In this document: piece by piece, positions 1-64,000 of the stretch
Numbering within the stretch: position 1 is the stretch's first letter
Layout of the letters: each line of letters opens with the position of its first letter
Assembly: GCF_030345795.1 (NCBI RefSeq)
Contig: NZ_JAUALB010000001.1
Coordinates: 3,278,001 to 3,342,000 of the forward strand
Length of the DNA: 64,000 nucleotides
Reading direction: 5' to 3'
Source: Micromonospora sp. WMMA1363
GTDB taxonomy: Bacteria > Actinomycetota > Actinomycetes > Mycobacteriales > Micromonosporaceae
The notes under the pieces: generated by a model
Databases searched by the model: none
Told to the model about the DNA's origin: nothing
Seen by the model: the letters and a program-made list of their open reading frames with translations, nothing else
Made by a program: the position numbers and the translations under genes

Positions 1-2367
1 GGAGAGTTCGTCTTCCCCGCCGGTACCGCGTCCGGGGCCACCCGGCAGATCACCGTGCGGACGCTCACCGACGACCAGGCGGAGACGGCGGAGAACATCC
101 CGCTGACGTTGTCCGGGAATGGCCTCGCCGTCACCGAGGACCTGCCGAACATCGTCGTCAACGCGCACGACCTGCCGTACCTGGACCCGTCCCGGCCGGT
201 CGACGAGCGGGTCGCCGACCTGCTCGGACGGATGTCGGTCGAGGAGAAGGTCGGCCAGATGACCCAGGCCGAGCGGAACGCCCTCGACGCCCCGGACGAT
301 CCGGCCACCTGGCGACTCGGCTCGCTGCTCTCCGGTGGCGGTTCGACGCCCGACCCGAACACCCCCGAGTCCTGGGCGGACATGGTCGACGGCTACCAGA
401 CGCGTACGCTGCAGACCCGGTTGCAGATCCCGCTGGTCTACGGCGTCGACGCGGTGCACGGCCACAGCAACCTCCGGGGCGCCACGATCTTCCCGCACAA
501 CATCGGGCTCGGCGCGGCTCGTGACCCGGACCTCGTCGAACGGGCCGGGCACATCACCGCCAAGGAGACCCGGGCGACCGGGCCGCAGTGGTCGTTCGCA
601 CCGTGCGCCTGCGTGGCCCGCGACGACCGGTGGGGGCGCACCTACGAGGCCTACGGGGAGGATCCGGCGCTGGTGGTCGCCAACGAGACGGTGATCGACG
701 GGCTCCAGGGCCGCTCGCTGGCCGACCGCAAGGACGCCGACCGGGTGCTCGCCTCGGTGAAGCACTACGCCGGCGACGGCGGGACCGCCTACCAGCCGGG
801 CAACGGTGGATACCCGATCGACCAGGGCGTCGCCATCATGAGCCGGGAAGAGTTCGACCGCATCCACCTGGGGCCGTACGTGCCGGCGGTGCGCAAGCAC
901 CACGCGGGGACGATCATGCCGTCCTACTCGAGCGTCGACTTCACCGACGACGGCGTGGGCAACCCGGTGAAGATGCACGCCCACAAGGAACTGCTCACCG
1001 ACGTCCTGAAGCAGGACATCGGCTTCGACGGCTTCCTGATCAGTGACTACGCCGCGATCGACCAGATCCCCGGGGACTACGCCAGCGACGTGCGGACCGC
1101 GATCAACGCTGGCCTGGACATGATCATGGTGCCGAACGAGTACCAACGCTTCGAGGAGACGCTGCGCGGCCAGATCGAGGCCGGAAACGTGCCGATGTCC
1201 CGCATCGACGACGCGGTCAGCCGGATCCTGACCCAGAAGTTCCACCTCGGACTCTTCGAGCAGCCGTTCACCGACCGGGCCCACCTGGCCGACGTGGGCT
1301 CGCCCGCGCACCGGGCGGTGGCCCGCGAGGCAGCCGCGAAGTCCCAGGTGCTGCTCCGCAACACCGGTCAGGTGCTGCCGCTGGCCACCACCGGCAAGCT
1401 CTACGTCGCCGGCGGCAACGCCGACGACGTCGGCGCGCAGTCCGGCGGCTGGACCATCACCTGGCAGGGCAACAACGGCGACATCACCCCGGGCACCACC
1501 ATCCTCGAGGGCATGCGGCAGGTCGCACCGGACGCCGAGATCACCTACAGCGCCGACGCCTCCGCGCCGCTGGCCGGGCACGACCGGGCTGTCGTCGTGG
1601 TCGGCGAGCGGCCGTACGCGGAGGGCCAGGGCGACGTTGGCAACAACGGCTTCACCATGACGTTGAGTGCCGCCGAGCGGGGCACCGTCGACAGGGTCTG
1701 CTCTGCGGTGGCCGACTGCGTGGTGCTGGTGGTGTCCGGTCGTCCGCTCGTGCTCGACGAGACGCTCGCCCAAGCGGACGCCGTGGTGGCCTCCTGGCTG
1801 CCCGGCACCGAGGGGGCCGGCGTGGCCGACGTGCTCTTCGGCGAGCGGCCGTTCACCGGTCGACTGCCGGTGTCCTGGCCGCGTTCGTTGGACCAAGAGC
1901 CGATCAACGTCGGCGATGCTGGCTACGACCCGCTGTACGCGTACGGCTGGGGCCTGCGTACCGATGCGACCCGAGACCGGCTGCGCCAGCTGCGTGCCGA
2001 ACTGGCGGAGATCAAGCATGACGGCTGGATCCGCGCCGCGGTAACGCTGCTGGACCGGTCGCTGCGCGACGGGAGTTCCTGGCACGCCGACGGCTCCGTG
2101 CGCGACGAGCGTCGGGTGGTCAAGGACCTGACGGTGGTCTCGGCCCTGCTGGCCCCCACCAACCGAGACGACGCGGCACAGCACGAACTGCTGGTGTCGG
2201 CGCTCCGAGACGTCGCGCAGGCGGCGATCGGACGGGAAGGGGTTGCAGCCGCCTCGACGACGCGAACCGCCACGCTGACCGCCGACGCCGAGCACGCGCT
2301 ACTGATCGGCAAACCGACCACGGCGGCGCTGAAGCTCGCCGCGGCCTGGCGGGTCGCGGCCGGCTGA
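1..2367 (+). CDS. Glycoside hydrolase family 3 (beta-glucosidase-type), 5' truncated by window
   Basis: Open from base 1, so the gene starts outside the window; 788 residues are visible. The first about 40 residues resemble the end of a Calx-beta-like repeat (ITVRTLTDD, then PLTLSGNG). The GH3 N-terminal domain follows (VADLLGRMSVEEKVGQMTQ, KHYAGDG). LISDYAAID carries the expected Asp nucleophile near visible residue 349. The GH3 C-terminal sandwich domain runs to about residue 640. A helical 130-residue tail of unknown function closes the protein. GH3 enzymes release glucose or related sugars from the non-reducing ends of beta-glucans. Secretion is inferred from the accessory repeat, since the signal peptide is not visible. 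A terminator hairpin lies 176 bases downstream, shared with the convergent next gene. Confidence 0.85.
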   Translation, partial: GEFVFPAGTASGATRQITVRTLTDDQAETAENIPLTLSGNGLAVTEDLPNIVVNAHDLPYLDPSRPVDERVADLLGRMSVEEKVGQMTQAERNALDAPDDPATWRLGSLLSGGGSTPDPNTPESWADMVDGYQTRTLQTRLQIPLVYGVDAVHGHSNLRGATIFPHNIGLGAARDPDLVERAGHITAKETRATGPQWSFAPCACVARDDRWGRTYEAYGEDPALVVANETVIDGLQGRSLADRKDADRVLASVKHYAGDGGTAYQPGNGGYPIDQGVAIMSREEFDRIHLGPYVPAVRKHHAGTIMPSYSSVDFTDDGVGNPVKMHAHKELLTDVLKQDIGFDGFLISDYAAIDQIPGDYASDVRTAINAGLDMIMVPNEYQRFEETLRGQIEAGNVPMSRIDDAVSRILTQKFHLGLFEQPFTDRAHLADVGSPAHRAVAREAAAKSQVLLRNTGQVLPLATTGKLYVAGGNADDVGAQSGGWTITWQGNNGDITPGTTILEGMRQVAPDAEITYSADASAPLAGHDRAVVVVGERPYAEGQGDVGNNGFTMTLSAAERGTVDRVCSAVADCVVLVVSGRPLVLDETLAQADAVVASWLPGTEGAGVADVLFGERPFTGRLPVSWPRSLDQEPINVGDAGYDPLYAYGWGLRTDATRDRLRQLRAELAEIKHDGWIRAAVTLLDRSLRDGSSWHADGSVRDERRVVKDLTVVSALLAPTNRDDAAQHELLVSALRDVAQAAIGREGVAAASTTRTATLTADAEHALLIGKPTTAALKLAAAWRVAAG

Positions 2368-2542
2368 CCCGGAACCTGGGCGGTGTCCCGGTCCGATCCG
2401 ATCGGGACGCCGCCCGGGGACGGCGCGCGGCCGGAACATCGGACGATCGATCGACGCCGTGGCCCGGGCGCCGGGCGACCTCGGCCGATGGGACGCCGGC
2501 AAAAGCCAGAGCGAAGCCGCCGCGTGCCGCAGGTCGTAGGGC

Positions 2543-2576
2543 GGCCCCTGACCGGCGTTCGCACTGGTCAGGGGCC
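2543..2576. terminator. Bidirectional intrinsic terminator
   Basis: A perfect 11-bp stem (GGCCCCTGACC at 2543-2553, GGTCAGGGGCC at 2566-2576) lies between two convergent genes. By eye it differs at one of 34 positions from the hairpin after the AICE integrase at 23517-23550, including the loop. Confidence 0.7.
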
Positions 2577-2647
2577 CCCTCCCGCGGACGGGAAGGGAGA
2601 CGCCCCGGATGCCGTATTCGGGACCCGGGGCCCTCTCGATCCCTCGA

Positions 2648-3964
2648 TCAGAAGTGGCCGACGTCTTCGGGGACGCCGTGGAACCGGTCCTTTCCGTCAG
2701 GGCGGTTCTGGTCGTCGTCGTTGCGCTGCTTCTTGTCCCTGTCGGGCTTCCGGTGGTCGGACTTTCCTTGTGTGATGCAGATGGTGACCACGGCCGGGTC
2801 GGAGACCACGGTCTGCGGGCCGTACGTGCCGGAGGCGTACGCGGTGTTGGTGACCTTGCCCTTCTCGGTGTCCGCCCAGCCGACCACGTACGGTGTGACA
2901 GCGTGGCAGTCGGTGAAGGTGCCCGGTGCCAGGGTGGTGGTGTTGCAGACGACGTGGCCGGCGGTCGGGTCGTTTACCGTGACGTTGGTGACGGCCACCG
3001 TGCCCGAGTTGTACACCCGGTAGGTGTAGATGATCCGGTCGCCCTTGGCCGCGAAGCCCTCCCCCTGGCAGGTGTTGCGGCAGTCCGAGTCGACCCGGGC
3101 CTTCTTGTCGATGGACAGGCCGACCTGCACCACCTTCTTCTCCTTGGTGGTGACGGTGAACGTGGCCTCGTTGGACGGCACCACCTGGTCTTCGTAATCG
3201 CCCTGCGCCTGTGCCGTGTTGACGATCTGACCCTTCTTCACGTCCTGCTGGGTGACGGTGTACGTGCCGGTGCAGGCGAGGCGCTCCCCCGGCGCGAGCT
3301 CAGCCTGGGCGAGGTTGCCCGGCTGAGCCGCGGGGCAGGTGATGCCGGTCACCGTGTCGTCGACGACGGTGATTTCGGTGACGGTCACGTTGCCGGTGTT
3401 CGTCACCGTGTAGGTGTAGGTGACCGGGTCGCCGGCCTTGAGTCCGCTGGCGGGGGTTCCGGTCTTGGTCAGGGTCAGCTTCGGGTCCACCGTGGGGTTG
3501 CTGGCGGCGCAGGTGTGGGTGAGCACGAAGAAGTCCGCCGTACCGGAGATCACGGCAGTTGCTCCGGTGAGCGTCCATCCGGCCGGGAGTCGGATCCAGG
3601 CCTTGCTGGTGCCCATGTTGTTCACGATCGCGCTGGGGTACGTCCCCGATGGGATCGTTTCGATGACCGTGCCGGTCGGCGTGCTGAACGTCGGGTTGAT
3701 CGACTGGAACGTCCCGCTCGTGGCCGGGTTGCCCGGCAGGTTGAAGACCCAGACGTCCTCGTTCGGATAGGGTCCGCCACCCAGGTTGGGATCGCAGTTC
3801 TGGGTGTAGCTCGCCGCCGTGGTCGGCACATTGCCCGGATTGATGCTGATGGTCTCCTGCGCGGCGGCCGGCGTAGCGGCCACCAGTAGCGTGCCCGCTT
3901 GTACGACGGCGACGCCCAGCACACCTGGCAGTCCGCCCCCTTTGAACCTAAAGATTCTTCTCAT
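2648..3964 (-). CDS. Secreted DUF11-type beta-sandwich repeat protein
   Basis: 438 residues. An AGGAGGG ribosome site lies 6 bases before the ATG at 3964. A Sec signal peptide is clear: basic start MRRIFRFK, a hydrophobic stretch, and a likely AAA cleavage site before QETISI near residue 36. A Cys-containing N-terminal domain is followed by two DUF11/DUF7507-type repeats with the typical phrases YTYTVTNTGNVTVT and YTYRVYNSGTVAVT. The C-terminal 45 residues are highly charged and probably disordered. There is no sortase LPxTG motif, so the protein may be released or held by other means. DUF11 proteins are usually surface or adhesion-like stalks; the function here is unknown. It is convergent with the GH3 gene. 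Confidence 0.75.
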   Translation of the reverse strand: MRRIFRFKGGGLPGVLGVAVVQAGTLLVAATPAAAQETISINPGNVPTTAASYTQNCDPNLGGGPYPNEDVWVFNLPGNPATSGTFQSINPTFSTPTGTVIETIPSGTYPSAIVNNMGTSKAWIRLPAGWTLTGATAVISGTADFFVLTHTCAASNPTVDPKLTLTKTGTPASGLKAGDPVTYTYTVTNTGNVTVTEITVVDDTVTGITCPAAQPGNLAQAELAPGERLACTGTYTVTQQDVKKGQIVNTAQAQGDYEDQVVPSNEATFTVTTKEKKVVQVGLSIDKKARVDSDCRNTCQGEGFAAKGDRIIYTYRVYNSGTVAVTNVTVNDPTAGHVVCNTTTLAPGTFTDCHAVTPYVVGWADTEKGKVTNTAYASGTYGPQTVVSDPAVVTICITQGKSDHRKPDRDKKQRNDDDQNRPDGKDRFHGVPEDVGHF

Positions 3965-4139
3965 TTACACCCTCCTGACCATTATTGAGACCAAAGGGAG
4001 CTAACCAGAATTTGCTACGCAACCAGCGTGGGTGAGTGAGATTTCCTCGAAACGGGGTACGGGCCACTGCCATCGCGGCGCAGTCCGGGTTGAGGACGAT
4101 CGCTACCGCCAACCGCAGTACCGATATTCGACCCCGCAC

Positions 4140-4525
4140 CCGTACCGACCCGCGCCGCGTGGCCCTGGTGTCGCGTGTTCGCGCCGCATAGGGGAACCCG
4201 GAGGGAGATCGGTATGGCATCCCCACCGTCTGGTGGCGGGATCCTCGCCTGGCTACGCCACGCGCCGTCCACTGCGCGCCGCCGGCTTGCGGCCCGGGTG
4301 GTCAGCCAATCGCCACTCGATCCTGTGGCACGGGGGGGGGTCGGCGGCACCTGTACGGCCTACCCGTACCGGGTTGATCTGGCCGGCCCGAAACGCACCG
4401 TCCCCACCCAGCTCCGGGCGGTACGCGCCGCGCTGACCGCCCGCCGCACCTGCCCGACCTGCGGCACGCCGCCGTGTCGCTTCGGCTCAAAGCGGGAGTG
4501 CCGGCTACCCAGGTCGCCGGCGAGC
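4140..4525 (+). pseudogene. AICE relic: RRQRL-type zinc-ribbon gene fused to integrase fragment
   Basis: This stretch is clearly homologous to the live AICE gene at 9725-10099 and its upstream end. It shares the GACCCGCGCCGCG segment, the GTCTGGTGGCGGG region and the block encoding RVDL, RPKR, RAALTARRTCPTCGT, with indels and an expanded G run near 4330. At about 4466 the homology switches abruptly to the integrase region encoding WLNAGVPATQVA (23290-23330 in the live element). An internal deletion of a former element would produce this, with GC-rich microhomology at the joint. No intact reading frame survives across it. Confidence 0.75.
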
Positions 4526-5111
4526 GAGGCGAGGTGCCGCTGTTCGTCGGTGCTCCGACAGCCGACGAGGTCGAGTTGGGCATCGACACTCGCGGTCTGG
4601 AGCCCGGGTGGGAACACTGGTCGGACGATGAGTGGACAGCCTGGTACGAAACCACGCCGTCCGAGTCCGACGTGATGGCGATGGCCTGTCGCTGGAGCAT
4701 CGATCAGAGCGCGATCGACGACGCCACCGTGACTGCGACCGCGGCATTTACGGGTTACCGCCATCGGTCTCCAACGTCTCGCGATGACGATCCGGGTTGA
4801 AGGCCCTCCGTCCTCCCTTGCGCACTCTCATCGAGCACACCTCTGGGCGCCAGTGGCAGAAAACGACACCTTCGGTGACCAACACCTCGCGGCATGTGCG
4901 GGCACGTGATGACGCGCGTGTTTGACGGTCACCTCGACACCGGCCGCTGCCGCAGCGACCAGATCCGCACCGTCGACACTTGGTCATCGGCGTACGCGGA
5001 GCGTCGAGCTGGACCTGTTCCCGGTGGTCTCTGCGGTGCGGAAGCGGCCGATGCGAGCGCCGGCCGGTCGGCGGTGTGGGGCGCCGACCGGGCGGTCCCG
5101 GCTGGTCGGAC
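4526..5111. other. Intergenic region, no gene recognised
   Basis: An open frame continues from the integrase fragment to 4800 (about 90 residues containing GLEPGWEHWSDDEW), but it matches no family I recognise and begins inside a pseudogene. The rest, to the end of the MerR-clamp gene, shows no convincing start site, tRNA or repeat. It looks like decayed sequence left by an earlier element. Confidence 0.4.
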
Positions 5112-6176
5112 CTACGGCTTGACCGGCATCAGCAGCGAACAGGCGCGGTCGTCGGCGGGCCGCCGGATAACCAGCGGGCGGATCGGGCCGTCCAGCTCGA
5201 GCACGAGTTGGCCCTCACCGCCGGCATTCAGCGCCTCCAGCAGGAACTCCCGGTTGACCGCGACGTGCCGGTCCTGTCCGGCGCGCCACTCCTGCGCACC
5301 GACCACGTCGATCCCGCCCGCGGCGCCGATGGCCAGCACCGCCAGCTCGTGGTCGACGCCCTCGTGCGTGTGGAGCACCCGGGGCGCGCCGCCCACCGCG
5401 GCCCGCAGTGCGGCCGCGTCGACCGGCGCGCGGCGCGGGCTGCCGTCGGCGGTGCTCGCCTGGATGGCCCGGCGGTAGTCGGGGTAGTCGTACGCCAGCG
5501 GCGCGTCCTTGATCGTCCACCCGTCACCGGCCGCCTCGATCTCCACACTGTCCAGGTGCAGGATCACCGGCTCGTGCCGCCCAGGATGGTCGCGGAGCCG
5601 GTCGACCCAGGAGACCGGGGCTGTCACCCGGGTGGCCGGTCCGTCGACGGTCGCCGGCTCGCGGTGGACGACCATCCGGTAGCGGTCGGTGGCCACGAAC
5701 GTCACCCCGTCGGCCTCGGCGTCGACCAGGACGCCGGCCAACATCGGCAACTCGGGGTCGCTACCCACGGCGAAGCGCACGGAGTCGAGGGCGGCAGCCA
5801 GGACGGCGCGGGACAGGGTCACGGTGGTCATCGGGTTCTCCTGAGTGTCGAGAAGGGCGTGAACACGGGAGAGCTCGCGGCGGGCATCGGCCAGGCCGTC
5901 TTCGAGACGACGCAGGTGCGCATCCACCAGTCGATGCGCAGCCGCCCGCTCGGCGCCGAGCACCGCGACGATCCCGGCCACCGGCATACCGACCCGACGC
6001 AGACCGGCAACCAAGCGGGCCTGGTCGACCTGCGGCTCGCTGTACCACCGGTAGCCGTTACCCGGATCGACCACGGCCGGCACCAGCACCCCCGCGCGGT
6101 CGTAGAACCGCAGCGCACTCACACCGAGCCCGCTGGCCCGCGCCGTCTCGCCGATGCTCCGCAAGTCACTCCCCAC
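5112..6176 (-). CDS. MerR-family regulator fused to a DNA polymerase III beta-clamp-like domain
   Basis: About 354 residues from a GTG at 6176; a TTG at 6164 with GGGGAG upstream is an alternative start. Residues 5-75 are a MerR winged helix (IGETARASGLGVSALRFYDR, then GYRWYSEPQVDQARL), followed by a coiled-coil linker with RRLEDGLADAR. The C-terminal about 240 residues resemble the sliding clamp DnaN (LSRAVLAAALDSV, VTFVATDRYRM, NREFLLEAL, and LLMPVKP, a clamp-like C-terminus). An in-frame ATG at 5831 begins the clamp part and has its own AGGAGA site, so two products are possible. A role in transcription control or polymerase interaction is inference. Such fusions occur in actinobacteria, and the ligand is unknown. 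Confidence 0.8.
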   Translation of the reverse strand: MGSDLRSIGETARASGLGVSALRFYDRAGVLVPAVVDPGNGYRWYSEPQVDQARLVAGLRRVGMPVAGIVAVLGAERAAAHRLVDAHLRRLEDGLADARRELSRVHALLDTQENPMTTVTLSRAVLAAALDSVRFAVGSDPELPMLAGVLVDAEADGVTFVATDRYRMVVHREPATVDGPATRVTAPVSWVDRLRDHPGRHEPVILHLDSVEIEAAGDGWTIKDAPLAYDYPDYRRAIQASTADGSPRRAPVDAAALRAAVGGAPRVLHTHEGVDHELAVLAIGAAGGIDVVGAQEWRAGQDRHVAVNREFLLEALNAGGEGQLVLELDGPIRPLVIRRPADDRACSLLMPVKP

Positions 6177-6364
6177 ACCCCGAACCCTGCCCCCTCGACC
6201 AACTCGAGAGTCAAGTCGCGGACTGATTCTGCCCCCGCAGCCAGCCAGCCCGGTGCATTGAGAGGTGCACGCCGGGTTCGGGAAGCGGCCCGGGGAGACG
6301 GACCAGCCCAGCTGGTCTGGCACCGCGACCCGGGCCGACTCACCGACCCGACCCGGCGGCGGTC

Positions 6365-6425
6365 ATGACGTTCATCAACGAACACCGTGACCAGTTCGCG
6401 GTCGCGCTCCTGCTACGGGTGTCAA
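6365..6425 (+). pseudogene. IS3-family orfB N-terminal fragment
   Basis: A short reading frame, MTFINEHRDQFAVALLLRV, matches the usual start of an IS3-family orfB, where FI-x-EHRD-x-F-x-V is conserved. It is cut off after about 20 codons, exactly where the oppositely oriented IS3 debris begins. It is probably a remnant of one insertion sequence interrupted by another. Confidence 0.5.
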
Positions 6426-6449
6426 TCCCCTGGAATCGTGGGGGCTCCG

Positions 6450-6974
6450 TTATGCGGCCTGGGCCTCCAGGGCGCGGGTCTCTGATCGTTCATAGTCGAT
6501 AGGTGAACGCCAGTCGCAGGCAGAGTGTCGGCGGCGTCGGTTGTAGAAGTCGGTGATCCCGGTCGCGATCTTCAGGCGGGCCTCCGTACGGTTGCGGAAC
6601 TGGTGGCGGTGGATGTACTCCCGGCAGGCCACCGCGTGTGGCACGCCATGCTCGGTCCGCTGGGAAGCGATGAACCCGGCCACGCCCACCGGCCCGGTCG
6701 CTTCCATCACCCACAGGACCACGGATCGCTTGAGGACATCACGCTTCACCGCCAGCTCGGCGTTCTCCCGCCGCAGCCGGGCCAGCTCCGCCCGCTCGTC
6801 CTCCGACAACTGCCCAACAGCGGCCTCACTGCGAGTCTGGTGGTCCCTCTTCACCCAGTTCGCAAGGGTCATCCCCAGTCACGCGCGACCTGAGCGATCG
6901 ACTTACCCGTCTCCCGCACGATGCGCACCGCACCCGCCCCGGAACTCCGGATCAAACTGCGTCTCGTCAGCCAT
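6450..6974 (-). pseudogene. IS3-family transposase remnant (orfA-orfB, frameshifted and internally deleted)
   Basis: Read leftwards from an ATG at 6974, orfA begins MADETQFDPEFR. It then needs a one-base shift near 6930 to continue as AVRIVRETGKSIAQVARDWG, and a second shift to continue as NWVKRDHQ and LSEDERAELARLRRENAEL, the orfA helix-turn-helix plus leucine-zipper region. It runs straight into the orfB start (FIASQRTEHGVPHAVACR) and then jumps to the orfB C-terminus (YIHRHQFRNRTEARL, FYNRRRRHSACDWRSPIDYE). The DDE core is missing, so the element cannot move itself. Clear terminal inverted repeats were not found. Confidence 0.8.
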
Positions 6975-7281
6975 GAACCTCTATCCCTCAAGCTCTGGCC
7001 TCCACGCTAGGAGGGAATGGCACATGGCGAGCCACCCGGACATCTTCACCTTCGACGACATCGACAACGGCTTGGGCAACATCCGGGACTTCCAGACCAC
7101 GGGCGTAGTGGCGTTCGCCCGCGGGTGCCCGCTCTACGCCTCAAATCCGGGAAGTCAAACGTGATGGGGCCCGTGTGAGTGTTTACGAGGACTACCGCTT
7201 GGACTGTGTCGAGGCCATGGACACACTGACCGCGAAGCTGTAGATACCCGTCCACCTGACGACACGCATGCGACACAGCCA
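6975..7281. other. Intergenic debris between IS remnant and duplicated AICE end
   Basis: It contains one open stretch from an ATG at 7024 (MASHPDIFTFDDIDNG, 46 codons) that I do not recognise and that lacks a clear ribosome site. No RNA gene or repeat is visible. It is probably decayed mobile-element sequence. Confidence 0.35.
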
Positions 7282-7323
7282 GCGAGATCGAGCGGGCCAG
7301 AGCGGGACTGAGCGAGACTCACG

Positions 7324-7365
7324 AAAGAGCCCCCGACCGGCGTTCTCGCTGGTCGGGGGCCTCTT
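7324..7365. terminator. Intrinsic terminator copy at left AICE boundary
   Basis: The stem GCCCCCGACC (7329-7338) pairs with GGTCGGGGGC (7351-7360), extended by AAAGAG/CTCTT. It is a diverged, compensated copy of the hairpin at 23512-23555: the C:G change in one arm is matched in the other, so pairing is conserved. Confidence 0.6.
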
Positions 7366-7373
7366 CGTGCACC

Positions 7374-7425
7374 TGGTGGCGGGTAGAGGATTCGAACCTC
7401 TGAAGCTTTCGCGACGGATTTACAG
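7374..7425. other. attL: direct repeat of tRNA-Tyr 3' end
   Basis: 52 bases match 23563-23614 (one mismatch at 7403) and end in TTTACAG, which is the anticodon loop CTGTAAA on the tRNA strand. Crossover in or near the 22-base identical block 7404-7425 / 23593-23614 would excise a circle of about 16.19 kb. Confidence 0.8.
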
Positions 7426-7506
7426 AGCGCCACGGACAGCCCGCTGACCAGCACAAACGCCGTTCAGTCCGAGCATGACGACGCAGATACGACGCCGGTC
7501 CCGATT

Positions 7507-8202
7507 TCAGCCTCCCGCCCGGTCGATCAGAACCCCGGCTATCTCGCCCATGCTGGTGACCACCACGCCCGCCCCAGCGAGCCGGAACGCGTCGACCTTC
7601 GCCGGCCGATTCGCGTAGCCGACCACCGCGACCCCGGCGGCCCGCGCTCCCTCAATGTCCGAGAGCGAGTCGCCGATCAGCACACACCGGCCCGGCGGCA
7701 CGCCGAGGGCGCGCACGGCTTGCAGGATCGGTTCCGGGTTGGGCTTCATGCGGTCCGGCCGGGCGTACGCCCGGCCGACCACCGGAGAGACGTGCCCGGC
7801 GAGCCGGTGCGCTGCGAGGTAGGCGGTCACCGCACCGGCTGAATTGTTGCTGACCGCCGCCACCGGCACCCCGGCTTGCCGTGCCGCCACGATGACCTCC
7901 CGGCCGTACGGCGTCGGCTCGGCAGTCTCGACGGCCCGCCGCTCGGCCGCGCAGAGCGCATCCTCTACCGCTCGCGTGACGCGGTGGTCACCGGCCGCGC
8001 CAGTGCGGTGCAGCACTTCGAGCGGGTCCGCCTCTCTGGCGAGGTCAGGCGGTACGTCGACACCATGCTGTCGCAGCACGTTGACCAGCTCAGCCGCGAC
8101 CTGCGGCGCGGGATAGCCAGCGAAGATGCTGCACACCGGCCCGTCGAAGTCGAGCAGGACCGCGCCGACCTCGCCGAGCAGCCTGCCGAGGTCGGCGTTC
8201 AT
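7507..8202 (-). CDS. HAD-superfamily hydrolase of the AICE
   Basis: 231 residues. Motif I reads LLDFDGPVCS, so the two catalytic Asp are present, with a Gly-Pro rather than the usual Gly-Thr/Val after them. Motif II is AVSNNSAG, the motif III Lys lies in RMKPNPEPI, and motif IV is LIGDSLSDIEGA. The layout is that of phosphoglycolate-phosphatase-like enzymes with an inserted cap. The ATG at 8202 overlaps the stop of the GntR gene (ATGA), so the two are translationally coupled. HAD genes recur beside GntR regulators in AICEs, but the substrate is unknown. Confidence 0.8.
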   Translation of the reverse strand: MNADLGRLLGEVGAVLLDFDGPVCSIFAGYPAPQVAAELVNVLRQHGVDVPPDLAREADPLEVLHRTGAAGDHRVTRAVEDALCAAERRAVETAEPTPYGREVIVAARQAGVPVAAVSNNSAGAVTAYLAAHRLAGHVSPVVGRAYARPDRMKPNPEPILQAVRALGVPPGRCVLIGDSLSDIEGARAAGVAVVGYANRPAKVDAFRLAGAGVVVTSMGEIAGVLIDRAGG

Positions 8203-9065
8203 TCGTCGTACCGGTAGGCGATGGTCGACCACATCGAGTCGAACCACTGGCGGGACGCCTCCACGAACTGCGTGCCGTGCGAGGTGTCGTCGTCGGTCAC
8301 CGCGTAGTGGAACAGCGGCACGTCCTTGCCCATCAAGTCGTAGATCGCCATCGGCTCACCCTTGATCGAGACGGTGCGCTCAACGACCGGGTAGAAGCCG
8401 TAGAAGACCTCTTCGCCGTTGAGGATGTAGAGCTTGAACAGCGGGGACGCTCGATGCATCCGCACCTCAACGGTGGTCGACCGGATGAGGCCGAGGTCGC
8501 CCAACTCGGTGACCTGATCGATGATGCCGTCTGCTGCCCGGCGTGTGATCCGCTCTGCGCGCTCACGCACCGCCGGGTCGTCGGCCTGCGTCTCGGCCCG
8601 CGACGGTAGTGCCATCGGCACGGTCATGTCCGAGATCAGGACCCGCACGGCGATCGTCTCCGGTGCGAGCCGGCCAACGCGCACCTTGTCGAGCGCCTCG
8701 GCGAGCGCATCACGCAGCGTCTCGCCGGAGAACCCGGCGAAATCGATGCTGACATGGGGCCGCTCGAACGCCGCTTCGATGTGCGGACGCAGCTCGACGG
8801 CCCGCTGTGTCTGGGCTCGGACGAACGCGCCGCTGCCCTGCCGGGACACGATCAGCCGCTCTGCGCGGAGCAGGTCCAAGGCTCGCTTGACGGTCTCCCG
8901 CGCTACGCCGTAGCGGGCGGCTAGTTCCGGCTGTGATGGCAGCTTGTCGCCGGGGGCGAGCCGGCGCGTGAGGATGGCCGCCCGCAGCTTGTTCGCGATC
9001 TGCTGCGAGGCCTGTTTCGGGTCGTCGGGATCTAGCTCACCGAGGAAGTCAAGGTTCTCGCTCAC
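8199..9065 (-). CDS. GntR-family transcriptional regulator (KorSA-like position)
   Basis: 288 residues from the GTG at 9065; a TTG at 9092 is also in frame but would lie inside an operator. The N-terminal winged helix covers about residues 18-90 (QIANKLRAAI, GDKLPSQPELAARYGVARET, ERLIVSRQGSGAFV). The C-terminal about 190 residues are not a standard UTRA or FCD domain I can name with certainty. In pSAM2-type elements a GntR protein represses transfer and replication genes. Three palindromic sites lie just upstream, and the divergent operon starts beyond them. It is coupled by ATGA to the HAD gene. Confidence 0.85.
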   Translation of the reverse strand: MSENLDFLGELDPDDPKQASQQIANKLRAAILTRRLAPGDKLPSQPELAARYGVARETVKRALDLLRAERLIVSRQGSGAFVRAQTQRAVELRPHIEAAFERPHVSIDFAGFSGETLRDALAEALDKVRVGRLAPETIAVRVLISDMTVPMALPSRAETQADDPAVRERAERITRRAADGIIDQVTELGDLGLIRSTTVEVRMHRASPLFKLYILNGEEVFYGFYPVVERTVSIKGEPMAIYDLMGKDVPLFHYAVTDDDTSHGTQFVEASRQWFDSMWSTIAYRYDE

Positions 9066-9079
9066 CCGCCCACGGTAGC

Positions 9080-9095
9080 GCTGACTAGCCAAGTT
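9080..9095. promoter_or_regulatory. GntR operator candidate 1
   Basis: GCTGACTAGCCAAGTT, a weaker match to the dyad ACCTGnCTAGnCAGGT. It lies 15 bases upstream of the chosen gntR start, suiting autoregulation. Confidence 0.6.
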
Positions 9096-9116
9096 GGGAA
9101 AGTTCGCCGCGCCCTC

Positions 9117-9146
9117 TTGACCTGACTAGCCAGGCCGCCCTACGGT
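9117..9146 (+). promoter_or_regulatory. Candidate promoter of the rightward AICE operon
   Basis: TTGACC (9117-9122), an 18-base spacer, and TACGGT (9141-9146) resemble the actinobacterial housekeeping consensus. Operator 2 occupies most of the spacer and operator 3 lies just past the expected start, so bound GntR would block polymerase. Confidence 0.5.
9120..9135. promoter_or_regulatory. GntR operator candidate 2
   Basis: ACCTGACTAGCCAGGC, near-perfect dyad, 40 bases from site 1 (centre to centre). Confidence 0.65.
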
Positions 9147-9157
9147 CATCACGTCGG

Positions 9158-9173
9158 ACCTGACTAGCCAGGT
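9158..9173. promoter_or_regulatory. GntR operator candidate 3
   Basis: ACCTGACTAGCCAGGT, the best copy, with complementary arms ACCTG/CAGGT around CTAG. It lies 38 bases from site 2. Confidence 0.65.
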
Positions 9174-9476
9174 ACGACAAGCCGAGCGGAAGCCGGGGAA
9201 GGTGGCGCTTTGCGCCGCGCGCTTACGGGCCGGTCGTGTGGTCGTTCATTGAGAACTTCACAGCAGAAGCGCCGCGTAGATCCGTCTGCGGCATCCCCGC
9301 CTTGAGCCACACGGTGGCCGACCCCGGTGTCTTCCCGGGCGAGCGGGGCGAGCGGGCCGGATCTGGCGCGCGGCATGGACTTCTGCCTATTGATTCCTGT
9401 TCGCCCCGGGGTGCGGCCGGTCTGGTCGCACCCCGAGGCGTTCCCCCGACTTCATCGACTCCCCCGGAGGTTTCCC

Positions 9477-9725
9477 GTGAGGAAGTACCTCGCCCCCGTG
9501 GCCGCCGAGCCGACCGCCGCCGACCTGGCGGCCATCGACCGTGAGTGGCCGCTGATCGCCGCCGAGCTAGACGTGCTCGACGCGGAGATCACGATGCTCT
9601 ACGCCGAGGATCACGGCGGCCCGTCGCCGCTGGACTGGCGGCGTCTGCGCCGGGCGGAGGCCCGGGTTACCCGCGCCGCCGCCGACTTGGCCGCCCGCAC
9701 CACCGACCCGCGCCGCGCGGCCTGA
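9477..9725 (+). CDS. Small AICE protein, DUF6284-like
   Basis: 82 residues from a GTG with CGGAGG seven bases upstream. It is helical and acidic, with LAAIDREWPLIAAELDVLDAE followed by a basic helix (RRLRRAEARVTRAAADLA), the pattern of the DUF6284 small proteins found in Streptomyces and Micromonospora elements. The stop overlaps the next ATG (TGATG). It is the first gene of the rightward operon. Its function is unknown, and the family name is from memory of the pattern only. Confidence 0.65.
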   Translation: MRKYLAPVAAEPTAADLAAIDREWPLIAAELDVLDAEITMLYAEDHGGPSPLDWRRLRRAEARVTRAAADLAARTTDPRRAA

Positions 9726-10099
9726 TGTCGCGCATCCGCGCCGCCATCCACGATCCGGACGGGGCAAGGTTCGGCATTCCCACCTACTGGTGGCGGGGTG
9801 CCCCGCCGGGCTACGCCACCCGCCGTCAACTGGCCGCCGCGGGCTTGCGGCCCGGTGGTCAGCCGATCGCCGCTCAGATCCTGTGGCGTGGCGTGGGCGG
9901 CACTCGCGCCGCCTATCTGTACCGGGTTGATCTGGCCCGGCCGAAGCGCACCGCCACCCCCGGCCAGCTTCGGGCGGTGCGGGCCGCGTTGACCGCCCGC
10001 CGCACCTGTCCGACCTGCGGCACGGTCCGGCCTTACTACATCCCGCGCTCGCTGGGCGAATGCCTCGCGTGCGCCTATCCGCTGGAGGTGGCCGCATGA
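9725..10099 (+). CDS. RRQRL-type zinc-ribbon protein
   Basis: 124 residues. YATRRQLAAAGLRPGGQ carries the RRQ(R)L-like motif. The C-terminal third has a zinc ribbon with CPTCG and CLAC pairs about 20 residues apart. The middle (YRVDLARPKR) is strongly conserved in the relic at 4.2-4.5 kb. This is a recurrent hypothetical family of actinomycete integrative elements, possibly nucleic-acid binding. The start overlaps the previous stop and the end overlaps the next ATG. Confidence 0.75.
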   Translation: MSRIRAAIHDPDGARFGIPTYWWRGAPPGYATRRQLAAAGLRPGGQPIAAQILWRGVGGTRAAYLYRVDLARPKRTATPGQLRAVRAALTARRTCPTCGTVRPYYIPRSLGECLACAYPLEVAA

Positions 10100-10299
10100 G
10101 TCGCCGCTATCCGATCCCCCGCCCCGCCGATGACCCGCGTTTCGCGTTCGGCCTGGTGCTGGACGTGGCCCGGGTGCTCGCCGAGCACGGCTACCCGTCC
10201 ATGGCCGAGTCCTACGACGGGTGCGGCGCCGATTTTCTGGCGCTGCAAGACGCCCTGTTCTCCCTGATCTACGCCGACACCCCTGAGGAGTTGTCATGA
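10096..10299 (+). CDS. Small hypothetical AICE protein
   Basis: 67 residues, ATGA-coupled at both ends. It is predicted helical (FGLVLDVARVLAEHGYP, then FLALQDALFSLIYAD). No family recognised. The position between the zinc-ribbon and NUDIX genes and the tight coupling support it as a real gene. Confidence 0.65.
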   Translation: MSRRYPIPRPADDPRFAFGLVLDVARVLAEHGYPSMAESYDGCGADFLALQDALFSLIYADTPEELS

Positions 10300-10964
10300 C
10301 CCCCCGCACCTACACCCACCCGTCCGTCCTGGAAGGCATCGCCGCCGGGGCGTCGTGGGCCGACTCGACCATGGATCCCACCGTCATCGACTGGACCGAG
10401 AGGCAGCGCCGAGCAGCGATCCCCTTCGCGGTCGTCGACGGCCGCCCGGTCGCGCCGGCCCCGCCGACTGGCATCCGGTACGGCCGTAACCGCCTCGGAC
10501 ACTGGGGCGAGGCGCAGGCCGCCGACGCGATCGTTACCGCCCGAGACATCGACGGGGTGCGCTGCCTGCTGCTGATCGAGCGTGGCGACGGGTTCGGGTG
10601 GGCGCTGCCCGGCGGGCACGTCGACCCCGGCGAGATCCCCACCGCCGCCGCGTTTCGGGAGCTAACCGAGGAGACCGGACTGGTCGCCAACCCCACTGAC
10701 CCATGGGTGTGGACATTGCCGCCCCGGTACGTGCCCGACCCCCGCGCGAGCGATGAAGCGTGGATGGTCACCACCCCCGTGTGGATCGACCTTGGTTCCG
10801 GCTGGCTCCACCTACCCGACGTGACTGGCCAGGACGACGCCCGCCGCGCCGCCTGGCTCCCCGCCGACACCTACGACTGCCTACTTACCCACCTCGACGG
10901 GCTGTACAGCGGCCAGGTGTTCTCCGCCCACCGCGAACTGATCGCCGACATCCTCAACCACTGA
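10296..10964 (+). CDS. NUDIX hydrolase of the AICE
   Basis: 222 residues. The NUDIX box is complete: GGHVDPGE, then REL-x-EE-TGL at about residues 105-128. The N-terminal about 75 residues are family specific (TYTHPSVLEGIAAGASWAD). NUDIX enzymes cleave nucleoside diphosphates linked to other groups. In AICEs such genes are common beside the regulator and may make or remove a nucleotide signal controlling excision, which is inference. The start overlaps the previous stop (ATGA). Confidence 0.85.
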   Translation: MTPRTYTHPSVLEGIAAGASWADSTMDPTVIDWTERQRRAAIPFAVVDGRPVAPAPPTGIRYGRNRLGHWGEAQAADAIVTARDIDGVRCLLLIERGDGFGWALPGGHVDPGEIPTAAAFRELTEETGLVANPTDPWVWTLPPRYVPDPRASDEAWMVTTPVWIDLGSGWLHLPDVTGQDDARRAAWLPADTYDCLLTHLDGLYSGQVFSAHRELIADILNH

Positions 10965-10980
10965 CCGGAGGTCACCCGTC

Positions 10981-11787
10981 ATGACTGCCCCGACCATCAA
11001 CGGCGCGAAGTACCCGCAGCCGGTGAGCGAATTGCTTCCGGCCGCGCGCAAGCTCGCTACCGACCTCGGCGAAACGCCGAGCCGTAACCGGCTGATGAAG
11101 GAATTCCGGATCGGGGTGCCGAAGGCGACCGAGCTGCGGGAGCGGCTGATCGCGGGCACCGCGATACCGGCCGCGCTGGACCCGGCACCGCCGGTCGCAG
11201 ACACGTTCGACTACGCCGAGCCGATCGGTCCGGATCCGGCACCGACGCCCGATGACACCGCACACGGCCAGCCTGTCCCGCCGCAACGCGGGTGGTTCCG
11301 CCACCGGCCACGCGTGGAGACGCCGCCGCAGGTCCGGGTGGACGGACACCCAGGCACGCCAGCCGCCGCCGAACCGACCTCAGCCGACCGGACGTCGCTG
11401 GTACGGATCCGCTGGGGTGTGCGCCTGGTGCTCGCCCTCGGTGTCGCGGCCAGCATCGCCGGGAACGTGCTGCACGCCCGAGACGAACTCATCAGCCAGA
11501 TCATCTCGGCGTGGTCGCCGCTGGCGCTGCTGCTGACCATCGAACTCATCTCCCGCGTGCCGGTGCACTCCCGCCGCCTCGCCGTCGGCCGGTGGGCGGC
11601 GACCGCGCTGATCGCCGGTATCGCCGCCTGGGTTTCCTACTGGCACATGGCCGCCGTAGCCGCCCGCTACGGGGAGACGAACGGCTCGCAGTACCTGCTC
11701 CCGCTGTCCGTGGACGGCCTGGTCGTCGTCGCGTCGATCTGCCTGGTCGAGCTGGGCGGCCGGATCGCCGCCGCGAAGGGACGCTGA
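10981..11787 (+). CDS. DUF2637 membrane protein (plasmid spread/transfer type)
   Basis: 268 residues. The first 55 residues look like a small helix-turn-helix (PSRNRLMKEFRIGVPKA). A Pro-rich linker follows to about residue 140. The DUF2637 part has four hydrophobic segments (LVLALGVAASIAGNVLHA, PLALLLTIELISR, ATALIAGIAAWVSYW, LLPLSVDGLVVVASICLVE). Such proteins are often encoded near traB and are thought to assist intramycelial spread. An ACCGGAGG site lies about 10 bases upstream of the ATG. Confidence 0.8.
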   Translation: MTAPTINGAKYPQPVSELLPAARKLATDLGETPSRNRLMKEFRIGVPKATELRERLIAGTAIPAALDPAPPVADTFDYAEPIGPDPAPTPDDTAHGQPVPPQRGWFRHRPRVETPPQVRVDGHPGTPAAAEPTSADRTSLVRIRWGVRLVLALGVAASIAGNVLHARDELISQIISAWSPLALLLTIELISRVPVHSRRLAVGRWAATALIAGIAAWVSYWHMAAVAARYGETNGSQYLLPLSVDGLVVVASICLVELGGRIAAAKGR

Positions 11788-11790
11788 CCG

Positions 11791-11946
11791 ATGAAGCAGC
11801 CGACCGTGCCGAACACGATCAGCACCGCGCAGATGGCCAACCTGTCGCGCCGGGCGCAGAAGGCCAACCCGCAGATGTTCACCCCCGAGGCCATCCGGCA
11901 GCGGCTCGCGTCGCAGGCGCAGCAGCGGAAGGCAGGGCAGTCCTGA
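11791..11946 (+). CDS. Small hypothetical AICE protein (51 aa)
   Basis: The ATG lies 4 bases after the DUF2637 stop and the TGA overlaps the next ATG (TGATG). It is Gln- and Ala-rich and basic (MANLSRRAQKANPQMF, RQRLASQAQQRKAG), consistent with a small helical nucleic-acid or accessory protein. No family recognised. Confidence 0.6.
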   Translation: MKQPTVPNTISTAQMANLSRRAQKANPQMFTPEAIRQRLASQAQQRKAGQS

Positions 11947-12140
11947 TGGGCAAGAGCAGGAAAGCCACCGAACAGGACCTTGCCGGGATCGTCGCTGAGT
12001 GGGCCGTGAGTGAGATCCACCGCGACGACAACACCCGCAAGGCGTTCCGCAACCTGCCGCCCGACGTGCAGGGCCAGATCCACGGATGGGCCGCCGACGA
12101 GCGGCAGCGCCGCGCGGACGGCATCACCCTGACCGACTGA
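11946..12140 (+). CDS. Small hypothetical AICE protein (64 aa)
   Basis: Coupled to the previous gene through TGATG. The sequence is charged and helical (EQDLAGIVAEWAVSEIHRD, NLPPDVQGQIHGWAADERQ). No known domain. A 12-bp hairpin follows seven bases after the stop and may end or attenuate this operon segment. Confidence 0.6.
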   Translation: MGKSRKATEQDLAGIVAEWAVSEIHRDDNTRKAFRNLPPDVQGQIHGWAADERQRRADGITLTD

Positions 12141-12146
12141 TTTCGC

Positions 12147-12192
12147 CCGGCGGCACAGCCTTACGGCCTGGAAACCAGTGCTGTGCCGCCGG
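12147..12192. repeat. Long hairpin A upstream of small ORFs
   Basis: CCGGCGGCACAG (12147-12158) pairs perfectly with CTGTGCCGCCGG (12181-12192). A closely related hairpin lies at 12908-12951. It has no T-run, so it could be a Rho-type or processing hairpin, or a protein site. Confidence 0.6.
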
Positions 12193-12235
12193 TCCATTCC
12201 CGCAACCCGCATGAGGTCTTGGGAGGACCACCAGT

Positions 12236-12376
12236 ATGTCTGATCGACAGTTGCGCGAGCACCACGACCGGATCGTGGCCCGCAATCGGGCGGCCCGGTT
12301 GGCGCAGATGGCCGAGGCGCAGCGCCAGGCCGACGAGCGCAACCGCGCCCGCGACGCCAGGCAGGGCAAGCGGTGA
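12236..12376 (+). CDS. Small basic AICE protein (46 aa)
   Basis: ATG with GGGAGGA about 9 bases upstream. It is extremely Arg-, Ala- and Gln-rich (HHDRIVARNRAARLAQMAEAQ). It ends by overlapping the next GTG (GTGA). It is probably a helical nucleic-acid-associated peptide. No family recognised. Confidence 0.55.
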   Translation: MSDRQLREHHDRIVARNRAARLAQMAEAQRQADERNRARDARQGKR

Positions 12377-12561
12377 GCGCGAGGCGGTTTACCGACTACT
12401 ACCAGCAGTGGCGTGACGCTGAGGCCGCCGCCACCGCCACCGGCACCAAGGCGGACCGGCAGGAGGCCGAGCGGCGGCGCCAGGCCCTGCACGACAGCCC
12501 GGAGGCGCAGCGTGCCCGCCGGCAGCTCAACGGCCGCGCCGCCCCTCGCGCCCGCCGCTGA
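12373..12561 (+). CDS. Small charged AICE protein (62 aa)
   Basis: The GTG start overlaps the previous stop. A helical segment RRFTDYYQQWRDAEAAATAT is followed by a Lys/Arg/Glu-rich C-terminus. No family recognised; coupling and codon bias support translation. Confidence 0.55.
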   Translation: MSARRFTDYYQQWRDAEAAATATGTKADRQEAERRRQALHDSPEAQRARRQLNGRAAPRARR

Positions 12562-12665
12562 CCTTTCCCCACCAGTACCGCTGACCGCTTCCGCCGCCAC
12601 CGGCTCACCGGCCGGTGGCGGTGGTGGCCGCCAGAGCGTCTGGCCGCCGGAAGGGAACACCTGTC

Positions 12666-12884
12666 ATGGGTCTGTTCAGCAAGAAGCCCACCCCCGCCCC
12701 GATCAACCGGGACGCGGTGCGCACCCTGCTCAAGCTCGGGATGGCCGAGACCGACGCCGCTGATCGCGACATCGACAGCCGCGTGTTCCGCGACGCCAAG
12801 ACCAAGTTCGAGCGGGCGTTCCGTTCTGCCGCGCCGGCTGACCAGGCCGCCGCGTACGACGCCCTCCGTAGACACGGCTACTAA
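12666..12884 (+). CDS. Small AICE protein upstream of traB (72 aa)
   Basis: ATG with a GGAAGGGA site about 10 bases before it. It starts MGLFSKKPTPAPINRDAVRT and continues as a helical protein (FRDAKTKFERAFRSAAPAD). No known domain. The second 12-bp hairpin separates it from the transfer ATPase gene. Confidence 0.6.
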   Translation: MGLFSKKPTPAPINRDAVRTLLKLGMAETDAADRDIDSRVFRDAKTKFERAFRSAAPADQAAAYDALRRHGY

Positions 12885-12907
12885 CCCCCCGCTGACCCGT
12901 CGCCCGC

Positions 12908-12951
12908 CCGGCGGCACGGCCCTGGCCTCGCAAACCGTGCCGTGCCGCCGG
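12908..12951. repeat. Long hairpin B before traB
   Basis: CCGGCGGCACGG (12908-12919) pairs with CCGTGCCGCCGG (12940-12951). It is a sister of hairpin A with compensatory A/T-to-G/C changes. The two bracket the small-ORF block 12236-12884. Confidence 0.6.
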
Positions 12952-12990
12952 CCCCCACCCGATCCCATGACCGTTGGAGGAGCCCCCATC

Positions 12991-15258
12991 ATGACGTCCC
13001 CCCATGAGGACCGTTTCGACTGGCAAGCCGCAGAACAGGACCTCGGCGAGGTGGTCGACCTCGACGCCGCGCGGCAGCGGCGCGACAACTCGACTGCCGT
13101 TTCGCCCGCAGTGCAGGGCAACCCGCCGCCCGCGCCCGCTGTCCGGCCCGGGGACGCGGGGGAGGTGCTGGAAGGTGACATCGTGGCCGCGCAGGTCACC
13201 GACGTACCGCCGGAGCTGAAGCAGTGGGCGTGGGCGGTGGGGTGGCGGCACAAGGCCCGCCGGCTGTGGACCTACAAGTGGCGCTACCTGTGGAACACGT
13301 TCGTGGTGCTCGGCGCGTGGAGTGTGCGCGCGTCCGGCTGGTGGTTCCGGGGCATCGTCCGCTCCGTCACCGACTTCTTCTCGTTCGTCGATGACCGGCA
13401 GGGCCTCGCGGTGGCCGATCAGACCGCCGGGGCCGTGGACGGCAAAGCCGACGTGGACGCCTGGCTCAAGGCCCGCGCCGAGCGGCACCGGGAGGTCAAG
13501 GACCGCCGGAAGGTGGTCCGCTCCCGCACACTCCTGCCGCTGGCCGGACTGGTCGCGCTGGTAGTGGTGCTGCTGTGGCTCGGCCGGGGCGACCTGATCC
13601 GCAGCAACGCCGGCCGGGCCGCGCTGACGGTGTGGGTGGGGTTGGGGTGCTGGCTGGTCTGGTACGGCCGTGCCCGCACGGCTCCGTTCTTCCCGCAGTT
13701 CCGGGAGCCGTCGCCGTATCCGCCGGTCACGAACGACACTGTGACCGGGGCGCTGCTGGCGACCGGGATCACCCAGTTTCGGGATGTGGTGAAGGCCGGG
13801 CACTCCCCGGTGGATGTGATCTTCCGTGACGACAGTGCGGGCGGGAAGATCGCCGAAACCCATCCGATTCCGGGTGTGACCACGCAGATGGTGATGGCGA
13901 AGTCGGTTGTGATCGCCGGTGGGTTGAAGCGTCCGCCCGCGATGGTGCACCTGTCGCAGGCCCCGACCGGGGTGCCGGGGCACGTGGAGATCCTGGTGTT
14001 GGACATCGACCCCGGGCAGAGCAAGCCCAAGCGGTTCGCCTACCTCGGTAAGCCGGTCAACGTCGGTGCTCCGTGCACGATCGGCTACGACCCGCGTAAC
14101 CGGCCGGTGCGGTGGCCGCTGCCCGGCGCGAACGGCATCACCACCGGCACCCCCGGCTCCGGGAAAACCGCCTACCTGATCGGGCTGGGCTGTCTGGCCG
14201 CCGCCGACGTCGACGGCGCGCAGTTGGCGGTGTTCGACTTCAAGGGCATGGGCGACTACGCCGAGCTGGAACCGGTGTGCTTCGCCTACGGCGCGGACGC
14301 CGACCCCACCGAAACCGCCCGCATGCTGCTCGGCTTCTTGACCGGCCTGAAGCGAGAGATCATCCGCCGCCGTCAGGTCCTCACCGACCTCAAGAAGGTC
14401 GGCTCGGACCTGCTCGACAACAGCGCCGCCGCCCTCACGGACCGCCTCGCCCGGTCGAAGAAGCACAACATGCCGTGGATCCTCGTGATCATCGATGAGG
14501 TACACGAGGGCCTCGGCGACCCGATCCACGGCAAGGACATCGCCGTCCTGCTGACCGACCTGATGAAGATCGACCGGGCGTGCGGCATCCACGTCGAGAT
14601 CGCCTCCCAGCGCACCGACACCGACTCCATCCCGTCCGGGATCAGCTCCCTGCCGATCGTGCGGGTCGCGTTCCACCAGAACGGCCAGCCAGGCAACGAC
14701 ATGATCCTGGGCACCGGCGCCTACAAGCGCGGCGTCGACGCCACCGCCTTCCGCCGGGGCGCGGCCGGCAGCGCCGCCGACGACCGCGGCTCGTGCTGGT
14801 ACATCGGCTCCGAGGGCGGCGAACCGGTCCGGGTGCGCACCACGTTCGTGCTCCCGGACGTCAAGCGGATCGTGGCATCCGCGCTCGCCGGGCGCACCAA
14901 GGCCGGCACGCTGCTCGGCGCGGCGGCGGGCATCGTGGAGCAGCCCGAGACCGCACCGGCGTTCAGCGCGCTCGACGACGTGCGGGCGGTGTTCCTCGGC
15001 GACGAGATCGCCCTACACGGCGACGTGATCTACACCCGCGTCAACACCCGCCACCCCGGCCGGTGGAAGTCCCAAGCCGCGCTGACGGCCGCCCTGAAGG
15101 CCGAAGCGCCGGGCTGGAAGTCGCCCACCGTCGACGTCGGACAGCTCCGCCCAGCCGACGCCCCCGTTGACGCGGGGGTCGAGAAGACGCGTAGGGGCAT
15201 CCGCCTCAGCCACCTTGAAACCGCGATCACCGAGCGTGACAACAAGAAGGGCCAGTAG
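12991..15258 (+). CDS. FtsK/SpoIIIE-type conjugative DNA translocase (TraB/TraSA-like)
   Basis: 755 residues; ATG with TTGGAGGA upstream. The N-terminal 110 residues are polar. Hydrophobic segments follow near residues 105-125 and 180-230 (LVALVVVLLWLG, ALTVWVGLGCWLVWYG). The motor domain has Walker A GTPGSGKTAY (about 386-395) and Walker B ILVIIDEVHEG (about 497-507), with DRACGIHVEIASQR beyond. The last about 110 residues look like the winged-helix region that in TraB proteins binds 8-bp clt repeats. The hexamer moves double-stranded DNA between hyphae. CCTCGCGG repeats just downstream are candidate targets. Confidence 0.9.
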   Translation: MTSPHEDRFDWQAAEQDLGEVVDLDAARQRRDNSTAVSPAVQGNPPPAPAVRPGDAGEVLEGDIVAAQVTDVPPELKQWAWAVGWRHKARRLWTYKWRYLWNTFVVLGAWSVRASGWWFRGIVRSVTDFFSFVDDRQGLAVADQTAGAVDGKADVDAWLKARAERHREVKDRRKVVRSRTLLPLAGLVALVVVLLWLGRGDLIRSNAGRAALTVWVGLGCWLVWYGRARTAPFFPQFREPSPYPPVTNDTVTGALLATGITQFRDVVKAGHSPVDVIFRDDSAGGKIAETHPIPGVTTQMVMAKSVVIAGGLKRPPAMVHLSQAPTGVPGHVEILVLDIDPGQSKPKRFAYLGKPVNVGAPCTIGYDPRNRPVRWPLPGANGITTGTPGSGKTAYLIGLGCLAAADVDGAQLAVFDFKGMGDYAELEPVCFAYGADADPTETARMLLGFLTGLKREIIRRRQVLTDLKKVGSDLLDNSAAALTDRLARSKKHNMPWILVIIDEVHEGLGDPIHGKDIAVLLTDLMKIDRACGIHVEIASQRTDTDSIPSGISSLPIVRVAFHQNGQPGNDMILGTGAYKRGVDATAFRRGAAGSAADDRGSCWYIGSEGGEPVRVRTTFVLPDVKRIVASALAGRTKAGTLLGAAAGIVEQPETAPAFSALDDVRAVFLGDEIALHGDVIYTRVNTRHPGRWKSQAALTAALKAEAPGWKSPTVDVGQLRPADAPVDAGVEKTRRGIRLSHLETAITERDNKKGQ

Positions 15259-15323
15259 CACCCTGGCGGCCGGGCCGAAACCAGCCCGGCCGGCACCCCA
15301 ACGATCAAGAACGGGCCGCTAGG

Positions 15324-15610
15324 CCTCGCGGCATCACCCGCGAGGCCTCGCGGGTCCGCTAGGCCCCACCCTCGCCCCCCCAACCGCAACCCCACCAGCC
15401 GACTCGCACCCTCGCGGCCGGTAGGTGCCGCACACCCAAAAACAGCCCCGGAGGCCCTGGTGAAAACCCCCACCCGCAACCCGCTATGGGCAATGCTCAT
15501 CCTCCTCGCCGCCCTGTTCTGGCTCACCGCCCGCACCACACCCGGACTGACGTTGATCACCCTCGGTAGCCTCGCGGGGTGGCTCGGGCGCCCGTGGTGG
15601 GGCCTCGCGA
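15324..15610. promoter_or_regulatory. Candidate clt locus: CCTCGCGG repeats downstream of traB
   Basis: Perfect copies of CCTCGCGG start at 15324, 15346, 15410 and 15570, with CCTCGCGA at 15603, all on the plus strand. The first two lie in a larger imperfect palindrome with CTAGGCC at each side. TraB proteins recognise strand-polar 8-bp repeats in a clt near traB. Position and polarity fit, but binding is not shown. Confidence 0.4.
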
Positions 15611-16203
15611 TGGTCGCCCTGGGCGCACTGATCTATCGGGAGCAGTGCTCCCGCAGCCCCTACTCCCCGTGCCTGCGATGCAAGGGCAGCGGGCACCACC
15701 GCACCCGCCGCACCCGCCCGTGCCGCCCCTGCCGAGGCCGAGGCGTCCGCATGCGGTGGGGACGCGCAGTCATGAACGCCTACCGCCGCGCCACCCACAC
15801 CGCCCCCACCGCGCCGCCCGCCCGGCCCGCCCGTTCACCCCGAACACCTACGCCGACGCCCTACGCCAGTCCGCCGACGACACCGACCGGCGGTGACCCC
15901 ATGACCCACCACCACCGCAACCCCGAGCAGCACACCGACTGGTGCGCCGGAGGCCACCGCTGTGGCCTCGGCGAGCACCGCTCCGACGAAATCGTGGTCG
16001 ACCTGCCCGGCCGCGCCCGCGCCGTCATCCTGCGCGTGCGCACCACCACCGGCCGCGAACACGCCGAGATCCGCGTCCGCGTCGCCCTCGCCCCGACCGA
16101 GGTGGCCGCCCGCCGCCAGTTGGTCGGCCTGCTCGGCGACCTACGACACACCGTCACCCGCGCCGCCATCACCGCCCGGCCCCGACCGAGGAGAACCCCG
16201 TGA
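15460..16203 (+). CDS. AICE membrane protein with zinc-knuckle, fused to a second small domain
   Basis: 247 residues from a GTG with CCCCGGAGG upstream. Residues 8-65 hold two or three hydrophobic segments (AMLILLAALFWL, LAMVALGALIY). A DnaJ-like cysteine cluster follows (CLRCKGSG, then CRPCRGRG). After a Pro/Thr-rich linker, a separate domain begins near the in-frame ATG at 15901 (MTHHHRNPEQHTDWC), ending ARRQLVGLLGDLRHTVTRA. It may be two genes in one frame, since both starts are usable. The C-terminal 31-residue segment is duplicated at 16463-16560. Confidence 0.6.
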   Translation: MKTPTRNPLWAMLILLAALFWLTARTTPGLTLITLGSLAGWLGRPWWGLAMVALGALIYREQCSRSPYSPCLRCKGSGHHRTRRTRPCRPCRGRGVRMRWGRAVMNAYRRATHTAPTAPPARPARSPRTPTPTPYASPPTTPTGGDPMTHHHRNPEQHTDWCAGGHRCGLGEHRSDEIVVDLPGRARAVILRVRTTTGREHAEIRVRVALAPTEVAARRQLVGLLGDLRHTVTRAAITARPRPRRTP

Positions 16204-16463
16204 GCAACCTGCCCCGTCGTACCCTGCGCCGCCCGGATAGCCAGCGGCAGCGGGTCGACCTCCTGGCCAAACGGTTGTTGGACATCGACGCCGCCCGCCG
16301 CCGCGCCGAAACCACCGGCGACCAGCGGCTACGCGACTCGCTGCTGACCATGGCCCGCGACCTCATCAGCCAAGCCGAACCCCACGACCTGCGCTCCCTG
16401 GTCACCCGCTGGTACCTCGACCTCGGCACGGTCGCCGCCGCGCGAGCGACCAAGGACACATGA
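16200..16463 (+). CDS. Small hypothetical AICE protein (87 aa)
   Basis: The GTG overlaps the preceding stop (GTGA) and the TGA overlaps the next ATG. Helical and charged (QRVDLLAKRLLDIDAARRR, LISQAEPHDLRSLVTRWYLD). No family recognised. Confidence 0.6.
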   Translation: MSNLPRRTLRRPDSQRQRVDLLAKRLLDIDAARRRAETTGDQRLRDSLLTMARDLISQAEPHDLRSLVTRWYLDLGTVAAARATKDT

Positions 16464-16561
16464 CCGCCCGCCGCCAGTTGGTCGGGCTGCCCGGCGACCT
16501 ACGCCAGGCCGTCACCCGCGCCGCCATCGCCGCCCGGCCCCGACCGGGGAGGGCCGCCTGA
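16460..16561 (+). CDS. Tiny AICE ORF (33 aa), duplicate of an upstream C-terminus
   Basis: Encodes MTARRQLVGLPGDLRQAVTR and a short tail, almost the same as the last 31 residues encoded before 16203. The ATG and stop both overlap neighbours. It is probably a by-product of a segmental duplication, kept because it does not break the operon. It may not make a functional protein. Confidence 0.4.
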   Translation: MTARRQLVGLPGDLRQAVTRAAIAARPRPGRAA

Positions 16562-16827
16562 TGCCCGGGGTGAACGGCCTTGAGGTGTGGCTCACCGGCA
16601 CCCGAGCCGAGCTGGACGCCGCCACCGACGCACTGACCGCCGCCGGGCACCTCGTCCAACGCGGCACCCGCCACGCCCTGACCGGCACCGACGCCGGCCG
16701 CTACCGCCTCTACCTGCGACTGTCGGTCGCCGCCGCCGAGCAGCCCCGGACGGTCACCGACACCACCACCGCCGGGGGCGCGCTGATCGACCTCGCCGCC
16801 GTCCGCGCCCACCGCCGACCCGCCTGA
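16561..16827 (+). CDS. Small hypothetical AICE protein (88 aa)
   Basis: The ATG overlaps the previous stop. An alternating beta/alpha pattern (GLEVWLTGTRAELDAATDAL, YRLYLRLSV) suggests a compact single domain. It is followed 15 bases later by the prim-pol gene with an AGGAGA site between. No family recognised. Confidence 0.6.
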   Translation: MPGVNGLEVWLTGTRAELDAATDALTAAGHLVQRGTRHALTGTDAGRYRLYLRLSVAAAEQPRTVTDTTTAGGALIDLAAVRAHRRPA

Positions 16828-16842
16828 ACAGGAGACGAACCC

Positions 16843-17736
16843 GTGTCCGACCTGCTCACGATGGCTCTCGCCCACGCCACCCGAGGCTGGCATGTCTTCC
16901 CGCTGCGCCCCGACGACAAGCGACCAGCGTTCCCCGACCACACCACCGACGACTGCACCGAACGCGACCCGCGCTGCCGCACCGGACACGTCGGCTGGGA
17001 GGCCCGCGCCACCTGCGATCCCGACCGCATCCGGCGGGCGTGGACCGCCCGCCCCTACGGCATCGGCCTCGCGTGCGGGCCGTCCCGCCTCGTGGTGATC
17101 GACCTCGACCGGCCGAAGGACGACACCACCGGCCCGACCGGACTGGACACCCTCACCGGCCTCGCCCGGCAGCACGGGGCCGGCATCGAACCGACCTACA
17201 CCGTGACCACCGGGCGGGGCGGCACCCACCTCTACTACCAGCACCCCGAGGCCGGCCCGGCGTTACGCAACACCGCCGGCAGCATCGGCCCGATGGTCGA
17301 CACCCGCGCCCACGGCGGATACGTCGTCGCCGCCGGCTCCACCGTCGCCGGACGGCCCTACACGATCGACCTGGACACCGACCCCGCGCCGCTACCCGCC
17401 TGGCTGGCCGGGCTGCTGACCCCGGCGCCGCTGCCGCCGCAACGGCCGGTGGTAGTGGCGCTGCCGGGTGGGCGGGGACGGGCGTTCGTGCGGGCCGCTG
17501 TCGAGCGGGAGTGCGCGAGGGTCACCACCGCCCCGGACCACCACAACGACGCCCTGTATGTGGCGTCGGTGGCGCTCGGTCAGCTTGTCGCGGGCGGTTC
17601 GCTGTCCGCCGATGAGGCGTCTACCGCGCTGGAACACGCGGGGGATTCCGTCGGGCTGCGGCACCGGGCGGTGCTGGCCACCATCGCGTCAGGGTTCCGG
17701 GCAGGTGCCCGCCGGCCCCGGACGGTAGCCGCGTGA
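16843..17736 (+). CDS. Bifunctional primase/polymerase (prim-pol) replication protein
   Basis: 297 residues. The fold signature is present: ALAHATRGWHVFPLRPDDKR, GIGLACGPSRLVVIDLDRP with the acidic DLD pair, TTGRGGTHLYY, and the GGYVVAAGS motif. Prim-pol proteins make primers and extend them. In RepPP-type AICEs this protein, with a DUF3987 partner, replaces the RepSA rolling-circle protein. Here the partner gene at 19741 is displaced by a 2-kb cargo insertion. The C-terminal about 90 residues are helical and of unknown role. Confidence 0.85.
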   Translation: MSDLLTMALAHATRGWHVFPLRPDDKRPAFPDHTTDDCTERDPRCRTGHVGWEARATCDPDRIRRAWTARPYGIGLACGPSRLVVIDLDRPKDDTTGPTGLDTLTGLARQHGAGIEPTYTVTTGRGGTHLYYQHPEAGPALRNTAGSIGPMVDTRAHGGYVVAAGSTVAGRPYTIDLDTDPAPLPAWLAGLLTPAPLPPQRPVVVALPGGRGRAFVRAAVERECARVTTAPDHHNDALYVASVALGQLVAGGSLSADEASTALEHAGDSVGLRHRAVLATIASGFRAGARRPRTVAA

Positions 17737-17744
17737 ACGCCGCT

Positions 17745-18890
17745 CTACGGTTCCGCACGTGGCACGCGGTAGCTGTACTCCCGCGGCACCAGGTCTGCGG
17801 CGTCGATCAGCCAGGGCGTCGTGAACTGCGGCCGACCGGCAGTGCACACCACCGGATCGCCCGGCTGTACCTGGATTTCCGACACCACGTACAGGCCGTG
17901 GGCGGCTGCGCATTCCTTCTGATCCTGGTTGTGACGAACCTCGTTCGGGGTCAACGTCACCTCCTCGCCGCGGGTCTGCGTCCCCTTCACCTCGACGTGC
18001 AGCGCCGCGCCGTCTGGACGCGTGCACTCCAGGTCGTATCCGCGGTTGAGGTGGCCGACTCGTTCTACCTTCCAGCCGTCCTGTTCGAGCTCGTGGATTG
18101 CACAGTCCTCCGCGTACACCTCGATCGCGCGGCGGGTTGCGGAGTCGAGTTGCCGGCCCTGCGATCGCCGGACGCTGTTCCTGGCCGCGCGCCTAGCGAC
18201 CGACTCTCGGGGGCGGTTCGCTTCGTTCACCGCCGCGGCGGGGCGAATGACCGGGGCCTGATACAGCTGGGCAAGCAGGGGCAGCATCGAGGCGAGATCG
18301 CCGTACAGGTGTTCATTGCCGGGTACTGCGCCGGACACGTACTCGTAGGCAATGATGTTGCCGGCCTCGTAGTTGCGGATACGTTGCCTGCTCTCGGTGC
18401 CCACGGTCGACATGCTGGCCCACGCCAGATCGATCGAGAGGCGGCCCAATGTCGCGGGCAGCGTCGCCGCGAAATCAGTGATTGCCGCCCGTGCCTCGGT
18501 CGCCCGGGTGGTGAGGACGGAACGGTTGTTGATCGGCCGCATGGCGCCGGAGCGGAACTCGCTGGTGCCCTGATTCAGGGACAGGTACACCCGCGATCCG
18601 TCGGCGGCGAACAGGTACACGAGGTAGTAGCCGCTCGTTGCGGCTGGCGAGTGAACTGGCGAATAGAGCCGGACCCAGGGCACCGGGCTGTAGTTCGACT
18701 GTCGGCCGCCTGCCTTGACGCGCACATCGAAACGGAGCTGCTCAATCGGGTTGATCTCTCCGACGGCGGCAGCGAGATCGGCTACGCAATCGCGCAGCAG
18801 GTTATCGCGCGACGTCATGGCCGGCGTCTGGTCCTTCGAGTACTCGCCGGCCAGGTCGAGAACGCGTTGCAGGTTCGTACCCAGGTCCAC
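17745..18890 (-). CDS. MrcB-N / DUF3883 endonuclease-like protein
   Basis: 381 residues from a GTG with AGGGGA five bases upstream. The N-terminal about 190 residues match the MrcB N-terminal DNA-recognition type (LQRVLDLAGEYSKDQ, VRLYSPVHSPAATSGYYLVYLF, YEAGNIIAYEY). The C-terminal about 130 residues are a DUF3883 nuclease with a PD-(D/E)XK-like core, YDLEC then HVEVKGT (E and K near residues 300-302). The gene is divergent from a C5 methyltransferase 150 bases away, the arrangement of a two-gene restriction-modification system. It is convergent with prim-pol, nine bases apart, on the strand opposite to the operon, which marks it as cargo. Confidence 0.8.
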   Translation of the reverse strand: MDLGTNLQRVLDLAGEYSKDQTPAMTSRDNLLRDCVADLAAAVGEINPIEQLRFDVRVKAGGRQSNYSPVPWVRLYSPVHSPAATSGYYLVYLFAADGSRVYLSLNQGTSEFRSGAMRPINNRSVLTTRATEARAAITDFAATLPATLGRLSIDLAWASMSTVGTESRQRIRNYEAGNIIAYEYVSGAVPGNEHLYGDLASMLPLLAQLYQAPVIRPAAAVNEANRPRESVARRAARNSVRRSQGRQLDSATRRAIEVYAEDCAIHELEQDGWKVERVGHLNRGYDLECTRPDGAALHVEVKGTQTRGEEVTLTPNEVRHNQDQKECAAAHGLYVVSEIQVQPGDPVVCTAGRPQFTTPWLIDAADLVPREYSYRVPRAEP

Positions 18891-19039
18891 AGCAGTCCCC
18901 TACCCCGTGATCACGGCCGTTCCGCCGCAACGGTTCTAGCACCTGAACCGCAGTACGCGCGATACCCCATCCCACGTAGGCGGATGGGCGGCGACGCGCC
19001 TCGGGCGTCTCTCCGCATCTCCAGCGGAGCGGCGTGCAG

Positions 19040-19736
19040 ATGAACGTACTCGACCTCTTCGCGGGGATCGGTGGCCTGTCGCTCGGGTTGCAGCGTGCCG
19101 GGATGCGCATCGTCGGACACGTCGAGATCAACCCGTTCTGCCGCGCCGTCCTACACAAGCACTGGCCGGAGGTGCCTTCCCATGACGACGTACGCACTGC
19201 CACCGCCTGGTGGCGCTCGGAGCCGCGACCGCACGTTGACGTCGTTGCCGGCGGCTACCCCTGCCAACCCGACTCGGTTGCCGGACCCCGACTCGGCAGT
19301 AACGACTCCCGATGGCTCTGGCCCGAGATGGCCGCGGTCATCGCCGACCTACAAACCTACCTGGGTCATCGGCGAGAACGTCCTCGGCCACCGAACCCGC
19401 GGACTGCCGACCGTCGTGGCTGACCTTCAACGACTCGGATACACGCCGCACGCCGGCGTTGTCCGAGCTTGCGAGATGGGCGCGCCACACCCACGGCCCC
19501 GAGTGTTCGTCCTGGCCCACACCAACAGCGCGGGACGGCCCACGCGGTGCCGGCTGGAACCAGCCGGGCCGACCCCTGTCCGAACGCGTCGGTGGCCCAC
19601 TGAACCCGACGTGGGTCGAGTGGCTCATGGGCTTCCCGACCGGGTGGACCGAGTTACCGCCCTCGGCAACGCCGTCGTCCCCGCCGTCGCCGAACACATC
19701 GGCCACATCATCCTCGATCACTACGAAAGCAGGTGA
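19040..19736 (+). pseudogene. DNA cytosine-5 methyltransferase, frameshifted
   Basis: The first frame gives motif I LDLFAGIGGLSLGLQRAG and motif IV GGYPCQP (followed by DS instead of the usual FS). At the AAA of 19353-19355 one extra A breaks it. The next frame gives motif VI WVIGENVLGH, motif VIII RPRVFVLAHT, and motif X VTALGNAVVPAVAEHIG. The recognition region is short. The expected intact product is about 231 residues. Slippage at the A-run, a sequencing error or true inactivation are all possible. It would protect DNA from the divergent nuclease. It ends five bases before the DUF3987 gene. Confidence 0.75.
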
Positions 19737-19740
19737 CGAC

Positions 19741-21336
19741 ATGACACCCGCACCACGGCTGCACCTAGTCACCGACCCGCCGACACCCGCCGATGGGCAG
19801 CCCGCGGCTGGCTCACTGTGGGATGTTCCAGTGCCCGTGACCGGGCCGAGCACCGCACCGCCGCCGTTCCCGGTCGACGTGTTCCCCCGCTGGCTCGGCG
19901 ACATGGTGACCGGCGTCGCCCGGTTCACCCAGACCGATCCGGCCATGGCCGGCACCCTCGCCGTGGCGGTGCTGTCCGCGTGCGCGGGCGGCCGGTTGGA
20001 GGTGGAGCCGGTGGCCGGGTGGCGCGAGCCGGTCAACGTGTTCGCCGCCGTCATCGCCGGCCCCGGCGAGCGCAAGTCACCCGTTCACCGGGCCATGACC
20101 GCGCCGCTGTTCGCCGCGCAATCGACGCTGTCCGAGGCGATGCGGCCGAAGATTGCCGAGGCCGCCGCGCTGCGCGACATCGCCGACCGGCAAGCCGAAC
20201 AGACCAAGGCCCAAGCAGCCAAGGTCAGCGACAAGCGCGACGAGGCCGCCGCCGAGGCCGTGGCCGCCGCCATCGCCGCCGAGGCCATCACCGTTCCCGG
20301 CCTGCCCCGGCTGATCGTGGACGACGCCACCCCCGAGGCCCTGATAGGGCTGATGGCCGCCAACGGCGGACGCATGGCGATCATCTCGGATGAGGGCGGC
20401 ATCTTCGACACCCTCGCCGGCCGCTACTCCGGTGCTCCCAACCTGGATCCCTACCTGAAAGGCCACGCGGGGCAGCCGATGAGCAACGAACGGCAGACCC
20501 GCGAGGGTGCCTCGGTCGACAAGCCCGCGCTGACCGTCTGCGTGATGGCCCAACCGACCGTGCTGCGCAAGTTCGGCGGTAACGCCGACCTCGCCGGACG
20601 CGGCCTACCGGCCCGGTTCCTGTTCGCGCTCCCGCGCTCCCTCGCCGGCTACCGGGCCGTGGACACGCCACCGGTCGCCGAGCCGGTCACCGCCGGCTAC
20701 CGACGTCGTGTGCACGACCTGGCCAAGACCCTCGCCGACTGGGAAGATCCCGCCGTCGTCGTCCTCACCGAGGAAGCCGGCCAGGTCCGGCGGGCCGCCG
20801 CCGAACAGGTCGAAGCCGAGCTACGCCCCGGCGGCAGCCTCTACGACATGCGCGAATGGGGCAACAAACTCTCCGGCGCGACGCTGCGCCTGGCCGGGCT
20901 GCTGCACGTCGCCCACCACCCCGCCGACGCCTGGCAACAACCCATCGGCGCCGACCGCATGACCGACGCCGTACGCCTCGCCGAGTTCTTCGCCGCCCAC
21001 TACCGGGCCGCACTCACCACCATCGGCACCGACACCGCGATCGAGAACACCCGCTACGTGCTCGGCGTGCTCACCACCAAGGCCATGACCACCTTCACCC
21101 GCCGGGAACTGCACCGCCGCGTCATCCGCCGCCTACCAAAGTCCGATGAGGTGTCGGCCGTGCTGGCCGAGCTGGCTGCCCTCGGGTGGGTCCGCAACGG
21201 ACCCGACGGCCGGTACGAACTGCACCCCCGCGCCGCCGCGGAGGACCCCGAAAGCGTTGACGCGTTGACACCGCCCCCGGATGGCGACGTTTCCGCAGGT
21301 CACGACGCCAGCGAGGGTGTCAACGGGCCGCGTTGA
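19741..21336 (+). CDS. DUF3987-family replication-associated protein
   Basis: 531 residues from the ATG at 19741. DUF3987 (YfjI-like) features: a P-loop-like AGPGERKSPVHRAM near residue 105, a coiled-coil Ala/Glu stretch at about 135-185, LIVDDATPEALIGLM, and GGRMAIISDEGGIFD, a Walker-B-like acidic site. Its C-terminus looks like a winged helix (FTRRELHRRVIRRLPKSDEV). It is thought to act as the helicase/ATPase partner of prim-pol in element replication. The last codons overlap the first copies of the iteron array. The gene is separated from prim-pol by the restriction-modification-like insertion. Confidence 0.8.
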   Translation: MTPAPRLHLVTDPPTPADGQPAAGSLWDVPVPVTGPSTAPPPFPVDVFPRWLGDMVTGVARFTQTDPAMAGTLAVAVLSACAGGRLEVEPVAGWREPVNVFAAVIAGPGERKSPVHRAMTAPLFAAQSTLSEAMRPKIAEAAALRDIADRQAEQTKAQAAKVSDKRDEAAAEAVAAAIAAEAITVPGLPRLIVDDATPEALIGLMAANGGRMAIISDEGGIFDTLAGRYSGAPNLDPYLKGHAGQPMSNERQTREGASVDKPALTVCVMAQPTVLRKFGGNADLAGRGLPARFLFALPRSLAGYRAVDTPPVAEPVTAGYRRRVHDLAKTLADWEDPAVVVLTEEAGQVRRAAAEQVEAELRPGGSLYDMREWGNKLSGATLRLAGLLHVAHHPADAWQQPIGADRMTDAVRLAEFFAAHYRAALTTIGTDTAIENTRYVLGVLTTKAMTTFTRRELHRRVIRRLPKSDEVSAVLAELAALGWVRNGPDGRYELHPRAAAEDPESVDALTPPPDGDVSAGHDASEGVNGPR

Positions 21337-21471
21337 CACCCGTTGACAGGCGTTGACACCCCGCCCGCTGTCAACGGGTGTCAACGCCTGTCAACGCCCA
21401 CCGTTGACACCCCCACACCGGCTCTCATCTGCGGAAACGCCCGCACGTCGGCCGATTGTCAACGTGTCAAC
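21254..21471. repeat. Iteron array: 12 GTTGACA/TGTCAAC heptamers
   Basis: Forward copies start at 21255 (variant GTTGACG), 21264, 21332, 21342, 21352 and 21403. Reverse copies start at 21318, 21369, 21379, 21389, 21457 and 21465. Two trios have exact 10-base spacing and face each other (21332-21358 and 21369-21395), giving a large dyad. The spacing of about one helical turn fits cooperative binding. It sits between the replication genes and xis/int, so it is a candidate replication origin or operator. Confidence 0.8.
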
Positions 21472-21693
21472 GCTTCCGGCACCCTCGCCGCCACACTCCG
21501 GCCCGTCGGCCGCCCGTCGATCCTCGGAAAAGGCCCGCTGAGAGCCACACAGACGCATCGACCCTATGCCTTTACACCAACCCTGCCCGGATCTTGCGTC
21601 TCCGTGACTCTCAGCGGGCCGCTCTACGCCGTTCTGCGGCGATGTCTCCCCATCCCTCCACAAGTGACCCTCGCCGACCGGAAGGCCCTCACC
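21472..21693. other. Region between iterons and small pre-xis ORF
   Basis: The region is noticeably less GC-rich than its neighbours (for example ACGCATCGACCCTATGCCTTTACACC). It contains the direct repeat GTCTCCGTGACTCTCAGCGGG versus GCTGAGAGCCAC as a near inverted pair (CCGCTGAGAG at 21536, CTCTCAGCGG at 21610). No gene is recognised. It probably forms part of the origin or the xis-int promoter region. Confidence 0.4.
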
Positions 21694-21861
21694 GTGCGAA
21701 TCAGGCTGCACGGCACACCCGCTGAAACAGCCGCAGCGCTGGCCGCCCTCGCCCATGTGCTGCACATCCGCTCCGTCTCCCGGCCCTACCCCGACCGCCG
21801 ATCCCCGCTGTTCCAGCGCATCTACCTCCACGCCACCCCGAGGGAGGACACCCGCCAATGA
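21694..21861 (+). CDS. Small pre-xis AICE protein (55 aa)
   Basis: GTG at 21694 with GGAAGG nine bases upstream; another GTG at 21664 is in frame. The product has a ferredoxin-like pattern (VRIRLHGTPAETAAALAALA, then SVSRPYPDRRSPLFQRIYLH). Similar small proteins precede Xis in related elements. The stop overlaps the xis start (ATGA). Confidence 0.6.
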   Translation: MRIRLHGTPAETAAALAALAHVLHIRSVSRPYPDRRSPLFQRIYLHATPREDTRQ

Positions 21862-22058
21862 CCATCCGCCGCACCCCCACCGGCAACCTGCTCACCCTCG
21901 CCGAGGTCCTGGACGAACTCCGCGTACCCCGGTCGACCTTCTTCCGCTGGAAGGCCACCGGCCGCGCCCCCAAAACCATCAAGTACCCCAACGGCAGCCT
22001 GTACGTCCGCCGCCGCGACCTGGACAACTGGATCGACGACCACGAAGAGGCAGCATGA
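21858..22058 (+). CDS. xis: Excisionase-like helix-turn-helix protein (Xis)
   Basis: 66 residues with the AlpA/MerR-like winged helix used by AICE Xis proteins: LLTLAEVLDELRVPRSTFFR, RWKATGRAP, and SLYVRRRDLDNWIDDH. It is ATGA-coupled both to the preceding ORF and to int. Xis bends attachment DNA to direct Int to excision rather than integration. Confidence 0.85.
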   Translation: MTIRRTPTGNLLTLAEVLDELRVPRSTFFRWKATGRAPKTIKYPNGSLYVRRRDLDNWIDDHEEAA

Positions 22059-23503
22059 GCAGCTACGACGTACGGGTGTGGAGCATCCTCCCGAACCGCA
22101 GCCAGAAAAAGCCCAGCTACTCCGTTCGCTGGTTCGTCGCGAAGAAGCCGTTCCGGAAGACCTACGCGACGCGGGCGCTCGCCGAAAGCTTCCGTGCCAA
22201 GCTGATCGTTGCGCAGCGGGAAGGCGTTGCGTTCGATGAGGTCAGCGGCCTGCCCGAGCCGATGGCGCGAGCGCTCAACACCCGATCGTGGTACGAGCAC
22301 GCCGCGGCCTACGTCGACATGAAGTGGCCCCGCGCGTCGGCCAAGCACCGCAAGGGCATCGCCGAGACGCTGGCCACCGTCACCCCGGCACTGCTCGCGA
22401 CCGACCGGGGCGTGCCCAGCGACAAGGCGCTACGGGCCGCGCTCTACGGGTGGGTCTTCAACAAGGCACGCCGAGACGCTGGGGAACCACCCGCCGACCT
22501 CGCCGCCACCGTGCGCTGGCTCACGGCCAACACCGTCGACCTGGCCGCGCTCGCCGACGCCGGGTTGGTGCGGAAGGCGCTCGACACGCTTGCCCTGCGA
22601 ATGGACGGTGCCGCCGCGTCGGCCAGCACGATCGCCCGCAAGCGGGCCGTCTTCTCCGGGGCGTTGAAGTACGCCGTTGAGCTGCGGCTACTCGACGCGC
22701 ACCCGATGTCTCTGGTGAGCTGGACCGCGCCGAAGACGGCCGATGAGGTCGACCGGGGGGCGGTGGTCAATCCCGATCAGGCGCGAGCGCTGCTCGCCGA
22801 GGTGGGGCGCTCCGTGCCCGAACTGGAAGCGTTCTTCGGATGCATGTACTACGCCGCTCTGCGCCCCGAAGAGGTGCTTCACCTGCGGGAAGACGAGTAC
22901 GAGCGGCCCGCTCGGCGTGGGGGGTGGGGCGTACTGCACCTCACCGGCTCGACGGTGGCCGTCGGCCGCGATTGGGGCGACGGAGACGACACCGCCGAAG
23001 ATCGAGAGTTGAAGCACCGCGCCAAGGCGGCCACGCGGGACGTTCCGGTGCCGCCGCCGCTCGTGCGGCTGCTCGACCACCACGTCAAGGAGTACCCGCC
23101 CGGATCGAACGGCAAGCTGTTCGTGACCCGGCGCGGCCCCGGTGGGCGATACGTGCCCACCGCCGGCCAGCCCATCCCGAACAACACCTACGGGAAGGCA
23201 TGGCGGGACGCACGGGCAAAGGTGCTCACGGCGGCTCAGCAGCGCTCGCCGCTGGCCCGCCGTCCCTACGACCTGCGCCACGCGGCCGTGTCGCTCTGGC
23301 TCAACGCCGGAGTACCGGCTACCCAGGTCGCCGAGTGGGCCGGGCACAGCGTGAACGTCCTCATGCGGGTCTACGCGAAGTGCGTCTACGGCCAGGAGGA
23401 AGCCGCCCGCCGCCGGATCGAGGCCGCGCTAGGAGGTGCGAAAACGCCGACGCGAATACGACGCGACCGGCGAGATCGAGCGGACCAGAGCAGGACTGAG
23501 TGA
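22055..23503 (+). CDS. int: Tyrosine integrase of the AICE
   Basis: 482 residues. A SAM-like core-binding domain lies in the middle third and a catalytic domain in the last 200 residues. Catalytic residues visible: R270 (YAALRPEEVL), R408 in PYDLRHAAVS with Tyr in place of the first His of HxxR, H431 in WAGHS, and nucleophile Y440 in RVYAKC. It lies 60 bases from the tRNA-Tyr it recombines. A strong terminator follows the stop. The C-terminal tail (IRRDRRDRADQSRTE) is preserved as a remnant at 7.28 kb. Confidence 0.92.
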   Translation: MSSYDVRVWSILPNRSQKKPSYSVRWFVAKKPFRKTYATRALAESFRAKLIVAQREGVAFDEVSGLPEPMARALNTRSWYEHAAAYVDMKWPRASAKHRKGIAETLATVTPALLATDRGVPSDKALRAALYGWVFNKARRDAGEPPADLAATVRWLTANTVDLAALADAGLVRKALDTLALRMDGAAASASTIARKRAVFSGALKYAVELRLLDAHPMSLVSWTAPKTADEVDRGAVVNPDQARALLAEVGRSVPELEAFFGCMYYAALRPEEVLHLREDEYERPARRGGWGVLHLTGSTVAVGRDWGDGDDTAEDRELKHRAKAATRDVPVPPPLVRLLDHHVKEYPPGSNGKLFVTRRGPGGRYVPTAGQPIPNNTYGKAWRDARAKVLTAAQQRSPLARRPYDLRHAAVSLWLNAGVPATQVAEWAGHSVNVLMRVYAKCVYGQEEAARRRIEAALGGAKTPTRIRRDRRDRADQSRTE

Positions 23504-23511
23504 GACTCACG

Positions 23512-23555
23512 AAAGAGGCCCCTGACCGGCGTTCGCGCTGGTCAGGGGCCTCTTT
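23512..23555. terminator. Bidirectional terminator between int and tRNA-Tyr
   Basis: AAAGAGGCCCCTGACC (23512-23527) pairs fully with GGTCAGGGGCCTCTTT (23540-23555), a 16-bp perfect stem flanked by A and T tracts. It serves the integrase (plus strand) and the tRNA (minus strand). Confidence 0.85.
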
Positions 23556-23562
23556 GTGCACC

Positions 23563-23614
23563 TGGTGGCGGGTAGAGGATTCGAACCTCTGTAGCTTTCG
23601 CGACGGATTTACAG
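23563..23614. other. attR: tRNA-Tyr 3' repeat
   Basis: Matches attL at 7374-7425 with one mismatch. Identity ends at the anticodon loop. The chromosome side keeps the tRNA 5' half and promoter. Confidence 0.8.
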
Positions 23615-23646
23615 TCCGCTCCCATTGGCCGCTCGGGCAACCCGCC
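23563..23646 (-). tRNA. tRNA-Tyr (anticodon GTA)
   Basis: Acceptor GGCGGGT (23646-23640) pairs with ACCCGCC, then A and an encoded CCA ending at 23563. The anticodon loop is CTGTAAA, giving GTA. A long variable arm of class II type and TTCGAAT in the T-loop are present. The 3' half from the anticodon loop on is supplied by the AICE attP and restores an intact gene. Confidence 0.95.
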
Positions 23647-23795
23647 AGGGTGCTCACCGCGTCACGACGCGGCAGCGGAAGCAAGGATAGCGGTTACTCC
23701 CGGCGTAGGTGCAACCGGGTACCGTCAGGGGGTCGCACCGCTGGTCAGCGGCGCACATACCAGGACAGACCGCCCGGACAAACAGGAGCATCAGC

Positions 23796-24290
23796 ATGGC
23801 AGCCAACCCGTCGTTCGACATCGTGAGCAAGGTCGACCGCCAGGAGGTCGACAACGCCCTCCGGCAGGCGGAGAAGGAGCTCGCGACGCGGTTCGACTTT
23901 CGGGGCACGGGCGCCGAGATCTCCTGGTCGGGCGAGGAGGCGATCAGCCTCCAGGCGGAGACCGAGGAGCGGGTTCGGGCCGCACTGGATGTCTTTCGGG
24001 AAAAGCTGGTCAAGCGGAACATCTCGCTGAAGTCGCTGGACGCCGGCGATCCGCGCTCGTCTGGCAAAACCTTCAAGATCGACTGCAAGGTCGTCCAGGG
24101 CATCGACTCGGACAAGGCCAAGGCGATCAGCAAGAAGATCCGTGACGAAGGCCCGAAGGGCGTCCAAGCCCAGATCCAAGGCGACCAGCTCCGCGTCACC
24201 GGCAAGAAGAAGGACGACCTCCAGACTGTCATCAGCATGCTGAAGGGCGAGGACTTCGGCGTGGCTCTCCAGTTCACCAACTACCGGTAA
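23796..24290 (+). CDS. YajQ-family nucleotide-binding protein
   Basis: 164 residues, the usual family length; ATG with AACAGGAG upstream. Family signatures are complete: [69 protein letters not shown] and a C-terminal ALQFTNYR. YajQ proteins bind cyclic di-GMP or nucleic acids in several bacteria. The actinobacterial role is not settled. It is the first chromosomal gene right of the tRNA-Tyr integration site. Confidence 0.92.
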
Positions 24291-24300
24291 CAAGGGCTAC

Positions 24301-24325
24301 GGCCGGCCTGATGATCGGGCCGGCC
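24301..24325. terminator. Terminator after the YajQ gene
   Basis: GGCCGGCC (24301-24308) pairs with GGCCGGCC (24318-24325) ten bases after the stop. There is no long T-run, as is common in actinobacteria. Confidence 0.55.
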
Positions 24326-24735
24326 ACGCCGTTTCACCTGGGCGAACACCGTCATCGGGGTTTGTGGTTACCCACGATCGGCCTCCGACGGCCTGGGTTG
24401 ACCAGGACCGGACCTGGTCCTCGTCGAGCCACTCACAGCCGGCACGCCCCGGCCCGCTCCGGCCCCTCGCGTGACAGGTCTGGATGACGGGTGGGCGCGT
24501 CGCTGGCCGGTGTCGGCGGGTGCAACCACGTCGGCGGGTCCGGGCGGGCTCGGTGAGTCCCGGCGCGCCACCCGGGACTGGTGATCTCGGGTCGCCGGCC
24601 GCCACCGCCCGCTGACATGAACACCGGGTACGCGGGAAGACGCAGCCGGAGTGTGGGCCGAGGGGGGAGGCGGGGATCGGGAGCAACGGGTCGATCGACG
24701 GGGCGGCCAGCGGTCCGGCCTTACCCCGGCAGGCC
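24326..24735. other. Intergenic region, nothing recognised
   Basis: About 410 bases between the YajQ and DUF1275 genes. Short open frames on the minus strand have no ribosome sites or family signatures. No RNA gene or clear repeat seen. Confidence 0.4.
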
Positions 24736-25410
24736 GTGACGCGTCTGCTGGTCGTGCTCGCCGCGGCGACCGGTTGCCTCGACGTGTTCTGCGTGACTCA
24801 GCTCGGCGGGTTCTTCGCCAGTGTGGTCACCGGTAACCTGGTCCGATCCGGCCACGCGCTTGTCGCCCTGGACGCACGTCCGCTGGTGACTGGGGCAACA
24901 GCGGTCAGCGGCTACGCCGTCGGCGTGGCCGGCGGCACACTGCCGCTGCGCCGCGCCGTGCCGGGCTGGCGTCTGCGTACCGAGGTGGTGATGGCGCTCG
25001 AGGCGGTGGTGCTGGTCGCCGTCGCGGCGGGTTGGTGGGCCAGCGACGGCCGCCCCGCGCGCGCCACCGCGCTGACGCTGCTTTTCGGCGCGGCCGCGGC
25101 GACCGGGATGCAGGGCATCGTGACCATCGGCTCCGGGATCCCGGGGGCGAACACCACGTACCTGACGGGCTCACTGACCACCGTGGTACAGGGCGTGGTG
25201 CTCGATCCACACCGGCTCTTCACCGGGACGGGTGGCATCGTCCGGCTGCTGGGGCTGTTCGCCGGCGCGGTGCTCGGCTCGGCAACGCTCCGGGTCGCGC
25301 CGCTCTTGGCACCGGCCGTGGCGGCGGCCCTCGTGCTGGTCGTCGTCTCGGTCGCCGTGAGCATCGGGCGCCGGACAGCTCGGTCCACCTCCGAACGGCA
25401 GCAGGGATGA
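24736..25410 (+). CDS. DUF1275 (YoaK-type) membrane protein
   Basis: 224 residues from a GTG. Six hydrophobic segments (LLVVLAAATGCLDVFCV, ATAVSGYAVGVAGGTL, VMALEAVVLVAVAAGW, ALTLLFGAAAATGMQG, LLGLFAGAVLGSATL, AAALVLVVVSVAVSIG). DUF1275 hallmarks are the TGCLDVFCVTQLGGFFAS start, the VTGNLV motif and NTTYLTGSLTT. The family is widespread in bacteria, with no defined substrate. Confidence 0.85.
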   Translation: MTRLLVVLAAATGCLDVFCVTQLGGFFASVVTGNLVRSGHALVALDARPLVTGATAVSGYAVGVAGGTLPLRRAVPGWRLRTEVVMALEAVVLVAVAAGWWASDGRPARATALTLLFGAAAATGMQGIVTIGSGIPGANTTYLTGSLTTVVQGVVLDPHRLFTGTGGIVRLLGLFAGAVLGSATLRVAPLLAPAVAAALVLVVVSVAVSIGRRTARSTSERQQG

Positions 25411-25513
25411 GCCCCGGACGGCTACCGGACGGCGATGGTTTAGTCGGTCAGTCCTCACCCTGACGTACCGCCCCGGTTGACCGGTGTTCCAGGCTGCGGC
25501 CTGGTCTGCTTGC

Positions 25514-25609
25514 TCAGCGGGCGAAGGCGAGCAGCAGGATCACCGTGAGGATCGCGCTGATCAGGACCGAGGCCAGGCACCCGAGCCGGTTCGAGAAGAA
25601 GACGAACAC
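25514..25609 (-). CDS. Small membrane protein (31 aa)
   Basis: GTG start. The product begins VFVFFSNRLGCLASVLIS and continues as a single hydrophobic helix ending LLAFAR. Very short proteins with an SNRLGCL start and one membrane helix recur in actinomycetes. The ribosome site is weak, so translation is likely but not certain. Confidence 0.5.
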   Translation of the reverse strand: MFVFFSNRLGCLASVLISAILTVILLLAFAR

Positions 25610-25708
25610 GGGATGAAGGTACCCGCCGCGGCGCGGATCAGGCGGGAACGGTTGGTGTCGGTGCGCACCCCGCGCCCGGTGGACTCGGGGTGCGCAGGTG
25701 TCGATGGG

Positions 25709-26581
25709 TCAGCGGTACTGGACCGGGCCAGCGCTGGCGGCCATCCGCTCCAGCCGGGCGACCCGCTCCTCCATCCGAGGGTGGGTGGAGAAGAGCGCGG
25801 CTAGCCCGCCGTCCTTGAACGGGTTGTCGATCATCAGGTGGGCGGTGCTGGTGAGCTGGCCCTGAGGCGGCAACGGGCGTGCCTGCGTGCCCACGTGGAT
25901 CTTCCGCAGGGCACTGGCGAGGGCCAGCGGGTCGCGGGTGAGCTGGGCGCCGGAGGCGTCCGCCTGGAACTCCCGGCTGCGGCTGATCGCGAGCTGGATG
26001 AGCGAGGCCGCGATCGGGCCCAGGATGATCGTCAGCAACAGCACCGCCGGGTTTGGGCCGTCCTCGTCGTCTCCACCACCGAGCGGGATGAAGAACGCCA
26101 GGTTCGCCAGCATGGTGATGATACCGGCCAGGCCGGCCGCCACGCTGGAGATGAGGATGTCTCGGTTGTAGACGTGGGACAGCTCGTGCCCGATCACCCC
26201 GCGTAGCTCACGGTAGTCCAGGATTTCGACGATCCCCTGGGTGACGCAGACGGCCGCGTTCTGCGGGTTCCGGCCGGTCGCGAAGGCGTTGGGCTGCGAC
26301 GTCGGGCTGACGTACAGGCGGGGCATCGGCTGCCGCGCCTCGGTGGCCAGTTCCCGCACCATCCGGTACAGCTCGGGGAACTGTGCCTCGCTGACCGGTT
26401 GCGCCCGCATCGCGCGCAGCGCGAGCTTGTCGGAGTAGAAGTAGCTGACGCCGTTCATCACCAGCGAGATGGCGACGGCGACGACCAGTCCGCCACTGCC
26501 ACCGAACCAGTAGCCCACCGCCAGGATCAACGAGGTGAGCAGGCCGAGCAGCGCGGCGGTCTTCAGACGGTTGTGGTGCAC
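25709..26581 (-). CDS. htpX: HtpX-type membrane zinc metalloprotease
   Basis: 290 residues from the GTG at 26581 (GAAGGA six bases upstream); the GTG at 26587 touches the ribosome site. M48B family: two N-terminal membrane helices ([31 protein letters not shown]), zinc site GHELSH, two further helices ([35 protein letters not shown]), and the third ligand Glu in SREFQADA. The [13 protein letters not shown]-terminus is typical. It degrades misfolded membrane proteins with the active site in the cytoplasm. Confidence 0.92.
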
Positions 26582-26703
26582 GATCACTCCTTCGGTGCAC
26601 GAATCGCACGGGATCCGCTGACCGGTTCAACAACACCGGTACCCGTCAACCATCCGTCCTATGGCTGTGAAATGCCTGGGAGTGCGGCCAGCGACCGCGC
26701 AGG

Positions 26704-28206
26704 TCAGCGGGCGGCGAGGTCGAGGACGAGCTGCGGTGCGACGCCGATCACCAGGGCCACCGCCGTGGCCGCCACCAGCACCGCCGCGACGGACCACCCC
26801 CGCCCGGCCGGCGGCGCGGCCCCGCCGGGCACCGGAGACGCGGCGGCGACCGCACCAGGGCCGGCGGCCCAGAGCGAGCTGGTGACCTTCAGGTAGTAGG
26901 CGAGGGCGAACACGGCGTTGACCGCGACCACCAGGGCGAGCCAGCCGGCGCCGCCGTCGAGCAGCGACCGGACCACTGTCACCTTGGCGAAGAGACCGGC
27001 CAACCCCGGCGGGAGGCCGGCGAGGCCGATCAGTGCCAGCGCCAGCGCGGCCGCAGGCCACGGACGCCAGCGCGCTGCGCCGCGCAGGTCGTCGAGCGTG
27101 CCGCCGTCCGCCCCGGCGGGGCGCAGGGCGACGACGGCCGCGAAAGCCGCCAACTCCAGTACGACGAAGAAGATGGTGTACGCGACGGCAGCCGTGTAGG
27201 CGACGGCGCGGGCGTCGGCGGTGCGGCCCGCGGCGAAGGCCAACGCGCCGAGCGGGGCGAGAATGTAGCCGGCCTGGGCCACCGACGACCAGGCAAGCAG
27301 CCGGACGGTCCGCCGCTGGCGCAGCGCCACCAGGTTGCCCACGGTCATGGTGAGCACCGCAAGCAGGGCGAGCACCGGGCCGGTGACCTCGGCGGGCAGG
27401 GCCTGCCGCAGCACCGCCAGCAGGGCCACCACCCCGCCCAGCTTCGAGACGGTCGACAGGTACGCGGCCACTGGCAGCGGGGCGCCGTCGTAGGTGGCCG
27501 GCGCCCAGGCGTGGAACGGCACCGCCGCCACCTTGAACGCCAACCCCAGCACGAGAAGCGCCACGGCGGTGGCCGCCAGCGGCAGGTCCAGCAACTCCGG
27601 CCGCTCGGCGAACGCCTCCCCGAGCCGCCCGACGTGCAGCGCTCCGGTGGCCGCGTAGAGCAGGGCCGCCCCGAGCAGCGTGAGCGTGGTGGCGACCACG
27701 CTCACCACGAAGAAGGTTACCGCCGCGTCGATGCTTGCCAGGCTCCCCCGGCGCAGCCCGACCAGGACGTACAGCGGCAGGGTGAGGGTCTCCAGGGCCA
27801 CGATCAGCGTGATCAGGTCACCGGCCGCGCCGAGCACGACGCCGCCGGTCATCGACGCGGCGAGGAGGAAGCAGTATTCCCCCACCGGCGATGTCCCGGT
27901 CCGCAGCAGCGGCCCGGACAGCCCCAGCACGCCCAGGGTGAGCAGCGCGACGACCACGGCGACCAGGGCCGCCCTGGCGCCGAAGACGTACGAGCAGCCG
28001 GCCTCGACGCAGAAGGTGCGGCGCTCACCGCCGCCCCCCACGAGGACAGCGCCGACCGCCGTGGCGCTCGCTCCCAACGCGGCGACGGCGACGGTGACCC
28101 GGGCACGGGCGACCAGCAGGTCGGCGAGCAACACCAGCACGGCCGTCCCGGCGGCCAGGTACGCCGGAAGCAGGGCCACGCTGTCGACACTCTGCACGGC
28201 GTTCAT
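26704..28206 (-). CDS. nuoN: NADH-quinone oxidoreductase subunit N
   Basis: 500 residues, mostly membrane helices, with the proton-translocating core (LIVALETLTLPLYVLVGLRR, YAATGALHVG, AFKVAAVPFHAWAPATYDGAP, LSTVSKLGGV). It is the last gene of the nuoI-N block; its start lies 31 bases after the nuoM stop. NuoN is one of three antiporter-like membrane subunits of complex I. A Pro/Ala-rich segment (SPVPGGAAPPAGRG) sits in a loop near the C-terminus. Confidence 0.9.
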   Translation of the reverse strand: MNAVQSVDSVALLPAYLAAGTAVLVLLADLLVARARVTVAVAALGASATAVGAVLVGGGGERRTFCVEAGCSYVFGARAALVAVVVALLTLGVLGLSGPLLRTGTSPVGEYCFLLAASMTGGVVLGAAGDLITLIVALETLTLPLYVLVGLRRGSLASIDAAVTFFVVSVVATTLTLLGAALLYAATGALHVGRLGEAFAERPELLDLPLAATAVALLVLGLAFKVAAVPFHAWAPATYDGAPLPVAAYLSTVSKLGGVVALLAVLRQALPAEVTGPVLALLAVLTMTVGNLVALRQRRTVRLLAWSSVAQAGYILAPLGALAFAAGRTADARAVAYTAAVAYTIFFVVLELAAFAAVVALRPAGADGGTLDDLRGAARWRPWPAAALALALIGLAGLPPGLAGLFAKVTVVRSLLDGGAGWLALVVAVNAVFALAYYLKVTSSLWAAGPGAVAAASPVPGGAAPPAGRGWSVAAVLVAATAVALVIGVAPQLVLDLAAR

Positions 28207-28237
28207 GTCCGCCCCTCCGACGACACGTCGAACCGGC

Positions 28238-29746
28238 TCACGGCAGGACCTCCACCAGGGCGGCCACCGGGGCCTCGGCGACGCCGAGCACCAGGGTCGG
28301 GGCCAGGCCGACGGCGAGCGCGAGCAGCACCAGCGGTGCCCAGGCGGCCAGCTCGGCACGCGCCACGCCCGGGCGCAGCGACGCCACGGCCGGGCTGGGC
28401 CGCCCGTGGGTGACCCGGCGCAGCAGCCGAAGCAGGTACGCGGCGGTCAGCGCCCCGCCGAACGCCGCCAGCACGGCGAGCGTGGTCCAGAGCGCCCCGC
28501 CGACCTGCACCGCGGCGACCACGGCGAACGCCTCCCCCCAGAAGCCGGCCAGGCCGGGCAGCCCGAGCGAGGCGATGGCGGCGAAGCCGAGCAGCCCGGC
28601 CAGTCGGGGTGCGGTCTCCCGCAGCCCGGCCAGGTCGGCCAGGTCGCCGGTGTGCGTCCGGTCCTTCACCGCCCCGGCGAGGAAGAACAGCAGGCCGGTG
28701 ATGACTCCGTGCGCGATGTTGCCGATCAGGGCCGCCTGGAGGCCGGTGGCGGTGAGCGTGGCGACCCCGAGCAGCACGAAGCCCATGTGCCCCACGCTGG
28801 AGTACGCGATCAGCCGTTTCAGCTCGGTCTGCGCCAGGCACACCAGGGAGCCGACCAGGATCGCCGCGACGGCGAGCATGCCGAGCACCGGCGCCGCCCA
28901 GCGGGCGCCCTCGGGAGCGACCCCCACCGCGATCCGGATCAGGCCGTACGTGCCCATCTTGAGCAGGACCCCGGCGAGGATCACGCTGCCCACGGTGGGT
29001 GCCTGGGTGTGCGCGTCGGGCAGCCAGGAGTGCAGCGGCCAGAGCGGACTCTTCACCGCGAAGGCGATCGCCAGCAGGGTGAACGCGGCGAGCTGGGTGC
29101 CGCGGGACAACCCGCCGCCGCCGCTGAGCGCCACCACGTCGGCGGTGCCGGCGGCGGCGACCACGACGAAGACCCCGACCAGCAGCAGCACCGAGCCGAA
29201 CAGCGTGTAGAGGGCGAACTTTCCGGCCGCCCGCCGTCGGTCTGGCCCGCCCCAGCCGGCGATCACCGCGTACATCGGCAGGAGGACGACCTCGAAGAAG
29301 ACGAAGAACAACACCAGGTCGAGGGCGAGGAAGGTGCCGACGATGCCGACCTCGATCACCAGCAGCAGCGCGACCAGCGCCCGGCCGCTGCCGCCCGCCG
29401 GGACCTGCCACAGCGTGTAGCCGCAGCACAGCAACGTCAGCAGTGCGGTCAGCACCACCAGCGGCCAGGAGATCCCGTCGACGCCGAGCTGGAAGCGCAG
29501 GTCCAGGCCCGGCACCCAGGGCAGGTCGAGCCGGTGCCAGGGACGCACGGCGGGCGCGCTGTCGCCGTGGCCGAACCAGCCGCCGTCCCGGTCAGCCGCC
29601 AGGGGCAGCGTGGCCAGCAGGGTCAGCGCGGCGGCGACCGTGCCCACCACCCGCGCCGCCCGGTCGTGCGGCGTGGCCGCCACCGCCGCCGCAGCGAGCG
29701 CCGGCACCGCCAGGACCGCCACCAGCAGGAAATCCCCGACGCTCAC
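28238..29746 (-). CDS. nuoM: NADH-quinone oxidoreductase subunit M
   Basis: 502 residues; GTG with GAGGAGG upstream. NuoM hallmarks: FQLGVDGISWPLVVLTALL, FFVFFEVVLLPMYAVIAGWGG, AFAVKSPLWPLHSWLPDAHT, ILAGVLLKMGTYGLIRI, SSVGHMGFVLLGVA. About 14 membrane helices. It lies 55 bases after nuoL and 31 before nuoN. It is a proton-pumping membrane subunit of complex I. Confidence 0.93.
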   Translation of the reverse strand: MSVGDFLLVAVLAVPALAAAAVAATPHDRAARVVGTVAAALTLLATLPLAADRDGGWFGHGDSAPAVRPWHRLDLPWVPGLDLRFQLGVDGISWPLVVLTALLTLLCCGYTLWQVPAGGSGRALVALLLVIEVGIVGTFLALDLVLFFVFFEVVLLPMYAVIAGWGGPDRRRAAGKFALYTLFGSVLLLVGVFVVVAAAGTADVVALSGGGGLSRGTQLAAFTLLAIAFAVKSPLWPLHSWLPDAHTQAPTVGSVILAGVLLKMGTYGLIRIAVGVAPEGARWAAPVLGMLAVAAILVGSLVCLAQTELKRLIAYSSVGHMGFVLLGVATLTATGLQAALIGNIAHGVITGLLFFLAGAVKDRTHTGDLADLAGLRETAPRLAGLLGFAAIASLGLPGLAGFWGEAFAVVAAVQVGGALWTTLAVLAAFGGALTAAYLLRLLRRVTHGRPSPAVASLRPGVARAELAAWAPLVLLALAVGLAPTLVLGVAEAPVAALVEVLP

Positions 29747-29801
29747 GGGGCCTCCTCAGCTCGCGACTGCGGGGCTCGCAACACCAGCTCACTCCTCGCG
29801 C

Positions 29802-31751
29802 TCACGAGACCCCCCCGATCACGGCGGCGGCCAGTCCGATCAGCAGCGCGCCGGCGAGCACACCGGCGGCTGCCCTGGGCAACGCGGCCCGGTGCAGCAT
29901 GGCCAGCGAACCGCCGAGGCCGGACGCGGCCCGGCCGCTGCCGGTGACGGCGCCGTCCACCACCACCTCGTCCGCGGTCCGCGTGGCGGCGGCGAGCGCC
30001 GTCACCGGGCGTACGACCAGGGCGTGCTGGAGGTCGTCGAGCCGGAACGCGCGGGCGAACACCGGCTGGAGCGGACCCAGCGCGGCGGCCGGGTCGCCGG
30101 TCGGGTCGCGGCGCCAGCTCGCCCAGGCGAGCCCGACCCCGACGGCGAGTAGCGCGAGTGGCAGCAGCACCGCCGGGCCGAGGTGGACCAGCGGCTCCGG
30201 CGGCAGCAGGTCCGACGGGTGCTCCGCGGCTGTCGGGGACGCCGGCCGGAGCCGGTCGGCGAACGCCCCCGCGAATCCGGCCAGGCCGAGCAGGGCGGCC
30301 GGGACGGCGAGCAGCAGCACCGGCCAGCGCATCACCGCCGGCGGGTCGTGCGGTCGGAGCAGCGGGGTGCGGGCCGCGCCGAGGAACGTCCGCAGCAGGA
30401 GTCGGGTGGCGTACCAGGCGGTGACCACGACGCCGGCCAGGGCGGCAAGCCAGACCAGCCAGGCCACCCAGAGCGGTGCCGGGCCGGCACCGTGTGCGGC
30501 GTCCTCGGCCGCGTACAGGACACCGTCCTTGCTGAAGAAGCCGGCGAGCGGGGGAAGGCCGGCCAGCGCGCCGAGGCCGATCACCGTGCACCAGAACGTC
30601 ACCGGCATCGTGCGGCGCAGGCCGCCCATCCGGGACATCAGCGTGGTACCGGTCGCGTGGATCACCGCGCCGGCGGCGAGGAACAGCAACGCCTTGAAGG
30701 CGGCGTGGGTGAGCAGGTGGAACAGTGCGGCCGACGGGGCGCCGACGGCCAGCGCGCCGGTCATGTAGCCGATCTGGGAGACCGTCGACCAGGCGAGTAC
30801 CCGCTTGAGGTCGTCCTGTGCGGTGGCGGCGAACGCGCCGAGCAGCAGGGTGATCGAGGCGAGCACGCCGAGCACGGCCAGCGCGACCGGCACCTGCGCG
30901 AAGAGCGGGAACAGGCGAGCGACCACGTACACGCCGGCGGCCACCATCGTCGCCGCGTGGATCAGCGCGGAGACCGGGGTCGGGCCGGCCATCGCGTCCG
31001 GCAGCCAGGTGTGCAGCGGGAACTGGGCGCTCTTGCCGGCCACCCCGGCGAGCAGGAGCAGGCAGGCGGCAGTGAGCGTGCCGGTGGCGTGATCGTGGGT
31101 GAGCACGTCGGCGATCCGGAAGCTGCCCGCGGAAACGCCGAGCAGCGCGATGCCGAGCAGGAAGCCGACATCACCCACCCGGGTGACCAGGAAGGCCTTC
31201 ACCGCGGCGGCGGGGGCCCCCGGCAGCCGCCGGTCGTGCGCGATCAGCAGGTACGAGCAGACGCCCATCACCTCCCAGCCGACCAGCAGCAGGATCAGGT
31301 CACCGGAGACCACCACCAACAGCATCGCGGCGGTGAAGAGGCTGACCTGGGCGGCGTACGGCGGGTACCGGTGGTCGACGTCGAGGTCGTCGTGCGGGCC
31401 GCGCTTGAGGTAGCCGATCGAGTAGACCTGCACCGCCAGGGCCACGGCGGCGACCGCGACGGCCACCAGCGCCACCGTCCCGTCCAGCCGGACACCGAGG
31501 GTGACGGTCAGCCCGCCCAGGTCGATCCAGGTCCGAGCGGCCGCGGTGGGTGCGTCGAGGGTGGTCAGCAGGGCCACCGCGAGGGCCAGCGACACCGCGG
31601 CGCCGCCGACGCCGAGCGTGATCGCCGCCCGGCGGGCCGGTGCCTCACCGGTGGTCGAGCCCCGGGGCGACGGTGGCAGCAGCAGGCCGAGCAGACCGAG
31701 GACCAGCGGTACGACCGGCAGCAGCGCGGCGAGCAGGACGGGTGCGCTCAC
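29802..31751 (-). CDS. nuoL: NADH-quinone oxidoreductase subunit L
   Basis: 649 residues. NuoL signatures: FTAAMLLVVVSGDLILLLVG, WEVMGVCSYLLIAHDR, KSAQFPLHTWLPDAMAGPTP, VSALIHAATMVAAGVYVVAR, WSTVSQIGYMTGALAVG, HLLTHAAFKALLFLAAGAVI. It carries the C-terminal lateral extension typical of NuoL. The GTG at 31751 overlaps the nuoK stop (GTGA), so the two are coupled. Confidence 0.93.
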   Translation of the reverse strand: MSAPVLLAALLPVVPLVLGLLGLLLPPSPRGSTTGEAPARRAAITLGVGGAAVSLALAVALLTTLDAPTAAARTWIDLGGLTVTLGVRLDGTVALVAVAVAAVALAVQVYSIGYLKRGPHDDLDVDHRYPPYAAQVSLFTAAMLLVVVSGDLILLLVGWEVMGVCSYLLIAHDRRLPGAPAAAVKAFLVTRVGDVGFLLGIALLGVSAGSFRIADVLTHDHATGTLTAACLLLLAGVAGKSAQFPLHTWLPDAMAGPTPVSALIHAATMVAAGVYVVARLFPLFAQVPVALAVLGVLASITLLLGAFAATAQDDLKRVLAWSTVSQIGYMTGALAVGAPSAALFHLLTHAAFKALLFLAAGAVIHATGTTLMSRMGGLRRTMPVTFWCTVIGLGALAGLPPLAGFFSKDGVLYAAEDAAHGAGPAPLWVAWLVWLAALAGVVVTAWYATRLLLRTFLGAARTPLLRPHDPPAVMRWPVLLLAVPAALLGLAGFAGAFADRLRPASPTAAEHPSDLLPPEPLVHLGPAVLLPLALLAVGVGLAWASWRRDPTGDPAAALGPLQPVFARAFRLDDLQHALVVRPVTALAAATRTADEVVVDGAVTGSGRAASGLGGSLAMLHRAALPRAAAGVLAGALLIGLAAAVIGGVS

Positions 31752-32146
31752 CGGTTCTCCCCGATCGTCTTCTCCCGGACCGTCCCGGTGCCGGTCGAGC
31801 CGATGGCACCGGTGGCCGGTGCGGGATCGCCGTCGGCCGGGGACTCGGTCAACGGCACCTCGTCGACCGCGACGCTGGCGCGCAGCCGGTAGAGCTGGAG
31901 CACGATGGCCAGCCCGACCCCCACCTCGGCGGCGGCCAGCACGATCACGAAAAGCGCGAAGACCTGGCCGCCGTGCGGCAACTGCGACCGGACCGTGGTG
32001 TCGGCGGTCACCAGGATCAGGTTCACCGCGTTGAGCATCAGCTCCACCGCCATCAGCACGAGGACGGCGTTGCGGCGGCGGAGCACGCCGTACACGCCGA
32101 GGCCGAACAGCAGGGCGGCGGTGAGGTACGGGATGACCGGCCTCAC
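31748..32146 (-). CDS. nuoK: NADH-quinone oxidoreductase subunit K
   Basis: 132 residues. Three membrane helices with the conserved glutamate regions: GLGVYGVLRRRNAVLVLMAV, ELMLNAVNLILV, LFVIVLAAAEVGVGLAIVLQ. The GTG overlaps the nuoJ stop and the stop overlaps the nuoL start. The C-terminal about 33 residues (Ser/Thr/Gly/Asp-rich) exceed the usual 100-residue NuoK and are probably disordered. Confidence 0.92.
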   Translation of the reverse strand: MRPVIPYLTAALLFGLGVYGVLRRRNAVLVLMAVELMLNAVNLILVTADTTVRSQLPHGGQVFALFVIVLAAAEVGVGLAIVLQLYRLRASVAVDEVPLTESPADGDPAPATGAIGSTGTGTVREKTIGENR

Positions 32147-32700
32147 CGCGACCGCCCGCCCTCGCCGGCCCGGAATCCGGGCCGGCCGGCGCGGTCGGCC
32201 GGTGACCGGCCGATGTCGGGCCGGGACAGGATGATCGCCCCCACCAGTGCGGCGAGCAGCAGCACCGACAGCACCTCGAACGGCAGCACCCAGCTGCGGA
32301 AGATCTGGTCGCCGATGCGGTCCGCCGTGCCCGCCGCGGGCAGCTCGACCGCCGACCAGCGGTACGCGTCGACCAGCAACGCGGCCAGTCCGAGCCCGGT
32401 GCCCCCGCCGATCAGGGCAGCCGGCCAGCCTGGCCGGTCCAGATCGTCGGAGGCGCCGATCGGGGCGCGGGTGAGCATCACGGCGAACAGCAGCAGCACC
32501 ACCACCGCCCCGACGTAGATCAACACCTGCACCCAGGCCACCAGCTCGGCGGTGAGCACCAGGTACATCCCGGCCACCGCGCCGAGACAGACCACCAGAT
32601 AGAGGCCCGCCCGGACCAGGTGCCGCGTGGCCACCACCAGCGCGCCCGACCCGACCGTCACCGCGCCCAGGGCGAGCAGCAGCACGTCCGCGGCGGTCAT
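32143..32700 (-). CDS. nuoJ: NADH-quinone oxidoreductase subunit J
   Basis: 185 residues from an ATG overlapping the nuoI stop. Five membrane helices; NuoJ hallmark [24 protein letters not shown] and [20 protein letters not shown]. It couples the hydrophilic arm to the antiporter-like subunits. The ATGA and GTGA overlaps across I-J-K-L indicate one tightly translated operon. Confidence 0.92.
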
Positions 32701-33335
32701 GGCGTGGCACCTTCCCCGTCCCCGGCGGGACCGCGCTCGGGGCGTACCGGTGGCGCGGCCGGACGGTCGGCGGAGCTTGCCGGGACCGCCGCCTTGCGCG
32801 CGGCGGCGGTCTCCTCCTTGGCCGGCTCGCCGTTCCGGTCGTGCGCGGGCGGCGGTGGGACGGTGCCCATCCACTGCCCGAGGTGGTCCTTGTCGTGCAG
32901 CAGGTCCCTGATGTCGTACTCGGCGTACTCGAACTCGGGTGACCAGTAGAGCGCGTCGAACGGGCAGACCTCGATGCAGATGCCGCAGTACATGCAGAGC
33001 GAAAAGTCGATGTCGAACCGGTCGAGCACGTTGCGTTGGCGGGGGCGGGCGGCGCCGGGCACCGCCAGTTCTTCCTTGTGCGAGTCGATGTAGATGCACC
33101 AGTCTGGACACTCACGGGCGCAGAGCATGCAGACCGTGCAGTTCTCCTCGAGCAGTGCGATCACCCCGCGGGAGCGCGGGGGCAGCTCGGGGGCGACGTC
33201 CGGGTACTGCTGGGTGGTCGAGCGGCGGGTCATCGTCTTCAGCGTGACCGCCAGCCCCTTGGCCAGGCCCGCACCGGGCAGGCCGCGCCCGCCGGCCCCG
33301 TCGCCCGGATCGGTGCGCTCGCTGCGGTCGGTCAT
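32697..33335 (-). CDS. nuoI: NADH-quinone oxidoreductase subunit I (two 4Fe-4S clusters)
   Basis: 212 residues; the ATG at 33335 has AGGA nine bases upstream. Two complete ferredoxin motifs, [12 protein letters not shown] and [12 protein letters not shown], bind clusters N6a and N6b, which pass electrons towards NuoB. A Pro/Ala-rich tail of about 65 residues follows ([15 protein letters not shown]), longer than in E. coli. It is the first gene of the I-J-K-L-M-N block. Confidence 0.93.
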
Positions 33336-33425
33336 GCCGACCATCCTGCCCTGTGCCCCCGACACGCGCGACCACCACCCGGGCATCCCCGGCGGTACGG
33401 TGACCGTTGGGAGATCGACATCTCG

Positions 33426-33872
33426 TCAGCCGGATCCCGCCCCGGTACCGCTGCCCCTGCCCGGCGTGGGTGGGAGCAGCTCGACGCCGAGCTGTTGAAG
33501 GAGCTGGAGCAACTCGTTGCAGCTCCACATGTCGAGGATCCGGCCGGCGTCGTCGAAGCGCAGGAACGTCGCTCCCGAGTAGCTGACGACCTGGCCGGTC
33601 GGCGGCACCGGGCCGAACCGGCCGGCCTGGGTGCCGGCCGCCCGCCAGTGCACGGCGACCCGGTCGGCGGTCGCCACCAGGTCCACGATCTTGTAGCGCA
33701 GGTCCGGGAAGGCCGCTCGCCGGTCCCGGTGCCAGGCCAGTGTCGCCTCCGGGCCGGCGCCACCGCCGAGTCCGGGGCACTCCGGCGCGATCAACTCGTA
33801 CGCCGACTCCTCGCGCCCCGCGTTCCACACGTCGGCGACGAACCGCCGCGCCGCCGCCTCCACATCGGTCAC
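33426..33872 (-). CDS. SnoaL-like (NTF2-fold) protein
   Basis: 148 residues from a GTG at 33872. It begins DVEAAARRFVADVWNAGREE, then AWHRDRRAAFPDLRYKIVDL and RVAVHWRAAGTQAG, the usual ester-cyclase/SnoaL pattern with a cone-shaped ligand pocket. It ends in a Gly/Ser/Thr-rich tail. Family members are polyketide cyclases, isomerases or small-molecule binders; the substrate is not evident. It interrupts the nuo series between nuoH and nuoI. Confidence 0.75.
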   Translation of the reverse strand: MTDVEAAARRFVADVWNAGREESAYELIAPECPGLGGGAGPEATLAWHRDRRAAFPDLRYKIVDLVATADRVAVHWRAAGTQAGRFGPVPPTGQVVSYSGATFLRFDDAGRILDMWSCNELLQLLQQLGVELLPPTPGRGSGTGAGSG

Positions 33873-33999
33873 CGCGGCAGCGTAGCCCGGTGACCCGCCT
33901 GACGCGTCGACCCATGGGTCGGACGATCCGCAGTCGACGCGACGGGCCGCGGCACGGCGGCCATGATGGAACGGGGTTCGGCGAGGAGCGGAGGACGGT

Positions 34000-35061
34000 G
34001 TGGGTGGCGCGACCGAGGGCTCGGCGAACAGCGACGACGAGGTGCGGGCCGGCGGGACGTACGTCGTTCCGGGTGCCGAGTTCACCCGGGACCAACGCTA
34101 CATCGCCACCCGGATCACCGTCGGCGGCCGGGACGGCTGGCCGGTGGAGCCGGGGCGGTACCGGCTGGCGGTGAGCCGCGCCTGCCCGTGGGCGAACCGG
34201 CTGATCATCGTCCGGCGGCTGCTCGGGCTGGAGGACGCCATCTCGATGGCGGTGGCCGGCCCAACGCACGACAAGCGAAGCTGGACGTTCGACCTCGACC
34301 CCGGCGGACGGGATCCGGTGCTCGGCATCGAGCGGCTGGCGGAGGCGTACTTCGCGCGCTTTCCCGGCTACGACCGGGGCATCACCGTGCCGGCGATGGT
34401 GGACGTGCCGACCGGGCAGGTGGTGACCAACGACTACGCGCAGCTGAGCCTCGACCTGTCGACGGAGTGGACGGCGTACCACCGCGATGGCGCGCCGGAC
34501 CTCTACCCGGAGCCGCTGCGCGACGAGATCGACGAGGTCAACGGACTCGTCTTCGCCGACGTCAACAACGGCGTCTACCGCTGCGGCTTCGCCGGCAGCC
34601 AGTCGGCGTACGAGCGGGCCTACCAGCGGCTGTTCGACCGGCTGGACTGGTTGCGCGACCGGCTCGCCGGACGCCGTTACCTGGTGGGGGACACGATCAC
34701 CGAGGCGGACGTACGCCTGTTCACCACGCTGGTCCGGTTCGACCCGGTCTATCACGGCCACTTCAAGTGCAACCGGAGCAAGCTGACCGAGATGCCGGTG
34801 CTGTGGGCGTACGCGCGGGACCTGTTCCAGACCCCCGGCTTCGGCGACACGATCGACTTCGACCACATCAAGCGGCACTACTACGAGGTGCAGCGGGACG
34901 TCAACCCGACCGGCATCGTCCCGCTCGGCCCCGACCTGTCCAACTGGCTCGCCCCACACGGCAGGGCGGAGCTGGGCGGTCGCCCCTTCGGCTACGGCAC
35001 ACCCCCACCGCCCCCACTCCCGACCGAACGCGTCGCCCCCACCCACACCCCCCGCCCCTGA
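34000..35061 (+). CDS. Xi-class glutathione transferase / S-thiolyl-hydroquinone reductase
   Basis: 353 residues from a GTG. The catalytic motif is SRACPWANR (Cys-Pro-Trp-Ala), followed by LSLDLSTEWTAYHRDGAPDL, NGLVFADVNNGVYRCGFAGS and the C-terminal RRYLVGDTITEADVRLFTTL. These match YqjG/ECM4 enzymes, which reduce glutathionyl-hydroquinones. Since actinobacteria mostly use mycothiol, the natural thiol adduct is probably mycothiol (inference). The C-terminal 25 residues are Pro/Thr-rich. It lies opposite to the nuo strand, between nuoH and the SnoaL gene. Confidence 0.88.
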   Translation: MGGATEGSANSDDEVRAGGTYVVPGAEFTRDQRYIATRITVGGRDGWPVEPGRYRLAVSRACPWANRLIIVRRLLGLEDAISMAVAGPTHDKRSWTFDLDPGGRDPVLGIERLAEAYFARFPGYDRGITVPAMVDVPTGQVVTNDYAQLSLDLSTEWTAYHRDGAPDLYPEPLRDEIDEVNGLVFADVNNGVYRCGFAGSQSAYERAYQRLFDRLDWLRDRLAGRRYLVGDTITEADVRLFTTLVRFDPVYHGHFKCNRSKLTEMPVLWAYARDLFQTPGFGDTIDFDHIKRHYYEVQRDVNPTGIVPLGPDLSNWLAPHGRAELGGRPFGYGTPPPPPLPTERVAPTHTPRP

Positions 35062-35158
35062 CCCACCCACCCCGTCCCCGCTCCGCGCCGGCACGTTGGG
35101 TCGCCAGGCGGCGGGCTTCGTCTCCCATCGAGGCAGCAGCGCACCGGGTCACCGCGGG

Positions 35159-36121
35159 TTACAGCGCGACGCGGACGGCGGCGGTGAGGACGAGCTGAGC
35201 CAGGGAGGCGGGGACCAGGACCAGCCAGCAGAGGCGCTGGAGCTGGTCCTCGCGCAGGCGGGGGTAGCTCACCCGGAGCCAGATGATCACGAAGCTGACC
35301 GCGGCGACCTTGAGCAACGTCCAGAGCCAGCCGAGCTGCGCGTCCGCGAACGGACCATGCCAGCCGCCGAGGAACAACACCGTGGTGAGCGCGGCGATGA
35401 CCACGATCCCCACGTACTCGGCGAGCAGGAACAACGCGAATCGCAGCCCCGCGTACTCGGTCAGGTAGCCGAACACCAGTTCCGAGTCGGCGATCGGCAT
35501 GTCGAACGGCGGCCGCCGGATCTCGGCGAGCCCCGCGACGAAGAATACGATCATGGCCGGTGCCTGCCAGAGCAGCCACCACGGCTGCCACGCCTCGACG
35601 ATGCCGGGGAGGCTCAGCGTGCCGGCGGCCATCGCCACCGACGCCGCGGCGAGCACCAGCGGCAGCTCGTAGCCGAGCAGCTGGGCCGCGCCGCGCAGGC
35701 CGCCGAGCAGACTGTACTTGTTGGCCGACGCCCAGGCGGACATCAGCACCGCCACCACGCCGACGCCGACCACCGCCAGCACGAAGAACAGCCCGATGTC
35801 CAGCGGCTGCCCGACCAGGTCCCCCGGGCCGAGCGGGATGACCAGCAGCACCAGCAGGTAGGGCACCAGGGCGACCGCCGGGGCTAGGCGGAACACCGGC
35901 CGATCCGCCGCGCGGGGTGTCACGTCCTCCTTCTGAACGAACTTGACGCCGTCGGCGACAAGTTGGGCCCAGCCGTGAAAGCCGCCGGCGTACATCGGGC
36001 CGAGCCGCCCCTGCATGTGCGCCATCACCTTGTGCTCGGCCTGGCCGACCAGCAGCGGCAGGATGAGGAAGGCGACCAGTACGCCGCCCACCCGCAGCAG
36101 CAGCTCCACCCACAGCGGCAT
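35159..36121 (-). CDS. nuoH: NADH-quinone oxidoreductase subunit H
   Basis: 320 residues, eight membrane helices. Conserved motifs: QAEHKVMAHMQGRLGPMYAG, GVKFVQKEDVTPRAADRPVF, LRGAAQLLGYELPL, AEIRRPPFDMPIADSELVFG, and TEYAGLRFALFLLAEY. NuoH forms part of the quinone-binding chamber. The ATG overlaps the nuoC stop (TGATG), so C and H are translationally coupled. Confidence 0.93.
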   Translation of the reverse strand: MPLWVELLLRVGGVLVAFLILPLLVGQAEHKVMAHMQGRLGPMYAGGFHGWAQLVADGVKFVQKEDVTPRAADRPVFRLAPAVALVPYLLVLLVIPLGPGDLVGQPLDIGLFFVLAVVGVGVVAVLMSAWASANKYSLLGGLRGAAQLLGYELPLVLAAASVAMAAGTLSLPGIVEAWQPWWLLWQAPAMIVFFVAGLAEIRRPPFDMPIADSELVFGYLTEYAGLRFALFLLAEYVGIVVIAALTTVLFLGGWHGPFADAQLGWLWTLLKVAAVSFVIIWLRVSYPRLREDQLQRLCWLVLVPASLAQLVLTAAVRVAL

Positions 36122-37029
36122 CAGGCCGTCCCTCCGTCGTCGGCCCGCTCGGTCGCCGCCGGACCGTGCGGCGACGGCCGGTCGGCGGGTGGGCCGGAGC
36201 GGACCGGACCGTCACCGGGGCCGCCGGTGGCCCCCGGCAGCGGCCCGGGGTCCGCCGCCCGGTCACCGCGCCCGGTCGGGCCGGTCTTCGGGGCCCGACC
36301 GTCGACAGGGGTCGATCCCGCCCCGGTGCCGGCCGTCCCTGGCGTCCGCGCCGGACGGGCACCCGACGCGGACCGGGCGGGCCGTTCGCGGGCCGGGCGG
36401 GCGGGGGCGCCACCACGTGGGCCCGCGCCGACGCCGGCCGCCCCGGCGGGCGTGGGCGTGGTGCCCCACTCCCCCGGCGCCGGTACGCCCGGCGGGCGGA
36501 TCGGCCGGCGACCACCGCCCGCCTCCGACTCGCCCGGTTCCTTCGCGCCCGGCCAGGGCTTCGCCACCCGGGAGGCGAGGACGAACTCCTTCCGCAGCGG
36601 ATGCCCTTCGAACTCCGGGGGCAGCAGCAGCGGTTTCAGGTCGGCGTGGCCGGTGAAGTCGATGCCGAACATCTCGTGCGTCTCGCGCTCGTGCCACGCC
36701 GCGCCCGGGAAGACGGCGACCGCCGAGGGGATCGTCGGCGCCTCGCGGGGCACCCTGGTCCGCAGCAGGGCACCGTGCCGGTGGGCGGTGGACCACAGGT
36801 GGACCACCACGTCGAACCCGCTCGCCAGCTCGTCCACCGCGGACAGCCAGTCGAAGAAGTCGCAGGCCAGTGCGGCGTCGTCGCGGGCCACGCGGAGCGC
36901 GTCGAGCCAGTTCGCCGGCGGTACGTCGACGGTGGCGCGGGTGTGTGCCTGGCCGCCCGAGACCGACGTGCTGACCTCAGTCGGTGCGAGCAACTCGGCC
37001 AACCGCTGGCCGACCTGGTCCGGAGTCAT
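36121..37029 (-). CDS. nuoC: NADH-quinone oxidoreductase subunit C with long disordered tail
   Basis: 302 residues from the ATG at 37029. The first about 180 residues are NuoC: CDFFDWLSAVDELASGFDVV, WHERETHEMFGIDFTGHADL, LLLPPEFEGHPLRKEF. The last about 120 residues are Pro/Gly/Ala/Arg-rich and low in complexity, unlike the E. coli and Thermus subunits. NuoC is a structural partner of NuoD in the quinone arm, but no nuoD gene is present here. Confidence 0.9.
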   Translation of the reverse strand: MTPDQVGQRLAELLAPTEVSTSVSGGQAHTRATVDVPPANWLDALRVARDDAALACDFFDWLSAVDELASGFDVVVHLWSTAHRHGALLRTRVPREAPTIPSAVAVFPGAAWHERETHEMFGIDFTGHADLKPLLLPPEFEGHPLRKEFVLASRVAKPWPGAKEPGESEAGGGRRPIRPPGVPAPGEWGTTPTPAGAAGVGAGPRGGAPARPARERPARSASGARPARTPGTAGTGAGSTPVDGRAPKTGPTGRGDRAADPGPLPGATGGPGDGPVRSGPPADRPSPHGPAATERADDGGTA

Positions 37030-37132
37030 GCCGCTGATCCTAGGCCCGCCGGACCGGTGCCGGCCGAGCCGAGCCGCCCGCATCTGCCGCATTCGGCGCC
37101 CGGACGGGCACCGCCGGGGAAAGATGAGAGCC

Positions 37133-38179
37133 GTGCGCGCTGTGACTGTGTCTCCCGGTGTCCCCGACTCGCTTCGGCTCGACGGTGCCTGGCCCGAGCC
37201 GGCAGCCGAGGAGGGCGCGATCCTGGTCGAGGCGCTGGCGGTGGGCGTGTGCGGCACCGATCAGGAAATCATCGCCGGGCACCACGGCGAGGCTCCGCCC
37301 GGGCAGGAACGGCTGGTCATCGGGCACGAGTCGCTGGGTCGGGTGCTGGAGGACCCGACCGGCACCCGGCAACCCGGTGACCTCGTCGCCGGTATCGTCC
37401 GGCACCCCGACCCGGTGCCCTGCCCGAACTGCGCGGTCGACGAGTGGGACATGTGCCGCAACGGGCGGTACACCGAGCGCGGCATCAAGGGCCTCCCCGG
37501 CTTCGCCCGGGATCGGTGGCGGGTGCAACCCAAGTTCGCCGTCGGGCTCGACCACGTCCTCGCCCCGGTGGGAGTCCTCCTGGAGCCGACCAGCGTGGTC
37601 GCGAAGGCGTGGGACCACATCGAGCGGATCAGTGCCCGCGCCGAGTCGAAACCGCGGACCGTGCTGGTCACCGGCGCCGGGCCGATCGGCCTGCTCGCCG
37701 CGCTGCTCGCCACGCAGCGCGGGCTCTCCGTGCACGTGCTGGACCGAAACACGACCGGGCCGAAGCCCGACCTGGTCCGGGCGCTGGGTGCCGACTACCA
37801 CACGGTGACGGTGAACGAGCTGACGTTCCAGCCGGACGTGGTGGTGGAGTGCACCGGCGCGCCGGTGGTGGTGCTGGACGCGATGTGTAAGGTCGGGCCG
37901 ACCGGGATCGTCTGCCTGACCGGTGTCTCCAGCGGTGGCCGGACCATCGACTTCGACGCCGGGGCGCTGAACCGGGCGATGGTGCTGGAGAACAACGTGG
38001 TCTTCGGCTCGGTCAACGCCAACCGCCGGCACTGGGACCAGGCCGCCCACGCGCTCGCCCAGGCCGACCAGTCCTGGCTCAACTCGCTGATCACCCGACG
38101 TGTGTCGATGTCCGACTTCGCGCAGGCGTATCAGTACTCGGGCGAGGACATCAAGGTGGTGCTGGACTTCACCACCTGA
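37133..38179 (+). CDS. Zinc-type glucose 1-dehydrogenase-like alcohol dehydrogenase
   Basis: 348 residues from the GTG at 37133 (GGGGAAAG nine bases upstream; the ATG at 37124 is an alternative). MDR family, glucose dehydrogenase branch: VGVCGTDQEIIAG, VIGHESLGRV, CPNCAVDEWDMCRNGRY, the GxGxxG-type VTGAGPIGLLAALL, and the GDH C-terminal ending (ENNVVFGSVNANRRHW). It probably oxidises a sugar using NAD(P). Like the plus-strand transferase at 34.0 kb, it lies between nuo blocks, antisense to them. Confidence 0.85.
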   Translation: MRAVTVSPGVPDSLRLDGAWPEPAAEEGAILVEALAVGVCGTDQEIIAGHHGEAPPGQERLVIGHESLGRVLEDPTGTRQPGDLVAGIVRHPDPVPCPNCAVDEWDMCRNGRYTERGIKGLPGFARDRWRVQPKFAVGLDHVLAPVGVLLEPTSVVAKAWDHIERISARAESKPRTVLVTGAGPIGLLAALLATQRGLSVHVLDRNTTGPKPDLVRALGADYHTVTVNELTFQPDVVVECTGAPVVVLDAMCKVGPTGIVCLTGVSSGGRTIDFDAGALNRAMVLENNVVFGSVNANRRHWDQAAHALAQADQSWLNSLITRRVSMSDFAQAYQYSGEDIKVVLDFTT

Positions 38180-38254
38180 CACCCGCGCGGGGCGTGGCCT
38201 GGCGTCAGGAAGGGTCCCTTGCCGCAGGGCGTCAGGACGGGCCCTACCTGCTCG

Positions 38255-39562
38255 TCACAGCCGCCCGTTGCGGAACGCGTCCACGAAGAGCTGGTGATCG
38301 GCCCGGACGCGGACGCCGTACGCGTGGGCGAAGTCGACCAGGTACGCGACGAACCGGTCGGTGTCCTCGCCCACCGCGGCGACGATCGCCTCCTCGGTGG
38401 AGTAGTCGACCAGGTCGTGGCTGGACTCGTCGTCGGCCACCGAGTGCATCCGGGCCACCGCGTGCCCCAGGTGGCCGAGCACGCCGGCCAGTTCCTCCGG
38501 CTCGTTGACGTCGGACCAGTCCAGGTCGGCGGCGTACGGGGAGACCTCCGCGACGAGCTGCCCCACCTCGTCCAGCTCGGTGAAGCCCAGCCACGGGTCC
38601 GCGTACGCCTGGAGGGCCCGCTGGGACTCGGCCGTGCGGTGCCCCTGGTGCCGGAAGTAGCCGCGGACCGACTCGTCGGTGACGTGCCGCGCCACCGCCG
38701 GCACCTGCGCCTGCTTCATGTAGAGGACGACGTCGTTCTCCAGAGCCTCGGTGTGCCCCTCCAGCAGCAGGTTGTACGACGGGAGGCCGGCCGAGCCGAT
38801 GCCGACGCCCTTACGCAGCACCACGTCCTTGATCTGCGCGGCGACCGGACGGGGCTTCGCCGCCGACGGCGGGCGGGTGTCCAGGTAGTTCTCGTAGGCG
38901 GCGCAGACCTTGTCCCGGGTGCGTCGGTCGATCTCGAAGACGCCGTCGCCGACGGAGAACCGCCGCTCGTAGTTGTCGATGGTGGTCTGGGTGGCCAGCA
39001 GGTCGACCCGGGTGTTGAGACGGGCCTGCTGGAGCACCCGCAGCAGCGCCCCGTCGGCGGTGGCCAGGGTGATCGAGCCGATCGCGTCGTCCCCACCGAC
39101 GGCGATGCCGCGTAGCTCGGCCAGGTACGACCGGGCGAACGCACCGACCAGGTCGGTGATCGCGGCGTCGGAGAGCGCCTTGGCGTACCCGAGCAGCGCC
39201 ACGCTGGCCACGAAACGCTTCAGGTCCCACGAGAAGGGCCCGACGTACGCCTCGTCGAAGTCGTTGACGTTGAACACCAGCCGCCCGGAGGCGTTCATGT
39301 AGGTGCCGAAGTTCTCGGCATGCAGGTCGCCGTGGATCCACACCCGGCCGGTGCGCTCGTCCAGGTACGTGTCGTCGGCGAAGTCTCCGCGCTGGTCGGC
39401 GTAGAAGAGGGCGGCGCTGCCCCGGTAGAAGGCGAACGGCGACGCCGCCATCTTGCGGAACTTACGGCGGAACGCCGCCGGGTCGAGCGCCATCGGCTCC
39501 CCGAACTCTTCGGTGAGCACGTCGACGATGAAGGCGGAACGCCGTTGCGCGGACTGGGTCAT
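38255..39562 (-). CDS. DUF2252 protein
   Basis: 435 residues. The DUF2252 core is clear: FYRGSAALFYADQ, VWIHGDLHAENFGTYMN, FNVNDFDEAYVGPFSWDLKR, and LPSYNLLLEGHTEAL. The HGDLHxEN plus NDFDE layout resembles the catalytic and metal-binding loops of aminoglycoside-phosphotransferase-like kinases. A phosphotransfer activity is therefore plausible but not demonstrated. It lies between nuoB and nuoC on the same strand. Confidence 0.85.
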   Translation of the reverse strand: MTQSAQRRSAFIVDVLTEEFGEPMALDPAAFRRKFRKMAASPFAFYRGSAALFYADQRGDFADDTYLDERTGRVWIHGDLHAENFGTYMNASGRLVFNVNDFDEAYVGPFSWDLKRFVASVALLGYAKALSDAAITDLVGAFARSYLAELRGIAVGGDDAIGSITLATADGALLRVLQQARLNTRVDLLATQTTIDNYERRFSVGDGVFEIDRRTRDKVCAAYENYLDTRPPSAAKPRPVAAQIKDVVLRKGVGIGSAGLPSYNLLLEGHTEALENDVVLYMKQAQVPAVARHVTDESVRGYFRHQGHRTAESQRALQAYADPWLGFTELDEVGQLVAEVSPYAADLDWSDVNEPEELAGVLGHLGHAVARMHSVADDESSHDLVDYSTEEAIVAAVGEDTDRFVAYLVDFAHAYGVRVRADHQLFVDAFRNGRL

Positions 39563-39604
39563 GGGCGCACGTTAGCGTGGGCGCACCACCCGTACCGTCG
39601 GCCG

Positions 39605-40186
39605 TCAGGACGGGGCGGGTGGGCGGATCGGCGGGGCGGTCAGCGATTCTGTGGAGCGAGCCGCGATGCCGTCGCGGGGCGGCGCGTCGACCGGCGGGGC
39701 GAGCACGTCGGGGCGGGAGACGCCGCCGACACCGGAGCCCTCCGCAGCGATCTTCTCCTGCAGGCGCAGGATGCCGTGCAGCAGCGCCTCCGGCCGGGGC
39801 GGGCAGCCGGGCACGTACACGTCGACCGGGATGAGCTGGTCGACGCCTTTGGTGACCGAGTAGGAGTCCCAGTACGGCCCGCCGCAGTTGGAGCAGGCGC
39901 CGAAGGAGATGACGTACTTCGGCTCCGGCATCTGGTCGTAGAGCCGTTTGATCGCCGGCGCCATCTTGTCGGTGACCGTACCGGAGACGACCATGAGGTC
40001 GGCCTGCCGAGGGCCGTGGGCGAACGGAATCACTCCGAGGCGCATGAAGTCGTGCCGGCTCATGCTGGTGGCGATGAACTCGATGGCGCAGCAGGCGAGG
40101 CCGAAGTTGAAGACCCAGAGCGAGTAGCGCCGGCCCCAGTTCAGCACGAACCGGATCGGCTCGCCGAGTACCGCCGGCAACTGCAC
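39605..40186 (-). CDS. nuoB: NADH-quinone oxidoreductase subunit B
   Basis: 193 residues; GTG with GGGAGG upstream. Cluster N2 ligands are visible: GLACCAIEF (adjacent Cys pair), [14 protein letters not shown], and [12 protein letters not shown]. About 35 C-terminal residues are a disordered extension. NuoB hands electrons to quinone. It is separated from nuoC by the DUF2252 gene and a plus-strand dehydrogenase, and no nuoA is next to it. Confidence 0.93.
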
Positions 40187-40309
40187 CTCGGCCTCCCTCG
40201 TGTGTTCCCGGTCTGACAGTCAACCACAACGCCCTGGCGGCATTCTCCGCAACCGTTACCGGTGGCGTGATGTGTGCCGGGCGGGGCAGCACCGCCGGCC
40301 GGTCCGGTG

Positions 40310-41767
40310 TCACCACGTGGGACGCTGAAGCAGCCCGACGAACTCGACCAGCAGCCGTTCCCGCAGCGCGGTCGGGGCGGCGTTGAGCAAACTGTGCACG
40401 GTCGCCATCCGGGCCGGTGTCGGCCCGGGGCCGGCCCCGAGACCGAGCCCGGCAGCCAGCTTCTCGAAGACCTCCGGGGTGAGCGCGTCCGGTTTCAGGG
40501 CGGTTGCCAGGGCGAGCAACTCCTCGGGCAGCCGGACCGGACCGGCGGACCGAGTCGCCGCGACGGCGTCGGCGAGGTCCGGACCGAAGTCGGCCACCCG
40601 CGGGGCGACCGAGGCGGTCACCGTGAGGTGCACGTTCGGCGGCAGGTCGGCGTACGCGAGCTGGGGCTGGGTGTGCCAGCCCCGGGCGGCCAGCTCGTCG
40701 ACGAGCACGAAGAGGTCCAACTCCGGGTCGGTGCTGGTGAAGCAGACGACGGTCGACTCGGGCTCGGTCATCAGCCGCAACCCGGGGACGGCACGCACGG
40801 CGTCGGCCAGCCCGGCCACGGCGTCCCGGGTCTGCTCGGCCAGCCGCAGGTACCCGTCCTCCCCCAGGTGCCGGAGGGTGGCGTACGCGGCGGCGATCGG
40901 CCCACCGGAACGGGTCGACGCGATCACCGGATTGATCATCACGTAGCCGGGCCACTCGGCGTACGCGAAGTACTGCGGTGTTCGGAGCGCCGGATCCCGG
41001 TGCAGCAGGACGGAGACGCCCTTCGGCGCGTACGCGTACTTGTGCAGGTCGACCGAGATCGAGGTGACCCCGGGCACGGCGAAGTCGAACGGCGGCACCG
41101 GCTCGCCGAGGCGGCGCAGCCAGGGCAGGGTCCATCCGCCGAAGCACGCGTCGACGTGGCAGCGCACCCCGGCGCGGGCGGCTACCTCCGCGATCTCGGT
41201 GACCGGGTCGATGACGCCGTGCGCGTACGACGAAGCGGACGCCGCGACCAGCACCGTCTCGGGGCGGATCGCTGCGGCGACGGCGGCCGGGTCGGGGCGC
41301 AGCGTCTGCGCCGACACCGGCACGGTGTCCAGGGCCACCCGCAGGTAGTGGGCTGCCTTGGCGAACGCGGCGTGGCCGCTGGCCGGCACCACCATCCGGG
41401 GTTCGGCGATCTCCGGATGGGCGTCGCGGGCCGTCTTCACCGCCAGGATCAGCGACTCGGTGCCGCCACTGGTGACGCTGCCCACCACGTCCGGCGCGGT
41501 GGTGCCCGCGCCGCCGCCGAGCAGCCCGGCCGCGGCGCCGACCAGCGCGTTCTCCATGGCGAGCAGGGACGGGAAGGCGGTTGGGTCGAGCCCGTTGACG
41601 TGGGCGCTCTCGGCGTGGGCGGCGGTGGCCAGCGCGTCGAGCCCCGGCACCGCCGGGTCGTACACGTACGCGAACAGTCGCCCGCCGTGCGTGGGCTGGT
41701 CCGCACCCCGCAGCGCCCGGATCTCTTCCAGCACCTGCACGGCAGGCAGTCCGTGTTTGTCGATCAT
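40310..41767 (-). CDS. PLP-dependent decarboxylase / sphingosine-phosphate-lyase-like protein
   Basis: 485 residues. Group II decarboxylase-type fold: FPSLLAMENALVGAAAGLLG, GSVTSGGTESLILAVKTARD, HVDACFGGWTLPWL, and the Schiff-base Lys in SISVDLHKYAYAPKGVSVLL. STRSGGPIAAAYATLRHLG is typical of the SPL/MfnA branch. It ends in a short helical C-terminus. The substrate could be a phospho-sphingoid-like amine or an amino acid; the sequence does not settle it. It lies 26 bases after the MFS gene on the same strand, suggesting co-transcription. Confidence 0.8.
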   Translation of the reverse strand: MIDKHGLPAVQVLEEIRALRGADQPTHGGRLFAYVYDPAVPGLDALATAAHAESAHVNGLDPTAFPSLLAMENALVGAAAGLLGGGAGTTAPDVVGSVTSGGTESLILAVKTARDAHPEIAEPRMVVPASGHAAFAKAAHYLRVALDTVPVSAQTLRPDPAAVAAAIRPETVLVAASASSYAHGVIDPVTEIAEVAARAGVRCHVDACFGGWTLPWLRRLGEPVPPFDFAVPGVTSISVDLHKYAYAPKGVSVLLHRDPALRTPQYFAYAEWPGYVMINPVIASTRSGGPIAAAYATLRHLGEDGYLRLAEQTRDAVAGLADAVRAVPGLRLMTEPESTVVCFTSTDPELDLFVLVDELAARGWHTQPQLAYADLPPNVHLTVTASVAPRVADFGPDLADAVAATRSAGPVRLPEELLALATALKPDALTPEVFEKLAAGLGLGAGPGPTPARMATVHSLLNAAPTALRERLLVEFVGLLQRPTW

Positions 41768-41793
41768 GGAGCTGAGTCCCCTTTCTGTGGTGG

Positions 41794-43311
41794 TCAGCGG
41801 CTTTCATCCCCTGGCGCATCGCCATACCCGCCGGGTCCCGCCGACCCGGTGGCGGTGGCGGTGGCGGTGGCGGTGGCAAGGATTGCGGGGGTGAGGTGGT
41901 AGCGGCGGAGGAGAAGGGTGGCCGTGGCGACCAGGAGAGCGGGCAGGACCGTGAAGCCGACGAGGATGCCGAGCCGGGCACTGTCCGGTTGGGTCGCCGC
42001 CGCGCCGGTGTCCGAGGTGACGTACCCGCTGAGCTGGAGCACCAGCCCGAAGATGCCCGGGCCGAGAGCCAGGCCGAAGGTCTCCCCGGCGGTCCACACG
42101 CCCGTGAAGACTCCTGCTTGCCGCCGGCCGGTGCGCGCCTCGTCGTAGGCGATGCAGTCGGGCAGCATGGCGAGCGCGAAGACCTGCTGGCCCGCGTACC
42201 CGACGCCGACCAGCGCGACCAGCAGGTAGATCCCGACGGCGGGGAGTACTTCGGCGGCGACCATGGCCAGCGCGCCGGCGGCGAAGATCAGTGACGCGGC
42301 GACCAGCCCGACAAGCTTGCCGAATCCCCGGCCGACCCGGCTCCACACCGGCATGACCAGCAGCGCAGGTCCGACGAAGCAGACGAACAGGACGGTGGGC
42401 CCGCCCTCGGGGTCGTTCAGGATCTGGGTGGCGAAGTAGTCCACCCCGGCCAGGATCGTCGCCACTCCGGCAGACTGGATCACGAAGCAGAGCAGCAGCG
42501 CGCGGAACGCCCGGTTGCGGCCGGCGACCGCGAGCTGCGCGCGCAGCGTCGGCTCGTTCTCCCCGACCGTGCCGGCCGGCGCGGAGCGGGTACCGAGGAA
42601 TGCGCCGACCGTGCCCAGCACGATCAGCCCGGCGACGAAGAGACCCATCCAGCGGTGCCCGGCGAGGCCCCCACCGGCCGCGTCCCGGACCAGCGGGGCC
42701 ACCGCGCCGGAGACCAGGATGGCCAGTGCCAGCACGGCGATCCGCCAGGTCATCATCCGGGTACGTTCGGTGTAGTCGCTGGTCAGCTCGGCCGGCATTG
42801 CGACGTACGGGACCTGGAAGAAGGCGAACGCGGTGGCGGTGGCGAGAAAGGCCAGCGCCACGTAACCGCCGGCCGCCGCCCCGCTGCCGAACGGCGCGGC
42901 GAAGATGGCGGCGAAGAGCACACCGAGCGCGAGACCGGCGCCCAGCAGGTAGGGCCGGCGGGCGCCCCACCGGGAGCGGGTCCGATCGGAGATCCGCCCG
43001 GCGACCGGGTTGATCAGCACGTCCCACGCCTTCGGCAGCAGCACCAGCAGGGCCGCCACACCCGCCGCGACGCCCAGCGTGTCAGTCAGGTACGGCAGCA
43101 GGAGCAAACCTGGCACGGTGCCGAACGCACCGGTGACCAGCGAGCCGAGCGCGTACCCGGCGTGCACCCGACGCGGCAGCGGCCCGGACGCGCCGCCCGC
43201 TCCCGGCCCGCCGGTCGCGGTCTCGGCGGAGCCGCTGGCGGTCGATCCGGGGACGGATCCGCCGGGCGGGCCGGCGGCGGACGAACCGATTCCAGCCGTC
43301 GGCATGTCCAT
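41794..43311 (-). CDS. MFS transporter, GPH (MelB-like) type
   Basis: 505 residues. The N-terminal about 45 residues are a Gly/Pro/Ser-rich extension. It then begins VHAGYALGSLVTGAFGTVPG, LLPYLTDTLGVAAG, the WDVLINPVAGRISDRTRSRW loop and GARRPYLL, typical of glycoside-pentoside-hexuronide cation symporters. Twelve hydrophobic segments follow, with MLPDCIAYDEARTGRRQAG between helices. The C-terminus contains an (Ala-Thr)5 run made by a GGTGGC hexanucleotide repeat. The substrate is unknown. Confidence 0.85.
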   Translation of the reverse strand: MDMPTAGIGSSAAGPPGGSVPGSTASGSAETATGGPGAGGASGPLPRRVHAGYALGSLVTGAFGTVPGLLLLPYLTDTLGVAAGVAALLVLLPKAWDVLINPVAGRISDRTRSRWGARRPYLLGAGLALGVLFAAIFAAPFGSGAAAGGYVALAFLATATAFAFFQVPYVAMPAELTSDYTERTRMMTWRIAVLALAILVSGAVAPLVRDAAGGGLAGHRWMGLFVAGLIVLGTVGAFLGTRSAPAGTVGENEPTLRAQLAVAGRNRAFRALLLCFVIQSAGVATILAGVDYFATQILNDPEGGPTVLFVCFVGPALLVMPVWSRVGRGFGKLVGLVAASLIFAAGALAMVAAEVLPAVGIYLLVALVGVGYAGQQVFALAMLPDCIAYDEARTGRRQAGVFTGVWTAGETFGLALGPGIFGLVLQLSGYVTSDTGAAATQPDSARLGILVGFTVLPALLVATATLLLRRYHLTPAILATATATATATGSAGPGGYGDAPGDESR

Positions 43312-43343
43312 GGCGACGAATGTTACTCACGTTATGGCGGAGA

Positions 43344-43658
43344 TCACACCCCCTCTTCCGGCGACCAGCTCGCCGCCGGCATCCGCACCCCCGCACCGCG
43401 CAGCGGCGTTCCCTCGGCGCGCAGCCGCGCGTGCGCCTCCCGCTCATGCCCCGGTGGCAGCCGCCCGGCCGAGTTCACGACGCGGTGCCACGGCACCCCG
43501 CCGCCGTGCCGCGCCAGGATCGAGCCGACCAGCCGCGCCGACGACCTCCCGGAGCGCTCGGCCAGCGCGTCGGCCACCGCCCCGTACGACATCACCCGGC
43601 CGGGCGGGATGCGCTCGACCAGCTCCAGCACCGCCTCGACATACTCGTCAGGTCCCAC
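43344..43658 (-). CDS. Alkyltransferase-like DNA repair protein (ATL)
   Basis: 104 residues: VLELVERIPPGRVMSYGAVA, then GGGVPWHRVVNSAGRLP. The usual methyltransferase PCHRV motif is PWHRV here, so the acceptor Cys is replaced by Trp. That defines ATL proteins, which bind O6-alkylguanine and pass the lesion to nucleotide excision repair instead of removing it. A comparable gene lies near moeZ in Mycobacterium (Rv3204). It lies head to head with proB. Confidence 0.9.
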   Translation of the reverse strand: MGPDEYVEAVLELVERIPPGRVMSYGAVADALAERSGRSSARLVGSILARHGGGVPWHRVVNSAGRLPPGHEREAHARLRAEGTPLRGAGVRMPAASWSPEEGV

Positions 43659-43728
43659 GACGCGTCACGATATGGGAACGCGACGAGGCGACGCGCCACC
43701 GACGACGCAGAATGGGCGGGTGCGCGAC

Positions 43729-44829
43729 ATGGTGACGGCGGCCCGGCGGGTGGTAGTCAAAATCGGATCCTCGTCGTTGACCACCACCTCGGGCGGTCTG
43801 GACGACCGGCGGGTCGACACGCTCGTGGACACCCTCGCCGCCCTCACCGGCCACGGTCGGGAGGTCGTGCTGGTCTCCTCCGGCGCGATCGCCGCCGGGC
43901 TCGCCCCGCTGGGGCTGGCCCGCCGCCCCCGCGACCTGGCCACCCAGCAGGCTGCCGCCAGCGTCGGCCAGGGCATGCTGATCGGACGGTACGCCGTGGC
44001 CTTCGCCCGGCACCGGCTCACCGTCGGGCAGGTGCTGCTCACCGTCGACGACGTCACCCGACGGGCGCACTACCGCAACGCGTACCGCACCCTGCGCAAG
44101 CTGCTCGACCTGCGCGCCGTGCCGATCGTCAACGAGAACGACACGGTCGCCACCGAGGAGATCCGGTTCGGCGACAACGACCGGCTCGCCGCCCTGGTAG
44201 CCGCGCTGGTCGACGCCGACCTGCTGGTCCTCCTCTCCGACGTCGACGCACTCTGGACCGGTGACCCGACCCGACCCGGCTCGGCCCGGATCAGCGACGT
44301 GCGCGGCGAGCACGACCTGTCTGGGGTGACGATCGGCGGAGCCGGCCGGGCCGGGCTCGGCACCGGCGGCATGGTGACCAAGGTGGAGGCGGCCCGAATC
44401 GCGACCGGCTTCGGCATCCCGGTCGTGCTCACCGCCGCCCGCCTGGCCGGCGAGGCGCTGGACGGCGAGCCGGTCGGCACCCTCTTCCACCCCAGCCGAC
44501 GGCGCCCGGCCGCCCGGCTGTTCTGGCTCGCCCACGCCACCGCGCCGCGAGGTCGCCTGCACCTGGACCCGGGCGCGGTGCAGGCCGTGGTGGGCCGACG
44601 CAAGTCGCTGCTGCCAGCCGGGATCACCGCCGTGGACGGCGCGTTCACCGCCGGCGACCCGGTGGACCTGGTGGACACCGAGGGCGCACCGGTGGCCCGG
44701 GGGCTGGTCAACTACGACGCGGTGGAGCTGCCCGGCCTGCTCGGACGCTCCACCTCCGAGCTCGCCGCGGCCCTCGGCCCGGCGTACGAACGGGAGGTCG
44801 TCCACCGCGACGACCTGGTGTTGTTGTAA
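43729..44829 (+). CDS. proB: Glutamate 5-kinase
   Basis: 366 residues from the ATG at 43729 (GGGCGG nine bases upstream; a GTG at 43720 is also in frame). Kinase domain: RRVVVKIGSSSLT, VLVSSGAIAAGLAPLGL, VPIVNENDTVATEEIRFGDN, LLVLLSDVDALWTGDP, GTGGMVTKVEAARIA. The C-terminal PUA domain begins near residue 270. It catalyses the first step of proline synthesis, making gamma-glutamyl phosphate. proA follows 64 bases downstream beyond a hairpin. Confidence 0.95.
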   Translation: MVTAARRVVVKIGSSSLTTTSGGLDDRRVDTLVDTLAALTGHGREVVLVSSGAIAAGLAPLGLARRPRDLATQQAAASVGQGMLIGRYAVAFARHRLTVGQVLLTVDDVTRRAHYRNAYRTLRKLLDLRAVPIVNENDTVATEEIRFGDNDRLAALVAALVDADLLVLLSDVDALWTGDPTRPGSARISDVRGEHDLSGVTIGGAGRAGLGTGGMVTKVEAARIATGFGIPVVLTAARLAGEALDGEPVGTLFHPSRRRPAARLFWLAHATAPRGRLHLDPGAVQAVVGRRKSLLPAGITAVDGAFTAGDPVDLVDTEGAPVARGLVNYDAVELPGLLGRSTSELAAALGPAYEREVVHRDDLVLL

Positions 44830-44832
44830 GCA

Positions 44833-44868
44833 GGGCCCCCGCTTGACGCCCGTGCGCCAAGCGGGCCC
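44833..44868 (+). terminator. Hairpin between proB and proA
   Basis: GGGCCCCCGCTTG (44833-44845) pairs with CAAGCGGGCCC (44858-44868) with a two-base bulge. It may attenuate proB-to-proA readthrough, or mark a separate proA promoter. Confidence 0.5.
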
Positions 44869-44893
44869 TTCCTGACACGTCGAGGAGTGAGCG

Positions 44894-46135
44894 ATGAGCG
44901 TCGTTGAGCAGGCTCGGCGGTCCCGGACCGCGGCCGAGGCCCTCGCGGTCGCCACGCGGACCACCAAGGACACCGCGCTGCACGCGATGGCCGACGCGCT
45001 GGTGACGCGTACCCCGGAGATCTTGACCGCGAACAGCACGGACCTGGCGGCCGGGCACGAAGCCGGGCTGAGCACGGCCGTGCTGGACCGGCTCGCCCTC
45101 GACGAGGGGCGGGTCGCCGGCATCGCCGACGCGTTGCGCCAGATGGCCGCGCTGCCGGACCCGGTCGGTGCGGTCGTCCGCGGCTCCACCCTGCCCAACG
45201 GCCTGGAGCTGCGGCAGGTCCGGGTGCCCTTCGGGGTGGTCGGCATCATCTACGAGGCTCGGCCGAACGTGACCGTCGACGCCGCCGGCATCTGCCTGAA
45301 GTCCGGCAACGCGGCGCTGCTGCGCGGCTCGTCCTCCGCCGCAAGGTCGAATGCCGCGCTGGTCGCCGTGCTGCGCGAGGCGGTCGCGTCCGCCGGCCTG
45401 CCGGCGGACGCGGTCCAGCTGCTCGACGCCACCTCCCGCGACTCGGTCAAGGAGCTGATGCGCGCGCGAGGCCTGGTCGACGTGCTGATCCCGCGCGGCG
45501 GCGCGTCCCTGATCCGCACCGTGGTCGAGGAGTCGACGGTGCCGGTGATCGAGACCGGGGTGGGCAACTGCCACGTCTACGTGGACGCCGCCGCCGACCT
45601 GTCGAAGGCGGTGGCGGTCACGCTGAACGCGAAAACGCAACGCCTCTCCACCTGCAACACGGCCGAGTCGCTGCTGGTGCACGCCGCCGTCGCGGACGCC
45701 TTCCTACCGCCGATGCTGGCCGCGTTCGCCGGGGCCGGAGTGACCGTACACGGCGACGACCGGGTCGCCCGGTTCGCCGACGCGGTCGTGCCGGCGACCG
45801 AGGAGGACTACGCGACGGAGTACCTGTCCGCGGACATCTCGGTCGCCGTCGTGGACTCGCTGGACGCGGCGGTGGCGCACATCCGGCGGTACGGCACCGG
45901 GCACACCGAGGCGATCGTCACCGATTCCCAGTCGACCGCGCGGGAGTTCGTGGCCCGGGTGGACGCGGCGGCGGTGATGGTCAACGCGTCCACCCGATTC
46001 ACCGACGGCGGTGAGTTCGGCTTCGGCGCCGAGATCGGCATCTCCACGCAGAAGCTGCATGCCCGTGGCCCGATGGGCCTGCCCGAGCTGACCAGCACCA
46101 AGTACGTCGTCACCGGCGACGGCCACCTGCGCTGA
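44894..46135 (+). CDS. proA: Gamma-glutamyl phosphate reductase
   Basis: 413 residues; ATG with GAGGAG eight bases upstream. Signatures: [70 protein letters not shown], the catalytic Cys in [17 protein letters not shown], and [16 protein letters not shown]. It makes glutamate-5-semialdehyde with NADPH in proline synthesis, and acts directly on the unstable product of ProB. Confidence 0.95.
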
Positions 46136-46196
46136 GGGACGGAGGGCCCCTCCTTGGCGCCTCGCGCGGAGGGGGCACCGGCTTGACAGCCGCCAG

Positions 46197-47015
46197 TCAG
46201 CGGCAGGCGCGGATCCCGGTGAGCGTCGCGTGCACGTCGAACTGGTGCCCGTCGTCGCTCTCCCAACCGCCGTCGCTGCGCTGCGTCTCGGCCAGCCGGC
46301 GACGGGCGCGCACCAGGATCCGGTCCTGCTCGTCGACACCGACCCGGCGCAGGGTCGCGGCCAGCCATGCGACGTTGGTCGGGGACATGTCGGCGATCCG
46401 CTCGGCGAGCGCCACCTGGATGCGCGCCGACTCGTGGAACATCTCCTGTCGGAACAACACCGCCGCGCTCAGCCACCCGGCGGCGAGGAACGACGGCCAG
46501 GTCCCGTCCGGGTTCAACCGGCCCACCAGGGAGAGCGCCGCGGAGTGCACGACGCCCGCGTACACCCCGCCGACCCGGTCGTCCAGCGGCCCGGCCGCCC
46601 GCGCGTCGAGCCCGGCGACGGTCAGCCAGAAGGCCGCGTTCGCCGTCAGGTAGAACCCGGCCTCCGGGTCACCCGGCCGGGCCCACTCAGGGGCGGCCTC
46701 CGCCAGCGCGGCGTCCTCCTCCCAGCCACCGTCCGGCAGCTGGCGGAAGGCGAGCCAGTCGAGCGCCCGTCGGGCCGCGGGCCGGCCGAGCGCCCCGAGG
46801 TCGTCCAGCTCCGCGAGGCGGAAACAGGTGGCGTCGACGGACGGCACCTTCCCCTCCAGGTACGCGGGCCAGCCGCCGTCCGGCAGCTGGCCGCCCTCGA
46901 CGACGTCGAGCACGTCCGCATCCGGCGGTGTGCCGGTGCGCAGCCGGCTGAGCCGGGCGCGGTCCACCGTGTCCCCGTGCGCCACCACGAAGCCGATTGC
47001 GGCGTCAATGTCCAC
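46197..47015 (-). CDS. Prenyltransferase/squalene-oxidase repeat protein
   Basis: 272 residues from a GTG at 47015; the start is uncertain because several GTGs without good ribosome sites are in frame. Alpha-alpha barrel repeats with QLPDGGWPAYLEGK, RQLPDGGWEEDAALAE, NPDGTWPSFLAAGW, and QRSDGGWESDDG correspond to the QW motifs of terpene cyclases. The protein is about half a normal cyclase and lacks the DxDD protonation motif, so catalysis is doubtful. It may bind a prenyl or lipid ligand. Confidence 0.7.
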   Translation of the reverse strand: MDIDAAIGFVVAHGDTVDRARLSRLRTGTPPDADVLDVVEGGQLPDGGWPAYLEGKVPSVDATCFRLAELDDLGALGRPAARRALDWLAFRQLPDGGWEEDAALAEAAPEWARPGDPEAGFYLTANAAFWLTVAGLDARAAGPLDDRVGGVYAGVVHSAALSLVGRLNPDGTWPSFLAAGWLSAAVLFRQEMFHESARIQVALAERIADMSPTNVAWLAATLRRVGVDEQDRILVRARRRLAETQRSDGGWESDDGHQFDVHATLTGIRACR

Positions 47016-47102
47016 CACAGCGGACACGCTACCTGTGCAAACGTCCGCTCGGCCCGGTGGATCGGCCACCCGACGCCACCGCACGCGGCGGACGCCCGAC
47101 GT

Positions 47103-47129
47103 GGTAGGAAGGGGCCCCCTTCCCCTACC
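47103..47129. terminator. GGGCCC-type hairpin between moeZ and the repeat-protein gene
   Basis: GGTAGGAAGGGG (47103-47114) pairs imperfectly with CCCCTTC and CTACC (47116-47129). Similar AAGGGGCCC motifs occur at other gene ends in this window. Confidence 0.45.
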
Positions 47130-47161
47130 GGTGCGTCACGAGGAAGCCGCCTTCCGCACGC

Positions 47162-48340
47162 TCAGTAGGCCGGCAGGGACGGGTCGATCTGCTTGATCCA
47201 GGAGAGAACGCCACCCTGGAGGTGCACCGCGTCCCGGAAGCCGGCCGCCTTCAGCGCGGCCAGCGCCTCCGCGGACCGGACGCCGGACTTGCAGTGCAGC
47301 ACGATCTGCTTGTCCTGCGGGAACGTCGCCAGCGCCGCGCCGGAGATGATCTCGCCCTTGGGGATCAGGGTGGCGCCGGGGATCCGGACGATCTCGTACT
47401 CGGCCGGCTCGCGGACATCGATCAGGAAGACGTCCTTCCCGGCGTCCTGCCACTCCTTGAGCTCCCGCGCGGTGATGGTCGAGTCGACCACCGCCTCCTG
47501 GGCCTCGACCGACACCGCCCCGCAGAAGTCCTCGTAGTCCTCCAGCAGGTCGGTGACGCTCGGGTTCTCGCCGCAGAGGACGCAATCCGGATCTTTCCGG
47601 ACCTTGATCTTACGGTAGGTCATCTCCAGGGCGTCGTAGACCATCAGCCGGCCGACCAACGGCTCCCCGACGCCGGCGAGCAGCTTGATCGCCTCGTTGA
47701 CCTGGATCGAGCCGATCGACGCGCAAAGCACACCCAGCACGCCACCTTCCGCGCAGGACGGCACCATTCCGGGCGGCGGGGGCTCCGGGTAGAGGCAGCG
47801 GTAGCAGGGACCGTGCTCCGCCCAGAAAACCGACGCCTGGCCGTCGAACCGGTAGATCGAGCCCCAGACGTACGGCTTGCCGAGCAGCACCGCGGCGTCA
47901 TTGACCATGTACCGGGTGGCGAAGTTGTCGGTGCCGTCGACGATCAGGTCGTACCCGGCGAAGATCTCACGGACGTTGTCCCGGTCCAGCGCGGTGTCGT
48001 GGATCTCCACGTTGACCAGCGGGTTGATCTCACGAATGGAGGCGGCGGCCGACTCGGCCTTGGACCGGCCAACGTCGGAGACGCCGTGGATGATCTGGCG
48101 CTGAAGGTTGGACTCGTCAACCGTGTCGAAGTCGACGATCCCCAGCGTGCCCACCCCGGCGGCGGCCAGGTACATCAGGGCCGGCGACCCGAGCCCGCCG
48201 GCGCCGACGCAGAGCACCCGGGCGTTCTTCAGCCGCTTCTGACCCTCGACGCCGACATCCGGAATGATCAGGTGACGCGAGTAGCGGCGGATCTCGTCAA
48301 CGGTCAGCTCGGCGGCGGGCTCGACGAGCGGGGGCAGCGA
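47162..48340 (-). CDS. moeZ: Adenylyltransferase/sulfurtransferase MoeZ
   Basis: 392 residues from the GTG at 48340 (GGGGAG upstream), matching the usual family length; the ATG at 48382 would add 14 residues. E1-like domain: CVGAGGLGSPALMYLAAAG, DFDTVDESNLQRQIIHG, VDGTDNFATRYMVNDAA, zinc pairs CYRCLYP and CVLCGE. C-terminal rhodanese: VFLIDVREPAEYEI and the catalytic Cys of VLHCKSGVRSAEAL. MoeZ activates ThiS/CysO/MoaD-type sulfur carriers and supplies sulfur for cofactor, cysteine and thio-metabolite synthesis. Confidence 0.93.
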   Translation of the reverse strand, partial: SLPPLVEPAAELTVDEIRRYSRHLIIPDVGVEGQKRLKNARVLCVGAGGLGSPALMYLAAAGVGTLGIVDFDTVDESNLQRQIIHGVSDVGRSKAESAAASIREINPLVNVEIHDTALDRDNVREIFAGYDLIVDGTDNFATRYMVNDAAVLLGKPYVWGSIYRFDGQASVFWAEHGPCYRCLYPEPPPPGMVPSCAEGGVLGVLCASIGSIQVNEAIKLLAGVGEPLVGRLMVYDALEMTYRKIKVRKDPDCVLCGENPSVTDLLEDYEDFCGAVSVEAQEAVVDSTITARELKEWQDAGKDVFLIDVREPAEYEIVRIPGATLIPKGEIISGAALATFPQDKQIVLHCKSGVRSAEALAALKAAGFRDAVHLQGGVLSWIKQIDPSLPAY

Positions 48341-48511
48341 CACGGTGGACTCCCCGGGATCGGCGGTGGTGAACCGGGCCATTGTCGCTCGCCCGGCGGC
48401 CGGTCAGCCATGAGGAGGGACACGTGGCCGCACCGTGGGATCGGGAATAAGCGCGCTCGGATCCCCGGGACGGGCTCGGGTCCCGCACCCGGATGCTCCG
48501 GCTGGTTGACG

Positions 48512-49624
48512 TCAGACCGGCGGACCCGAGTACCGCTGCCCGCCGCGGTACGGCCAGGGGTTGGCGACGCAGCCGTCCAGGAAGAGTGTCTGCTGCATCA
48601 TCACCGGCGCCGGCCGCCCGGCGCCCGGACACCGTTCGTGCCGGTTGCCCAGTTGGTGCCCGACCTCGTGGTTGACCACGTACAGCCGGTAGACCGACAG
48701 CGGCACCTTCAGCTCCACGAAATGCGGCACGGACAGCCGCCAACGGTCCAGGTTGATGATGACCTTGCCCGGCGCCCGGCAGGAGGTGTAGGGCCGGCCT
48801 CCGATCCGGATGTCCACGCCGCCCGCGAGGCACATCCGGGCAGCCGTCTGCGCCGTGGCCAGGTAGACCGTGAAGTCGTGGGCGGCGCCGCCCGGCACCT
48901 GCTGCAACCGCAACCGGCCGCTGTCGACCCAGCCCCCCGGACCGGCGAGCGCCGTCGTCACGACGGCCGCGACCTCGGCCGGGTCCTCCCCGGCTCCGTT
49001 CTCCACGGCGACCCGGTACCGGCGCATCGCGCCCGCCTCACCGAGCAGCGGGCCGGAGCGGTCGTCGTACCCGAAGGTGCCCCGCCCGACCGACGGCACC
49101 GGCCCAGGGGCCTGGTAAACCGGCGGCGCCGACGGTGACGCCGCGACCGTCGACCGGGACGGGCTCGGGGCAGCCCCCGTCGCCACCGGCGACGAGGACG
49201 GGCTCGCGGCGGTGACCACCTCCGCACCGACGTCCGCACCACGTTGGTCGATCACCACCGCCACCGCCGCGACGACCGCCAGCACGAGCGCCGCCGCCTG
49301 CCCCACCCGGTGTGACCGACCGCCCCGGCTCGGACGGCGGTGCCGTCCCGCGCCGGCGGGACGGAGCTGCCCCGAGGCACCGGATCGGACGGTCGCCGGG
49401 ACAGCCGTACGGCTACCGGGCCGCGGACTCGGCGGAGTCGCTGTCCGGCCACCCGCGTACAGGGTCGGGCGACCACCGGGCCGTCCGGACTCCGGCGGCG
49501 CCGCACGGCCACCGGCCGGTTGATTGGTCGGCGCCGGAGCACGGCCCTCCACCCGCAGGGCCGGCGGAATCGCGGCGGTCCGGGGGTGCGGGAGGGAACT
49601 GCGGTTGCTTCGGGTGGCGGGCAT
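48512..49624 (-). CDS. DUF3152 membrane-anchored metalloprotease-like protein
   Basis: 370 residues. A disordered Pro/Arg-rich cytoplasmic part spans about 105 residues, then one membrane helix (AALVLAVVAAVAVVI), then a Ser/Pro linker. The DUF3152 domain carries the zinc-protease-like motif YVVNHEVGHQLGNRHERCPG (HExxHxxGxxH-like) and MMQQTLFLDGC. It faces outside. The position beside moeZ and close to the TetR and DUF3107 genes matches Rv3207c in M. tuberculosis. Its protease activity is inferred from the motif only. Confidence 0.85.
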   Translation of the reverse strand: MPATRSNRSSLPHPRTAAIPPALRVEGRAPAPTNQPAGGRAAPPESGRPGGRPTLYAGGRTATPPSPRPGSRTAVPATVRSGASGQLRPAGAGRHRRPSRGGRSHRVGQAAALVLAVVAAVAVVIDQRGADVGAEVVTAASPSSSPVATGAAPSPSRSTVAASPSAPPVYQAPGPVPSVGRGTFGYDDRSGPLLGEAGAMRRYRVAVENGAGEDPAEVAAVVTTALAGPGGWVDSGRLRLQQVPGGAAHDFTVYLATAQTAARMCLAGGVDIRIGGRPYTSCRAPGKVIINLDRWRLSVPHFVELKVPLSVYRLYVVNHEVGHQLGNRHERCPGAGRPAPVMMQQTLFLDGCVANPWPYRGGQRYSGPPV

Positions 49625-49629
49625 CCCGT

Positions 49630-50604
49630 TCAGCCTGCCATGTCGGGTCGCATGGCGCTCTCCCCCGTTTCGGCTAGCAGGGCCAGGACGGCGCGGGCGA
49701 CCAGGCGCGGCACCTCCAGCTGGGCGACGTGACCAACCCCGTCCAGGATCATCAGCCGGCTGTCCGGGATCACCCGTGCGGTCTGCGGTGCGACCCGCAC
49801 GTCCACCAGACGGTCGTGCCGCCCACCGACTACCAGCGTCGGTGCCCGGACCGCACGGGCCAGCCGCCACAGCGACCCGGAGCCGGGCAGGTAAGACCGA
49901 AGGAAGCTGGAGACCAGCCCCCGAAACGTCCGCACGTACGCGGCGGCGTAGTGCGTCGCCTCGTATCGGATCCGGATCTCCTCCAGTGCCTCCCGCCGGC
50001 GCTGCTCGCTGATCCGGCTCAGGTCGGCGACGCACGCCTCCATCACCTGCTGGGCCATCGCCTCGGGCGCACGTTGCGCCAGCCGCCAGGCAGCCAGCCG
50101 CTCGCCCCGGGGGATCGCCAGCAGCGGCAACATCCGACCCTGCAACGAACGCCGGACGTCGAGGAACGGCAGGGCGGGCGAGATCAGGGTCAGGGTCCGG
50201 ACCAGGTCCGGACGGACGGCCGCCAGCTGAACCGAGACCGCTCCACCCAAGGAGTTGCCGAACAGGTGCACCGGGCCGCGCCCCGAGTGCTCGATCCAGC
50301 GGATCACCCGCTGCGCGAACGAGGAGATCGTGTAACGACGGCCCGGCTCGCTGCGGCCGAAGCCGGGCAGGTCGATGGCCTGCCCGTCCAGCCGGCCGGC
50401 GAGCAGGCCGGCCAGGTCGGTCCAGTTCTGTGCTGACCCCCCGAGGCCGTGTACGTAGAGTGCGGGCTCCGCGCCCGGCACCGTCGCCGGGGTCTCGCGC
50501 ACGTAGGTGACGGTGCCGTCGAGGCGTACCTCCCGGCCGGGCCAGGGGGGTGGAACGCAGTGATCGGGAAGCAGGTCGTCCGGCCAGAGGGTGGCGCGCT
50601 TCAT
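49630..50604 (-). CDS. Alpha/beta hydrolase
   Basis: 324 residues from the ATG at 50604. Fold signatures: VHGLGGSAQNWTDLAGLLAG, IDLPGFGRSEPG, nucleophile elbow GNSLGGAV, the acid region GGRHDRLVDVRVA, and the catalytic His in DGVGHVAQLEVP. A helical cap covers about residues 150-240. The substrate is unknown; an esterase or lipase is likely. The next gene on the strand (DUF3152) starts five bases after its stop, so they are co-transcribed. Confidence 0.88.
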   Translation of the reverse strand: MKRATLWPDDLLPDHCVPPPWPGREVRLDGTVTYVRETPATVPGAEPALYVHGLGGSAQNWTDLAGLLAGRLDGQAIDLPGFGRSEPGRRYTISSFAQRVIRWIEHSGRGPVHLFGNSLGGAVSVQLAAVRPDLVRTLTLISPALPFLDVRRSLQGRMLPLLAIPRGERLAAWRLAQRAPEAMAQQVMEACVADLSRISEQRRREALEEIRIRYEATHYAAAYVRTFRGLVSSFLRSYLPGSGSLWRLARAVRAPTLVVGGRHDRLVDVRVAPQTARVIPDSRLMILDGVGHVAQLEVPRLVARAVLALLAETGESAMRPDMAG

Positions 50605-50688
50605 CACCTCAGTCTGCCCGCGGCGACGGTGACCGACAGTGCAAACGACGGGTGCCGGCGGCGGCCGTACCGGCCGCTGGTCGGCCGC

Positions 50689-53508
50689 TCAGGCCAGCAG
50701 CGCCTCGAGGCGGCGGTTCACCGCGGCGAGGGACGCCCGCACGACGGCCTGCCGGGGGTCGCCGGCGACCAGCGCGGACCCGGCGAGCTGCTCGACCCAG
50801 CCGTCGCAGACGAGCAGGACCACGACCGTGGCCACCTCGCAGTTGCCGAACGGCAGCACAGCGGCGTGCTCGACGAAGCAACGCCCCCGATCCGAACCCG
50901 GCCCGGGCATTCGCAACAACTCGTCCACGGCGGCGGCGGCGGCCACCGCGCACAGCCGCAGCACGTACCCGTCGACCGCCGGACCGGTGGCGTAGCCCAC
51001 CGCGGGCGACCCGGCGGCCACCAGGCGGACCTCCACGGTGGCGTCGAGCCCGAACGTGCTGACCTGCACGTGGTCGATCACCACCCGGGGCCCCAGCCGG
51101 CCACCGGTGTCGAGCGGGCGGGACGGCGCCGTCTCCGTCGTGGTGACCTGCCCCCCGGTGTACGACGTGCCGGCCGCCGGGTTGCCGGCGGCCCCGACCG
51201 TTCCCGGCTCGTCGACGGCGGCCCGGCCCCGGTGCGGCCCGCCGGGCTGCTGCCGGCGGCGCGCGGGCTCCGGCAGGAGCGTGTCCGGCCGCTCGGTACG
51301 CGACGGCAGGGTGTCCTGCCGTCCGGCGGGCGACCTGCCGCCGAGCACCCGGGGCTCGGCGGCCCCGGCCCCGGGCTCGGCACCGGCCGGCTCGGCCGGC
51401 CGGCCACGGGCCGGAGGTGCCGGCGTGGCAGACATTCCGGGCACGTTCTGCGGGGCGGCGGCAAGGCCCATCCGCTCCTGGAGAAGGCGGGCGACCTGCC
51501 GACTGACGTCGGCGGGGTCGGCACCGTCGGCGAGGTCGAGCCGGAGGCTGTGCGCCCCGGCGGGGGTACGGCGCAGTGCGGCGTCCCGGACCCCGGCCAC
51601 CCCGCGCACGGCGGCGAGGATGGCGTCCACGTCGAAGCCCTCGGGGCGGTCGCGCAGCGGGGCGGGCTCGTCGTCACGGCGGAGATGGGTCGCGATACGG
51701 GCGAGTTCCGGGGTCTCGGCGGGTGGCTCCACGGCTGGCGGCTCCGGCACGACGGGCACGTCCGGCTCGGCGGGGACGCGCTGCGGCAACACCGCCGACG
51801 CAGGATCCGGCGGCCGGTCGACGCCGACCGTCTCGGCCGTCGGCGCCGGGGCGGATCGGCGCGCCACGTAGGGGGGTGCGCTCGTCGGGGCGGGCGCGGG
51901 CGGGGTGCGGTCGCGACCACCGGCACCGCTCGTGGCAGGCGCTGTGCTGGACCCGCTCGTGGCGCGGCCGAAGGTGGTCGGTGGGTCCGTCGGAGCGGAT
52001 GTCTCCGGACGGAGGCGGAACGGCCGACGGTTATCCAGCGCGGCGTCGTCCGGCTCGGGAACGCCGGTGACCGTTGCGGCGTACCCGGTCGACGCCGGGG
52101 GCGCGCTCGCCGGACGGGCCCAGACATACCCGTCGGCCGGCGGCGCCGGGGAGCCCACCGGCGCGGCAGGCCCGGCCGGCTGGTCGTGGAACGGCCGGAC
52201 GCCGGACCGGCGTCCGGGCTCGGCGCCCGTCTGGTAGGGCTCGGCGCGCACCGGCTCGTACGCCTGGTGCGGCTCGGCCGGCCAGGCGGGCCGGTCCTCC
52301 CGTGTCCGGCGGCCCCCGGCCGGCTCCGCGTCGGTGGTCTCGGGCTCCGGGCGTGCCCGGCGGCCGCCCGACTCCCACCGGCCGTCCGGCTCGTCCGGTC
52401 CAGGCGGCACGGACTCCTCGCGCGCCCGACGGCCGGACGTCTCCGGCACGGTCCGGGTAGCGGGTGGCTCGAACTCCTCGCGCGCCCGACGACGCGACGT
52501 CTCCGGCTCGACCCGGGCCCATGGGGGCGCCCATTCGCTCCCCCAGCTCGGTCGGTTCCAGCTCGGGCCAGACCGGTCGGGCTCGGGCAGCGGTGCGCGA
52601 TGGTCGACCATCGGTGCCGACCCCGGCTCCGCCGGGCCAGGACCGGGCGCCGCGGACCCCCGGTCGGCGTCGTCGGCGGCTCCGGGCACCCGGTCACCCG
52701 GAGCGGAGGCCCACCGGTTCGGGACGGGGTCGGCGCCGTAGGCCTCCCCGTCGGCGGCGGGGACGTTGCCGTCCTGCCGATGCTCCGCGCGGCCACCGAC
52801 CCGGGGCTCGGCGGGTGACGGGTACGGATCATGGCGCGCCGGCTCGGACCCGACCGGCCCGTCCCAGCCGCGCGGCTCGTCCTGCGCCGAGGGCGGCTCC
52901 GGGGACCGGCCGGCTGCGGGTGCGTGCAGCCCGGGCGGCATCTCGAAGCCGCTGGCAGCCGTGCCCACCGGCGGAATCTGCACGGCCGGCGGCGCCGAGG
53001 TCGGCAATCCGGGCTCGGTCCAGCGGGGCGCCCGGCGGGCGGGCGGCTCCTCGGAGGCGTGCCGCGCGGGGCCCGACTCCGGCTCAGCCGGCCCGGGCGG
53101 CTGCTCCACGGCGGGCTCGGGGCGCGGGGCCGGCACCGCCAACCGGTCGCCGGGGTCCCGGTGGGGCTCGCCGGGCGGGCCGGGTGGGGCGCTCACCGGA
53201 GACGGACGGGTGGGTGGGGCCTCCGCGGGCGCCTGCGGGAAGCCGTTGACGTGGTGGCCGTTGACGTGGTTTCTCGGCGCACCCGCGGGCGCGCCGGTCA
53301 ACGGGGCGGGCAGGTCACCGTGCGACGGGGAGGTGAAGGCCCAGCTGTCGGCAGGGTCGGACCACCGGCGCGGGGCGGTCTGGTCCGGGGGCCAACCGGC
53401 CGCCGGCGACGACCACCCGCCGCCGGCGCGGGAATGGTCCTCCTGCGGACCGATCCCCTCACCGTGCTCTCCCGGGGTGGCGGCACCGGGTTGCTCTGCT
53501 TCACTCAC
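50689..53508 (-). CDS. Large Pro/Arg/Glu-rich, mostly disordered protein
   Basis: 939 residues from a GTG with GGAG six bases upstream. About 620 N-terminal residues are low-complexity (Pro, Glu, Arg, Ser, Trp motifs such as GRRAREE and RPAWPAEPH), with no signal peptide or membrane helix. Two small ordered parts follow: FDVDAILAAVRGVAGVRDAA with LRLDLADGADPADVSRQVAR, an ACT-like or dimerisation module, and the C-terminal VVIDHVQVSTFGLDATVEVR through VRASLAAVNRRLEALLA. The divergent TetR gene is 148 bases away. Function unknown; the tail domain could be a scaffold or regulator. Confidence 0.75.
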   Translation of the reverse strand: MSEAEQPGAATPGEHGEGIGPQEDHSRAGGGWSSPAAGWPPDQTAPRRWSDPADSWAFTSPSHGDLPAPLTGAPAGAPRNHVNGHHVNGFPQAPAEAPPTRPSPVSAPPGPPGEPHRDPGDRLAVPAPRPEPAVEQPPGPAEPESGPARHASEEPPARRAPRWTEPGLPTSAPPAVQIPPVGTAASGFEMPPGLHAPAAGRSPEPPSAQDEPRGWDGPVGSEPARHDPYPSPAEPRVGGRAEHRQDGNVPAADGEAYGADPVPNRWASAPGDRVPGAADDADRGSAAPGPGPAEPGSAPMVDHRAPLPEPDRSGPSWNRPSWGSEWAPPWARVEPETSRRRAREEFEPPATRTVPETSGRRAREESVPPGPDEPDGRWESGGRRARPEPETTDAEPAGGRRTREDRPAWPAEPHQAYEPVRAEPYQTGAEPGRRSGVRPFHDQPAGPAAPVGSPAPPADGYVWARPASAPPASTGYAATVTGVPEPDDAALDNRRPFRLRPETSAPTDPPTTFGRATSGSSTAPATSGAGGRDRTPPAPAPTSAPPYVARRSAPAPTAETVGVDRPPDPASAVLPQRVPAEPDVPVVPEPPAVEPPAETPELARIATHLRRDDEPAPLRDRPEGFDVDAILAAVRGVAGVRDAALRRTPAGAHSLRLDLADGADPADVSRQVARLLQERMGLAAAPQNVPGMSATPAPPARGRPAEPAGAEPGAGAAEPRVLGGRSPAGRQDTLPSRTERPDTLLPEPARRRQQPGGPHRGRAAVDEPGTVGAAGNPAAGTSYTGGQVTTTETAPSRPLDTGGRLGPRVVIDHVQVSTFGLDATVEVRLVAAGSPAVGYATGPAVDGYVLRLCAVAAAAAVDELLRMPGPGSDRGRCFVEHAAVLPFGNCEVATVVVLLVCDGWVEQLAGSALVAGDPRQAVVRASLAAVNRRLEALLA

Positions 53509-53656
53509 CGCGCGCTCCTTGGTCGCCCCCGCTGAGGCTACCGTGTGGTGACAGTGGCGATAAGTTACAGCGGCGGGCCAATTCCGCGACGGGCCAACAG
53601 GTCTTGACCGGTTCGGGTGATTGATGCCGGCTCGTACGAAGAACTCGGAGGTTCCC

Positions 53657-54295
53657 ATGACCGCTGTGGGGAACGGTGCACAGACCGCCGGCCGGCCCAC
53701 CCGCCTGCCCCGCTCCGCGCGCCGCAAGCAGCTGCTCGCCGCGGCCCAGGAGGTGTTCGTCGCCCAGGGGTACCACGCGGCGGCGATGGACGACATCGCC
53801 GAGCGCGCGGGAGTCTCCAAGCCTGTGCTCTACCAGCACTTCCCCGGCAAGATGGAGCTCTACCTGGCGCTGCTCGACACGCACTGTGACGCCATCGTGG
53901 CGAAGGTGCAGGACGCGATGCGCGGCACCACCGACAACAAGGAGCGGGTCAGTGCCTCGGTCCGCGCGTACTTCGACTTCGTGGACCACGAGAGCGAGGC
54001 GTTTCGGCTGGTCTTCGAGTCGGACCTGCGCAACGACCCGGCTGTGCGCCAGCGCGTCGAGCGGGTCGAGCAGGGCTGCATCGCGGCGATCACCGACACC
54101 ATCATCTCGGACACCGGCGTGAGCCGGGCACACGCGGAACTGCTGGCGTCCGGCCTGGTCGGTGCCGCCGAGACCGCCGCCCAGTTCTGGCTGGCCAGCG
54201 GCCGACAGGTACCGAAGGCGGAGGCCGAGGCGCTGGTCGCGGCGCTCTCCTGGCGTGGCATCGCGAGCTTCCCGCTGCAAGGTGAGTCAGCCTGA
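53657..54295 (+). CDS. TetR-family regulator
   Basis: 212 residues; ATG with CGGAGG upstream. Helix-turn-helix at residues about 20-65 (RKQLLAAAQEVFVAQGYHAA, MDDIAERAGVSKPVLYQHF). The C-terminal ligand domain has FRLVFESDLRNDPAVRQRVE. The order TetR - DUF3107 - ferritin-like - DEAD-box matches Rv3208-Rv3211 in M. tuberculosis. It probably controls its own promoter and the divergent disordered-protein gene. Confidence 0.9.
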   Translation: MTAVGNGAQTAGRPTRLPRSARRKQLLAAAQEVFVAQGYHAAAMDDIAERAGVSKPVLYQHFPGKMELYLALLDTHCDAIVAKVQDAMRGTTDNKERVSASVRAYFDFVDHESEAFRLVFESDLRNDPAVRQRVERVEQGCIAAITDTIISDTGVSRAHAELLASGLVGAAETAAQFWLASGRQVPKAEAEALVAALSWRGIASFPLQGESA

Positions 54296-54359
54296 CCCTT
54301 ACCCCGGTGATCGGATAGCCTTCGCACGGCGGCATTTTCGCCCCAGTTGAGGAGGCACA

Positions 54360-54587
54360 GTGGAGGTCAAGATCGGCGTGCAGTACGCGCCGCGCGAGCT
54401 GGTTCTGGAGAGCGCGCAGTCACCGGCCGAGATCGAGCAGATCGTGACCGACGCCATCGCCAACAACAGCGGCACACTCTCCCTCACCGACGAGAAGGGC
54501 CGGCGGGTGATCGTGCCGGTCGACAAGGTTGCCTACGTCGAGATCGCCGAGGCATCCCCCCGGGCGGTCGGGTTCACCGTCCGCTGA
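54360..54587 (+). CDS. DUF3107 small protein
   Basis: 75 residues; GTG with TTGAGGAGG seven bases upstream. Full DUF3107 pattern: EVKIGVQYAPRELVLESAQS, GTLSLTDEKGRRVIVPVDKV, YVEIAEASPRAVGF. Homologue of the mycobacterial TB9.4 family, which has no assigned function. A strong hairpin follows. Confidence 0.9.
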   Translation: MEVKIGVQYAPRELVLESAQSPAEIEQIVTDAIANNSGTLSLTDEKGRRVIVPVDKVAYVEIAEASPRAVGFTVR

Positions 54588-54634
54588 GCTGGCCGGGGAG
54601 CCGGGCCGGACGGTGCCTGCTCCGCACCACGGCA

Positions 54635-54677
54635 GGTGCCCACCCAACTGCCGTCGCCGCGCGGGTGGGTGGGCACC
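54635..54677. terminator. Bidirectional terminator between convergent DUF3107 and ferritin-like genes
   Basis: GGTGCCCACCC (54635-54645) pairs with GGGTGGGCACC (54667-54677), a perfect 11-bp stem between two converging stops. Confidence 0.7.
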
Positions 54678-54693
54678 CTGCTGTGGCCTCCGG

Positions 54694-55371
54694 TCAGTTG
54701 TTCAGGCCGACGGCCGTCATCCGGGCGGTGTGCGCCGCGGTCAACCTGCGGAACAGGCCCGGCACGTCGGTCCGCTCCCCGCGGGCGATGAGTGCGGTCA
54801 GCGCGCCCCGGTCGGCGGACGCCACCCGCCCGGCCTGCGACAGGGCCTCGCCGACCAGCCGGCGCGCCCACATGGACAACCGGTTCGCCACCCGGGGGTC
54901 GGCCTCGACGGCGGCCCGGATCTCGGCTGCGGCGAAGTCCGCGTAGCGCGACTCATGCAGGACCTCCCGCACGAGTTGACGGTCCGGCTCGGCCAGCGCC
55001 CCGGCGATCTCCCGGATGAAATCGTCGGTGATGCCGTCGCCGACGTACGCCTTGGTCACCGCCTCGGTCCAGTCCTTCGGCTCGGTCGAGTCGTGGTACG
55101 CCTGCAACGGCTCCACGTACACCGCCATCGCGTCGTCGGGCAGCACGCCGAGCGCGCCGAGCCGCTCGGCGAGCCGCCGGTAGTTGCGGATCTCCGCCGC
55201 GGCCATTTCGCCCAGCGCCGCCCGCCGGCGCAGGTCGGGGGCGAGCCGCGCGTCGGCGGCCATCCGCTCGAAGGCGAGCAGCTCGCCGAGGGCCACCAGG
55301 CCAAGCAGGTCGACGAGCGCCGGATCGGTCGGGGCGGGATCGGTCGGGGCGGGATCGGTCGGGGCGGACAC
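54694..55371 (-). CDS. Ferritin-like fold protein
   Basis: 225 residues from a GTG at 55371. After a short APTDP-repeat start it is all alpha: LGLVALGELLAFERMAADAR, ALGEMAAAEIRNYRRLAERL, VTKAYVGDGITDDFIREIAG, and RYADFAAAEIRAAVEADPRV. The E...E-R-x-x pattern resembles the MiaE/ferritin-like diiron helices. Orthologous in position to Rv3210c in M. tuberculosis. Metal binding is not shown. The N-terminal repeat comes from a 15-bp unit present three times. Confidence 0.8.
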   Translation of the reverse strand: MSAPTDPAPTDPAPTDPALVDLLGLVALGELLAFERMAADARLAPDLRRRAALGEMAAAEIRNYRRLAERLGALGVLPDDAMAVYVEPLQAYHDSTEPKDWTEAVTKAYVGDGITDDFIREIAGALAEPDRQLVREVLHESRYADFAAAEIRAAVEADPRVANRLSMWARRLVGEALSQAGRVASADRGALTALIARGERTDVPGLFRRLTAAHTARMTAVGLNN

Positions 55372-55526
55372 CAGCGCAGGGTACCTTCCGGCGGCGAACC
55401 ACCAAAGATGTGATTGGCGCCATATCCGACCGCCCCTTGACGCGGTGCCGCCCCAGGAATCAGGACGGCGTCCAGGGGGTTCAGGTAGACTGGAACAGTT
55501 GCCGTGGGGCGCCAGCCGAATGTGGG
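55372..55526. other. Intergenic part upstream of the helicase, nothing recognised
   Basis: Divergent promoter region of the ferritin-like and helicase genes. There is no RNA gene or clear operator. The helicase leader with tandem repeats follows from 55527. Confidence 0.4.
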
Positions 55527-55640
55527 GCTGGTCCGACTCTGGAACGGGTCCGATTTCTGGAGCTGGTCCGACTCTGGATCCGGTCTGACACCGAAGCTGG
55601 TCGGACTTTGCGTCCGGTCCGAAGTTGGAGCTGGTCGCAG
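55527..55640 (+). repeat. Three tandem 34-35-bp repeats in the leader of the DEAD-box gene
   Basis: Units start GCTGGTC(C/G)GACT at 55527, 55562 and 55596, with a partial fourth (GCTGGTCGCAG) at 55630. Each unit also contains an internal GGTC(C/T)GA half-repeat 19-20 bases in. They sit 130-245 bases before the helicase ATG. Confidence 0.7.
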
Positions 55641-55770
55641 TCGGTCCCACGGCGCGCGTGCGGCCCGGTCCGGCCCGGCACTCCGCCGCCGACCGTGTGG
55701 CCCGCGCCATACCGTCCGCGCCCTGAGGACTCAACGGGGCGCACCCACGAGAGGGCACCCCCACATCCAG

Positions 55771-57411
55771 ATGAGCGAACTGACCCAGAATCTCATGGAC
55801 GGCCGTGAACTGGCCGCCACCGCCCCGGTACGACCGGAGGCTCCCACGTTCGCCGAGCTGGGCGCGCGTCAGGAGACCACTGACGCGCTGGCCGCGGCCG
55901 GCATCACCCGCGCCTTCGCCATCCAGGAGTACGCGCTGCCGATCGCGCTGCGCGGCACCGACCTGATCGGCCAGGCGCCCACCGGCACCGGCAAGACGCT
56001 CGGTTTCGGCATCCCGCTGTTGGAGCGGGTCTTCGCCCCGGCCGAGGGGGGCGACGGCCAACCACAGGCACTCGTCGTTGTCCCCACCCGTGAGCTGGGC
56101 ATCCAGGTCGCCAGGGACCTCCAGGCGGCTGGCAGCACCCGAGGCGTGCGCGTGCTGCCGATCTACGGCGGCGTCGCGTACGAGCCACAGACCGAGGCGC
56201 TCGGCAAGGGCGCCGAAATCCTGGTCGGCACCCCCGGCCGGCTGCTCGACCTGGCCAAGCAGAAGCACCTGCGGCTGGACCGGGTGCACGCGCTCGTCCT
56301 CGACGAGGCCGACCGCATGCTCGACCTGGGCTTCCTCGATGACGTCGAGAGGATCCTGGCGATGCTGCCGGAGGACCGGCAGACCATGCTCTTCTCGGCC
56401 ACCATGCCGGACCCGATCGTCACGCTGTCGAGGCGTTTCCTGCGGCACCCGATCACGATCCACGCCGGGCACACCGCCGAGACCGGCCCGAACCCGCAGA
56501 CCCGGCAGTTGGTCTACCGCACCCACTCGCTCAACAAGATCGAGATCGTGGCGCGGATCCTGCAAGCCGAGGGCCGCGGGCTGACCATGGTCTTCACCCG
56601 GACGAAGCGGGCCGCCGACCGGGTCGCGGAGGATCTGGACTTCCGCGGCTTCGCCGTGGCCGCCGTCCACGGCGACCTCGGGCAGGGCGCCCGCGAGCGG
56701 GCGCTGCGGGCGTTCCGCGCCGGCAAGATTGACACTCTGGTCGCCACCGACGTCGCGGCACGCGGCATCGACGTCTCCGGCGTCACCCACGTCATCAACT
56801 ACGACTGCCCCGAGGACCAGGACACCTACACCCACCGGATCGGCCGTACCGGCCGGGCCGGGGCAAGCGGTGTCGCGGTGACCTTCGTCGACTGGGACGA
56901 CATGCCGCGCTGGCGGATCATCGACAAGACGCTTGGTCTGGACCTGCCGGAGCCGCCGGAGACATACCACACGTCGCCGCATCTCTACACCGACCTGGAC
57001 ATCTCCACCGAGATCACCGGAACCCTGCCGACCGCCGAGCGGACCCGCGCCGGTCTCGCGGCCGAGGCCGAGGAAGATCTCGGTGGCCGGTCCCGCCGCG
57101 GTGACGGCCGGAGCTCGCGGCGCGGCGAGGGCCGGGGCCGCCGTCGCGCTCGGGGCGGTGACCCGGCCGCCGGGTCGGCCACCGAGGCGGCGACCGACAC
57201 CGAGAAGCGCACGCCGCGCCGCCGCCGGCGCCGTCGGGGTGGCGAGGTGGTCGCGGGCGAACCGGCCGCGACGAGTTCCACCGAGGGTGGCGCCGGGGCG
57301 CCCTCCGCGTCCGCCGAGGGCGCCCCGGCACCGAAGCCGCGCCGCCGGCGGCGCCGTCGCGCCGGCGGTGGTTCCGGCGAAGGTACGCCGGCCGCGGCGA
57401 CCGCCGACTGA
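55771..57411 (+). CDS. DEAD-box RNA helicase (RhlE-like)
   Basis: 546 residues from the ATG at 55771. Motifs in order: AFAIQEYALPIALRGTDLIG (Q motif), APTGTGKT (I), PTRELGIQ (Ia), GTPGRLLDL (Ib), DEADRML (II, DEAD), SATM (III), ATDVAARGIDV (V), and HRIGRTGRAG (VI). The C-terminal about 120 residues are Arg/Gly/Ala-rich (RRRRRRRGGEVV, RRRRRRRAGG), RNA-binding in type. It unwinds RNA in ribosome assembly or mRNA decay, often in the cold. The leader carries 34-bp repeats. A terminator follows. Confidence 0.93.
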   Translation: MSELTQNLMDGRELAATAPVRPEAPTFAELGARQETTDALAAAGITRAFAIQEYALPIALRGTDLIGQAPTGTGKTLGFGIPLLERVFAPAEGGDGQPQALVVVPTRELGIQVARDLQAAGSTRGVRVLPIYGGVAYEPQTEALGKGAEILVGTPGRLLDLAKQKHLRLDRVHALVLDEADRMLDLGFLDDVERILAMLPEDRQTMLFSATMPDPIVTLSRRFLRHPITIHAGHTAETGPNPQTRQLVYRTHSLNKIEIVARILQAEGRGLTMVFTRTKRAADRVAEDLDFRGFAVAAVHGDLGQGARERALRAFRAGKIDTLVATDVAARGIDVSGVTHVINYDCPEDQDTYTHRIGRTGRAGASGVAVTFVDWDDMPRWRIIDKTLGLDLPEPPETYHTSPHLYTDLDISTEITGTLPTAERTRAGLAAEAEEDLGGRSRRGDGRSSRRGEGRGRRRARGGDPAAGSATEAATDTEKRTPRRRRRRRGGEVVAGEPAATSSTEGGAGAPSASAEGAPAPKPRRRRRRRAGGGSGEGTPAAATAD

Positions 57412-57426
57412 CAACCGCACGTCCGA

Positions 57427-57461
57427 ACCGTCCCCCGCCGCTCTCGTCGGAGGGGGACGGT
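57427..57461 (+). terminator. Terminator after the DEAD-box gene
   Basis: ACCGTCCCCC (57427-57436) pairs with GGGGGACGGT (57452-57461), 16 bases after the stop. Confidence 0.7.
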
Positions 57462-57551
57462 CGTGCGCTCCGGACCACCCGGCCGGCGCGCGGACGGCTC
57501 CGGGCGGTCACCCACCGGCGGAGCCGCACACCCACCGGGGAGGATTCACCC

Positions 57552-58736
57552 ATGCCGGAAGCCCTGGATGCCGCTCTCGCCGAGGTGCGCGCGCTGCTGC
57601 TCGACCCCTCCCTGACCCGCGCGGTCGCCGCCGGCCGCCGGCGCGGGCAGCGTCCCACGGTGCTCCGGGCGGAGCTTCGGCCGGTCACCCTCAAAGCCGG
57701 CCCCCGCCTCCAGATCGCCACCTCCGACGGCAGCCGGCCGTACACCCGCAACGTGTCACCCGGCTCGGACGCCGACGCGGCGGTGGACGCGCTGCTGGCC
57801 GAGCCGTTCGGCAACTGGCACGTGGAGACCGTGCGGACGACCCTGCAACTGCGGGTCACGAAGTCCGGGCAGGCGCAGATACACCGGGCCCCGGCGGCGC
57901 GTCCCACGGTCGAACCGGCCGGCCACGACCGGGCGAAGGAGTACCTGCTCGACCCTGGTGACCCGATCTTCGTCGAGATCGGCGGGTCGGCGGCGAAGCG
58001 GCGACAGGTGGACGCCTTCCTGCGGGCGCTCGCCGCCACCCTGCCCGACGACGCGGCCGGCCCGCTGCGGGTGGTCGACCTGGGCTGCGGCAACGCGTAC
58101 CTGACCTTCGCCGCCTACCGGTGGCTGACCCAGCTGGGCCTCGACGTCCACCTGGTCGGCGTGGACGTCCGCGAGGACCAGCGGCAGCGCAACACCGAGC
58201 TGGCCCGCCGGCTGGGCTGGGCCGACCGGGTACGGTTCGTGGCCGGCACCATCACCGACGCCGTCGTCGAGCCCGCCCCCGACCTGGTTCTGGCGCTGCA
58301 CGCGTGCGACACCGCCACCGACGAGGCGCTGGCGCGAGCGCTGCGGTGGGAGTCCCGCTGGGTGCTCGCGGCACCGTGTTGCCACCACGACATCGCGGCG
58401 CAGTTGCGCTCCCAGCCGACGCCGGCGCCGTACGGCCTGCTGACCCGCCAGGGCATCCTTCGCGAGCGCTTCGCGGACGTGCTCACCGACTCGCTGCGGG
58501 CCGGGCTGCTTCGGCTACACGGCTACCGGGCCGAGGTGGTCGAGTTCGTCGACTCGCGGCACACCCCGCGGAACCTGCTCATCCGGGCCCGGCGGGGTGG
58601 TGCGCCGCCGGCCGACACCCAGCGGGCGGAGTACCGCGCGCTGGTGGAGCAGTGGGGGGTCACTCCGCGGCTGGCGGCGCTCCTCGCCGAGCCCGCCGCC
58701 GCCCACATTGACAGCACCGACCGAGCGGCTGGCTGA
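57552..58736 (+). CDS. SAM-dependent methyltransferase, METTL25/RRNAD-like
   Basis: 394 residues; ATG with GGGGAGG upstream. The SAM site is RVVDLGCGNAYLTFAAYRWL, followed by LHLVGVDVREDQRQRN-type and the family-specific LALHACDTATDEAL and APCCHHDIAAQLRS. These features mark the METTL25/GSTCD-like group (Methyltransf_32). The N-terminal about 150 residues form an extra domain of unknown role. The target, possibly rRNA or a small molecule, cannot be told from sequence. Confidence 0.82.
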   Translation: MPEALDAALAEVRALLLDPSLTRAVAAGRRRGQRPTVLRAELRPVTLKAGPRLQIATSDGSRPYTRNVSPGSDADAAVDALLAEPFGNWHVETVRTTLQLRVTKSGQAQIHRAPAARPTVEPAGHDRAKEYLLDPGDPIFVEIGGSAAKRRQVDAFLRALAATLPDDAAGPLRVVDLGCGNAYLTFAAYRWLTQLGLDVHLVGVDVREDQRQRNTELARRLGWADRVRFVAGTITDAVVEPAPDLVLALHACDTATDEALARALRWESRWVLAAPCCHHDIAAQLRSQPTPAPYGLLTRQGILRERFADVLTDSLRAGLLRLHGYRAEVVEFVDSRHTPRNLLIRARRGGAPPADTQRAEYRALVEQWGVTPRLAALLAEPAAAHIDSTDRAAG

Positions 58737-58743
58737 CCCGACG

Positions 58744-59124
58744 TCAACGTCGGCGGTCGCCGTTCCGGTACGTCCGCTCGCCCTCCGGCGCCGACGGGAA
58801 CGGCACGATCTTCCCGGGGCTGTCCGCGTTGCCCGCCGCGGCGAACGCGTTCCACGAGATGTCCACCAGCAGCCGCTTGACCTCCGCGTGTCGTTGGGCG
58901 GCGTTGTGTTGGAGGGCCATCCGCACGCCGAGCACCACCCCGACCAGGGTGGTGGTGGTCGCGCCGGTGGCGGCCAGGAGGTGCGGCCCGGTCGCCGCGC
59001 CGCCGCCCGCGACGAGCCCCAACAACCAGATCCAGAAGCCGGCCGCGAACACCCCGGCCTTCGCGACGAAGAACAGACTCACCGCACCCGGGCGGTGCGG
59101 CAGGGGACGGTCGGGTTCGGGCAT
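58744..59124 (-). CDS. Small hypothetical membrane protein
   Basis: 126 residues. Two membrane segments (SLFFVAKAGVFAAGFWIWLL, ATGATTTTLVGVVLGVRMAL), then a helical soluble part with RHAEVKRLLVDISWNAFAAA and a basic C-terminus. ATG with AGGAGCACC upstream. No family recognised. Convergent with the methyltransferase gene. Confidence 0.65.
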   Translation of the reverse strand: MPEPDRPLPHRPGAVSLFFVAKAGVFAAGFWIWLLGLVAGGGAATGPHLLAATGATTTTLVGVVLGVRMALQHNAAQRHAEVKRLLVDISWNAFAAAGNADSPGKIVPFPSAPEGERTYRNGDRRR

Positions 59125-59359
59125 GGTGCTCCTCAGCGGTGGACGGCCGTTGGGGCGCGCCAGGGGCGCGTACGGGTGCTAGACGAGTTTAGTTGAGGAA
59201 CGACAGGCGTCGCTCCCTCCGCGGGGTTTCTGCCGCTGTGTCAGGAGAACTTCCGCCGACGGGGCGGTCTGGTCACTCAGTCAATTGCTTCCACCGCCAG
59301 CCGTACTACCCTCTAACCCACGCACCGTCGGTGCCGGTCGGGAGGGAAGACCCGCTGGG

Positions 59360-59776
59360 ATGGCTTCGGTAGAGGTATCGCCGCAGGCGGCGTTCGCACG
59401 CTTCGTGCGGCGCGCCATCGACACCGCCCGTGAAGAGCGGGGTTGGACCGTCACCGACCTGGCGGCGCACACGGGTGTCGGCCGCTCCACCGTGTTCCGC
59501 TGGCTCGCCGGTGACTGGCAGGACTACCCCGAGCTGGCCAAGGTGCGCGGGTTCTGCGCCGCGCTCGACCTGCCGGTGGCAGCCGCGTTCCGCGCGCTCG
59601 GCCTGCCGGACGCCGGCCCCGTGCCGCGCCGGCGCGGCGAGGACGGGCCGGTCGAAGCGGATGTGCGGATGATCCTCCAGCGGCTCGCCGACCCGACCGT
59701 GCCCGCGGAGGAGAAGCACCACATCCGGGACCTGCTGCGCTACCTGGCCCGCCGGCCGAACCGCCGGGTCGGCTGA
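59360..59776 (+). CDS. XRE-type helix-turn-helix regulator
   Basis: 138 residues from the ATG at 59360 (GGAGGGAAG about ten bases upstream). HTH at about residues 15-60: ERGWTVTDLAAHTGVGRSTV, FRWLAGDWQDYPELAKVRGF. The C-terminal helical part (ADVRMILQRLADPTVPAEEK) occurs in many actinobacterial single-HTH proteins. No ligand domain. Target unknown. Confidence 0.82.
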   Translation: MASVEVSPQAAFARFVRRAIDTAREERGWTVTDLAAHTGVGRSTVFRWLAGDWQDYPELAKVRGFCAALDLPVAAAFRALGLPDAGPVPRRRGEDGPVEADVRMILQRLADPTVPAEEKHHIRDLLRYLARRPNRRVG

Positions 59777-59808
59777 CGACATCCGCGGCGACCCGGCGGG
59801 GTTCCCTG

Positions 59809-60750
59809 TCAGGGCAGGTCGAGGGTGAACTCGGCGGTCCGCACCACCCCGGCCACCTGGAAGTCCAGGAAGAGGCGGTACGTACCGGGGCCGGGCACGG
59901 TCACCCAGAACCGCACCGCCCCGTCGACCAGTTCCGGCTCGGGGTGCACGTGCAGGTAGCCGAGGTCCCCGGCGCGGAGCACGACCAGATGCCCGTACGC
60001 GCCGAGGTAACGCTCCAGCGCCGCCGCTCGGCCCTCGGCGGTGATCCGGAAGATGAGCGGCACTGACCGGCCGGCCTGCGGGGTGCCCTGGTAGCCGACG
60101 GCGAATCCGTCCACCGCCGTCGAGGTGACCGCGGCCGGCAGTGGGCGCGGGTCGTAGTCACCGGCCGCGACCAGATCCGCTCCCAGGGTCACCGCCGTCT
60201 GCCGGCCGTCCTCGGCCAGCGCCGCGAAGTCGGCGTACGCCCGCCAGACGCCCGGCTGCGGCAACGTCAGCGGCACCGACCAGGTGCCGTCGGCCGCCAT
60301 CGCGGGATGCAGGTGCTGGTAGCCGGTGAGGTCGCGGCGTACCACGATCACGTGCATCGGCTTGTCGTGCACCACGGCGAAACGGGTCACCGGCCGGCGC
60401 TGCGCGTCCCGGATCCGGAACCTCAGCTCGCCGGGCCGGCCGGCGGCGAAGTCCACGGCCACCGGGGCGATCGTGTAGCCTGCCGCGCTGACCGACAGCC
60501 CGGTCGCCTCCGCCGCGTCCGGTCCGGTGCCGTGTTCGTGTGCCCCGGTGCCGGGTGGATGGGTGTGGCCGGCCAGCGCACTGTCGTAGCCGCCCGCGGT
60601 GGTCGCGTCGCCGTCCATTCGGCCGAGGCCGAAGCCGAGCAGGACGGCGAGCAGTAGGCCGCCCACCACCAGCGCCAGCCGGAGGGTGCTCCGGTCGGGT
60701 GCGGCGCTGACCCGATCGGCAGGCTCGGCGTCGGGTGGCGGATCGGTCAT
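59809..60750 (-). CDS. Membrane-anchored exported protein with His-rich segment
   Basis: 313 residues from the ATG at 60750. One N-terminal membrane helix (LALVVGGLLLAVLLGFGLG) is followed by a His-rich stretch (HTHPPGTGAHEHG). Three beta-sandwich parts share related motifs: LTGYQHLHPAMAADGTW, WRAYADFAALAEDGRQ, and DLGYLHVHPEPELVDGAVRF with YRLFLDFQVAG. YLHVHPE and YQHLHP repeats suggest metal (perhaps copper) binding outside the cell. The family is common beside copper genes, none of which are visible here. Confidence 0.7.
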   Translation of the reverse strand: MTDPPPDAEPADRVSAAPDRSTLRLALVVGGLLLAVLLGFGLGRMDGDATTAGGYDSALAGHTHPPGTGAHEHGTGPDAAEATGLSVSAAGYTIAPVAVDFAAGRPGELRFRIRDAQRRPVTRFAVVHDKPMHVIVVRRDLTGYQHLHPAMAADGTWSVPLTLPQPGVWRAYADFAALAEDGRQTAVTLGADLVAAGDYDPRPLPAAVTSTAVDGFAVGYQGTPQAGRSVPLIFRITAEGRAAALERYLGAYGHLVVLRAGDLGYLHVHPEPELVDGAVRFWVTVPGPGTYRLFLDFQVAGVVRTAEFTLDLP

Positions 60751-60870
60751 GGCGCCCACGCTACCGTCGGTGACGTGCGCGTCCGGACGGGTGCCGGCCG
60801 GCGTGGCGACCGTCGCAATCCGCTGGACCGGGGAACCATTCCGGCCCGTCGAGCGACGGTACGTGGCGGG

Positions 60871-62982
60871 TCAGCCCGCAACGGCCAGGGCCAGCGGGAG
60901 CACCTCGGGTGCCCCGGCGAGTCGCAGTTCCCGGGCGACCGTGGTGATCGTCCAGCCCGAGTCGACCAGGTCGTCGACGAGCAGCACCGGCCCGGCCAGC
61001 CCGGCCAGGGCGTCGGCCAGCTCCGGCGGCACGGTGACCGCGCCGTGCAGGGCGCGTACCCGCTGGGCGCTGTTGCCCCGCGGGCCGCCGGCGGCGCTCA
61101 CGGCGACGGTGCCGAGCAGCGGCAGCCGGCCCACCGTGGCGATCCGCTCGGCGAGCGAGCCGACCAGCCGGGGTCGGCGGCGCGAGCCCACCACGACCAC
61201 CCCCGCCGGCCGGCGCGGCCAGGGATCGTCGCCGTGCGCCCACGCCTTGAGCACCTCCACCACGGCGGTGGCCACGTCGTCCGGCACGTCCCCGTCCACC
61301 GCGTCCGGCCCGACCAACTCCCGCAGCCGGTTGCCCCAGCCGAGGTCGGACAGGCGCCCGACCGCCCTGCCGGGCAACGCCTGCTCGGCCGGGGCGATGC
61401 GCCCGTTGAGCGGTACGCCGACCGCGGCCAGGCCGGTCGGCCAGAGCTTCTTCGGCGCGATCCCGACGCCGGGGCGACCGAGGAAGGTCTGCGCGGCGCT
61501 CAGCGTGGCATCGGAGACCTCGGCGGTGAGGGTCGGGCCGGCGCACCGGTCGCACCGCCCGCAGTCGACCGCCCCGACGTCGTCCAGGCACTCACGCAGG
61601 TAGCGCAGGCGGCAACCGGGAGTCGTCGCGTACTCCCGCATCGCCTGTTGCTCGGCGGTGCGGGCGGCGGCGACCCGCCGAAGCCGGGCCTCGTCGTAGG
61701 TCCACGGCTCGCCGGTGGCGAGCCAGCCACCGCGCACCCGACGGACCGCGCCGTCCACGTCCAGCACCTTGAGCATCAGCTCCAGCCGGGTTCGGCGCAG
61801 GTCGACGAGCGGCTCCAGGGCCTGGGTGGACAGCGGCCGGTCGGTGGCCAGGGCGGCGAGCACCGCGCGCACCTGTTCCTCGGGCGGGAACGCGAGCGAG
61901 GCGAAGTAGCGCCAGATGGCCGCGTCCTCGGCACCGGGCAGCAGCAGCACCTCGGCGTGCGCGACGGCCCGGCCGGCCCGGCCGACCTGCTGGTAGTACG
62001 CGATGGGCGAGGGCGGTGCGCCGAGGTGCACCACGAAGCCGAGATCCGGCTTGTCGAAGCCCATGCCCAGCGCGCTGGTAGCCACCAGCGCCTTGATCTT
62101 GTTGTCGAGGAGATCCTGCTCGGCGGCGCGCCGGTCCGCGTCCTCGGCCTGCCCGGTGTAGGAGGCGACCGGGTAGCCCCGGGAGCGGAGGAAATCGGCG
62201 GCCTCCCCCGCCGCCGCCACGGTCAGCGTGTAGACGATTCCTGAGCCGGGCAACTCGTCGAGGTGCTCGGCGAGCCAGGCCAGCCGGTGCGCCGGGTTGG
62301 GCAGGTCGACCACGCCGAGCCGCAGCGACTCCCGGTCCAGGCTGCCACGCAGCACGAGTGCGTCGCCGAGCTGCTCGGCCACGTCCTGGGTGACCCGGGC
62401 GTTCGCGGTGGCCGTGGTGGCGAGCACGGGCGTCCCCGGCGGCAGGTCGGCGAGGAACGTCCGCAGCCGGCGGTAGTCGGGCCGGAAGTCGTGGCCCCAG
62501 TCGGAGACGCAGTGCGCCTCGTCCACCACCAGCAGCCCGGTGGTGGCCGCCAGTTTCGGCAGCACCGTGTCCCGGAAGTCCGGGTTGTTGAGCCGTTCCG
62601 GGCTGATCAGGAGGACGTCGACGGCGCCGGCGTGGATCTCGGCGGTGATCTCGTCCCACTCGTCGAGGTTGGCGGAGTTGATGGTCCGCGCCCTGATGCC
62701 GGCCCGCGCGGCGGATTCGACCTGGTTTCGCATCAGCGCCAGCAGCGGCGACACGATCACCGTCGGGCCGTGCTCGCCGCTGGTCCGCAGCAGCGCGGTG
62801 GCCACGAAGTAGACCGCCGACTTCCCCCACCCGGTGCGCTGGACGCAGAGCACCCGCCGCCGGTCGACCGCCAGCGCCTCGATCGCCCGCCACTGGTCCG
62901 CACGGAGCCGGGCGTGTTCCCCGGCCAGGTGCCGCAGCACCGCCTCGGCCCGCTCACGTACCGCCGTCCGTTCCTGGCTCAT
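60871..62982 (-). CDS. RecQ-type DNA helicase with C-terminal phosphoribosyltransferase-like domain
   Basis: 703 residues. Helicase motifs: RTGWGKSAVYF (I, with Trp in place of the usual Ser), SPLLALMRNQV (Ia), VVDEAHCVSDWGHDFRPDYR (II and aromatic loop), ATTATAN (III), SALGMGFDKPD (V), and QQVGRAGRA (VI). A zinc-binding part follows with CRLRYLRECLDD and CGRCDRC. The last about 60 residues carry VLLVDDLVDSGWTITTVARE, the PRPP-binding motif of type I phosphoribosyltransferases (ComF/Hpt-like). The fusion suggests a link between DNA unwinding and nucleotide chemistry. Confidence 0.88.
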   Translation of the reverse strand: MSQERTAVRERAEAVLRHLAGEHARLRADQWRAIEALAVDRRRVLCVQRTGWGKSAVYFVATALLRTSGEHGPTVIVSPLLALMRNQVESAARAGIRARTINSANLDEWDEITAEIHAGAVDVLLISPERLNNPDFRDTVLPKLAATTGLLVVDEAHCVSDWGHDFRPDYRRLRTFLADLPPGTPVLATTATANARVTQDVAEQLGDALVLRGSLDRESLRLGVVDLPNPAHRLAWLAEHLDELPGSGIVYTLTVAAAGEAADFLRSRGYPVASYTGQAEDADRRAAEQDLLDNKIKALVATSALGMGFDKPDLGFVVHLGAPPSPIAYYQQVGRAGRAVAHAEVLLLPGAEDAAIWRYFASLAFPPEEQVRAVLAALATDRPLSTQALEPLVDLRRTRLELMLKVLDVDGAVRRVRGGWLATGEPWTYDEARLRRVAAARTAEQQAMREYATTPGCRLRYLRECLDDVGAVDCGRCDRCAGPTLTAEVSDATLSAAQTFLGRPGVGIAPKKLWPTGLAAVGVPLNGRIAPAEQALPGRAVGRLSDLGWGNRLRELVGPDAVDGDVPDDVATAVVEVLKAWAHGDDPWPRRPAGVVVVGSRRRPRLVGSLAERIATVGRLPLLGTVAVSAAGGPRGNSAQRVRALHGAVTVPPELADALAGLAGPVLLVDDLVDSGWTITTVARELRLAGAPEVLPLALAVAG

Positions 62983-63056
62983 CCGGCATTTCTACCAGCG
63001 CGGCCACGCTGCCGGCCGGCCGCGCGGGCTCCGTGCCAGGATCGGACACGGCAGGA

Positions 63057-63092
63057 CCGTCGTTCGGAAGAGAACCGTCGTTCGGAAGAGAG
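63057..63092 (+). repeat. Tandem 18-bp duplication covering the lipoprotein ribosome site
   Basis: Two identical 18-base copies, CCGTCGTTCGGAAGAGA preceded by A/G, end directly before the ATG at 63093, duplicating the GGAAGAG ribosome-binding element. Confidence 0.6.
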
Positions 63093-63902
63093 ATGAACGT
63101 CATGACGCAGCGAACCGGCGCCGCCGCGCTGGCCCGACGGGTCGCCACCGGTGCGACGGCCGTGCTGGCCGCCGGCACCCTGCTCACCGGGTGCACCGGG
63201 AAGGACGGGGAGTCGGCAGCGCCGTCCCCGTCGCCTGACCCGAAGACCACCCTGCTGGCCGCCGTGCCGGACGAGAAGGACCCGGCGTTCCGCTTCACCG
63301 GCATCGACGCGACCGGCACCGTGACCGGTGCCGTCGACCCGGCCGGCAAGGGCTGGGAACTGGTCCAGAAGGACGCCAAGGCCGGCTTCACGACGACGAC
63401 GTCCCGACGGGTGATCGACCAGCGTTTTTGGATGAAGGTCGACTTCTCCGACGCGGGCGAGCTGAGCGACCTGCTCAAGCTGCCGGAGGGGTGGATGGAG
63501 TTCGACCAGAGCAAGCTCGAGGAGCCGGAGGTGTATCAGGGCGCCGACGTCGGCAACACGGCGGTGATCATCCGGGCGGCCGACGCGGTGCGGCAGCAAG
63601 CCGACGGGTCGTACACCGGCACCGTCGACCTGACCGGCGGCCCGGAGGTGGCCGACGCGGTGGACGGCGTGGACGTGGCGGTGCTGGCCGACACGGCGAA
63701 GGCCATCCCGTTCACGGCGGTGATCGGGCCGGACGGCAACCTCGCCTCGCTGACCCTGGACATCCCGGCGGCGGGCCAGCAGAAGGCCCTGGAGTACGTC
63801 GTGAAGTACCACGACTTCGGCACGGTCCCGGGAATCGCGGCACCCACCGGCGCCGACGTGGAGGCGGCGCCGGCCTCGGCCTACGAGCTGCTGAACGGCT
63901 GA
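63093..63902 (+). CDS. LppX/LprAFG-like lipoprotein
   Basis: 269 residues. A signal peptide with lipobox LLTGC (Cys near residue 34) predicts diacylglyceryl anchoring outside the membrane. The mature protein is Ser/Pro-rich and then shows the LppX-type U-shaped fold pattern (FRFTGIDATGTVTGAVDPAG, QRFWMKVDFSDAGELSDL, VADAVDGVDVAVLADTAKAI). Relatives in actinobacteria carry lipids between membrane and wall. The ATG at 63093 is the first of two, with duplicated ribosome sites upstream. Confidence 0.82.
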   Translation: MNVMTQRTGAAALARRVATGATAVLAAGTLLTGCTGKDGESAAPSPSPDPKTTLLAAVPDEKDPAFRFTGIDATGTVTGAVDPAGKGWELVQKDAKAGFTTTTSRRVIDQRFWMKVDFSDAGELSDLLKLPEGWMEFDQSKLEEPEVYQGADVGNTAVIIRAADAVRQQADGSYTGTVDLTGGPEVADAVDGVDVAVLADTAKAIPFTAVIGPDGNLASLTLDIPAAGQQKALEYVVKYHDFGTVPGIAAPTGADVEAAPASAYELLNG

Positions 63903-63915
63903 CGCCGGGTGGGGT

Positions 63916-64000
63916 CAGCGGCCGAGGACCGAGCCGCCGTTGACGCCGAGGACCTGCCCGGTGACGTAACCGGCGCTGGGGCCGGCCAGGTAGCGGACCG
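63916..64000 (-). CDS. Short-chain dehydrogenase/reductase, C-terminal fragment
   Basis: Only the last 28 codons are in the window. They read VRYLAGPSAGYVTGQVLGVN and then GGSVLGR, the standard C-terminus of FabG-like SDR enzymes (PSAGYVTGQ, VNGG). The gene continues beyond base 64000. The exact substrate cannot be told. Confidence 0.85.

Follow-up and report, generated by a model that had tools for sequence, protein, structure and literature searches.

At which site does the integrative element in this stretch of Micromonospora DNA begin to copy itself, and which of its proteins would recognise that site? The earlier note had singled out a cluster of GTTGACA heptamers and read it as a replication origin bound by Prim-Pol, DUF3987 or Xis, or else as an operator of xis and int. 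The window, by which we mean the whole 64-kb stretch that was analysed, harbours an integrative element, roughly 16.2 kb long, which repeat comparison delimits by direct repeats at 7314–7425 (the attL side) and 23502–23614 (the attR side, 113 nt); the two are 94.7% identical, and the latter overlaps a tRNA-Tyr gene (23563–23646). On the plus strand the element encodes a TraB/FtsK-like transfer protein of 773 aa (12937–15258; Pfam PF01580, E = 2e-5), a Prim-Pol of 297 aa (16843–17736; PF09250, E = 6.4e-43), a DUF3987 (YfjI-type) putative initiator helicase of 531 aa (19741–21336; PF13148, E = 6.9e-112, ORF from 19312), an xis-like HTH_17 gene recognised by Pfam (21858–22058) and a tyrosine integrase (22055–23503), whose PF00589 match on the ORF 21755–23503 (E = 3.3e-5) lies below the Pfam gathering score (24.2 vs 27.1 bits). 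Further genes encode a GntR-type regulator, a NUDIX protein and a DUF2637 protein. With att repeats at a tRNA gene, Int, Xis, an FtsK-like Tra and a replication gene, this tRNA-Tyr element carries the AICE gene set.

Several other features of the region deserve mention. Extra genes lie between those for Prim-Pol and DUF3987 (17745–19736), among them a minus-strand ORF of 381 aa that had no match in an NCBIfam search and, adjoining it, a C5 cytosine methylase gene whose reading frame appears broken; they are perhaps a decayed restriction-modification insert. A third piece of the tRNA-Tyr-adjacent repeat (34 bp, 97%) occurs at 2543–2576, and between it and attL (2600–7314) are genes for a DUF7507/DUF11 protein and for one in which a MerR domain is combined with a DNA polymerase III beta-clamp domain; this stretch is perhaps a second, older element. 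Repeats around GCCTCGCGG directly 3' of traB (15316–15363) form a candidate clt site.

The end of the DUF3987 gene carries a dense array of the heptamer GTTGACA. All 11 exact copies in the window, both strands counted, lie within 21264–21471, where the whole window would be expected to hold 2.95; none of 100 shuffles reached 11, and chance was rejected as the source of the array. A twelfth copy, GTTGACG, occupies 21256–21262. The count of twelve heptamers in both orientations given in the earlier note is thereby borne out, as is the excess over random DNA by which it proposed to judge them. Read from the outside inwards, each half begins with a pair in an 8-bp step, continues through roughly 54 bp containing a TGACCTGC-type motif, and ends with a single inverted heptamer and a trio in 10-bp steps. 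On the left these are iterons 1 and 2 (21256–21262 and 21264–21270, plus strand; the former with one mismatch), iteron 3 (21318–21324, minus strand) and iterons 4–6 (21332–21358, plus strand, starting at 21332, 21342 and 21352). On the right, beyond a central 10-bp spacer (21359–21368), follow iterons 7–9 (21369–21395, minus strand, starting at 21369, 21379 and 21389), iteron 10 (21403–21409, plus strand) and iterons 11 and 12 (21457–21471, minus strand). The facing trios had been placed at exactly these positions before; the mirror extends to the whole array, all 12 sites forming six left/right pairs about 21363.5 (iteron 1 with 21465–21471, iteron 2 with 21457–21463, iteron 3 with 21403–21409), an order matched by 2 of 100,000 random placements. 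The first copies lie inside the DUF3987 gene, as claimed: iterons 1–3 belong to its coding sequence, and its stop codon (21334–21336) sits in iteron 4. The sequence GTTGACANNNGTTGACA has four matches in the 6.48-Mb genome, all four within this array.

The bases flanking the heptamers are mirrored as well (83 of 118 positions match), and the dyad at 21363.5 is the best long dyad of the window (runner-up 62 matches; mean 35.3, sd 5.9). Such a region is able to fold strongly, the calculated value for single-stranded DNA being -83.3 kcal/mol (z = -9.6), which would suit a transcription terminator or an RNA formed by the mirror and the hairpins, the heptamers being incidental. We regard this reading as exceedingly improbable, since no terminator-like site was found in 21200–21900, half-arrays without a dyad exist among relatives, and heptamers and a second motif are conserved whereas the spacers and the centre vary. 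An Rfam search of 21000–21900 with E up to 1 gave 13 matches, nine of them to microRNA models; all 13 fall below the gathering scores and were dismissed as inverted-repeat artefacts.

Relatives of the DUF3987 protein were sought in GTDB species contigs (21 loci) and in whole genomes at the level of the order (E <= 1e-30; found in 34 of 397), genus (1e-120; 16 of 160), class (1e-60; 19 of 394), family (1e-125; 30 of 354) and the family of G853 (1e-120; 4 of 35), searches that overlap one another. The close group, defined by about 56–90% DUF3987 identity and a C-terminal part that was found, comprises 38 elements including that of the window, of which 37 are distinct, as L026 and L111 are one contig with zero branch length. 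Excluded from the co-variation set were L034 and L036 (DUF3987 fragments without C-terminus, no array), L037 (28% identity) and L102/G298 (DUF3987 truncated and an insert splitting the array), and L033 (DUF3987 in two frames) and L105 (match starting at residue 107 or 123) were retained. Every one of the 38 elements has five or more heptamers of a single class (second base T, C or G) where its DUF3987 gene ends; the named hosts in this group are Micromonospora, Kribbella, Pseudofrankia, Frankia, Parafrankia and Fodinicola. Five or six mirrored pairs are present in 25 of the 38 and the exact order ++-+++---+-- in 10, the length of the central spacer varying.

This spacer measures about 21 bp in many relatives and 264 bp in the decayed element L102 (G298), where it splits the array centrally (within 9700–10500) and, judged by eye, codes for a small membrane protein; the truncated DUF3987 gene adjoins. 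The halves themselves are found in other combinations. Only one half-array follows the stop codon in L118, L119 and L121, and L115 likewise keeps just one that can be recognised, which means that the dyad is dispensable; the two half-arrays of L117 and L122 point the same way, and L032 (= L105) combines left-half sites with three right halves. In L021, 82 bp are missing between two direct copies. Because halves occur singly, in tandem and multiplied, the half-array looks like the unit. More distant loci (<50% identity) were compared with Markov resamplings: in 10 of 38 a gene-end 6-mer is commoner than in any of 30 resamplings, and the heptamers arrayed there in both orientations are different ones (CACAGAA, GACAGAA, CCGCAGA and others), and the other 28 gave no repeat excess in this crude 6-mer test. 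The 10 include a complete circular Streptomyces plasmid record of 18.45 kb, in which genes for Prim-Pol, a small protein and DUF3987 are followed, in this order, by an array of GACAGAA and by genes for an HTH protein and an integrase; bearing an integrase, this circle may be an excised element.

Elements differ in the second base of their heptamer (T, C or G), and the sites of an array switch in concert. Pure arrays are found in 24 of the 38 elements, some C copies being possible in T arrays; in the stretch counted, L031 is the only G element with a T/C copy, and the T/C elements L028 and L033 hold one G copy each. No locus scanned for all four bases has A as its main class. Where a dozen sites change in concert, a sequence-specific binder must have changed with them. 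TraB, Int, Xis and Prim-Pol do not behave in this way. Across a switch, TraB remains up to 96% (T/C) or 94% (T/G) identical, Int up to 96%, Xis 93% between a T and a G element, and Prim-Pol 87% between L100 (G) and L022 (C), whereas each of the four drops below 31% in some pair with the same heptamer: the TraB of the window shares only about 30% identity with the TraBs of same-heptamer elements, the Xis of L031 only 17–19% with those of L100 and L026 (all G), and the Prim-Pol of L023 only 28–30% with those of L100 and L031 (all G). Among elements whose protein was found in the DNA examined, L138 not counted, and in columns with at least 80% of rows occupied, no column separates G from T/C in TraB (0/516), Prim-Pol (0/262), Xis (0/89) or Int (0/174). 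Of 25 array elements, four lack any recognisable relative of this Xis in the DNA examined, three lack one of this Int, and three have no TraB relative there.

Prim-Pol was therefore rejected as the reader of the heptamers, on account of its identities among the three G elements and between L100 and L022, and Xis, likewise offered earlier as a binder, fares no better as the protein that gives specificity. The same comparisons bear on two other functions of the array. A clt transfer site, which TraB would bind by a winged helix of its own, would fit an element with a TraB-like gene, and clt sites, as far as the accessible literature describes them, are repeat clusters; those of plasmid pWTY27, TGACACC and CCCGCCC, are similar to GTTGACACCCCGCCC at 21352 (PMC3583192, in the sections available). 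The heptamers, however, do not co-vary with TraB, which can be nearly unchanged across both kinds of switch and widely diverged within one heptamer type, some array elements are without a TraB relative, and a separate repeat cluster stands directly 3' of traB; we consider this function very unlikely. As to an operator of xis and int, bound by Xis or another regulator, the array of the window element does lie directly upstream of both genes and TTGACA matches a -35 box, yet no sigma-70-type promoter was found in 21200–21900 and the array is partly within coding DNA. Together with the behaviour of Xis across and within heptamer types and the array elements that have no such Xis or Int, this makes the second reading of the earlier note highly improbable. 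Among the five proteins compared, only the predicted C-terminal domain of DUF3987 tracks the heptamer type.

Within DUF3987, differences between elements of different heptamer type tend to gather in residues 439–493 (21055–21219, plus strand), a winged-helix-like segment that we propose, from weak matches to winged-helix families and from co-variation, as the iteron-reading domain. In a clustering test on 15 pairs picked by hand, L026 (G) and the window (T) differ at 26 of 55 positions in the segment and at 60 of 444 outside it (p = 2.9e-8), and L018 and L025, of different type and 92% identical in DUF3987, at 10 of 55 vs 16 of 444 (p = 1.6e-4); the same-type pair L026/L100 differs at 6 of 55 (p = 0.42). 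Clustering is absent or borderline in the different-type pairs L022/L017 (p = 0.57), L022/L030 (p = 0.052) and L022/L097 (p = 0.066), absent in L035/L105, which are of different type and diverged throughout (p = 1), and weakly present in the same-type pair L018/L021 (p = 0.03). Among the T and C elements of Micromonospora type, 14 in number, average divergence is 0.165 in the segment and 0.089 elsewhere for the 33 different-type pairs, against 0.089 and 0.094 for the 58 same-type pairs.

Position 462 (codon 21124–21126, plus strand; Ile in the window) is the only one of 479 that separates G from T/C elements (37 rows, 36 distinct), with His in 7, Arg in 2 and Gln in 5 G elements, and Ile in 6, Ser in 11, Ala in 4, Tyr in 1 and Pro in 1 T/C elements. 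The next best positions (442, 439, 487, 426, 491 and 481) lie within the segment or adjoin it, and one further separating column falls in the tail encoded by the array itself. In the first 24 elements several columns separated G; position 462 was chosen from this first set and then checked on further elements, and in the larger set it alone was left outside the array-encoded tail. On 12 new distinct elements (L112–L122 and L138; 11 of them from the family search), a rule fixed beforehand, namely G if and only if residue 462 is basic, was right for all three T elements (Ser, Ile, Ile) and for four of nine G elements; it failed in the other five, all with Gln. The position, as opposed to the residue class, still separates 12 of 12. 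By post hoc reasoning, His, Arg and Gln are all able to donate hydrogen bonds to guanine.

On a maximum-likelihood tree of residues 1–425 only, G/non-G changes six times by parsimony, and a residue class at 462 defined after the data were seen (H/R/Q/K/N) follows the heptamer in all five supported independent contrasts, a sign test on five pairs having a floor of p = 0.0625. With random labels of 5–7 changes, a position that separated the classes completely turned up in 0 of 3000 trials when branches were drawn evenly and in 46 of 3000, mostly N-terminal, when they were drawn by length. A corresponding rule for C elements, Ile479 with N/E476, is seen in four elements only. Profile searches of the PDB returned nothing significant, either for the whole DUF3987 protein (best TFE, E = 0.48, whose matched piece we take to be a winged helix) or for the C-terminal piece (McrC, E = 0.37). 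In a Pfam scan of 13 C-terminal pieces, nine matched SMC_Nse1 (best 3.2e-5), in a part that is presumably winged-helix, and four MarR_2 (best 0.067), single members matched HTH_IclR and BLACT_WH, and others unrelated families. These weak profile matches and our reading of the sequence suggest that the segment is winged-helix-like; a literature search on YfjI and winged helix gave nothing relevant among the matches listed.

The array is accompanied by a second conserved motif, TGACCTGCNNNAAC, with an exact left copy (21289–21302, minus strand) and an imperfect right copy with the core CTGCGGAAAC (21425–21438, plus strand), which fails a one-mismatch scan. With up to one mismatch allowed, 70 copies of it lie close to gene ends in a set of 77 loci, among which repeat copies of the same element are counted, vs about 4 expected from the remaining DNA, with at least one copy in 48 of the 77; this enrichment is purely descriptive, because the motif was defined on these same arrays. 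Since it stands beside arrays of very different heptamers (L032, L045, L068, L083, L087, L091 and others), its binder is probably different from the iteron-reading domain. Plasmid pFP11 (L108:8237) has one exact copy about 420 bp 3' of the gene following Prim-Pol. Between array and xis lies a 26-bp hairpin (21532–21620) with the conserved loop CCCTAYGCC...GGATCTTGC, aligned from the window and 17 loci, some of which carry an unlike Xis. A BLAST search of 30 loci found it in none of the Frankia- and Kribbella-type loci, but L113, L115 and L118 show similar text. Two-sided changes occur in one of 14 pairs; the hairpin is almost without covariation because its sequence hardly varies. It is possibly part of the replication module.

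Taken together, these comparisons indicate that the array is very probably the site at which the element begins copying itself. We hold with considerable confidence the following hypothetical mechanism, in which the array is the replication origin of the excised circular AICE: (i) the predicted helicase DUF3987 would bind the heptamers by its winged-helix-like C-terminal domain, residue 462 reading the second base; (ii) it would load itself at the array and then unwind the DNA; (iii) Prim-Pol, encoded upstream of DUF3987, would prime; (iv) the reading unit would be the half-module of trio, one inverted copy, TGACCTGC motif and pair, and facing half-modules, as in 25 of the 38 elements and in the window, would send out two helicase assemblies in opposite directions, which would make replication bidirectional. 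Of the proposal in the earlier note, an origin bound by DUF3987 thus gains support from conservation and co-variation, and the part given there to Prim-Pol or Xis finds no support as far as specificity is concerned. As at iteron origins, an above-chance cluster of short repeats adjoins the gene of the putative initiator, and the repeat sequence co-varies with the putative DNA-binding domain of that protein. No AT-rich unwinding element stands out over 21001–22100 (AT 20–42% per 50 bp), and we therefore file the site as working like an iteron origin, without counting it among the established members of the classical iteron-plasmid family.

DUF3987 might instead bind the array for copy-number control, incompatibility or autoregulation, with synthesis beginning elsewhere. 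Iteron plasmids use their iterons for copy control too, and the co-variation speaks for dependence on DUF3987, not for where synthesis starts. The position of the array 3' of the DUF3987 gene, the same place as in the SaPI and, by our reading, the pWTY27 origins, argues against such a division of roles, which we consider quite unlikely. Starting from the origin reading, we tentatively propose a wider one, whose chances we put a little short of even: Prim-Pol/DUF3987 elements may be a large origin class with an evolvable code, in which residue 462 would set one iteron base and about six switches among the elements compared would have created new incompatibility types, directional half-modules (single, facing or tandem) would provide uni-, bi- or multi-loading, and the second motif would be the joining point of a common factor, either Prim-Pol or a host protein. 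Our analysis supplies coordinates for a candidate origin together with a candidate binder, domain and residue. If the origin reading is right, the DUF3987 proteins of these elements, annotated as of unknown function or YfjI-like, would be origin-binding initiators, origins in further genomes could be sought where the DUF3987 gene ends, and the evolution of origin specificity could be followed in the ready series that the natural switches provide.

Among the literature matches listed, in which subscription journals are thinly covered, no origin of Prim-Pol/DUF3987 elements is described; the accessible parts of the work on Prim-Pol integrative elements give gene content, with the origin absent. 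DUF3987 is described as a predicted helicase family of mobile elements (PMC5862659, in part). In the SLP1 element, a Prim-Pol gene is followed by an unlike replication gene (SCO4617/SCO4618, Prim-Pol and RepPP; PMC3218068), and by description AICEs of this type resemble the window element as actinomycete integrative elements in which Prim-Pol precedes an uncharacterised replication gene; the main text of that paper, as far as available, is without the term DUF3987 and describes no origin of the window type. A Streptomyces longwoodensis plasmid with RepAM (DUF3631; L106) likewise has Prim-Pol, a small gene and then an ATPase gene with an array at its 3' end, here a cluster of CCGCTAC in both orientations (6250–7600). 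Its ATPase family and repeat sequence differ from those of the window element, which suggests that the layout is common to several partner proteins of Prim-Pol.

The DUF3987 helicase at its array is best read, by analogy, as acting like SaPI Rep at its ori and like the pWTY27 system. According to the available sections of one study (PMC7581432), the C-terminal domain of SaPI Rep acts on iterons directly 3' of its own gene, that of SCCmec Cch2 binds repeats 3' of its own gene, and these helicases are thought to bind as two hexamers. Shared with the window element are a mobile-element helicase (here predicted), a C-terminal DNA-binding domain (here putative, and winged-helix-like from weak profile matches) and iterons directly 3', and with Cch2 also a primase-polymerase, there an operon partner. 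In contrast, the SaPI and SCC helicases are DUF927 and D5/Primase_Cterm proteins of other hosts, whereas the only Pfam match of the window protein is DUF3987, and Cch2 has three five-base iterons where the window type has up to 12 heptamers in mirrored halves (PMC7581432). The basic replication locus of the Streptomyces plasmid pWTY27, as given in the accessible text (PMC3583192), comprises repB, a predicted primase/polymerase gene, repA and a 300-bp non-coding iteron region; RepA footprints a long inverted repeat, and replication is bidirectional. From the coordinates and the 'c' in the gene names, we infer that this iteron region lies 3' of repA. Its repeats (GTGGGAAC/TTCCCAC) are unlike the window heptamer, and RepA (522 aa) is termed hypothetical there (PMC3583192). 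The mode of action is thus already known from other systems; what we find new is that DUF3987 is the class involved, that the half-modules are laid out as mirror images and that one residue co-varies with one base, and in the window-type elements, unlike SaPI and Cch2, the position associated with specificity can be traced through natural switches.
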